A stretch of 36,286 nt of DNA, taken from positions 1-36,286 of the forward strand of contig JAKCDU010000035.1 in assembly GCA_021838445.1 (NCBI GenBank), read 5' to 3'. The DNA is from Actinomycetes bacterium (GTDB taxonomy: Bacteria > Actinomycetota > Acidimicrobiia > Acidimicrobiales > Palsa-688). The position numbers were made by a program, and so were the translations under genes. Position 1 is the stretch's first letter. The number at the start of each line of letters is the position of its first letter. Positions 1 through 36,286 of this stretch are shown here, piece by piece. The notes below the pieces were generated by a model, which saw only the letters and a list, made by a program, of their open reading frames with translations, was not told where the DNA came from and did no database searches.

Positions 1-2
1 TC

Positions 3-110
3 AACCCGGGCACAGTCACGAGCGAGGGCATCAGCGCCGGGCGTAACCGGACAGCCATCACCGAGGTGATCTCGGCCAAGTCCAAGAAGAAGATCGTCTT
101 CGTCGACTGA
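3..110 (+). CDS. C-terminal end of an unidentified protein (5' end outside window)
   Basis: An open frame enters from the left edge and stops at TGA 108-110. The 35 visible residues end in a lysine-rich stretch followed by short hydrophobic residues (KSKKKIVFVD). No domain can be recognised from so short a piece. It is convergent with the Tad pilus operon on the other strand, so it need not belong to it. The codon choice (GC-rich third positions) matches the chromosome and the frame is continuous, which is the only evidence that it is coding. Confidence 0.5.
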   Translation, partial: NPGTVTSEGISAGRNRTAITEVISAKSKKKIVFVD

Positions 111-149
111 CCGCCGCCCAGCCCACCAACATTGCGCCTGTCGTCCCTT

Positions 150-172
150 CAGCGGGACCGGGCCCACCGCTG
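150..172. terminator. GC-rich hairpin between convergent genes
   Basis: CAGCGG (150-155) and CCGCTG (167-172) can pair across an 11-nt loop that itself contains GGGCCC. It lies between the stop of the + strand gene and the end of the pilus operon, where a bidirectional terminator would be expected. There is no U-tract on either side, so it is only a candidate. Confidence 0.3.
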
Positions 173-247
173 GGTCACGGGCATGGCCCGGGTCGGCACC
201 ACCGAAGCGGCGGGCAGATGAGGGGCCGGCACCGGTCTCGCGCCGCC

Positions 248-760
248 TCAGCCGGTACACGACACCGGCTGGGGCGGCCCGAAGGCGGCGGCGGGGAGGG
301 TCGGACCCCTGACCAGGGCGGCCGCCGCCGTCGAGCGCACCGACCGGGTCGACAAGCCGGGCACGATCCGGCCGAACACCGGGTCCACAGATGCCGTCGC
401 CGTCACCTCCACGGCGTCGCCGGCTACGGCGACGGCCAGGTGCAGGTGGTGGAGTGACGATGCCACCCCGCTGGCGGTGACCGACTGGCACACCACTGTC
501 GCCACCGTGGCTGGATCGAGTGTCACGCCGTGACCGGCGTAGAAGCTGGCGTTGCTCAGTCCCGCCGAGGCAGCGTCGTTGGCTGCTGCCAGCAGGTCGT
601 CGTGGAGCTGGGCCTGGGCCTGGTAGGCGACGGCACTGTCGACCGCCAGCGCGGCGAGGGCCATGAGCACCAGGAACGCCGCCGGCACCAGGGCCAGCAC
701 GCTGCCCCGCTCGGATCGCCGCAGTCTCAACCGGAGATCCCGGCGGCCAGCCGCCGTCAT
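248..760 (-). CDS. TadG-like Flp pilus-associated protein
   Basis: This is a 170-residue protein with a short basic N-terminus (RLRLRRSERGS) followed at once by one hydrophobic helix (about residues 19-42) and an Ala-rich extracytoplasmic part. That is the layout of TadE/TadG pseudopilins, which act in the envelope during Flp pilus assembly. ATG 760-758 overlaps the upstream gene's stop (ATGA), which fixes the start; an upstream in-frame ATG at 1216 would run through the previous gene and is rejected. It is the last gene of the operon. It is shorter than classical TadG and lacks the von Willebrand-type domain, so it is closer to the helicase/secretion neighbourhood TadE-like proteins of actinobacteria. 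The class is confident; the exact role is inferred from the neighbours. Confidence 0.7.
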   Translation of the reverse strand: MTAAGRRDLRLRLRRSERGSVLALVPAAFLVLMALAALAVDSAVAYQAQAQLHDDLLAAANDAASAGLSNASFYAGHGVTLDPATVATVVCQSVTASGVASSLHHLHLAVAVAGDAVEVTATASVDPVFGRIVPGLSTRSVRSTAAAALVRGPTLPAAAFGPPQPVSCTG

Positions 761-1257
761 GGGCAGACCGCGCTGCCTGGTAGGCCCGTGCGGTAGGGAT
801 CGACCAGCTCGGAATGGTCGCTGGTTACCGACTGGCCCCGTCCGAGGGGCCCGATCAGTGGCAGCTCCACCAATGGCGCCGGGTAGCTGACCGAGATGGT
901 GATCCGGGCGCAGCGGGCGAAGCCACCACTGATCAGTCGCACCATGGCCTGCTGCGGATCGCGCCCATAGCCGCGCAGGGCGGCCGCCGCGGCCTGCGAC
1001 GCCGACACCGACGCGCTCGCCGCGTCGGCTCCCTCGACATAGGTTCGAGCGGCTTGGCGGGCCGCCTCGGCGGTCGCATTCTTGGTGTCGACCACCGCCC
1101 ACCCGTAGGCGACGAGCAGCAGACCCACCACGAAGATCAGAAAGCCGAACAGCAGACCTTCGAAGCCGCCGGCGAAACCGTCGTCGCGAATGCGATCGGC
1201 GACGTGGCATCCCCATCGGTCGCGAAGAAGGCGGCCGACCCGCCCGGTGGATCTCAA
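757..1257 (-). CDS. TadE-like pseudopilin
   Basis: One strong membrane helix (the segment FGFLIFVVGLLLVAYGW) is followed by an Ala-rich helical region (ATAEAARQAARTYVEG) and a small beta-rich C-terminus ending with a Cys. This is the TadE pattern: a single N-terminal anchor with an extracytoplasmic amphipathic helix. No ATG exists in frame near the beginning. A TTG at 1257-1255 overlaps the stop of the preceding TadE gene (TTGA), which fits the coupled style of this operon, so I use it; the true start could be internal. Its stop overlaps the next ATG by 4 nt. The protein of up to 166 residues probably sits with the other two TadE/G-like proteins as minor pilus components. Confidence 0.65.
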   Translation of the reverse strand: MRSTGRVGRLLRDRWGCHVADRIRDDGFAGGFEGLLFGFLIFVVGLLLVAYGWAVVDTKNATAEAARQAARTYVEGADAASASVSASQAAAAALRGYGRDPQQAMVRLISGGFARCARITISVSYPAPLVELPLIGPLGRGQSVTSDHSELVDPYRTGLPGSAVCP

Positions 1258-1637
1258 CGGAACCGCTCGGTCCGGATGGTCACCATACGCTCGATCCGGC
1301 TCCAAGCCGACAGGCCAGGAAGGAACTCCGGGCTTTGCGCCCGCACCAGGAGCACCACCTGTTGGGCATCCACCTCCTCCCACACGAAGCTCAGATGGGA
1401 GGACCCGAAGGTGCCGAGCTGGCCCCGGGCCGCGGCTTCGGCGGCGCCCACCTCGAGGGCCGGGCTCGGCGCCGTCGCCACGGACTCGGCCGCCCGCGTA
1501 GCAGCCGCGGTGAGGGCCGACTCGGCGTAGAGGCGGACGATCAGCTGGGTGGCGAAGAGGAGCAGCACCATGAGGATCAGGAAGCCCACGATGGTGCCGA
1601 CGATGGCCGTGCCGGCGTCGGGTCGACGAGCGCCCAC
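1254..1637 (-). CDS. tadE: TadE-family pseudopilin
   Basis: The 127-residue product has a short N-terminal head, then GTAIVGTIVGFLILMVLLLF, one continuous membrane helix of the TadE type, followed by an Ala-rich amphipathic helix (AESALTAAATRAAESVA). TadE proteins are pseudopilins processed by the prepilin peptidase and needed for Flp pilus assembly. The gene starts 3 nt after the stop of the prepilin-like gene and overlaps the next gene. No prepilin peptidase gene is visible in the window, so it must be encoded elsewhere if processing occurs. Confidence 0.72.
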   Translation of the reverse strand: MGARRPDAGTAIVGTIVGFLILMVLLLFATQLIVRLYAESALTAAATRAAESVATAPSPALEVGAAEAAARGQLGTFGSSHLSFVWEEVDAQQVVLLVRAQSPEFLPGLSAWSRIERMVTIRTERFR

Positions 1638-1640
1638 GAT

Positions 1641-1859
1641 TCAACAGCTGGTGGTGCTCTGTCCTATGCAGTTGACCTGCTGGTTCACATGGGACGAGGC
1701 GTGCTGGAAGGTGGCGTTGAACGCCACCCACATCCCCACCCCGAGGAAGGCCATGACGAGCACAGCAATGGCCGCCGAGATGACTCCTTCGCCCCGCTCG
1801 TCCCGCTTGGGTGTGACCCCCCGATCCGGTCCGTCCACCGCTTCTGGATGCTCATTCAT
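1641..1859 (-). CDS. Small prepilin-like membrane protein (Flp-type)
   Basis: This is a 72-residue protein. A hydrophilic acidic leader of about 24 residues ends in RGEGVISAAIAVL and is followed by one hydrophobic helix (to about residue 47) and a short Cys-containing tail (C63 and C72). Length and layout fit a Flp pilin or minor pilin; the Gly-Glu junction before the hydrophobic helix resembles a prepilin cleavage site, but the typical Glu-Tyr of Flp pilins is not seen. It has an excellent ribosome site (GGAGGAGGT at 1864-1872, minus strand) and its own upstream motif at 1888-1907, which suggests strong separate expression, as expected for a major pilin. The two cysteines could form a disulfide outside the cell. 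Confidence 0.55.
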   Translation of the reverse strand: MNEHPEAVDGPDRGVTPKRDERGEGVISAAIAVLVMAFLGVGMWVAFNATFQHASSHVNQQVNCIGQSTTSC

Positions 1860-1887
1860 CTCGACCTCCTCCGGGTTGAATGAAACC

Positions 1888-1907
1888 TACTGAAACTACA
1901 TCGATGT
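1888..1907 (-). promoter_or_regulatory. Upstream motif of the prepilin-like gene, shared with tadA
   Basis: On the + strand the site reads TACTGAAACTACATCGATGT; on the coding strand it contains the perfect palindrome ACATCGATGT followed by TAGTTT, a possible -10 element (TANNNT). The same element with 16 of 20 identical bases lies at 5078-5097 before tadA. No good -35 box stands 17 nt upstream, so an activator or alternative sigma factor is possible. Confidence 0.45.
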
Positions 1908-1927
1908 GTTCTACCCTCCACACTGAA

Positions 1928-2836
1928 TCAGGCGTTGGCGAAGGAGTGCAGGGCGGCGAGGAAAGGGACGGCCAAGAGAATGGCTCCCGGAACGAGCGTG
2001 GCGACCGTCACCGGCACCCAGACCTGCTGAGCCCGGCGCTCGATCCTCTCCACCGTTCGCCGCTGCAGGTCCCGCCTCGCCGCCCGAGCCTCGGCCGACA
2101 CCAACCGGCCGAGATCCGCCGACTCGGCGTGCAGGGCCAGCACCGCGACCAGACGCCGCACCGGTTCCACCCCGACCCGGTCGGCCCATTCGCCCAAAGC
2201 ATCGGCCTCGCGCAGTCCCTGCTGAACCCGATTTGCCACTTCCTGCAGGTCCCGGGCCACACAGCCGCGTCCCCTGGCCGCCAGCCGCCCCAGAGCCGAC
2301 CCGACGGAGTACCCGGCGTTGAGGAGCATGGCCAACTGCTCAGCCATCACCGGCAGTTCCTCGGCGGTGAGACGCTGCCACTCCTCTGAGCGGTGGGCCA
2401 GACGCTGTTCCACCACCAAGAAAGCCAGAGTCGGCCCACCCCCCAACAGGAGCAATGCCAACGCCGCTGGAACACCCGAGGCCAGCGACAGCACTCCCGC
2501 GATCACCCCGCTGGCCGCCACCAGGGCGGCCTGGCGGAGCCGGAACATCGTTGCTGTGAGCGGGGAATGCACGCGGGCCAACCGCCGGGCCGCCCCCTCC
2601 CCCACCCCGAAGGCGCGAGCCAATCCGTCCCCGAGGTCCTTCACGAGCGGTCCGACCACCCCGTACATCGTCGAGGACGGCTCCGCACCCGTGCGCCTGG
2701 CGGCTACGACCGCGCCCGGGTGGAACGGTCGGAGCCGTTCGGTCAGAGACGGCCGGGCCAGACGATCCCACTTCGACAGCAACAGCGCCGACCCAGCCCA
2801 AACCATTAGGCCTACCGCTACGACGAGCCGGCTCAC
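1928..2836 (-). CDS. tadC: TadC-like type II secretion F-domain membrane protein
   Basis: This is a 302-residue inner-membrane protein of the GspF/TadC group. A first helix near the N-terminus (VVAVGLMVWAGSALLL) is followed by a cytoplasmic part, a helix pair around the segment GVIAGVLSLASGVPAALALLLLGG, the conserved F-domain region (LTAEELPVMAEQLAMLLNAGYSVGSAL...) and a C-terminal hydrophobic end. With TadB it should form the membrane platform driven by TadA. I choose GTG 2836-2834, which overlaps the TadB stop (GTGA), instead of an in-frame start at 2887 that would create a 55-nt overlap. A 91-nt gap with its own promoter motif separates it from the prepilin gene downstream. Confidence 0.8.
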   Translation of the reverse strand: MSRLVVAVGLMVWAGSALLLSKWDRLARPSLTERLRPFHPGAVVAARRTGAEPSSTMYGVVGPLVKDLGDGLARAFGVGEGAARRLARVHSPLTATMFRLRQAALVAASGVIAGVLSLASGVPAALALLLLGGGPTLAFLVVEQRLAHRSEEWQRLTAEELPVMAEQLAMLLNAGYSVGSALGRLAARGRGCVARDLQEVANRVQQGLREADALGEWADRVGVEPVRRLVAVLALHAESADLGRLVSAEARAARRDLQRRTVERIERRAQQVWVPVTVATLVPGAILLAVPFLAALHSFANA

Positions 2837-3759
2837 CCGAAGACCCGGGGCGGTACCGGTAGTCGCATCAACCGACCCGACCACCACCAGCAGAGCGCCA
2901 CGGCGACCAGCCCGGCGGCCACCGCAATCTGTCCTCCAATCGTTTCATAGGCCTGGCGACCGCTGCCGATGGTGAGCCCCGCCAGGGCCATGCCGAGCGG
3001 CACCAATAGGACGAACCGGCGGGCGAACCGGACCCCGGCCAACCGGCTGTCGGCGTCGAGGCGACTCTGCAGGTCGAGGGTCCGGTCCTCGATGAGGTCG
3101 ACCAGCTTGGTGTCGAGGTCGGTCCCACCGACCTCGTGAGCCATGAGGAGGGTCTCGAATACTGCATCGGCCGTCGGATCGTCCAGACCCTCCTTCAGGA
3201 TGGAGACCGTGGCGCCAAAGTCGACGGTGAGGAGCCACTCCCGCTCAGCCGCGTCGAAGGTCGGCCGCCACTCGTCGGGCACCTTGCGGGCTGCCTCGAA
3301 CACGGCCTGTGGCACCGACCGGCCCAGGGACCCCGTTCGCAGCCGGATCTCCTCCAACACCCTCGGCCACTCGGCGATCGCTGATTCGAGCCGCATCTGG
3401 GCACGCCGGCGGTGGGCCGCTACCGGGAAAGTCCCGGCGAACACCCCGCACAGCACCGCTGGCGCCAGACCGCCGAACAGGAGCCACGCCAACAGGGCTC
3501 CGCCAGCGACTGCCACCGCAACCGCCGCTGCCACCTCCCTCCCAGCCGAGCCGGACCGGCCTCCCCGCCGGTTGGATGGACCTAACCGCTCCCCCAGCGC
3601 CGCGCCAACCGATTGACCGAGCCGACGTGGTCTTTCGGCCGTCCTCCTCCCCCGCGATCGGCGGTCGGCCCCGGTGGCCGAGGTGTATACGAGCCAACCT
3701 CCGGTCATCGCCGAGACGGCCGCGATCCCGCCGGCAGTCAAGCTCATAGGACTGGTCAC
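2833..3759 (-). CDS. tadB: TadB-like type II secretion F-domain membrane protein
   Basis: The 308-residue product has an N-terminal helix (GGIAAVSAMTGGWLVYTSA), a basic cytoplasmic loop, a helix pair (AAAVAVAVAGGALLAWLLFGGLAPAVL in outline), an F-domain core with RLRTGSLGRSVPQAVFEAA and two C-terminal membrane helices. TadB and TadC are paralogous platform proteins of Flp pilus machines. GTG 3759-3757 overlaps the tadA stop (GTGA); an alternative ATG lies 12 nt inside at 3747. The tadA-tadB-tadC order is the usual one. Confidence 0.8.
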   Translation of the reverse strand: MTSPMSLTAGGIAAVSAMTGGWLVYTSATGADRRSRGRRTAERPRRLGQSVGAALGERLGPSNRRGGRSGSAGREVAAAVAVAVAGGALLAWLLFGGLAPAVLCGVFAGTFPVAAHRRRAQMRLESAIAEWPRVLEEIRLRTGSLGRSVPQAVFEAARKVPDEWRPTFDAAEREWLLTVDFGATVSILKEGLDDPTADAVFETLLMAHEVGGTDLDTKLVDLIEDRTLDLQSRLDADSRLAGVRFARRFVLLVPLGMALAGLTIGSGRQAYETIGGQIAVAAGLVAVALCWWWSGRLMRLPVPPRVFG

Positions 3760-5066
3760 TGCTGGCCGACCAACGCCCGCAGGTCGAACCCGTGCAGCTC
3801 CAAAGCCCGGGCTGCTCTGACCGGCAGGCCCCCCGACCAGCGCAGTGGATCGCTGAAGCGTGCCCGGGCGAACACGCTGGTCGTGGTGAACGCCACGGTG
3901 CCGGCCGCGACCTGGAGGTCCTCCACAGCCAAGACCTCGGTCACCCGAAGGTCGCTCTCTCTACGGGAGCAGAACACGACCAGGTCGACCGCCTCGCTCA
4001 CCAGAGCCGACAGGGCCGACACGGTCAGCTCGGAGCCGCTTTCGGCGAGCTGGCATATGAAGCGCAGCCGGGACAGGGCTTGGCGGGCCGAGCCGGCGTG
4101 GATCGTCGTGAATCCCTGTACGCCCGACGACAGCGTCAGCAGAAGCGGCAGCGCTTCGCGGTCGCGGACCTCTCCGACTATGGCCACGTCGGGGGCCATG
4201 CGGAGAAACCCGGCCACCAGGCGGCGCAGATCCACCTCCTTGCGGTCAGCCCTAGCTGGGCGGGTCTGCATGTGGGCCACATTGGGCTGATCGATGTCGG
4301 TCTCGAACACCTCCTCGGCCACCACCACCCGTAATGCCGGGTCGAGCTCGGCAGCCAGACAGCTGAGCACGGTCGTCTTCCCCGCGCCGGGTGCGCCAGC
4401 AATGAGTATCGAAAGCCCGCTGCGCACGCAGGCGGTCAGGAAGCGGGCGGTCTGGATGTCGAGCATGCTCCTCTCGACCAACTCCCGCAGGTCCCGGTGC
4501 GCTACCCCGGAGAACTTCCGAATGTTGATCAGTAGATGGCCGTCGCGCCCGATATCGGAGTGCACGATGTGAAGGCGGGACCCATTGTCCAACTGGGCGT
4601 CCTGGAGGCCCTCGGACGGGTCGAGCTTGCGGTGCGACCGACTGGCGTCGTCGAGGATCTTGGTCAGCACCCGGACCACGTGATCGTCGTCATGGAAGAC
4701 CTCGTGGTGGTATCCACCACTGCCAGAGTGGCGCTTGCAGAAGATCGACGCCGGACCATTGATCATGATCTCCCACACGTCGGGATCGTCGAGAAGGGGC
4801 TGCAACGGCCCGTAACCGGTGAGGTTTCGCATGGCCCGCTCGACCGCCGCGTCGGGGTCGGCGATGTCCTGAGCCCTCTGACCACGGCGGTACTCGGCCC
4901 GCCAGTCGGCAACCTCCTCCACCAGCAGGTGCCGCAAACGAACACCGCCGTCGGTATCGGCCATGTCGATCCCCGCCGACTTGGCCCGATCCTGCACCGC
5001 TCGTTCGATCTCCCGCAGGGGCGATACCCAACGCTGCTCCACCCCGCCAACCAGCGTTCCCGCCAC
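3756..5066 (-). CDS. tadA: TadA/CpaF-family pilus assembly ATPase
   Basis: This is a hexameric secretion ATPase that powers Flp pilus assembly from the cytoplasm. An N-terminal helical domain with GYGPLQPLLDDPDVWEIMI is typical of CpaF. The core carries the Walker A loop GAPGAGKTT, an Asp/Glu-box region around EEVFETD, a Walker B-like segment (MAPDVAIVGEVRD) and the His-box FTTIHAGS. The length of about 437 residues is normal. A TTG at 5084 is also in frame, but it falls inside the shared upstream motif (5078-5097), so I prefer GTG 5066; GTG 5042 is a further option. It is the first gene of the operon. TadZ/CpaE, CpaB and prepilin peptidase genes are not adjacent. Confidence 0.88.
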   Translation of the reverse strand: MAGTLVGGVEQRWVSPLREIERAVQDRAKSAGIDMADTDGGVRLRHLLVEEVADWRAEYRRGQRAQDIADPDAAVERAMRNLTGYGPLQPLLDDPDVWEIMINGPASIFCKRHSGSGGYHHEVFHDDDHVVRVLTKILDDASRSHRKLDPSEGLQDAQLDNGSRLHIVHSDIGRDGHLLINIRKFSGVAHRDLRELVERSMLDIQTARFLTACVRSGLSILIAGAPGAGKTTVLSCLAAELDPALRVVVAEEVFETDIDQPNVAHMQTRPARADRKEVDLRRLVAGFLRMAPDVAIVGEVRDREALPLLLTLSSGVQGFTTIHAGSARQALSRLRFICQLAESGSELTVSALSALVSEAVDLVVFCSRRESDLRVTEVLAVEDLQVAAGTVAFTTTSVFARARFSDPLRWSGGLPVRAARALELHGFDLRALVGQQ

Positions 5067-5077
5067 TCCCGGGAATG

Positions 5078-5097
5078 TACTCAAGTTACATCAATGT
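5078..5097 (-). promoter_or_regulatory. Upstream motif of tadA, shared with the prepilin-like gene
   Basis: The + strand reads TACTCAAGTTACATCAATGT. On the coding strand ACATTGATG is followed by TAACTT, a possible -10; transcription would then start about 10 nt before GTG 5066, giving an almost leaderless message. It matches 16 of 20 bases of the site at 1888-1907. Confidence 0.45.
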
Positions 5098-5585
5098 CGG
5101 AAAGACCTTTCTCCGCTGCTCAACTGCGGCCGACCCTCGACGGCCTCAACTGAGGAGGCTGGAACCAGTTGAATACGCCCCTACGGCTCGGACACAGGAT
5201 GGCGTTGGGCCGAAGCGTACCGGGCTGGCAAGGCCGCCGTGGCCCAGGTCGCCAGGCCTTCCGACCCAAGGCATCACGGTCTCTAGCTGGCCACTTCTCG
5301 GGACGTCGACAGGTCGGTGGTGAGTGCTCTCTCCGCGGCCCCCCACCTGGCTACCCCCAGCACCCTCCCCCGACCTCATACTCGGTATGGCGTGGCAGGT
5401 GGGGCGGGATGACTACCGCCCAGGCGACGCCTTCACCGCAGACAATAACAAGGCAATAAATAGCATCAACCAGGTGCCGATTGGGGATGCTCGCTTGCTC
5501 CGCCCCACCAATCCTCCTAAGGTTCGGGTAAGAGTAGGTCTCGATCGTCAGCGTGGCGACCGGTCATCTTCAGCGGGGGGAATCA
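5098..5585. other. Divergent intergenic region between tadA and the ABC operon
   Basis: About 490 nt without a convincing gene. Short open frames here lack ribosome sites and recognisable sequence. The right part contains an AT-richer patch (around 5440-5470, with CAATAACAAGGCAATAAATAG) and TAAGGT at 5518-5523, a possible -10 for the ABC operon. No clear operator repeat is seen. Confidence 0.5.
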
Positions 5586-6878
5586 GTGGACGTAGCAGCC
5601 AGCACTACTCGGACCACAAGGTCCAGGCGGGGATCCGCCGTCACGGCGGTTTTCGGGAGCGTGGGCCTGAGCGCCTTGATGCTGTCGGCGTGCGGTTCAT
5701 CAGGTCATTCGACAGCTGGCTCAACTGGTACATCGGCGAGTGGATCCGGCGCCTCGACCACGGTAGGGCAGCAGGCTACAGGAGCCCCGATAATCGTCGG
5801 CGAGGACTGGGACAGTACCAGCGCCGACGCCGCCTTCACCGATGTAACGGCCAAGACTTTGGCCTATGCCGTCAGCTACATCAACTCCCACGGAGGAGTG
5901 CTGGGTCGCCCGATCAAGCTCATCTTCGGCAATGATCAGAGCCAGCCCTCCAATGGACCAGCCGTAACCGAGCAGCTGGTCAACTCCGGAGCCAAGTTCC
6001 TGCTGTACAACGAAGGCACTGATTACGGCTCGAAAGCTACCATAGAGAAGCTTGGCATTCCGGCCATAGGCGTCACTGATGTCGTGCCGACATTCGCCTC
6101 TCCGCCCGACAATACCTACACCTATGAGGTCGCCAGTCAATTGAGCAATTGGGCCGCGGTCTATTGCGGCGCTTGGAAGGCAACCGGCGTCAAGACTATT
6201 GGGATTATACGCGACGATTCGACGACTACCGCTGGGCTGGACAAGATCCTCTTTCCTCAGCTCCAGGGTTGCGTGAACATCACCGACATAGAGACTGCCT
6301 CGGGAAGCGCATCGGACTTAACGGCCCCTGTGGCGCGTCTGCTCGGGCATCACCCAGACGCCATTTTGGTCGCTGACCTGGGCGGTCCATTCGAAATTCT
6401 GGCACAGGATACGATTTACCAATCCGATCCCAACATCACCCGATATTCGTTGGCCACGATCGTGAACGAGCCATCTACCTGGAAGCTGGCAACCGCTGGG
6501 GCCCTCAACGGAGTGATATCAATGGGCTCGCTCAATCCCACGAATCCTCGGACGGCACAGCTCCAACAGATGCTTACGTCCGCGTACGGTTCTTCCTTCT
6601 CCATGACGGCCTTCGACGCCAATGCATGGGATGCAGTTCAGATCATGAAAGAGGCCATGGTCAACTCGGGTAACCCTGACGATCCGCAAAAGGTCAACCA
6701 GGCCATGCAAGGAATCTCTTCATACACGGCGTCGTTCGGTCAGCCTGGGTATCAGCTGACATACTCAGCTAGCAAGCACTCCGGTGCGAATGGCCTGTGT
6801 GGACTGGTATTGGAACAATTCGGCTCGAACAACCATCCGGACACTGCGTTCTCCAAGTATCAACCGTCCTGTAGCTGA
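5586..6878 (+). CDS. Liv-type ABC transporter substrate-binding lipoprotein
   Basis: This is the extracytoplasmic receptor of a branched-chain amino acid-type (HAAT) importer. The signal peptide ends in a lipobox LSAC (Cys about residue 36), followed by a Ser/Thr/Gly-rich tether and a periplasmic-binding fold beginning at PIIVGEDWDSTSADAAF, with the typical VSYINSHGGVLGRPIKLI and TAPVARLLGHHPDAILVA segments. Start GTG 5586 is preceded by a strong GGGGGG ribosome site (5575-5580); an in-frame start at 5553 lacks one. Its stop is 1 nt from the permease start. The ligand is not readable: this fold binds amino acids, amides, urea, aromatic acids and other compounds, and the P450 in the same operon argues for a hydrophobic organic substrate. 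Confidence 0.88.
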   Translation: MDVAASTTRTTRSRRGSAVTAVFGSVGLSALMLSACGSSGHSTAGSTGTSASGSGASTTVGQQATGAPIIVGEDWDSTSADAAFTDVTAKTLAYAVSYINSHGGVLGRPIKLIFGNDQSQPSNGPAVTEQLVNSGAKFLLYNEGTDYGSKATIEKLGIPAIGVTDVVPTFASPPDNTYTYEVASQLSNWAAVYCGAWKATGVKTIGIIRDDSTTTAGLDKILFPQLQGCVNITDIETASGSASDLTAPVARLLGHHPDAILVADLGGPFEILAQDTIYQSDPNITRYSLATIVNEPSTWKLATAGALNGVISMGSLNPTNPRTAQLQQMLTSAYGSSFSMTAFDANAWDAVQIMKEAMVNSGNPDDPQKVNQAMQGISSYTASFGQPGYQLTYSASKHSGANGLCGLVLEQFGSNNHPDTAFSKYQPSCS

Positions 6879-6879
6879 G

Positions 6880-7755
6880 GTGAGCGACCTTCAACTCTGG
6901 ATATCAGCAGTACAGATCGGCTGCTTTTTTGGGCTCTTGGCCCTGTCCTACTACGTCGTACTAGCCGGGACTGGATTCTTCAACTTCGCTATCGGAACCT
7001 ACGCGATGGTCGGAGGGCTATGTGCTGCGTGGCTGGTCATCAACCATAACTATCCCCTCTGGCCAGCCGTGTTGATCGCTCTGGTCGCGACCGTGGCATT
7101 GGCCGCGGTGACGGAGGTCGCGGTCGTCCGACCGGTGCAGCGCCGGTCGGAGGGAAGCGAGCTCCCGGCTCTTGTGGCCGTGACGGCCGTGCTCTTCGCG
7201 ATACAGCAGCTGGGGGGGGTCACCTTCGGATACACGACACTACCGGGCCAGAACCTATGGACTTTTCATTCCATACACCTCGGTTCATCGATAATCCTTC
7301 CATCTGCACTGGTGCTCGTGGTGACCACCGTGATCGTCTTCTTCCTGGTCGCCGCTTGGGTACGCTTCACCCGCACAGGACGCGTTCTCAGAGCGGTGGG
7401 CGACAGCCGGGAATCGGCGTCCCTGCTCGGCCTGCCTGTGGGCCGTATCCGAATCATTGGATTTGCGCTCTCGGGTCTTTTGGCTGGGACAGCGGGATTA
7501 CTCTTTGCCCCCAAGGCGGGTGTGAGTTCATCTAGCGGACTGGATTGGGCGCTGAGTGGATTCCTGGCGCTGGTGGTTGGCGGAACTGCTTCGGTGTGGG
7601 CCCCTCTGGTTGGCGGCCTCATCCTTGGCATGCTCCAGATATTCATTCCGTTCTACTTCGGTGGCACCTCCCTCCCTTATCTGCTCCTGATACTTGCCGC
7701 GGTGTTCTTTGCCTTCCGTCCACAGGGGCTCTTCGACCGCCGGGTGAGGGTATGA
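6880..7755 (+). CDS. Liv-type ABC transporter permease (LivH family)
   Basis: A very hydrophobic protein of about 291 residues with around eight membrane segments and the LivH landmarks GFFNFAIGTYAMVGG, RVLRAVGDSRESASLLGLPVGRI (cytoplasmic loop that docks the ATPase) and ALSGLLAGTAGLL. It forms half of the membrane channel. The start GTG 6880, with GAGG just before it, lies directly after the receptor gene's stop (6876-6878). An in-frame ATG at 6784 lies inside the receptor gene and is rejected. Confidence 0.88.
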   Translation: MSDLQLWISAVQIGCFFGLLALSYYVVLAGTGFFNFAIGTYAMVGGLCAAWLVINHNYPLWPAVLIALVATVALAAVTEVAVVRPVQRRSEGSELPALVAVTAVLFAIQQLGGVTFGYTTLPGQNLWTFHSIHLGSSIILPSALVLVVTTVIVFFLVAAWVRFTRTGRVLRAVGDSRESASLLGLPVGRIRIIGFALSGLLAGTAGLLFAPKAGVSSSSGLDWALSGFLALVVGGTASVWAPLVGGLILGMLQIFIPFYFGGTSLPYLLLILAAVFFAFRPQGLFDRRVRV

Positions 7756-8765
7756 AGGCCGCTGGCGACTCCTGGCTGACGCGGTTCACCTGGCGATCGT
7801 GGCTGTCAAGAGGGAATCCGACTCTTCTCGGCCTACTCGGTGCCATCGTGGTGCTGGCCTGGGTCGGGTCCAACGGCTACCGTCAGACACTTGTCATTAC
7901 CGCGGCTACGTATGCTCTTGTAGCTCTGGGAATGTATGTTCCTTTCGTCCTGGCAGGGTCGCTGTCTCTCGCTTATGGGGCCTACGCCAGTATCGGTGGA
8001 TACTCTGTAGCCCTCATATCGACCAAGACGGGGGCTCCACTTTGGGTGGGTTGGCTTATCGGACCCGTAATTGCGGCGGGTGCCGCAGTCCTATTGGGCA
8101 TAGCCACTCGTCGGCTGTCCGGCTTCTACCTCGTGGCCGTGACCTTGCTCTTCAGCGAGGCCTTCCAGAACTACATGAGCAATTCCTCGTTTGCTGGAGG
8201 CAATGCCGGTTTGGCCCGGTTCCGGGCACTCGATGTGTTCGGCTGGTTCCCTACATTCAATCAGCTGATCTTCCTCACGGCAGCGCTGGTTTGCGTGGTG
8301 GCATTCCTACTCAGCCGGTTACGCCGAAGCCCTTGGGGAGTAGTAGTCCGGTCCATGCGTGAGGTACCCACAGCGGTGGAAGCATGCGGGGCTCGCGTGC
8401 CGGTCCTGAACCTGGTCGCTCTAGCAGTAGGCGCTGCGGTCGGGGCTCTCGGGGGAGCACTCTTCACCCAGATGGTTGGATCGGTGCAGCCCGACACCTT
8501 CACGCTGAATCTGGTGTTTCTTGCTATCTTCATGCCTATCATTGGCGGGTCGGGTACGCCGTGGGGAGCAGTACTAGGCGCCCTGATCGTCGTCGAACTG
8601 ACCCTGAACCTGCCGTCGCTTCACACGAGCGGCACTCTCCTCGTAGCCTTGGGTGTGCTGGCCATCATGTTGATCGCACCTCGCGGTTTGCTCGGCTACC
8701 TCGGCGCGGCACGTAAGCGAGCATGGGACGTGATTGCGCGCAACCGGGTTGGCAATGCCCCCTGA
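7752..8765 (+). CDS. Liv-type ABC transporter permease (LivM family)
   Basis: This is the second permease, 337 residues, with membrane segments throughout and the LivM signatures LSLAYGAYASIGGYSVAL, RLSGFYLVAVTLLF and the loop RSPWGVVVRSMREVPTAVEACG, followed by PIIGGSGTPWGAVLGALIV. It pairs with the LivH-type subunit. ATG 7752 overlaps the previous stop (ATGA), so translation is coupled. Confidence 0.88.
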   Translation: MKAAGDSWLTRFTWRSWLSRGNPTLLGLLGAIVVLAWVGSNGYRQTLVITAATYALVALGMYVPFVLAGSLSLAYGAYASIGGYSVALISTKTGAPLWVGWLIGPVIAAGAAVLLGIATRRLSGFYLVAVTLLFSEAFQNYMSNSSFAGGNAGLARFRALDVFGWFPTFNQLIFLTAALVCVVAFLLSRLRRSPWGVVVRSMREVPTAVEACGARVPVLNLVALAVGAAVGALGGALFTQMVGSVQPDTFTLNLVFLAIFMPIIGGSGTPWGAVLGALIVVELTLNLPSLHTSGTLLVALGVLAIMLIAPRGLLGYLGAARKRAWDVIARNRVGNAP

Positions 8766-9543
8766 AGCGCTGCTGCTCGAGGGCCGAGGAATAGAGAAGC
8801 GTTACGGCGGAGTAGTTGCCCTGTCAGAGGTACACATACGGCTCAGCCGTGGGGAAATTCTAGGTCTTGTAGGACCGAACGGAGCGGGTAAGACGACCCT
8901 TGTGGACGTCATCTCAGGAACCCAGCGCGCCAACGCAGGGACCCTCGAAGTGCTCGGAAACCGCCTTCATGGGCCAGCTTCGCGCCGGTCCAGGCTCGGG
9001 CTTGCCCGGACCTTCCAGTATCCACAGCTAGCCCTCGATCTGACCCTCGAGGAGAACCTGATAGTCGGGCGGGTAGCCGGCCGGCATCGGTCTGCGATCG
9101 GGATGGTTTCCAGCGCGTTCCGGGGTGCATTCTGGAGAACTGATCCCGAAGACCTGCGTGTCGTCCGAGCCATCGCCGACGAACTGGGCATCGACCGCCT
9201 CGAGCGGGTGACACGGGATCTGACCCTTGGTGAACAGCGTCTCCTCGAAGTTGGCCGCGCCTTGGCGCAGGAACCGCTCGTCATGCTGCTGGACGAGCCC
9301 TTTGCGGGATCCGACGCTGCCGGCGTACTGGGTATCGCCGAGGTGATCCGGACGGTGCAGGGGCGTGGGCACGGCATAATCCTCGTGGACCACAACGTCG
9401 ATCTTGTCTCGTCGCTAGCAGATCGGATGATGTTGATCGATCGGGGCACAGTGGCTTTCGACGGCGATCCTCTCAGCTGTATCGCCAGCCCACAAATGCG
9501 ACAGGTCTATTTCGGTGGAGAGGAGTTCCAAAGTGCCACATGA
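8755..9543 (+). CDS. Liv-type ABC transporter ATPase (LivG family)
   Basis: A 262-residue cytoplasmic ATPase with Walker A GPNGAGKTT, a Q-loop at TFQYPQL, a signature replaced by LTLGEQRLLEVGRAL (LivG proteins have a variant LSGGQ), Walker B VMLLDEP and H-loop VDHNVD. It energises the importer together with the LivF-type subunit. ATG 8755 lies 11 nt inside the permease gene, consistent with coupling. The family-wide insertion between the Q-loop and the signature, long in LivG, is present (residues about 98-140). Confidence 0.9.
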   Translation: MPPEALLLEGRGIEKRYGGVVALSEVHIRLSRGEILGLVGPNGAGKTTLVDVISGTQRANAGTLEVLGNRLHGPASRRSRLGLARTFQYPQLALDLTLEENLIVGRVAGRHRSAIGMVSSAFRGAFWRTDPEDLRVVRAIADELGIDRLERVTRDLTLGEQRLLEVGRALAQEPLVMLLDEPFAGSDAAGVLGIAEVIRTVQGRGHGIILVDHNVDLVSSLADRMMLIDRGTVAFDGDPLSCIASPQMRQVYFGGEEFQSAT

Positions 9544-10303
9544 GCTCCGTGTCCAAGGGCTGACTGTTCGGTATGGGCATGCAACCGCCGTCTCGGGGGT
9601 TTCGCTTTCGGCGACGGGCGGGTCGGTCACTGCTCTCGTAGGGCCGAATGGAGCGGGGAAGTCGAGCACGCTACTGAGCATTTATGGGTCCGTAGAATCC
9701 GAAGGCGCGATTGCCGTCGACGGTGAGGACATGAGTCGTCTGACGCCTGCAGCCCGGGCTCGCCGGGGGATCGCGGTGGTTCCACAGGGCCGGCGCCTCT
9801 TCCCGCGTCTCAGCGTGCGGGACAATCTGAGGGTGATGGCCGAGACCCTGAAACTGCCGGGCCAGGCCGTCGAAACGGCTCTCGATCGATTCCCCAATCT
9901 CAAGGAGCGGGCCCGGGTACCAGCCGGCGTTCTTTCTGGAGGGGAACAACAGATGCTCGTCGTGTCTCGTGCTCTCATGGGCACACCCAGAGTCCTGCTT
10001 CTGGACGAGATGATGACCGGCCTGGCCCCCCGCATTGTCCACGAGTTGGCAGCCACGGTTAGGGACTTGGCACGCGACGGCGTAGCGATTCTGCTCGCTG
10101 AGCCCGCCATGGGGATTCTGAGCGCCTCCGTCACCCGCGGCTACGTCTTGATCCGGGGCGAGATAGTAGCTTCCGAAGAGGAGGGGGGTCGGGCGCTCGA
10201 GCAGGCCTACCAGGGCGCTCTGGGCATGCAAGTCGGGTCCGCCGGCGACGGCGTAGATGCATCTGGCCCGTTTGAGCAAGCAATAAAGGCAGATGGTCAA
10301 TGA
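9533..10303 (+). CDS. Liv-type ABC transporter ATPase (LivF family)
   Basis: The second ATPase, 256 residues: Walker A GPNGAGKSS, Q-loop VVPQGRRLFPRLSV, signature LSGGEQQMLVVSRAL and Walker B VLLLDEMMTGLAP. In the H-loop the usual LivF sequence LLVEQN is changed to LLAEPA. The chosen GTG 9533 has GAGGAG 8 nt upstream; the in-frame GTG 9515 would give a longer overlap with livG. The C-terminus extends about 25 residues past the normal LivF end and overlaps the start of the P450 gene by 4 nt. Confidence 0.9.
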   Translation: MPHELRVQGLTVRYGHATAVSGVSLSATGGSVTALVGPNGAGKSSTLLSIYGSVESEGAIAVDGEDMSRLTPAARARRGIAVVPQGRRLFPRLSVRDNLRVMAETLKLPGQAVETALDRFPNLKERARVPAGVLSGGEQQMLVVSRALMGTPRVLLLDEMMTGLAPRIVHELAATVRDLARDGVAILLAEPAMGILSASVTRGYVLIRGEIVASEEEGGRALEQAYQGALGMQVGSAGDGVDASGPFEQAIKADGQ

Positions 10304-11532
10304 GCAGTCAGGATGGCTCCGAATACGACCCGATGGCGCCCGCGACTCTTGCGGATCCCTTTAGCGCCCATACGCTTCTGAGGGAGAACTGCCCAGTTCA
10401 TTATTATGCCGGCTTTGGAGATCGGGGCTTCTTCACCCTTTCCCGCTACGACGACGTGGTGGATCTGTTTCGCAACCTCGAGCGCTGGTCTGGAGAGTTC
10501 GGACAAGGGCCCATCTACTACAAGGAGGGCGGCCTACGGTCGGACCCTCCCGAGCACACCGTCTACCGGCGGCTAGTCACGAGGTCCATGCCGGCCCGCC
10601 GCGTGCCGGCAATGGAGGCGGAACTGCGTCTCATCGCTGAAGGACTGGTGGACAGCATCGCCCAACGCGGGGAAGGCGACCTGATCCGGGATTTCGCCAT
10701 GCCACTGCCGGTGATCGCCATCTCCCGGATGTTGGGTGTTCCCCCAGAGATGGGAGACGAGTTCAAGGCGTGGTCGGACGAGTTCATGGCCGGGCAGAAT
10801 GCGTCCGACCCGGCAGTGCAGGGGCGGGCGAGAGCCAAAATCGATGGCTTCTTCAGCACCGAACTGGAGCGGCGACGGAAACTTCTCTCATCGGTGCCGG
10901 CCGGGGTGGATCCTGTTGAATCAGTTCTCCCAGACGACATCCTCACCGCAGTCATGCTGTATGAGAGTGATGGTCGGCACTTCACGGACCGAGAACTGCT
11001 GCCCCTCCTGTTGCTGTTGTTGGTCGGTGGAAACGAGACGACCACGTCGCTGATCGGCAGTCTGGTTCGACGCCTTCTCGAGCTTGGCCTCTGGGAAAAG
11101 GTCATTCGAGACAAGAGCCTGTGGGATGTGGCGATCGAAGAGTCTCTGCGCTACGACCCTCCGGTCCAGGGCTTGTTCCGCACGGCTCGCGGCGAGCAGA
11201 GCCTCCACGGCGTGACCATTCCATCTGACGCGAAGGTGCAGGGCCTCTTCTCATCTGCCAACCGGGATCCTGCTGTTTGGGACGATCCGGATACCTTCCG
11301 GCTAGACCGCGATCTAGATCATCTTCGAGCTACGCACACGTCCTTCGGGGTAGGAATCTGGTTCTGTCCGGGCGCCGCCCTGGCCCGGCGCGAGGCTCGC
11401 CTTGCCCTGGAAGTGCTCGGAAGCCGACTTCCCAACCTACGACTCAATGGGCCTGACGAACGCGTCGCAAGCTTCATGATGTGGGGTCCTCAGAGCCTCC
11501 CAGTTGCCTGGGACGTCCCCGAGCGGGACTAA
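10300..11532 (+). CDS. Cytochrome P450 monooxygenase
   Basis: A soluble bacterial-type P450 of 410 residues with all hallmarks: an I-helix oxygen-activation motif GGNETT (about 243-248; Gly-Gly-Asn instead of the usual Ala-Gly-x), the ExxR pair in EESLR (281-284), and the heme loop FGVGIWFC with Cys 356 as the iron ligand followed by GAALARREARLAL. It hydroxylates or otherwise oxidises a small hydrophobic molecule; the substrate cannot be read. The ATG overlaps the livF stop (ATGA), so it is the last gene of the importer operon. No ferredoxin or reductase gene is nearby, so electrons must come from partners encoded elsewhere. Confidence 0.93.
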   Translation: MSSQDGSEYDPMAPATLADPFSAHTLLRENCPVHYYAGFGDRGFFTLSRYDDVVDLFRNLERWSGEFGQGPIYYKEGGLRSDPPEHTVYRRLVTRSMPARRVPAMEAELRLIAEGLVDSIAQRGEGDLIRDFAMPLPVIAISRMLGVPPEMGDEFKAWSDEFMAGQNASDPAVQGRARAKIDGFFSTELERRRKLLSSVPAGVDPVESVLPDDILTAVMLYESDGRHFTDRELLPLLLLLLVGGNETTTSLIGSLVRRLLELGLWEKVIRDKSLWDVAIEESLRYDPPVQGLFRTARGEQSLHGVTIPSDAKVQGLFSSANRDPAVWDDPDTFRLDRDLDHLRATHTSFGVGIWFCPGAALARREARLALEVLGSRLPNLRLNGPDERVASFMMWGPQSLPVAWDVPERD

Positions 11533-11691
11533 CCAACCGAAGATGCCGACAGAACGACGGACGAGTTCGTGCTCGAGTAGCGACCCTATTTAGCTAACCA
11601 CCTGAGGCATTCCGCACCCGCCAGCTGAACCACGGCAGAGCGACGAAACTCGGACCAACACGACGCCCCGTGATCCTGGTCGATGCAGGAT

Positions 11692-12075
11692 TCAGGTCGA
11701 CCGTCTGAACGACACACCGCCGGCGACTGCCGCCCACTCGAACGAGGGTCCCGACGCCGCCAGCAGGAACGTGGTCATGATCCCCTCCTCGTCGATCTCA
11801 CCGCACCACACGGTCACCGACTTGGGGGCTGGCCACTCGAGCAACGTACCTACGACACCGCTACGGCCACCGGGTCGGACCACGCACGTGCCGCGCAGCT
11901 CGTAGGGCCGGTAGCTGGTTCCGTCCGCAGCGAAACGGACCGTTCCAGTGACCCTTCCGTCCGGGTAACGCAGAAGGTCGATGGCCGTGCCCCGCTCGTT
12001 GACCCAGTGACCCGTCGGCCTGCAGTCCACCGCCTCCAGATCGTCCATCCGGTGTGGGTCGCCGATCCCGGTCAT
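11692..12075 (-). CDS. Divergent avidin/streptavidin-family protein
   Basis: The 127-residue product aligns by eye along the whole avidin barrel: CRPTGHWVNERGT (avidin/streptavidin TGxWxNxxGS), DGRVTGTV, ELRGT, GTLLEW, SVTVWCGEI (streptavidin SATTWSGQY), TTFLLA (TQWLLT) and FEWAAVAGGVSF (AWKSTLVGHDTF). Biotin contacts kept: Asn26, Thr30 (for Ser27), Trp81, Ser86, Thr88, Trp90, Trp114. Changed: Val46 for Tyr43, Phe103 for Trp108 and Val121 for Asp128, so biotin binding is doubtful and another ligand is possible. There is no signal peptide, so it is likely cytoplasmic, unlike secreted avidins. ATG 12075 or ATG 12048 may be the start. It lies downstream of, and on the same strand as, a small unknown gene. 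Confidence 0.65.
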   Translation of the reverse strand: MTGIGDPHRMDDLEAVDCRPTGHWVNERGTAIDLLRYPDGRVTGTVRFAADGTSYRPYELRGTCVVRPGGRSGVVGTLLEWPAPKSVTVWCGEIDEEGIMTTFLLAASGPSFEWAAVAGGVSFRRST

Positions 12076-12127
12076 TGGGGCACCAGTCTCGGGCCTTTAG
12101 ACCCTCCCCGAACAAGGTCTTAAGTCC

Positions 12128-12424
12128 CTAATTTCTCTCGAGGACTCCGTTGGCACCGCCCAATTCGCTCAAAGCCTGAGCTAACGCCGCCCGCAACCGC
12201 TGGGCGCCTTCGACGGACAGGTGCGCCACCTGTCCGTAGCCGGGGCGACCCAACTCCTCCAGCGTGAGGTCGATGCGGATGTCGGCGCAGTCGGGACAGT
12301 CGTCGCTGATGTTCACGACCCACGTCGACTGGGCCTTGTCGCTGTCCTCGGCGTCGGGATGGTCGTCTCGGCCGTACTGGATGAGCTTCTTCACTCGGGA
12401 GAGCATAGGTTGCCAACTACGCAC
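12128..12424 (-). CDS. Small protein of unknown function
   Basis: I do not recognise this protein of up to 98 residues. It is soluble, acidic in the middle (DDHPDAEDSD), and has a CPDC pair (about residues 43-46) in the sequence SDDCPDCADIRIDLTLEELG, which could bind a metal or form a disulfide. It ends in an Ala/Leu-rich helix (GAQRLRAALAQALSELG). GTG 12424 and ATG 12406 are possible starts. The upstream 20 nt are AT-rich and shared with the divergent pseudokinase gene. A weak hairpin (12096-12123) follows it before the avidin-like gene, so the two may or may not be co-transcribed. Confidence 0.6.
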   Translation of the reverse strand: MRSWQPMLSRVKKLIQYGRDDHPDAEDSDKAQSTWVVNISDDCPDCADIRIDLTLEELGRPGYGQVAHLSVEGAQRLRAALAQALSELGGANGVLERN

Positions 12425-12444
12425 TTTCTATATATTTTCATGTC
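12425..12444. promoter_or_regulatory. AT-rich divergent promoter core (TATATATT)
   Basis: In very GC-rich surroundings, TATATATT (12429-12436) is the only AT-rich core between two divergent genes. On the + strand TATATT ends 8 nt before ATG 12445, the spacing expected of a -10 box driving a leaderless message. The same palindromic bases can serve as a -10 on the other strand. Confidence 0.5.
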
Positions 12445-13599
12445 ATGTTGATTGAGACGGGTTCCGACACGGTGACGAAGGTGGGGCATACCGCTGCCGA
12501 GCGGGGGCGCCTGGCGGCGGAGGCGGCAGTGCTCGAATCCCTGGTCCATCCCGGGGTCGTCTCCGTCGTCGCGGCGGATCGCCGCGGGGGCGGGGTCGAG
12601 CGGCTCACGCTGCGCCGGATCCCGGGCGCAACCCTCGGCGAGTTGCCGGCCGCCCCGCTGCAGACCGTCGCCGCTTGGGGCGCCGCCATCGCCACCATCG
12701 TCGCCGACATCCACGATCTCGGCTTCGCCCACGGAACGCTCGGCCCCGAGCACGTCGTGATCGACGGGGACGGCCGTCCGGTGCTGTGCGGCTTCGCCGA
12801 CGCCCAGCGGCTCGGCGGCTGCGCCAACCCTGACCGGTTGGCATCCGAGGACACCGCGGCCATCGCCCGCCTGGTCTTGGATCGCGCCCCCGCTCTGCGC
12901 GGCCGCGAAAGGCGGACCATCGCGCGCTACGCCGACGGCCCCCACCGGCCACGGCGAAGGGGTCTCGGGTCGGCCCGGAGTCTGGCCCGAGACCTGGTGC
13001 GGGTGGTACCCGACGCTCGACTCGCCGCCGCTGCCGAGGAGATCGACCCGGCGGGGCCAGCCAAGTTGGCGGAATCCGAGGTGCTGCCAGCCGAGCTGAC
13101 CGAGCGCGAGGCGCGGCCCTCCGGCCGGGGGACGGGCCGCGAGATCGGGACCCACGATGGTTGGGGTCGCCGCATGACGTCTACCCGGCGACGTCGATGG
13201 CGCTTCGACCGCCGTTCCGGTGCGCTGGGGGCTCTGACCGGATCGGTGCTCGCCGCATCGGTGGGGCTCCTGTTCGGTCTCTCCCACGCCGCGCCGGCGC
13301 CGGCGACACCGGCCGACAGCTACGTGCTCAACGTGGCCTCCAACCAGGCCGTGGTCTCAGTCACGGGACGCTGGACCTGTGGACCGTCGCGACCGGCCGT
13401 GCTCGACACCTCGAGCGGATCGCTCTGGTTGTTCGACCGCTGGCCGACCCCGGGGGAGCGGCTGGCCGCCCGGTTGGTCGAGCGGGTCTCTGACGCCACC
13501 GGTCTCGGTGTGGTGTCAGGTCCCGGTCGCTGCGACCGGTTGGTGGTCCTTGGGCCGTCCGGCGGCTACCTCGACGTCAAGGTGTCCCCGGCGCGGTGA
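12445..13599 (+). CDS. Membrane-anchored protein-kinase-like protein (pseudokinase)
   Basis: The N-terminal half (about residues 1-185) resembles a Ser/Thr kinase: TKVG with Lys12 (beta-3 Lys), EAAVLESLVHPGVV (helix C), and a catalytic-loop-like HGTLGPEHVVID. However, the HRD motif is HGT, the Mg-binding Asn is His103, and DFG is replaced by GFA (about 116-118), so catalysis is unlikely. A long Ala/Glu/Arg linker leads to a basic stop-transfer signal and one membrane helix (GALGALTGSVLAASVGLLFGL), then an extracytoplasmic domain of about 100 residues with two cysteines (WTCGPS and GRCDRL). It may sense or bind something outside the cell. It overlaps the LysM gene by 4 nt. Confidence 0.7.
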   Translation: MLIETGSDTVTKVGHTAAERGRLAAEAAVLESLVHPGVVSVVAADRRGGGVERLTLRRIPGATLGELPAAPLQTVAAWGAAIATIVADIHDLGFAHGTLGPEHVVIDGDGRPVLCGFADAQRLGGCANPDRLASEDTAAIARLVLDRAPALRGRERRTIARYADGPHRPRRRGLGSARSLARDLVRVVPDARLAAAAEEIDPAGPAKLAESEVLPAELTEREARPSGRGTGREIGTHDGWGRRMTSTRRRRWRFDRRSGALGALTGSVLAASVGLLFGLSHAAPAPATPADSYVLNVASNQAVVSVTGRWTCGPSRPAVLDTSSGSLWLFDRWPTPGERLAARLVERVSDATGLGVVSGPGRCDRLVVLGPSGGYLDVKVSPAR

Positions 13600-14600
13600 G
13601 AGCGACGGCGCGCCGCTTCGCCATCGCCGCCAGCGCCACCGTGGCGTTGTGGCTGGCCGGAAAGGCGGCCCTCCCACTCCCTCCCGTCGCCCACCCTCGC
13701 CTCATCGGCCGGTGGTGGAGCCAGCTGGCCCCGGCCGTCGCCTGGTTCGGTGCCCTTCGGGGCCTACTGATCGCGATCGGCCTCGCCGCCAGCGGGCTGT
13801 CCATGGCGTCGCTGCTCCTGGCCGCGCTGATCGGCGCGGGCCGGCGCGGCAGCCGGGTAGCCGCTTTGGGCACCGATCTCCTGGCCGGGTGGGGGCGGGT
13901 GGCCGGCGTCCGCACGGTGCTACGGCTGATCCTCGGCATCGCGGGACCCGGGGTGGCGCTGGGCGCCTGCGCCGCCACCCAGGCGACCGTCGGGCCGCCC
14001 GGTTCCACCCCCGCCGAGACCGCCGTCCCGCCGGCACCGGTGATCGGCCCCGGCACGCCCGCCGCCACCACGCCCTTGGCCCCCATCCTCCAGGCACCGG
14101 CAGGGACCGCCCCGGGAGTGTGGACCCCGCCGGTCTCCCCCAGCCCCCATTCTCGGGGCCGGCCCTCGGCGTCCAGCCCGGCCCCGGCCGCCGTCGCGCC
14201 CACCGCCCCACCCACGGCCGCAGACCCGCCACCGACGCCGGCGCAACCGCGATCCTCGACCCCGCCGTCAAGGGTGGCAAGCCCCCCGTCACAGTCGCCG
14301 GCCCCGGTTGCGCCTCCTCCGGGCGCCACCGGTCCCCGGCCAGGCGCCACCTCACCACCATCCGCCACCTCCCCATCGCCCGCCGCCACCCCTTCTCCGG
14401 GCAGCTGGACGGTGAGGCCCGGTGACGACTTCTGGACCATCGCCGAATCCGTGGTCGGCGCCTCCCCATCTCCGGCAGACACCGCCGGGGTGGCCCGCTA
14501 CTGGCTACGTCTGATCCAGGCCAACCGGGCACGCCTGGCCGACCCCTCCGACCCCGACCTCCTCTTTGCCGGGCAGGTACTGGTACTGCCTCCCCCCTGA
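13596..14600 (+). CDS. LysM-domain membrane protein with long Pro-rich linker
   Basis: The N-terminus has two or three hydrophobic helices (residues about 8-30, 47-82 and 108-130), followed by a Pro/Ala/Ser/Thr-rich segment of more than 120 residues and a C-terminal LysM (WTVRPGDDFWTIAESVVG... IQANRARL ... AGQVLVLPPP). LysM binds peptidoglycan or other GlcNAc polymers, so the protein probably bridges membrane and cell wall. GTG 13596 overlaps the pseudokinase stop (GTGA), which indicates a coupled pair. The LysM is longer than the 45-residue norm, with an insertion between its helices (GASPSPADTAGVARYW). Confidence 0.78.
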   Translation: MRATARRFAIAASATVALWLAGKAALPLPPVAHPRLIGRWWSQLAPAVAWFGALRGLLIAIGLAASGLSMASLLLAALIGAGRRGSRVAALGTDLLAGWGRVAGVRTVLRLILGIAGPGVALGACAATQATVGPPGSTPAETAVPPAPVIGPGTPAATTPLAPILQAPAGTAPGVWTPPVSPSPHSRGRPSASSPAPAAVAPTAPPTAADPPPTPAQPRSSTPPSRVASPPSQSPAPVAPPPGATGPRPGATSPPSATSPSPAATPSPGSWTVRPGDDFWTIAESVVGASPSPADTAGVARYWLRLIQANRARLADPSDPDLLFAGQVLVLPPP

Positions 14601-14628
14601 CCGGCCCCGGTTGAGCCAGACTTGGCTG

Positions 14629-15219
14629 ATGAGGAGCCTCCCGCGGTGGCCGACCATCGGAGCGGCCCTCCTCACCATCACCGTCCTCATCCCGGCTCTG
14701 ACCGGCCCGGTCAACACCGCCCGCCGTTCGGCTACCCCCCCAGCTGGCGCCACCCCCCGGGGAGACCACGGCATCGCGGACCTGGTCGATCTGCGGGCCC
14801 AGACCACCGCCAGCACCACGCCCACCGTCGTGCCGACCACCGTCGCCCCGGTCATCACCGCGGCTCCCACCACGACCCCGGCCCAGCCCGCTCCGACCAC
14901 CGCCGCCCCTGCCACCACGGCCCCGTCCACCACCCTGCCCGCTCCCCTGAACGTGACGCCGGTCCTCCCCCCTCCTACCTACGCTCCTGCCCCCAGCACC
15001 ACCGCGGCTCCCACGACCACGACGACCATCGCCGGCATCGGGGACCAGTTCACCCCCGGCCCGGTCACCATCCCATTGCGTACGACCGGCACCAACGGCC
15101 ACGTCGACCCGCTCTTCGCCTGGCTGTCGGCCATCGGCTTCGCCCTCGCCCTGGTCGTCATGCTGGCCCGCTTCGTCATCACCCGTCCCGGCGGGCGCGA
15201 CCGGGCCCCCCTCCCCTGA
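14629..15219 (+). CDS. Thr/Pro-rich secreted or membrane-tethered protein
   Basis: The product of about 196 residues begins with a signal-like or anchor helix (WPTIGAALLTITVLIPAL), continues with about 110 residues of Thr/Pro/Ala repeats (clusters such as APTTTPAQPAPTTAAPATT), and ends with one membrane helix (FAWLSAIGFALALVVMLARFVI) and a basic tail. This is a wall-spanning stalk with a membrane end, and probably a partner of the LysM protein, whose stop lies 28 nt upstream. No domain is recognised. The ATG at 14629 starts at the right place for the signal helix; there is no clear ribosome site. The biased composition means length and start are less certain than usual. Confidence 0.65.
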   Translation: MRSLPRWPTIGAALLTITVLIPALTGPVNTARRSATPPAGATPRGDHGIADLVDLRAQTTASTTPTVVPTTVAPVITAAPTTTPAQPAPTTAAPATTAPSTTLPAPLNVTPVLPPPTYAPAPSTTAAPTTTTTIAGIGDQFTPGPVTIPLRTTGTNGHVDPLFAWLSAIGFALALVVMLARFVITRPGGRDRAPLP

Positions 15220-15234
15220 TCAGCCACTGATCAG
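15216..15234. terminator. Two CTGATCAG palindromes forming a hairpin after the envelope operon
   Basis: CTGATCAG occurs at 15216-15223 and 15227-15234; the two copies can pair with a 3-nt loop. The first copy includes the stop codon of the upstream gene. There is no U-tract. It may be a terminator or simply a repeated palindrome. Confidence 0.3.
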
Positions 15235-15360
15235 CCCATCGCGACAGCCGTTTCCTTCCAGCTCAATGGTCACTACTCGCCCGACGAGAATGAGCACGGC
15301 CGCCGGGAGGGGGATCGCCACGGCCGCCGGAAGCGAATGACCGCCGCCGTCGGAGGGCCT

Positions 15361-16515
15361 TCAGGCCAGCCTCACCGCCACCTCGTTGGCCAGTAGCCGG
15401 CCTCGGGAGGTGAGGACCAGGTGGTCACCGTGCAACTCGACCAGGCCGTCGAGGCTCTCGTCGGTGCCCCAGCCCGGCAGGGCCCCCTGCGGCACCCCGG
15501 CCCTGGTCCGCAGGGCCAGCTCCATCGCCTCCTGGAGCCGGGCGGGAGGTTCGAGGACCTCGGCCGCGGACTCGCCCGAGCCGCCCTGGCCGACCAGCTT
15601 CACGTAACGCTCGGGGGTGCGCACGTTCCACCAGCGGCGAGCCCGCCCCGTCCGGGGGTCCACCGAGTGGGAGTGCGCGGCGCAGCCGAGCCCCTCGTAC
15701 TCGCCCTGGCTCCAGTACAGCAGGTTGTGGCGGCACGACGATCCGGGGCGGGCCCAGTTGGAGATCTCGTACCACTCCAGCCCGGCGGCGGCCAGGCGCT
15801 GGTCGGCGAGCAGGTACTTGTCGGCCTGGTCGTCGGGATCGGGATGTCTCCCGGGCGCCGCCGCCAGGGGCGTTCCCGGCTCCACCGTGAGTCCGTAGGC
15901 GCTCACGTGGGCGGGCGCCGGGTCCAGGCCGAGCACCTGGTCCAGGGACGACGCGAAGTCGTCGACGGACTCGCCCGCCGCCCCCATGATCAGGTCGACG
16001 TTGTAGGAGTCGGCGAAGCCGGCATCGCCGGCGGCTTCCACGGCCCGCAGGACCGAGTCGGGGGCATGGTCGCGTCCGAGGCTGACGAGCACGTGGTCGA
16101 CCATCGACTGCACCCCGAACGACAGTCGGGTGACCCCCACGTCGCGGTAGCCGCGCAGCTTGTCCCGGTCCACCGACTCGGGGTTGCACTCCACGGTGAT
16201 CTCGGCGCCGGCCGCGGCCGGCACGGCGGCGAGGATGCGCCCGACGGCCCCCGGCGCCAGCAGGGACGGGGTTCCGCCCCCGAAGAACACCGACGTCGCT
16301 GGACGGGCCGGGTCCAGCCGGCGGCGGGCGGCGACCACGCACGCCTCGACGTAGGCGTCGACCAGGTGGAAGCGGTCGGTCCAGGTGGCGAAGGCGCAGT
16401 AGTCGCAGCGCCGGGTGCAGAAGGGCACGTGGACGTAGACCCCGAAGTCACCGCCCGCCGGTCGGCTGGCCGGACTCACCGGGGGCCGCCCGTGCCGCCG
16501 CCCGGACGGCTCCAC
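15361..16515 (-). CDS. hemW: HemW-like radical SAM protein (heme chaperone)
   Basis: A 384-residue radical SAM enzyme-like protein. The cluster motif is CTRRCDYC (Cys33, Cys37, Cys40), the SAM-binding FFGGGTPS follows, and the rest (ECNPESVDRDKLRGYRDVGVTRLSFGVQS, YNVDLIMG, EISNWARPGSSCRHNLLYW) is the HemW signature that separates it from HemN. HemW inserts heme into respiratory proteins; earlier annotation as coproporphyrinogen oxidase is not supported for this family. GTG 16515 is the start. It is the last gene of the hrcA-dnaJ-rsmE-hemW run; with lepA nearby this is a widely conserved neighbourhood. Confidence 0.9.
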   Translation of the reverse strand: MEPSGRRHGRPPVSPASRPAGGDFGVYVHVPFCTRRCDYCAFATWTDRFHLVDAYVEACVVAARRRLDPARPATSVFFGGGTPSLLAPGAVGRILAAVPAAAGAEITVECNPESVDRDKLRGYRDVGVTRLSFGVQSMVDHVLVSLGRDHAPDSVLRAVEAAGDAGFADSYNVDLIMGAAGESVDDFASSLDQVLGLDPAPAHVSAYGLTVEPGTPLAAAPGRHPDPDDQADKYLLADQRLAAAGLEWYEISNWARPGSSCRHNLLYWSQGEYEGLGCAAHSHSVDPRTGRARRWWNVRTPERYVKLVGQGGSGESAAEVLEPPARLQEAMELALRTRAGVPQGALPGWGTDESLDGLVELHGDHLVLTSRGRLLANEVAVRLA

Positions 16516-16564
16516 GCCCCGCCCCCGCCCCGATCGCTCGAAGCCCCACCCCCGTGCCGGTCGC

Positions 16565-17392
16565 TCAACTCCCCGCCCCCGCCACTCCCGCCACGTCGGG
16601 AGCCGACCCGCCCGGCGCGCCCGGACCGGGTCGCGCCCGGACGGCCCCGACCAGACCGGCCCGCACCGAGGTGAGCAGCACCCCGGCGGCCACCGCCGCC
16701 GTCTCGGCTCTCAGGACCGACGAGCCCAACCCGACCCGCCGGGGGCCGGCGGCGGCCCGCTCGGCGTCGGACCAGCCCCCTTCGGGACCCACCAGCAGCG
16801 TGTCGATGCCCGGCGCCAGTGGATGGCCACCCGGGTCGGCCAGGGCCCGGGCCGCCCCCGCCACCGGGTCGCCCAGCTCATCGGCCACGCTGGCCGCCGC
16901 CACGATCGACGGGATCCACAGCTGCCGGCTCTGCATCACCGCGGCGCGCGCCACCCGCTGGAGGCGGACCAGGTGCGACGCCAGGCGCTCGCCGGCCCAG
17001 CGCACCACGGCCCGTTCCGAGGCCACGATGACGATCCGGTCGACGCCCAGCTCGGTGAGCTTCTGCACCGCCCAGTCCGGCCGGTCGCCTTTGACCGGGA
17101 CCAGCCCGACGGTCAGGACGGGCCGGCGCGCCGGCGTCACCACCACCTCCCCGGCCGGTTCGAGCCGGCCACCGCCCCCCCAGGCGCAGCGCCGGTAACC
17201 GCCCCGCCCGTCGGTGGCGCCGACCGGCTCACCGGGCCGCAGGCGCAGCACCGACTTCAGGTGGTGGCCGTCCTCGCTGGACAGCTGCGGCTCGGCCAGG
17301 TCGTCGACGACGACATGGGCCGCCGTCGGCGACGCCGCTCCGGTGCCCGCCGGCGACGCCGCTCCGGTGCCCCTCGGGTACCCGCCTGTCAT
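16565..17392 (-). CDS. rsmE: 16S rRNA (uracil-1498-N3)-methyltransferase RsmE
   Basis: A SPOUT-class methyltransferase that methylates U1498 of 16S rRNA. Visible landmarks are HHLKSVLRLRPGEPV (PUA-like N-terminal domain), KGDRPDWAVQKLTELGV, the SAM-binding knot LLVGPEGGWSDAE and LGSSVLRAETAAVAA near the end. The 275-residue length includes an N-terminal extension of about 25 residues made of an eight-residue tandem repeat (GTGAASPx twice) and a C-terminal Gly/Ala/Pro-rich tail of about 25 residues, both unusual. The gene begins 19 nt after dnaJ and ends 49 nt before hemW. The start could be internal to the repeat, since no strong ribosome site marks ATG 17392. Confidence 0.9.
   Translation of the reverse strand: MTGGYPRGTGAASPAGTGAASPTAAHVVVDDLAEPQLSSEDGHHLKSVLRLRPGEPVGATDGRGGYRRCAWGGGGRLEPAGEVVVTPARRPVLTVGLVPVKGDRPDWAVQKLTELGVDRIVIVASERAVVRWAGERLASHLVRLQRVARAAVMQSRQLWIPSIVAAASVADELGDPVAGAARALADPGGHPLAPGIDTLLVGPEGGWSDAERAAAGPRRVGLGSSVLRAETAAVAAGVLLTSVRAGLVGAVRARPGPGAPGGSAPDVAGVAGAGS
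17327..17372. repeat. Two perfect 22-nt direct repeats at the 5' end of rsmE
   Basis: CGGCGACGCCGCTCCGGTGC plus CC occurs at 17327-17348 and again at 17351-17372, a 24-nt period. It encodes the duplicated GTGAASP of the RsmE N-terminus, so the reading frame is preserved. Confidence 0.9.
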
Positions 17393-17411
17393 CGGATGAG
17401 CCCGACGTCGG

Positions 17412-18551
17412 CTACTTGAACGCGCCCCGCAGCTTCGACATGAGCCCGCTCTCGTGGGCGCTGACCGCCTCGCCGCGCATCTCGGCCAACTGGCGCAGAA
17501 GGTCCTCCTGCTCCTTCGGCAGGTCGGTCGGCGTGTCCACGATCACCGTCACGATCAGGTCCCCGCGGCCGCGCCCCTGCAGCACCGGGACGCCCTTGCC
17601 TCGCAAGCGGATCTCCCGCCCGCTCTGGGTGCCGGCCGGTATCGACAGCTCCTCCTCGCCGTCGAGGGAGGTGAAACCCATGGTGGTGCCCAGCGCGGCC
17701 TGGGTCACGGCCACGTGGGTGACGGCCAGGAGGTCCACCCCGTTGCGGGTAAGGGTGGGGTGAGGCCGGATCCGCAGGTGGACATAAAGGTCGCCGGCCG
17801 GGCCGCCGCGCAGGCCGCCGGCGCCGCGACCCGGCAGGCGCAGGGTGGAACCCTCGTCCACCCCGGCCGGGACGTCCACGACGAAGGAGCGCTCCTCGCG
17901 CTTGCGGCCCTCGCCCTTGCAGTCGGCGCACGGGGAGGGGATCTCCTCGCCGGTGCCGCCGCAGCGGTTGCACGGGCTGGCCGTGACCATCTGGCCGAGG
18001 AAGGACTGCCGCACCCGGCGAATCTCGCCGCTGCCGCCGCACTCCCGGCAACTGACCGGGGTGGTGCCCGGACGGGCCCCCGAACCCTGGCAGGTCTCGC
18101 AGGTCTGGGGGAGACGGACGGTCAGCTCGTGCTGGACCCCGAAGACGGCCTCGGCGAAGTCGAGCAGGACGGCCGCCTCGGCGTCCTCGCCCTTGCGGGG
18201 CCCACTGCGGCTGCGGGACCCGCCGCCGGACGAGCCGCCACCGAAGAAGGCGTCGAAGAGGTCGCCGAAGCCGGCCGCCCCGAACGGGTTGGCCGCCCCG
18301 AAGGGGTCCCCTCCCGTCCCCCCGCCTCGGCCGGTGGCGCCGAACATGTCGTACTGCCGGCGGCGTTCGGGGTCCCGGAGGGTCTCGTAGGCCAGGTTGA
18401 CCTGCTTGAAGCGCTCCTCGGCGGTCGGGTCGTCGGGGTTGGCGTCGGGGTGCAGCTCGCGGGCCAGGCGGAGGTAGGCCTTCTTGATCTCGTCAGCCGA
18501 GGCGTTCCGGCTGACGCCCAGCACTGCGTAGAAGTCGTCGTTGGCGGCCAC
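17412..18551 (-). CDS. dnaJ: Chaperone DnaJ (type I, J-domain plus zinc fingers)
   Basis: A full-length type I DnaJ of 379 residues. It has a J domain with HPD at 34-36, a Gly/Phe-rich linker (NPFGAAGFGDLFDAFFGGG), four CxxCxGxG-type zinc repeats (CETCQGSG, CRECGGSG, CNRCGGTG, CADCKGEG) and the C-terminal substrate-binding domains. It stimulates DnaK ATPase and delivers unfolded proteins. GTG 18551 follows the hrcA stop by 9 nt, so it is co-transcribed with its repressor and controlled by the CIRCE site. dnaK and grpE are not in the window, so this is probably the second (DnaJ2-type) copy that sits with hrcA in actinobacteria. Confidence 0.93.
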   Translation of the reverse strand: MAANDDFYAVLGVSRNASADEIKKAYLRLARELHPDANPDDPTAEERFKQVNLAYETLRDPERRRQYDMFGATGRGGGTGGDPFGAANPFGAAGFGDLFDAFFGGGSSGGGSRSRSGPRKGEDAEAAVLLDFAEAVFGVQHELTVRLPQTCETCQGSGARPGTTPVSCRECGGSGEIRRVRQSFLGQMVTASPCNRCGGTGEEIPSPCADCKGEGRKREERSFVVDVPAGVDEGSTLRLPGRGAGGLRGGPAGDLYVHLRIRPHPTLTRNGVDLLAVTHVAVTQAALGTTMGFTSLDGEEELSIPAGTQSGREIRLRGKGVPVLQGRGRGDLIVTVIVDTPTDLPKEQEDLLRQLAEMRGEAVSAHESGLMSKLRGAFK

Positions 18552-18560
18552 CAGGAGACC

Positions 18561-19577
18561 CTACCTGTCCTCGGCACCCTTGCTCAGGGCTTGCCCCAGG
18601 CGGCGACTCACCACCGCCACCGCGGCGAGGGTCTGCTCGTAGTGCATGCGGGTCGGGCCGAGGATGCCGACGGTTCCGGCCGGTTCGCCCTCCACCTCGT
18701 AGGGCGCGACCACGATCGAGCAGTCGGCCAACGGCACCACCCCGTGCTCGGCCCCGATGGCCACCGACAGGCCCCGGTCGAGGACGTCTTTCACCAGGCT
18801 GACCAGGACGTACTGCTGCTCGAGGGTGTCGAGGACCTGGCGTATGGTGCCGACCGCATCGAAAGCCGAGGCCATCCGGGAGACCCCGCCGACATAGACC
18901 TGCGGCTGGTGGTCGGAATCGGGACCGGGCACCAGGGCCGCCACCGCGGCGTCGACCACGGTGTCGACCTCGGGTGTGGCCGAGGGGGGCACGCCCAGGG
19001 GCCGCCCGTAGGTATCGCCGACCACGTGGGCCGCCAGCCGGGCCGAGGCGGCCCCGACGACCACCTCGTCGACGGGGTCGGGCAACTCCAGGGTGCGCTT
19101 CTCCACCACGCCGCTGGCCAGCACCACGACGAGCAGCACCACCTGCGAGGTGAGCGAGACCAGCTGCGCCGACTTGATGCGAGCCGGGTCCTCGCTGTCG
19201 CGCACCACCACCGCGGCGTAGTCGGTCAGGCCGGCGAGGAAGCGGGAGGTGTCGGACAGCATCCGCTCCAACTCGCCGTGGGCCCGGGCGAAGAAGGTGC
19301 GGACCTGCTCGCTCTGGGAGGGCTCGAGGCGCTGGTTGGGGGTGAGGGAGTCGACGAAGAACCGGTAACCCTTATCGGTGGGTACCCGCCCGGCGCTGGT
19401 ATGGGGCTGCACGAGGTACCCGTCGCGCTCCAACGCGTTCATCTCGTTGCGCACCGTGGCCGACGAGACGGCCAAGCCCGGGGCGTGCGACACCGCGGCG
19501 GAGCCAACCGGCTGGGCCGTCTCGATGTACTCCTCCACCACTGCCCGGAGGATGGCGGCTTTGCGATCGTCGAGCAT
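18561..19577 (-). CDS. hrcA: Heat-inducible transcription repressor HrcA
   Basis: A 338-residue CIRCE-binding repressor of class I heat-shock genes. The N-terminal winged helix (LDDRKAAILRAVVEEYIETAQPVGS ... SSATVRNEMNALERDGYLVQPHTSAGRVPTDKGYRFFVD, shown in parts) is the family signature, followed by the GAF-like dimerisation domain and a C-terminus with GILGPTRMHYEQTLAAV. It starts at ATG 19577, directly beside a CIRCE-like inverted repeat, as expected for autoregulation. Longer in-frame starts up to 20165 would run through the divergent gene and the operator and are rejected. Confidence 0.93.
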   Translation of the reverse strand: MLDDRKAAILRAVVEEYIETAQPVGSAAVSHAPGLAVSSATVRNEMNALERDGYLVQPHTSAGRVPTDKGYRFFVDSLTPNQRLEPSQSEQVRTFFARAHGELERMLSDTSRFLAGLTDYAAVVVRDSEDPARIKSAQLVSLTSQVVLLVVVLASGVVEKRTLELPDPVDEVVVGAASARLAAHVVGDTYGRPLGVPPSATPEVDTVVDAAVAALVPGPDSDHQPQVYVGGVSRMASAFDAVGTIRQVLDTLEQQYVLVSLVKDVLDRGLSVAIGAEHGVVPLADCSIVVAPYEVEGEPAGTVGILGPTRMHYEQTLAAVAVVSRRLGQALSKGAEDR

Positions 19578-19579
19578 CG

Positions 19580-19606
19580 TTGGCGCTCCACGATACCGAG
19601 CGCTAG
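19580..19606 (-). promoter_or_regulatory. CIRCE operator (HrcA binding site) overlapping the hrcA ribosome site
   Basis: TTGGCGCTC (19580-19588), a 9-nt spacer and GAGCGCTAG (19598-19606) form an inverted repeat. Each arm matches the CIRCE consensus (TTAGCACTC-N9-GAGTGCTAA) in 7 of 9 bases and the spacer length is exact. On the minus strand the arm nearest hrcA contains GGAG (19586-19589), the only plausible ribosome site, so binding or folding may also affect translation. Confidence 0.75.
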
Positions 19607-19674
19607 CCGAAAAGTCGCGACTCCCGCCGGGCGGCCCGTGGAACTCGGGGACGGAGCCGGTGTACAACTCGGAG

Positions 19675-20301
19675 GTGGAGCAGCGCGAAGACCCGGGGAC
19701 CGACCGGGTGACGCTCGGGGGACGCCTGCTGCAGCGGCGGGCCCTGACGCTAACGGGGGTCGGCTCGACGGGCATGTGGGGCGAGCGGGTCGGGCGCCAC
19801 AACGCCCTCGAGACCATCCTCGCCGCCATCGACCGGGGCGTCGACATCGTGGAGGTACCGCTGCCGTTCGGCCCCTTCGCCGACCTGATACGCGACGCCG
19901 CCCTGGGCGGGGTGTACCTCGTGGCCCGCCTGACCGGGCCGGTCCGCAGCCCGGAGGTCATCGAAGCAAGGCTGGGGCGGCCACCCGACCTGCTGCTCGC
20001 CGACCCGGGCCTGCTCCCCGCCCTGGACCGGTGGGCGGTGGACCTCGGCGCGGTCACCACCGATGGCGGGGTCCCGGCCGTCCCGGGGGTGGAGCTGAAA
20101 GCCGTGCGCGGCCCCTTCCCGGCGCCCCCGGGGAGCATCGAGGGCTGCCGACGCCGAGGCGTCACCTACCTGGGACCGTCGCTCGGGGTGCTCGGCGCGG
20201 GCCCCGCCACGGTGGCCCTGCTGGCGCCCCGCAGCCCGATCGAGGCGGCCCGGCTGTTCGGCCCGCAGGCAGCTACTCCTCCAGGCGCAGCGCCTGGATG
20301 A
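19675..20301 (+). CDS. Degenerate aldo/keto-reductase-like protein
   Basis: The product (up to 208 residues; GTG 19675 chosen, with GTG 19660 and 19709 as alternatives) begins like an aldo/keto reductase: [42 protein letters not shown] (read in parts) parallels the LGLGTMGxWG ... AIDAGVNFIDTAxxYG pattern. The catalytic Tyr position holds Phe and the Asp position holds Glu, and the protein is far shorter than the usual 300-330 residues, ending in a Pro/Ala tail. It is probably not an active reductase; another TIM-barrel relationship is possible. It is divergent from hrcA (97 nt between starts) and its 3' end overlaps lepA tail-to-tail by 29 nt. Confidence 0.55.
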
Positions 20302-22057
20302 ACGCCTCCTGGGGCACCTCCACCCGCCCGATGTTCTTCATGCGCTTCTTCCCCTCCTTCTGCTTCTCGAGGAGCTTGCGCTTGCGGGTTATGTCCCCTC
20401 CGTAGCACTTGGCCAGAACGTCCTTGCGCTTGGCCTTGACCGTCTCCCGGGCGATGATGCGCCCTCCCACGGCGGCCTGGATGGGCACGTCGAACATCTG
20501 GCGGGGGATGAGGCCGCGCAGCCGCTCGGTCATGCGCCGCCCGTACTCCTGGGCCTCGCTGCGGTGCACGATGGCCGAGAAGGCGTCGACGGGCACCCCG
20601 TTGAGCAGCACGTCGATCTTGACCAGCTCGGCCTGGGCCCACCCGGCCGATTCGTAGTCCAGCGAGGCGTAACCCTTGGTCCGGCTCTTCAAAGCGTCGA
20701 AGAAGTCCATGACCACTTCGGCCAGCGGTATCCGGTAGACCAGCTCGAGGCGCTCCGGGGAGAGGTACTCCATGCGCACCATGTCGCCCCGGCGGGACTG
20801 GCAGAGGTCCATCAAGGTGCCGGTGTACTCGGTGGGGCTGAGAATGGTGGCCTGCAGGTAGGGCTCCTCGATGGAGTCCAGCGTCTGCGGCTCGGGCATC
20901 TCCGAGGGGTTGTGCACCTCGACCGTGGAGCCGTCGGTCAGGTGGGCCCGGTACTCGACCGAGGGCGCGGTGGCAATGAGGGACAGGTCGAACTCCCGCT
21001 CGAGGCGCTCCCGGACGATCTCCATGTGGAGCAGGCCGAGAAACCCGCAGCGGAACCCGAAGCCGAGCGCCCCCGACGTCTCGGGCTCGTAGGTGACCGA
21101 GGCGTCGTTCAGCCGGAGCTTCTCGAGGGCCTCCCGCAGGTTGGCGAAGTCGTCTCCTTCCACCGGGTACAGGCCGCAGAACACCATGGGCTTGGGGTCC
21201 TCGTAACCCTCGAGGGCCTTGGCTGCGGGGCGGCCGGCGTCGGTGACCGTCTCACCCGAGCGGGCCTCGCCGACGTCTTTGATCCCGGCGATCAGGTAGC
21301 CCACCTCGCCCGGGCCGAGTGCCGCCACCGGCACGTTGAGCGGGGTTCGGATCCCGATCTCCTCGACGTCGTGGGTCCGGCCGGCCTGCAGGAAACGCAG
21401 GCGGGCACCGGCCGTCAGGGAGCCGTTCACGATCCGGATGGCGCTCACGACGCCGCGGTACTGGTCGTAGTAGGAGTCGAAGATCAGCCCCTGCAGGGGC
21501 AGGTCGGGATCGCCTTTGGGGGGCGGGATGCGCTCGACTATGGCGTCGAGGAGGTCGGCCACGCCGAAGCCCGTCTTGGCCGAGATGCGCAGTATCTGGT
21601 CGGCGGGCACGCCGAGGACCTTCTCGATCTCGGCCGCGTAGCGGTCGGGGTCGGCGGCCGGCAGGTCGATCTTGTTGAGGGCGGCCACGATCTCGAGGTC
21701 GTTCTCGAGGGCCTGGTAGGCGTTGGCCAGCGTCTGGGCCTCGATCCCCTGCGCCGCGTCGACCACCAGGACCACCCCTTCGCAGGCGGCCAGGCTGCGG
21801 CTCACCTCGTAGCCGAAGTCCACATGTCCGGGGGTGTCGATGAGGTGGATGGTGTGGCCCTTCCACTCGACCCGCACGTTCTGGGCCTTGATGGTGATCC
21901 CCCGCTCGCGCTCGATGTCCATCGAGTCGAGGTACTGCTCCCGCATGTCGCGGGCGTCCACCGCCCCGGTCAACTCCAGTATCCGGTCGGAAAGGGTGGA
22001 CTTCCCGTGGTCTACGTGGGCGACGATGCTGAGGTTTCGGATGCGGTCCAGGTTCAT
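20273..22057 (-). CDS. lepA: Elongation factor 4 (LepA) translational GTPase
   Basis: A ribosome-associated GTPase, about 594 residues, the normal length. The G-domain motifs [17 protein letters not shown] and NKID are present with the switch region [13 protein letters not shown], followed by the EF-G-like domains and the LepA-specific C-terminal domain ending in [20 protein letters not shown] and [12 protein letters not shown]. Start ATG 22057 gives the typical MNLDRIRN; no clear Shine-Dalgarno precedes it (the leader is C/T-rich). lepA close to hemW, hrcA, dnaJ and rsmE is a common bacterial arrangement, here interrupted by the + strand reductase-like gene. Confidence 0.95.
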
Positions 22058-22141
22058 TTTCGGGAAGGGGGAAAAAGGGGCGGGGGGGGAAGCGGCTGAC
22101 CACCAGTGTGGCCCACACCCTGCGGGTGAGGCGGAACGCAT

Positions 22142-22813
22142 ATGGTTTGGCCCGTGGCCCCCATCGACTACGCGCCCGTCATCACGGTATCGGCTACCTA
22201 CGGCGCCGGGGGCAGCGTCATCGCGCCGCGACTGGCGGCCGAGCTCGGACTGCCGTTCGTGGACCGCCTGATCAGTGCCGACGCCGCCGCCCACCCCGAG
22301 GCCCCCACCTCCCAGGAGGGACTGGTCAGAGGCGAGCAGGAGTCCACGCCGACGGGCCGCTTCCTCAGCTACTTCGCCCGGGCGGCGACCGTCGGGGTCG
22401 TGATCGGCCCCGACCCCGACCTCCCCGACGACGAGGACATCCGGGCCCGCACCGAGTCGGCGTTGCGCCCGGTGGCCGCCGGGGACCCGGCCGTGGTCCT
22501 CGGTCGGGCCGGGGCCATCGTCCTGGCCGGGCGACCCCGGGCCTACCACGTCCGCCTCGACGGGCCGGTCGGGCGGCGCCTGGCCTGGGCCGCCCCCCAC
22601 GAGTCGCTCGACCTCGAGGCGGCCAAGCGGCGGCAGGCCGAGACCGACCGGGCCCGCACGTCGTTCGTCAAGCGCCTGTACCGCAAGGACCCCGCCGACC
22701 CCCAGCTCTACCACCTGCTGCTCGATCCGACCGTGATGGGGGTGGACGCCGCGGTGGAGGTCATCAAGCTGGCCAGCCGGTCGTTCTTCGCCGCCTCGCC
22801 GCCGGCTGGATGA
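22142..22813 (+). CDS. Cytidylate kinase-like family protein
   Basis: A 223-residue P-loop-fold protein. The N-terminus [31 protein letters not shown] matches in outline the cytidylate-kinase-like pattern (SR-xYGSGG...LAExLGxxFxDR), and later [11 protein letters not shown] and [12 protein letters not shown] plus the segment [22 protein letters not shown] are typical of this group. These proteins are related to CMP kinase, but their substrate is usually not established; it may phosphorylate a nucleotide or another small molecule. ATG 22142 has GAGGCGG 8 nt upstream; GTG 22154 is an alternative. Its stop overlaps the acetyltransferase start (ATGA). Confidence 0.75.
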
Positions 22814-23430
22814 TCCTCGACCGTCCGGCCCGCTGGGTGCTGGACCACATCGAGACGTGGCGGTCGGTCGCGGTCTGGCCGCTGATCATGACCTACCGCC
22901 TCACCGACCAGCAAGCGGTCATCGACGCCGACTGCGAGAAGTGGGCCGATCTGCTCTGGCTGGCCCCCGACCAGCGCTACCGCCTGCTCGGGCGCTTCCT
23001 GTTCGCCTTCGCCGAGTTCCGCTCGGTGTACTACCACCGCCTGGCCAGCGGGAACCCGGCCGGAGCTCTCGCCGCCCGCCTCGCCGCGCACGTGTGGCCG
23101 GGCGTGCCCGGCCTCGACCTGAGCGGCACCCCCATAGGGCCCGGCCTGTTCATCTCCCACGGCCAGGGGACCATCCTCTCGGCCGAGCGCATCGGCGCCA
23201 ACCTGCAGGTGCACCAGGGGGTGACCGTCGGCTGGGACTACCGGGGCGATCACCGCCCGGTCATCGGCGACGACGTGTTCATCGGCGCCGGGGCCAAGGT
23301 GCTCGGGGCCATCACGATCGGCGCCGGGGCCCGCATCGGAGCCAACGCGGTGGTCGTCTGCGACGTCCCGGCGGGTGCCACCGCGGTGGGCGTACCGGCC
23401 CGAATACTCACCGCCGGCCGGTCCTGCTAA
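22810..23430 (+). CDS. Serine O-acetyltransferase-like hexapeptide-repeat enzyme
   Basis: A 206-residue left-handed beta-helix acyltransferase. The N-terminal half is helical ([32 protein letters not shown]). From about residue 95 it has hexapeptide repeats: [28 protein letters not shown], then [47 protein letters not shown] (read in parts). The His-containing ISHGQGT and VHQGVTVG segments correspond to the CysE active site, so acetyl transfer to serine, the first step of cysteine synthesis, is likely. Sugar O-acetyltransferases share the fold, so the substrate is inferred. It is coupled to the kinase-like gene, and rpsT follows after 32 nt. Confidence 0.72.
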
Positions 23431-23462
23431 CATCCTCCGGTTCCCCGATCGGAGTACGAGCA

Positions 23463-23741
23463 GTGGCCAACATCAAGAGTCAGATCAAGCGCAACCGGAC
23501 CAACGAACTCGCCCGCGTACGCAACAAGGCGGCCCGCTCGGAGGTCAAGACCCGCGTCAAGACCGCCGTCACATCGGCGGCCAGCGGTTCGGAGACCGCC
23601 CTCGAGGATCTCCGCCTGGCCGTCAAGCGCCTCGACAAGGCCGCGGCACGGGGCATCATCCACAAGAACCAGGCCTCCAACCGCAAGTCCCGCCTGGTCC
23701 GACGCATCAACGCGCTGACTTCGGGGTCTTCCGAGAGCTGA
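23463..23741 (+). CDS. rpsT: 30S ribosomal protein S20
   Basis: A 92-residue basic helical protein: ANIKSQIKRNRTNELARVRNKAARSEVKT and KAAARGIIHKNQASNRKSRLVRRIN (read in parts) are the S20 signature. It binds 16S rRNA early in 30S assembly. The start is GTG 23463, with GGAG 11 nt upstream (23453-23456). S20 genes often sit near holA and lepA; here lepA is 1.4 kb away on the other strand. Confidence 0.96.
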   Translation: MANIKSQIKRNRTNELARVRNKAARSEVKTRVKTAVTSAASGSETALEDLRLAVKRLDKAAARGIIHKNQASNRKSRLVRRINALTSGSSES

Positions 23742-23836
23742 CACCCGTCCCCGGCCCGCCCCGGCAGGGCCGCTAGCATGACCCTGTCGAACGCAACGGG
23801 GCACTGGACGAATCGATCACTTCGGGAGATGAGCCC

Positions 23837-24343
23837 GTGGACGCGTCGGCCCGGCCGGCTGCGCTCGAGGACCGCTACGCCGGCTACCACCGGCTTCTCC
23901 TGCGCTACCTGAGGTCGCTCTCCCCCGCCCACGCCGAGGACCTGGCCCAGGAGACCTGGCTGGCGGTGGCCCCGCTGCTCGCCGGCTGGACCGACGAGCG
24001 TCCGGACCTGACCCTGCTGCTGCTGCGCGAGGCCCGCCGCCAGTGGGACCTCCTCCAGCGCCGGGGGCGCCAGAAGGCGGCCGTTCTCCTCCCACCCCGC
24101 CGGCTCGACGCGCTGGCCGCCGACCCCCGCCCCGAGCCGGCCGTCGCCGCCCACCTGAACGATCTCCTCGAAGGGCTCAAACCGCTGCAGGCCGAGGTCC
24201 TGCGGCTGCGGGTGGTGGCCGGCTTCAGCGCCGAGGAGGCCGCCGCCCACCTCGGTCTGAGCCCCGGGCAGATCCGGGTGGTCCAGCACCGGGCCCTGCG
24301 CCAGCTGGCCCGCCGCCGGGCCCGCTTCCAGCTCCGCCCCTGA
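23837..24343 (+). CDS. ECF-like RNA polymerase sigma factor
   Basis: A 168-residue sigma-70-family protein. Region 2 is recognisable at YHRLLLRYLRSLSPAHAEDLAQETWLAV (core-binding and -10 contact), and region 4 at LKPLQAEVLRLRVVAGFSAEEAAAHLGLSPGQIRVVQHRALRQL, a helix-turn-helix that would contact -35 DNA. No anti-sigma gene follows: the next gene is convergent, 18 nt away. GTG 23837 has GGGAG upstream. Its targets are unknown; it could recognise the odd Tad promoters, but that is only speculation. Confidence 0.82.
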   Translation: MDASARPAALEDRYAGYHRLLLRYLRSLSPAHAEDLAQETWLAVAPLLAGWTDERPDLTLLLLREARRQWDLLQRRGRQKAAVLLPPRRLDALAADPRPEPAVAAHLNDLLEGLKPLQAEVLRLRVVAGFSAEEAAAHLGLSPGQIRVVQHRALRQLARRRARFQLRP

Positions 24344-24361
24344 CCATCGGGGAAGGGCCCC

Positions 24362-25120
24362 TCAACCCACCCACAGCGAGATGGCCACGGCCAGGCCGGC
24401 GACGACCACCACCCGGCGCAGCACCCCGGCGGGGATCAGATTGACCGAGCGAGAGCCGAGCCAACCACCGATCAGGCTGCACGCCGCCATCACCGGCACC
24501 AGCGTCCAGACCACCCGCCCGGAGAACATGAAGAACACCGCCGCCACCAGGTTGATCAGGAACGACAGCGCCTGCTTCAAGGCGTTGACCCGGGCCAGGG
24601 AGTCGGAGCTGAACAGACCGAGCACGGCCAGGAGCATGATGCCGAGACCGGCCCCGAAAAACCCCCCGTAGACGGCCGCCCCGAAACAACTGGCGGTGAG
24701 GGCTATCCCGTGCCCCCGCCTTCCCGGCTCGCTGGCTCCGATCCGGCGGCGGAGGGGTTCCTGGAACAGGAGCAGGGCGCACGAGGCCACGATCAGGTAG
24801 GGGACGGCCACCCGGAAGGCGTGGCTGGGGATGGTCAGGAGCAGGATGGAGCCGGCCAGCCCGCCGACCGCCACCACCGCCGCCAGCGCCCGCCCCCGGG
24901 CCAGCTGGGGGCGTAGGTCGTCGCGCTGGGTGTAGGCCCCCGACAGGTAGCCGGGCAGCAGCGAGACGGTGTTGGTGACATTGGAGGCGACGGCGGGCAC
25001 CCCGAGGCCGATCAGGGTGGGGAACGATATGAGCGTTCCGCCACCGGCTATGGCGTTGACCGCGCCGGCCGCCACCGCGGCGGCGCCGGCCAGGACGTAA
25101 TCAGCAGCGTGCAGGGGCAC
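24362..25120 (-). CDS. TSUP-family (TauE/SafE) membrane permease
   Basis: A 252-residue, eight-helix membrane protein of the sulfite/sulfonate exporter TauE/SafE group. The N-terminal repeat has VNAIAGGGTLISFPTLIGLGVPAVASNVTNTVSL (read in parts) and the second half has GAAVYGGFFGAGLGIMLLAVLGLF, the internal duplication typical of the family. Substrates in this family are sulfur-containing anions or other organic anions; none can be assigned here. GTG 25120 lies 18 nt after the holA stop, so it is probably the last gene of the thioredoxin-folP-holA operon. Confidence 0.85.
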   Translation of the reverse strand: MPLHAADYVLAGAAAVAAGAVNAIAGGGTLISFPTLIGLGVPAVASNVTNTVSLLPGYLSGAYTQRDDLRPQLARGRALAAVVAVGGLAGSILLLTIPSHAFRVAVPYLIVASCALLLFQEPLRRRIGASEPGRRGHGIALTASCFGAAVYGGFFGAGLGIMLLAVLGLFSSDSLARVNALKQALSFLINLVAAVFFMFSGRVVWTLVPVMAACSLIGGWLGSRSVNLIPAGVLRRVVVVAGLAVAISLWVG

Positions 25121-25138
25121 CGGGCGGGGTGACTCGCC

Positions 25139-26164
25139 TCAGCGCCGGCCGGTAGGGGCGGGACGGCGGGATGCGGGACGCGACCGGGCCAGGCGGCACA
25201 ATCGGGCCACCAGCACCTCGAGGACGGCCTCGGCCGGCCAGGCACTGTCGCCCTTCAGTGCCACCTCGGCGGCCGCGACCAGGCTGATGGCGTCGGCGAT
25301 GTGGTCGGAGCCCCACTGCTGGGCCGAGCGCAGGGCCTTCTTGGCCGGGTAGGTGCTGCGCCCTTTGGCGATACCCATGGCCTCCGCGGCCTGGGCCTCA
25401 CCGCGGATGGACGGGCTGTCCACGCGCATGAGTGACTGCACGTGGCGGGCGATGATGGCCAGCACCACCAGGGGGTGGCGGGCGCCCCCGTCGAGCAGGC
25501 GGTGCAGCTGTGACAGGGCTACCGCCACGTTGCCGTCGTCGATGCTGTCGGTGAAGGCCCACGGGGTGACCGATCCGGCCTGCCCCATGTACGGCTCGAG
25601 ATCATCGCGCGACAGGCGCGCCCCGGCCCCGAAGGCCGCTTCGAGGACCTCGAGGATGGCCAGCAGGCGACTGGCGTCCTCCCCCAGGTGGTCGGCCAGG
25701 GCGGCCACGGCCGGACCGTCGAGGTGCAGCCCCGACTCGCGGACCCGGGCGGCGATCCACTCGCCGGACTTTCGGCTGTCCACCGCGGTGGACTCCACCC
25801 GGCCCTTGGCCTTGGCCGCGACGGCGAGCTTGGGCGGCGTCTGACCGCCCCCGGCCACCAGCACCAGGGCGGTGGTGTCCAGCGGGTCCTCGAGGTAGGC
25901 GATGAGCGGCGCCACGTCGTCGGTCGTCCACGAGCCGACGTCGCGGACCACCACCACCCGCCGGCCGGCGAGAAAGGGCGGCGTGGCGCAGGCGTCGGCC
26001 ACCGCGGCCAGGTCCACCTCGGGGCCGCTGTAGTCCTCGAGGACCAGCGACCGGTCCTCCCCGGCCACCAGTTCGCCTACGACACGGGCCAGGGCGGCGC
26101 CCACCAGGACCGGGTCGCCGCCTTCGACCAGCACCACCGGCGGGACTCCTCCCGACGGGCTCAC
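25139..26164 (-). CDS. holA: DNA polymerase III delta subunit
   Basis: A 341-residue clamp-loader delta subunit that opens the beta sliding clamp. It has the divergent AAA+ N-terminal fold (VVLVEGGDPVLVGAALARVV ... TPPFLAGRRVVVVRDVGSW), KSGEWIAARVRESGLHLDGPAVAALADHLGEDASRLLAILEVLE in the middle, and the C-terminal collar (HPLVVLAIIARHVQSLMRV). Walker A is absent, as normal for delta. GTG 26164 overlaps the folP-like stop (GTGA); a longer start at 26242 would overlap that gene by 80 nt and is rejected. Confidence 0.9.
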   Translation of the reverse strand: MSPSGGVPPVVLVEGGDPVLVGAALARVVGELVAGEDRSLVLEDYSGPEVDLAAVADACATPPFLAGRRVVVVRDVGSWTTDDVAPLIAYLEDPLDTTALVLVAGGGQTPPKLAVAAKAKGRVESTAVDSRKSGEWIAARVRESGLHLDGPAVAALADHLGEDASRLLAILEVLEAAFGAGARLSRDDLEPYMGQAGSVTPWAFTDSIDDGNVAVALSQLHRLLDGGARHPLVVLAIIARHVQSLMRVDSPSIRGEAQAAEAMGIAKGRSTYPAKKALRSAQQWGSDHIADAISLVAAAEVALKGDSAWPAEAVLEVLVARLCRLARSRPASRRPAPTGRR

Positions 26165-27006
26165 GCCGGTTCCAGCAGGGAGGCGACGGTGTCGGCCACC
26201 CGGCGGGCCGAGCGCACGTCGTGGGCCCGTAGGATGCGGCACCCGAGGGCCACCCCGAGCGAGTGGGCGGCTATCGTCGCCTCGGCCCGGTCCCCGACCT
26301 CGAGGTCGAACATCCGCCCGAGGAAGGTCTTGTTCGACGCCGACAGGAGTAGCGGGTAGCCGAGACCGGCGAGGCGCTCCGAGGCCCGCAGCAGCTCGAG
26401 GGACTGTTCGGCGGTCTTGCCGAGGTCCAGCCCGGCGTCGACGACGATGCGCGACGGGGGCAGGCCGGCGGCCCGGGCCCGGTCAGCCCGCTCGAGCAGG
26501 AAGCGGGCCACGTCGGCGACCACGTCGTCGTAGCGGGGTTCGGGGTCGGCGATGCGCGGGCCGATGCGGATGTGGGTGGCCACCACCGTGGCCCCCGCCT
26601 CGGCGGCGGCGGGCAGGTAGTCGGGGTCGGCGAAGCCGCTGATGTCGTTGCCGACCACCGCGCCCACCCGGTAGGCCTCCCGGGCCACCGACGCCCGCCA
26701 CGTGTCGACCGACAGGGGCAGGTCGAAACGGGCCCGCAGCGCCTCGATGGCCGGCACCACCCGGTCCATCTCCTCGGACTCGGTGACCTCCGGGCCGGGA
26801 CCGGCCTTGACCCCGCCCACGTCGAGCAGGTCGGCGCCGTCGGCGACGAGCCGGTCGGCCAGCGCGAAGAACCGGTCGAGGTCCCAGTACTGGCCCCGGT
26901 CGTAGAACGAGTCGGGCGTGCGGTTGAGGATCCCCATCACCAGGGCCCGCGAGGTGATGTCGTAGCTTCGCTCCCCGAGCTCCAGCCGGGGGTACACCGA
27001 GGTCAC
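26161..27006 (-). CDS. folP2: FolP2-type dihydropteroate synthase paralogue
   Basis: A 281-residue pterin-binding TIM barrel. The first motif reads MGILNRTPDSFYDRG where true synthases have MGxxNxTPDSFSDGG. VGGVKAGPG replaces the usual IGGESTRPG, so the substrate-binding STRP loop is missing, and the phosphate-binding SRK is SNK (SASNKTFLG). Those same changes mark the mycobacterial FolP2 branch, which as I recall does not replace FolP1 for folate synthesis. HDV near the end is kept. Its biological reaction is unknown. The start GTG 27006 is inferred, being the first start after the thioredoxin stop. It shares a 4-nt overlap with holA. Confidence 0.78.
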   Translation of the reverse strand: MTSVYPRLELGERSYDITSRALVMGILNRTPDSFYDRGQYWDLDRFFALADRLVADGADLLDVGGVKAGPGPEVTESEEMDRVVPAIEALRARFDLPLSVDTWRASVAREAYRVGAVVGNDISGFADPDYLPAAAEAGATVVATHIRIGPRIADPEPRYDDVVADVARFLLERADRARAAGLPPSRIVVDAGLDLGKTAEQSLELLRASERLAGLGYPLLLSASNKTFLGRMFDLEVGDRAEATIAAHSLGVALGCRILRAHDVRSARRVADTVASLLEPA

Positions 27007-27022
27007 AGGCAGCCGGCCCGGC

Positions 27023-27757
27023 TCAGAACAGGCGAGCCGTGAGCTGCTTGCGGTAGCTGATGGTGCGGGGGTCGTCGGGACCGAGGATCTCCAGGAGATC
27101 CACGAACTCCTGGCGGGCGGCGTCGTCGGTGCGGACCCGCTCGAGCAGCTCGTCGAGCTTGCGCTCCACGCCCTCGGGGGCCGCCCCCGTGGCCTGGTCG
27201 GCCTCACCCCCTAGACGGGCCTGGGCGGCGATGTGGCGGGTCTCGGCCGACTCGGGGACCTTGGCCAGGAGGCTCAGCGCCTCGTCCCGGCGGGCCTGGT
27301 CGGGCCGCTCGGCGACGAGCAGGGCGGCCAGGGCCAGCACGGCCTCCTCGTTGGCCGGCTCCAGGGCCAGGGCCTGGCGCAGCGACGGCTCGTCACCCTT
27401 GGCGATCAGCAGGTCGGCCTCGCTGGGCGGCGGGTTGAGCCCGGCGATCCACTGCCGTACCGCCGGTTCGGGCAGGGCCCCGATGAAGCTGTCCACGACC
27501 TTGCGGTCCCGGATGGCGTAGACCGCGGGGATGGACTGGACCTGGAAGGTGGCCGCCGAGCGGGGGTTGGCGTCGACGTCGATCTTCACCAGCTCGACCC
27601 CGGGCGTCTCCCCCACGACCTTCTCCAGGATGGGGCCGAGCGTGCGGCACGGGCCGCACCACTCCGCCCACAGGTCGACCACGATCGTCGCCTGGGTCGA
27701 ACGGTCGAGGACGGTGGTCTCGAAAGTGGCGTCGTTGACGTCGGTTGCGGCGGACAT
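27023..27757 (-). CDS. Thioredoxin-fold protein with TPR-like C-terminal domain (CnoX/YbbN type)
   Basis: A 244-residue cytoplasmic protein. The N-terminal thioredoxin domain (about 1-110) keeps the active site WCGPC (Cys34, Cys37) and the cis-proline loop (SIPAVYAI). The C-terminal half (from about 115) is alpha-helical with tetratricopeptide-like repeats (SLRQALALEPANEEAVLALAALLVAERPDQARRDEAL, read in parts), as in CnoX, the chaperone-redoxin that protects substrates for GroEL and DnaK. The active WCGPC means it could be redox-active, unlike E. coli YbbN. ATG 27757 has GGAAGG 13 nt upstream. It heads the operon with the FolP2-like protein, holA and the TSUP permease, and is divergent from the APH-like gene. 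Confidence 0.85.
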   Translation of the reverse strand: MSAATDVNDATFETTVLDRSTQATIVVDLWAEWCGPCRTLGPILEKVVGETPGVELVKIDVDANPRSAATFQVQSIPAVYAIRDRKVVDSFIGALPEPAVRQWIAGLNPPPSEADLLIAKGDEPSLRQALALEPANEEAVLALAALLVAERPDQARRDEALSLLAKVPESAETRHIAAQARLGGEADQATGAAPEGVERKLDELLERVRTDDAARQEFVDLLEILGPDDPRTISYRKQLTARLF

Positions 27758-27792
27758 GGGTGGGCTCGATCCTTCCGGTAGCTTCTTGGGTC

Positions 27793-28863
27793 ATGGGCGA
27801 CCCGGAGCTCCAGGGTACAGAGGCACCGAGGGGAATCGACGCCCCTCGCGTCACCGAGTGGTTCTCGCAGCACGTGGCGGGGGTGGAGCCGCCCCTGCAC
27901 TTCGAGTTGGTGGCCGGCGGCCGCAGCAACCTCACCTTCGTGGTCAGCGACGCGGCCGGCGCCCGTTACGTGCTGAGGCGTCCCCCCACCGGTCACCTGC
28001 TCCCGACCGCTCACGACATGGAACGCGAGCACCGCATCATCTCAGCCATGGGCCCCGCCGGCATACCGGTCGCCCCCGCGCTCGGGCTGTGCCAGGACCC
28101 CGAGGTCAATGGCGCCCCGTTCTACGTCATGGGCTTCGTCGACGGGGTCATCGCCCGCAGCAACGCCGACGTGGAGAAGGCCTTCGACGAGGCCGCCCGA
28201 GGCCGGGCCAGCACCGCCTTGGTGGACACCCTCGTGGAGATACACCGCGCCGACCCCGACGAGATAGGTCTCGGGGATCTAGGGCGCAAGGAGGGCTACA
28301 TCCCCCGGCAGCTGAAGCGCTGGTTCAGCAACTACCAGGCCGCCAACACCGCCCGCGGCGGCCAGCCCATCCCGGCCGTGGAGGAGATCCACGACCGCCT
28401 CGCCGCCCGCATCCCCGAGCAGGGTCGGGCGTCGGTGGTCCACGGCGACTACCGCCTGGATAACTGCGTCATCGCCCCCGACGGCTCAAAAGTCACCGCG
28501 GTGCTGGACTGGGAGCTGTGCACCCTCGGCGACCCCCTCGCCGACCTCGGCCAGCTGCTGGTCTACTGGCCCGAGCCGGGGGAGTTCTCGGCCCTCAACC
28601 AGACGGCCACCACCATGCCCGGATTCGCCCGGCGGCGGGACCTGATCGACCGCTACCGGGAGCGGTCCGGCCGGGACCTCCCCGAGCTGAGTTTCTACGT
28701 GGCCTTCGCCCACTGGAAGCTGGCCTGCATCCTCGAAGGGGTCTACGCCCGCTACGTGGGGGGGGCCATGGGTGACGACGGCCACGACCCCGGCCAGCTC
28801 CCCGAGAACATCGCCTGGCTGACCGACCGGGCCCGGGGGGCACTGGACGGTCAGGCCCTGTGA
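27793..28863 (+). CDS. APH-family phosphotransferase (ACAD10/11-like)
   Basis: A 356-residue kinase-fold protein. The N-terminal lobe has LVAGGRSNLTFVVSDAAGARYVLRRPP; the catalytic loop is VVHGDYRLDNC (the Brenner HGDxxxxN motif) and the Mg-binding segment is AVLDWELCTLGDPLADLG. This subgroup, related to the N-terminal kinase of ACAD10/11 in animals, is frequent in actinobacteria; those kinases phosphorylate 4-hydroxy fatty acyl-CoA. A fatty acyl or hydroxyacyl substrate is therefore plausible but unproven. It is not a likely antibiotic-resistance gene. ATG 27793; the stop overlaps the PAC2 gene start (GTGA). Confidence 0.85.
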   Translation: MGDPELQGTEAPRGIDAPRVTEWFSQHVAGVEPPLHFELVAGGRSNLTFVVSDAAGARYVLRRPPTGHLLPTAHDMEREHRIISAMGPAGIPVAPALGLCQDPEVNGAPFYVMGFVDGVIARSNADVEKAFDEAARGRASTALVDTLVEIHRADPDEIGLGDLGRKEGYIPRQLKRWFSNYQAANTARGGQPIPAVEEIHDRLAARIPEQGRASVVHGDYRLDNCVIAPDGSKVTAVLDWELCTLGDPLADLGQLLVYWPEPGEFSALNQTATTMPGFARRRDLIDRYRERSGRDLPELSFYVAFAHWKLACILEGVYARYVGGAMGDDGHDPGQLPENIAWLTDRARGALDGQAL

Positions 28864-29735
28864 GCGCCGGGGATCAGCCCCTCGTCAAGATCCACCACTG
28901 GCCGGCCCTAGAGCGCCCCGTCCTGGTGATGTGCCTGGAAGGGTGGATCGACGCCGGCGTGGCCGCGTCCTCGGCCTGCAACCACCTCATGGCCGCCATG
29001 CCTCACGACCTGGTCGCCACCTTCGACGCCGACGAGCTGATCGACTACCGGGCCCGGCGGCCCACCCTGCGCATCGTCAACGGCGTGGACGAGGACCTGC
29101 GCTGGCCCGAGATCAAGTTGCACGCCGCCACCAACCGGACCGGCCGCACGGTGCTCGTGCTATCGGGGCCGGAGCCCGACATGCGTTGGCAGCGCTTCTG
29201 CGCCGAGGTCGTCGGACTGGCCAGCCGGCTCGAGGTGGAGAAGGTCATAGGCCTCGGCGCCTTCCCGGCGCCGGTCCCCCACACCCGTCCGGTACGCCTG
29301 GTCGGGACCTCCCCGAGTGCCGAATCGGCGGCCGCGGTCGGTTTCCTGCCGGCGGGGATCGAGGTCCCCGCCGGGGTCCAGGGAGCCCTCGAGGTGGCCT
29401 TCGGCCAGGCGTCCATCTCGGCCGTCGGGCTGTGGGCCCGGGTCCCCCACTACCTGGCCGCCATGCCCTACCCGGCGGCGGCGGTGGCCCTGCTGGAAGG
29501 CCTGGCCCGCGTCGCCGACATCGAGGTCGACACCGCCACCCTGCAGGCGGCGGCCGCCCTCACCAGCCAGCAGGTCGCCTCCCTCATCGCGGGGAGCGAG
29601 GAGCACAGCGCCCTGGTCCGCCAGCTCGAGGAGCAGCACGACAGCGAGATGTCGTCGGAGGTCGGCGAGTTCGGCGATCTGCCCTCGGGCGACGAGATCG
29701 CCGCCGAGCTGGAGCGCTTCTTGCGAGGCGAGTAG
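28860..29735 (+). CDS. PAC2-family protein
   Basis: A 291-residue protein of the proteasome-assembly-chaperone-2 family, common in actinobacteria. Visible landmarks are LEGWIDAGVAASSA, FDADELIDYRARRP, IVLSGPEPD-type LVLSGPEPDMRW, VIGLGAFPAPVPHTRPV and the segment LWARVPHYLAAMPYPAAAVALLEGLARV. It ends in a Glu-rich helical tail (EEQHDSEMSSEVGEFGDLPSGDEIAAELERFL, in outline) that resembles the acidic C-termini of bacterial proteasome partners. No proteasome gene is in the window, so its task is unknown. GTG 28860 overlaps the upstream stop. Confidence 0.88.
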   Translation: MSAGDQPLVKIHHWPALERPVLVMCLEGWIDAGVAASSACNHLMAAMPHDLVATFDADELIDYRARRPTLRIVNGVDEDLRWPEIKLHAATNRTGRTVLVLSGPEPDMRWQRFCAEVVGLASRLEVEKVIGLGAFPAPVPHTRPVRLVGTSPSAESAAAVGFLPAGIEVPAGVQGALEVAFGQASISAVGLWARVPHYLAAMPYPAAAVALLEGLARVADIEVDTATLQAAAALTSQQVASLIAGSEEHSALVRQLEEQHDSEMSSEVGEFGDLPSGDEIAAELERFLRGE

Positions 29736-29756
29736 TAGACCGGGGCGGCTGCTCCC

Positions 29757-32243
<2,487 letters not shown>

Positions 32244-32280
32244 GACCTTCCAGGCTACCGGGCGGCCTGCCTGCCCCACC

Positions 32281-32322
32281 GTCGATTCGACCGAGCCCCC
32301 ACAGTCGATTTCGACCGAGCCC
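32281..32322. repeat. Two near-identical direct repeats upstream of leuS
   Basis: GTCGATTCGACCGAGCCCC (32281-32299) recurs as GTCGATTTCGACCGAGCCC (32304-32322), one inserted T, period 23 nt. Each copy contains a small inverted repeat TCGA-T-TCGA. It lies between leuS and the divergent tRNA-Ala, where a shared regulator could bind. Confidence 0.7.
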
Positions 32323-32395
32323 GACCGGCGGAGCGGCCCCCACCGACCTGGCTTTCTTGCCGGCCTCTCCGGCTGCTAGAGTCAGCGGACCTTCT

Positions 32396-32469
<74 letters not shown>

Positions 32470-32484
32470 CCCTTTGACCAGCAC

Positions 32485-32679
32485 TTATGCGGTTGGTCGG
32501 ACATCGATGACGAGTTTGGGGTGCCTAACGGGGTGCCTAACTCGAACGAGAGTTAGCCGAACAGAGACTCCATCGCACCCCACGTGGGCGTCGATCGACG
32601 GCTTCACCTGGTGGCGGTAGTGCTGCTCGAGCATCCGCGTCGAGGTGTGCCCGAGGACGTCGGCGATCTCCTCGAGCGG
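32485..32679 (-). pseudogene. C-terminal relic of a tyrosine-family integrase
   Basis: The minus-strand frame that ends at TAA 32487-32485 reads PLEEIADVLGHTSTRM, then LEQHYRHQVKPSIDAHV: the last box of phage-type tyrosine recombinases, with the LGHTS His and the catalytic Tyr. In frame just upstream is a TAG (32682-32680), and nothing beyond it resembles integrase, so only about 64 C-terminal residues survive. Position 16 nt after a tRNA suggests an element that inserted in the tRNA-Ala 3' end and lost most of its DNA. Confidence 0.65.
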
Positions 32680-32708
32680 CTAGTCGACAGCTCGGGCCCC
32701 CACCCCCC

Positions 32709-32984
32709 ACGGCGGCCGGGCAGGCCCTGTGGTGCCATCACGCCCTACCCGTCGAAGCCGTCCTCGACCGCAACGACGGTGTCGACCCGCGCTGGACCGG
32801 CTGGAGCCCCGATGCCGAACGGGCGAAGGAGGAGATCTCCATCGCCGACCAGCACCTGGAGGCCCAGGCAGAAGCCATCAAGCCCAGCGACTGGTCGAGG
32901 CTCGCTCAACAGGCCAGCACGATCTACGACCACATGCTCAGGAACCTCAGGGTCCGGCAAGCACAAGAGCGGACCACGGCTTAG
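32709..32984 (+). pseudogene. 5'-truncated coding relic, function unknown
   Basis: The + strand frame ending at TAG 32982-32984 has coding-like sequence (VDPRWTGWSPDAERAKEEIS, then IADQHLEAQAEAIKPSDWSRL, ending RQAQERTTA) but no start codon; it fades out near the integrase relic. It looks like the C-terminus of an accessory protein cut by a deletion. I do not recognise the family. Opposing short frames are treated as shadows. Confidence 0.4.
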
Positions 32985-33229
32985 ACGCACCCGGCCGAGC
33001 AACATCTGAACGTCGACCAGTCGTTACATCCCGGGGGGCCAGATCTCAGCCTGTGACCACGGGCCGTCTGTCCCCCAATGCCCGGGTGCCTTCCGCAGCA
33101 AGCGCCCCGAGGCAGCGCGCCGCTAAATATGGGTCCCCAGGCCGGCGTTAGGAGACGTCGCGCCTGTGTGCTTCGGGGATGTCTCGGAAGAGTGGTATGG
33201 GATATCTCGCCTTGTAAGTTACGGCGCTG

Positions 33230-33235
33230 TACAAT
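33230..33235 (+). promoter_or_regulatory. -10 box for a leaderless AbrB-type gene (TACAAT)
   Basis: TACAAT, preceded by GCTG, ends 7 nt before ATG 33243, the distance from -10 to a transcription start. Transcription would begin at or next to the start codon. No ribosome site is seen before the ATG, which fits. A -35 box is not clear. Confidence 0.55.
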
Positions 33236-33242
33236 GCAGGAT

Positions 33243-33482
33243 ATGGCTATCACGATCAACGCCAAGGTGTCTCATCGAGGACAGACAAGTTTGCCGGCCG
33301 ACCTACGCCACCGCTGGGGCATCGAGGCAGGTGGGGAGATCGGATTCATCGACCTCGGGAACGCCGCCTTGGTCGTACCCGGCGGGGTAGACGTGGCGCG
33401 CCAGGAACTGCGGCGAGTGCTGCGAGATCGATACGCGACTGGGATCGCGGCGATTGACGATCCAGATCTTGCTGATCAATAG
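33243..33482 (+). CDS. AbrB/SpoVT-type DNA-binding protein (antitoxin-like)
   Basis: A 79-residue protein. Residues 1-45 (VSHRGQTSLPADLRHRWGIEAGGEI and FIDLGNAALVVPGG) form a swapped-hairpin AbrB domain, which binds DNA as a dimer. The C-terminal 30 residues (ARQELRRVLRDRYATGIAAIDDPDLADQ, in outline) resemble the extended toxin-wrapping tail of VapB-type antitoxins. ATG 33243 is preferred over ATG 33234 because of the leaderless promoter. A PIN-like gene follows after 6 nt, so this is probably the antitoxin and autorepressor of a two-gene module. Confidence 0.72.
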   Translation: MAITINAKVSHRGQTSLPADLRHRWGIEAGGEIGFIDLGNAALVVPGGVDVARQELRRVLRDRYATGIAAIDDPDLADQ

Positions 33483-33488
33483 CTCAAC

Positions 33489-33938
33489 GTGCCTCGGACT
33501 TCTGAGCTGGTCATAGTCGACGACCGGTTGCTGATTGAGGAGTTGCTGTTCGGACTCGCCAAGGGTAATGACGTTGCCCTCTGTACGACCTTCTACTGGT
33601 ACTACCGAGCTTGTCGCGCGGCCGTGCTCGGGGCGGGTGGCCATCTCTCCGGTCCGTTCCAGGAATTGGACAACGACGAGCAAGAGCAAGCGATCTTGAG
33701 TCTCCTGGAACTGCGTAGCGATATCGAGCTTCCCGACTCACGACCGACCGTTCCTCGCATGGCCCAGATCGCCAAGCGTCACCCTCGACTCAATCTTCTG
33801 AATCTCGAGGCCGTTGCGGTCGGTCAGCTAACGGGAGCCACGGTATGGCTCTCTGCAGAAGCTGCCGGCGGTGTTCTTCCAGACGTTCTTGATCAAGAAG
33901 GCGTCACGTGGGAGACCGTTCGGATCGTCACGGACTGA
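33489..33938 (+). CDS. PIN-like toxin candidate paired with the AbrB-type protein
   Basis: The 149-residue product opens with LVIVDDRLLIEELL, like the first Asp strand of PIN nucleases, then has a helical region with TTFYWYYRACRAAV and acidic LDNDEQEQAI. It ends with RLNLLNLEAVAVGQLTGATVWLS, like the final PIN helix and strand, where an Asp would be expected but Glu is found (LNLEAVA). Size and gene order (6 nt after an AbrB-type gene, GTG 33489) suit a VapC-like RNase toxin. The family link is by eye only and the catalytic set is incomplete, so a non-nuclease role remains possible. Confidence 0.45.
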   Translation: MPRTSELVIVDDRLLIEELLFGLAKGNDVALCTTFYWYYRACRAAVLGAGGHLSGPFQELDNDEQEQAILSLLELRSDIELPDSRPTVPRMAQIAKRHPRLNLLNLEAVAVGQLTGATVWLSAEAAGGVLPDVLDQEGVTWETVRIVTD

Positions 33939-34165
33939 CCTCCGGAGAATGGCAAGTCCTGCCTTCTCAACACGGTGAGCACGCGCCCACGAGCCGGCGA
34001 TCAGGGTTACCGGCGAGTGCGCTCGGTGCAGACATTCGGGGGCACGGGCGGGACGCCCGAGATGCCGATCTGCCCGCCGACCGACACGTCGGATTCTCGA
34101 ACGCCCGTTCTCGCGTCCCTGCACGCCTCCGAGATGGCGCGCTCTGGGCATGCCACTATGTCTCT

Positions 34166-35658
34166 GTGCCGACTGTGGAAGACGTCCTGCGCAACCTGAA
34201 ACTGGGTAGCCGCGTGGCTGAGGACGAAGCCGACACTCTCGCGAGCTACTTCGTGGAGACCGATCAGTTCAGGCGTCTCCTGCGCGGAGAGATCGATGTC
34301 GTGTTCGGGCCGAAAGGGGCAGGAAAGTCGGCAATCTACTCGGCTCTTCTCGGACGTGCCGATGAGATGTTCGACGCCGGGTTACGTTGGTAGCTGGGGA
34401 GATTCCGCGAGGCACGCCTGCCTTCCGAGATGTTGTCATCGATCCGCCGACTTCTGAAGCAGAGTTCACTGCCATCTGGAAGTTTTACATCCTAAGTCTG
34501 GTGAATGGTCTCTTGGAGGACTTTGACGTCAAGGGTGATCCGGCAGCAACAGTGCGGCAGGCGCTGGCGGCTGAAGGTCTTGCGCAAGGGCCCGGTGGCC
34601 TCTGAGGGCTGGTACAGCGGGTGCGTAGTTATGTGGGCCGGATCGTCAGGCCGCAGTCGATCGAAAGCGAATTGAAGTTTGATCCTTCCACCGGCGTTCC
34701 GGTTGGAATCGTCGGTCGCATAACGCTGGCTGAACCAACGCCGGATGAGCGAAGAGCCGGTTTCATCTCCGCCGATGACCTGTTGCAGCTTGCCGATGAC
34801 GCCCTCGCCGAGGCTGGATTTGATGTCTGGGTGCTCTTTGACCGCCTTGACGTCGCTTTCGCAGAGAACCACGCTTTAGAGGCCAACGCCCTTCGATCAC
34901 TGTTTCGCGTATATCTGGACATGCTTGGCTTCTCGGCCATCAAGCTCAAGATATTTCTCCGCTCGGATATTTGGCGTGCCATAACTGAAGAGGGTTTTCG
35001 TGAGGCTAGCCACATCACTCGGACTGTAAATATCTCGTGGAACGACAGGTCGCTCTTGAACCTCATAGTTCAACGGTTAGTTTCGAACGGCTCGCTACTC
35101 GAATTCACGGACGCCAATCGACATGCCATTCTCGCGGATGCGACCAAACAACGGACCTGGTTCGATGGCCTTGTTCCCGATCAGATCGACTCGGGGCGTA
35201 ACCCGAAGACGTTCGAATGGATTGTCGGTCGAGTTAGGGATGGGCAAGGAATTGTGGCTCCTCGAGAGATCATCCACCTGATGGATCAGACTCGGGAGGC
35301 GCAGGTTGCTGCCCTTGAGCGGGGCGAGCCGGCACCGGAGGGCGGAGCTATCTTCGGTCGGGCTGCCTTCAGGGACGCGCTTCTTCCCGTATCGAAGGTG
35401 AGATTAGAGCAGACGATATTCGCAGAATATCCGGCGTTTAAACCCTTCATTGAGAAGCTTACGTCCGAGAAGACGAACCAGTCTGCGGCCACACTCGCTG
35501 AACTCTGGCAGATAGCTCCTGAGGAGGCGCAAGAGGTAGCTGATCGCTTGGTCGATATTGGATTCTTCGAGGCTCGCGGACCGCGAACTGACCCAGACTA
35601 TTGGGTTCCATTCCTGTATAGGTCCGCCCTGGAGATGGTGCAGGGCACCGCAGAGTAG
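34166..35658 (+). pseudogene. Broken P-loop ATPase gene (Sll1717 family)
   Basis: Three collinear pieces make one protein. Piece 1 (GTG 34166 to TAG 34393) has FVETDQFRRLLRGEIDVVFGPKGAGKSAIY, the Walker A loop and the family start. Piece 2 resumes one frame later (GEIPRGTPAFRDV...), so a base is missing near the G-run at 34379-34381. An in-frame TGA at 34603-34605 then interrupts it, after which the same frame continues to 35658 (LRSDIWRAITEEGFREASHI, VAPREIIHLMD). Adding one base gives 497 codons with a single stop: the length and signature of the Sll1717-type ATPases as I recall them. Codon use is AT-richer than the core genes. Function of the family is not settled; a defence role is only suggested by the company it keeps. 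Confidence 0.7.
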
Positions 35659-35976
35659 TACCGCCGGAGCGGGAAAGAGGCCGATGGCTTGGGTGGATGA
35701 CCGGATTGGCTGGCTGACATTGGAGGCATTGGGTCGCAAGGACATCAAGGCGACTACCTTCGGCCTCTGATCGCCAAGCAGTTGCATAATCAGGAGTTCG
35801 GGCGCCTCCCGCAGCGGGACCGAACCAACGATCCGCTCAGCTCGAACCGGTTGCAGGTCGTCCCAGAATGTTCCTACCGGAGCCTACGCTCCCCTAGCCC
35901 CGAGGTGCCGTGTGGGGCGCAGCAACTCGAGCAAGCACCAAACGCCACCCGAGGGGTGCTTGGGGTTCGATTCTTG
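35659..35976. other. Region without a convincing gene
   Basis: About 318 nt. A short + frame (ATG 35684 to TGA 35770, 28 residues) and a minus-strand frame lack ribosome sites and family features. Interrupted frames on both strands suggest decayed coding DNA. The right part holds an 8-bp hairpin and a piece matching the tRNA T arm (next entry). Confidence 0.5.
35932..35973. repeat. Hairpin and T-arm-like sequence
   Basis: CAAGCACC (35932-35939) and GGTGCTTG (35955-35962) form an 8-bp stem. Directly after it, GGGTTCGATTC (35963-35973) is identical to 11 nt of the tRNA-Ala T arm at 32447-32457. It could be a worn att remnant of the element beside the tRNA, but an 11-nt match to a conserved T loop may be chance. 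Confidence 0.3.
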
Positions 35977-36286
35977 CTATAGATCGGGAGCTGGTGGCTC
36001 TGGCGCCGCAGTCGGTGACTGCGGGGCGGCGACGGTCCGCTTGGACTTGGTTGCCGTGATTGCCGCCAGAGCGACCACGCCGCGCTCGGCGCCATCGATG
36101 GACGCCCACAGTCGACGAGAGTCGTCTAGCGCCGTGAGCATGGGGATCAGGTAGTGGCCGTCCCGGGCGCTCAGTTGCTCGCCGATTTGGTCAGCTCCCC
36201 GAGCCATCGCCGCCAGCGTGGCGAAGTCCGTGAGATGACGCTCCTTCCCCGGGTCGCTTGGGATGGAGAACGCGGCTGCCTTGGCG
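35977..36286 (-). CDS. C-terminal part of a nucleotidyltransferase-like or unknown protein (5' end outside window)
   Basis: A minus-strand frame open to the right edge encodes about 102 residues ending at TGA 35979-35977. It begins AKAAAFSIPSDPGKERHLTDFATLAAM, contains LSARDGHYLIPMLTALDDSRRLWASI, and ends in a Pro/Ala tail. The K...KERHLxDFAxL pattern recalls the C-terminal part of bacterial nucleotidyltransferase-like (AbiEii-type) proteins, where a KxRxxKDxxDL region follows the catalytic domain. The catalytic part is off the window, so this is a weak assignment. Confidence 0.4.
   Translation of the reverse strand, partial: AKAAAFSIPSDPGKERHLTDFATLAAMARGADQIGEQLSARDGHYLIPMLTALDDSRRLWASIDGAERGVVALAAITATKSKRTVAAPQSPTAAPEPPAPDL

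Follow-up and report, generated by a model that had tools for sequence, protein, structure and literature searches.

Does a Liv-type ABC importer whose last gene overlaps the start of a cytochrome P450 gene form, together with that enzyme, a single unit that takes up an organic compound and then oxidizes it? The question is raised by the DNA studied here (the window), a stretch of 36,286 nucleotides that spans contig C19 of a draft genome of 3.99 Mb (G000) from end to end, and a sequence-only reading of the window had proposed such an import-then-oxidize unit. We propose, with a probability of about 0.6, that the six genes form a self-contained catabolic entry module, which was gained by horizontal transfer and serves the import and first oxidation of one organic compound.

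Results

Six closely packed genes

The block is encoded on the forward strand and opens with a gene for a Liv-type solute receptor (5586-6878, GTG start), a lipoprotein with the lipobox LMLSAC and a Peripla_BP_6 domain. There follow two permeases with BPD_transp_2 domains, of the LivH type (6880-7755, GTG start) and the LivM type (7752-8765, ATG start), two ATPases with ABC_tran domains, of the LivG type (8755-9543, ATG start) and the LivF type (9533-10303, GTG start; best NCBIfam match UrtE/LivF, below the cut-off), and finally the cytochrome P450 (10300-11532, ATG start, p450 domain). The LivH gene begins 1 nt past the receptor stop, and the remaining four junctions are, in order, overlaps of 4, 11, 11 and 4 nt, those of 4 nt having the sequence ATGA; both the coordinates and the arrangement, including the P450 start codon lodged on the stop of the last ATPase gene, are as the sequence-only reading had given them. 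The receptor, permease and ATPase domains all score above their Pfam gathering thresholds and place the importer in the HAAT (Liv-type) ABC superfamily. A promoter and terminator scan of the block gave results at chance level, and neither a ferredoxin nor a reductase gene lies within the six-gene operon.

The P450 matches PF00067 with 74.6 bits, its structure model (pLDDT 87) has the P450 fold, and the motifs EESLR (the ExxR site), GGNETT (the acid-alcohol pair of the I-helix) and FGVGIWFCPG (the heme loop with its cysteine) are present. The presence of GGNETT in place of AGxDT had been pointed out from the sequence; we dropped this motif as a distinguishing mark since 13 of the 74 related P450s in the genomes examined have it; being common among relatives, it gives no clue to function. 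At the position two residues before the heme cysteine, the PROSITE pattern PS00086 allows His or Arg, Lys, Pro or Thr. The residue found there is Trp in the window and in its congener G002, which lies outside the pattern, and Thr in the more distant genome G092 (FGIGITLCPG), which is allowed; it is His in all 29 of the next-closest relatives listed. The Trp is atypical, but the protein is complete in all other respects and its membership of the P450s is secure.

The solved folds nearest to the model are CYP125, CYP142 and CYP109, at about 27-32% identity over the whole chain. The sterol side-chain oxidases CYP125 and CYP142 have the closest folds (TM 0.83-0.86) and are among the closest PDB sequences; however, an identity of only 27-32% falls below the 40% customarily asked for membership of a CYP family, which places the window P450 outside both, and sterol genes are absent from the surroundings of the block. 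The fold was also considered as evidence on the substrate and set aside as weak, many CYP families matching about equally.

The pairing persists across genera

Identical six-gene order is found in three genomes (G000, G002 and G092) from two genera and two families. G002 is a second species of the window's genus, and its block (locus L009, public contig JAGWSF010000051) has the same junction types and encodes proteins about 84-92% identical to those of the window. The block of G092, a member of the other family, encodes proteins 64-82% identical to the window's (receptor about 64-65%, P450 74%, LivM 82%); in this locus (L057) a gap of some 50 nt separates LivF from the P450, so the exact overlap is dispensable. 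Within G000 itself there are 26 P450 matches and ten Liv-permease matches, and nowhere except in the window block does a member of one set come within 5 kb of a member of the other. This sole pairing, together with the order shared by three genomes of two families, argues that the adjacency goes beyond chance. Confinement of the P450 adjacency to the window, which the sequence-only reading had named as a result that would count against it, is not what we observe: the block is present in two genera and two families, and an unrelated Liv-P450 pair occurs in a third family.

Among 395 genomes of the class, the window's own P450 was alone in passing an E value of 1e-125; a receptor relative with an E value no higher than 1e-25 was present in 3 of 397 genomes of the order, and the phylum, class and order samples yielded no further close copies. 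A search for plasmid-borne copies gave no match to the receptor and only P450 matches below 40% identity. The importer clade is also represented in genomes G004 and G446, in both cases without a linked P450, which makes the P450 an optional partner.

In the third family (f35), a P450 33% identical to that of the window lies directly behind a different Liv operon, consisting of a receptor, one long permease reading frame, LivG and LivF, at a gap of about 15 nt, and of the 18 genomes with that P450 at least 11 keep this pairing. An enoyl-CoA hydratase gene stands directly before the P450 in three loci of the family (L122, L126 and L127), whereas in G152 the corresponding gene lies upstream of the Liv operon; the operon has thus seemingly been gained or lost between hydratase and P450. 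In G152 (L098, 1770-13396), two opposed Liv-type operons converge on the P450, whose end adjoins the receptor gene of the other operon. A further P450, 47% identical to the window's, is found in G136, where about 1.8 kb separate it from a Liv cluster that includes a CoA ligase gene; this locus (L064, 9579-19423) encodes the P450, a SnoaL-like protein, a TetR protein, an LLM oxidoreductase, LivF, a receptor, LivM, LivH, the CoA ligase and LivG. The neighbors of a 44% identical P450 from a gammaproteobacterial MAG (L010) are TonB receptors, MFS transporters and oxidoreductases.

An importer far from the Liv and Urt equivalogs

While LivKHMGF and UrtABCDE have the same families of receptor, two permeases and two ATPases as the window importer, every subunit of the latter scores far under the NCBIfam equivalog cut-offs, and a P450 follows. 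Against the Liv models the scores (in bits, cut-off after the stroke) are 29.7/477 for the receptor, 52.3/379 for LivH, 83/366 for LivM, 136/362 for LivG and 143.9/441 for LivF; against the Urt models they are 88.7/250.3 for UrtB, 72.5/296.2 for UrtC, 135/304.1 for UrtD and 182.5/285.8 for UrtE. The receptor sequence is distant from amino-acid receptors. In a low-identity alignment, Val takes the place of Thr102, a substrate-anchoring residue of the E. coli LIV-binding protein, and this substitution is suggestive, though only suggestive, of a ligand other than an amino acid. The imported compound is probably not an amino acid. Five receptors of the clade were found; four of them have the lipobox cysteine, and all five keep four further cysteines (194, 229, 405 and 429), which would suit two disulfides; the structure model of the receptor (pLDDT 44) is too poor for its pocket to be read.

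These data also bear on the idea that a branched-chain amino acid importer merely happens to lie upstream of a P450. The five importer subunits are all of the Liv/Urt superfamily and the genomes examined hold dozens of P450s, as a chance neighborhood would have it; yet the pairing persists at 74% P450 and 64% receptor identity at three different sites, and the equivalog scores speak against an importer of this kind, as may the Val at the anchoring position. We consider it improbable that the P450 is a bystander.

Probable separate acquisition in two congeners

The window flanks 577-5115 and 11677-16483 adjoin on contig C186 of G002, an empty site where 508 unrelated bases replace the window segment 5116-11676, whose genes have a GC content of 0.61 against 0.69-0.71 around them. 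The block copy of G002 itself is located on contig C224, at a different chromosomal site, where its neighbors are the end of a glutamine-synthetase-like gene and a gene for an IPT/TIG-repeat protein (names read from translations). The segment homologous between the window and this copy (5564-11517) comprises the six genes alone, and in both congeners the GC content of the block is 0.61, compared with 0.69-0.72 in the flanks.

Just outside the island, positions 11692-12075 of the reverse strand encode a 127-residue protein that scores 31.5 bits against Pfam Avidin (cut-off 24) and may be an avidin-like protein that binds biotin; a 92% identical copy is present at the empty site of G002. A second GC-poor stretch (0.58-0.61) occupies positions 33000-36286 at the end of the contig and contains an open reading frame (34621-35658) that matches PADLOC PDC-M28C (63 bits), a candidate defense protein.

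Synonymous divergence (dS, Nei-Gojobori) between the block copies of G000 and G002 is 0.9-1.6, values that are rough as they approach saturation, against 0.16-0.41 for flank genes, a difference of about 2 to 10 times. The dN/dS ratios of the six genes, the P450 included, are 0.03-0.09 and denote strong purifying selection. Integrase, transposase and other mobile element genes are absent from 5.1-11.7 kb, and neither end region holds matching terminal repeats or target duplications, so the segment does not qualify as an integrative mobile element. The simplest reading is that the block is a horizontal operon, probably acquired separately in the two congeners from related donors.

The two copies could instead be old paralogs: the operon would have been duplicated before the species of the genus diverged, and each lineage would have lost it from a different site, with no separate acquisition. 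Their identical GC content and junction types would agree with such a history, as would the lack of mobile element genes and target duplications; on the other hand, each genome holds a single copy, and a GC content below that of the hosts (0.69-0.72), together with the patchy spread of the receptor among genomes of the order, favors acquisition. We regard the paralogous origin as unlikely; it concerns where the block came from and is compatible with an import-then-oxidize function. Far less probable still is an assembly chimera, in which a contaminating low-GC fragment was fused into the contig. All three block-bearing genomes are drafts of at least 100 contigs and the GC steps are sharp, but the block is internal to a contig whose two flanks adjoin in the sister genome, and a diverged copy is internal to another contig in a second assembly.

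A probable degradative setting in one relative

The genes that follow the P450 in G092 encode a zinc alcohol dehydrogenase of the TIGR03989 type (NDMA-dependent family; Ns in the assembly break up the gene), an NTF2-like protein (our own reading of the sequence, which has no Pfam match) and an aldehyde dehydrogenase. On the receptor side of the block lie genes for an amidohydrolase and a class II aldolase, and then for a GntR/FCD regulator, a CoA ligase, a DUF7700 protein and an HD-domain protein. The company of the two dehydrogenases, CoA ligase, aldolase and amidohydrolase makes a catabolic role likely, and the block of G092 probably sits within a degradation cluster. The HD-domain protein (L057, 16133-16744, reverse strand) has weak similarity to PhnZ-type phosphonate oxygenases and is found beside the importer in G004 too.

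Gene order in G004 is CoA ligase, class II aldolase, amidohydrolase, HD protein, receptor (36% identity), LivH, LivM, LivG and LivF, with no P450; in G446, from another family of the phylum, receptor, LivH, LivM, LivG and LivF lead directly into a CoA ligase and an SDR. Taken with G092, these neighbors associate the importer clade with CoA-dependent degradation.

In both congeners, G000 and G002, the six genes are on their own, and no catabolic genes are linked to them. Contig C22 of G000 carries a CoA ligase-aldolase-amidohydrolase triad 47, 55 and 70% identical to that of G092, and three alcohol dehydrogenases of this genome score above the TIGR03989 cut-off. The triad was considered as a co-occurrence marker for the operon and dropped, since its amidohydrolase is also found in the operon-free genome G001; its presence is unspecific, and the link between operon and triad is one that we infer.

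The solitary state of the block in the two congeners would also fit import for salvage or signaling, with the P450 detoxifying or tailoring the compound and no growth on it. The probable degradative enzymes around the block in G092 and the linkage of the importer to CoA ligases in G004 and G446 speak against this reading, and we hold it to be unlikely.

Discussion

Our comparative data suggest a model for the catabolic entry module. The lipid-anchored receptor would capture one organic compound, probably a non-amino-acid, which the LivH/M/G/F channel would bring into the cell at the expense of ATP. The P450, presumably made from the same transcript, would then hydroxylate the imported compound, drawing electrons from redox partners whose genes lie elsewhere in the genome. 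We propose that the product is passed to resident NDMA-type alcohol dehydrogenases, aldehyde dehydrogenase, CoA ligase, class II aldolase and amidohydrolase, and so enters degradation. The notion of a single import-then-oxidize unit, first put forward from the sequence, is strengthened by the fact that just these six genes were probably acquired separately, and by the catabolic setting in G092; it is qualified by G004 and G446, where the importer does without the P450.

There are precedents for parts of this arrangement. CouPSTU of Rhodopseudomonas palustris is, like the window importer, a Liv-family ABC system; its LivK-family receptor was shown experimentally to bind coumarate and ferulate, and it provides a proven case of a non-amino-acid substrate with clustered degradation genes, although the portion of the report cited here mentions no P450 (PMC3610893). 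The window operon differs in including an oxidizing enzyme. CamABCD of Rhodococcus jostii RHA1 is an actinobacterial ABC importer dedicated to catabolic intermediates; the cited portion of that account neither mentions a P450 in the operon nor states the ABC subtype (PMC8399759). Our search of the open-access literature brought up no account of an operon that combines a Liv importer with a P450, and the self-contained six-gene package appears to be undescribed so far, its components being of known kinds.

More tentatively, the block may be a portable 'import and activate' cassette, in which a transporter and a first-step oxygenase, encoded by six overlapping genes, pass together from host to host unaccompanied by downstream genes and connect to a degradation route already present in the recipient; we see this as possible, on somewhat less than even odds. 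Many P450 and Liv-type receptor genes are orphans as to substrate, and a conserved, separately acquired pair links one of each, so that a ligand of the one is directly testable on the other. If the proposed reading is true, uptake and first oxidation can travel between genomes as one minimal unit.
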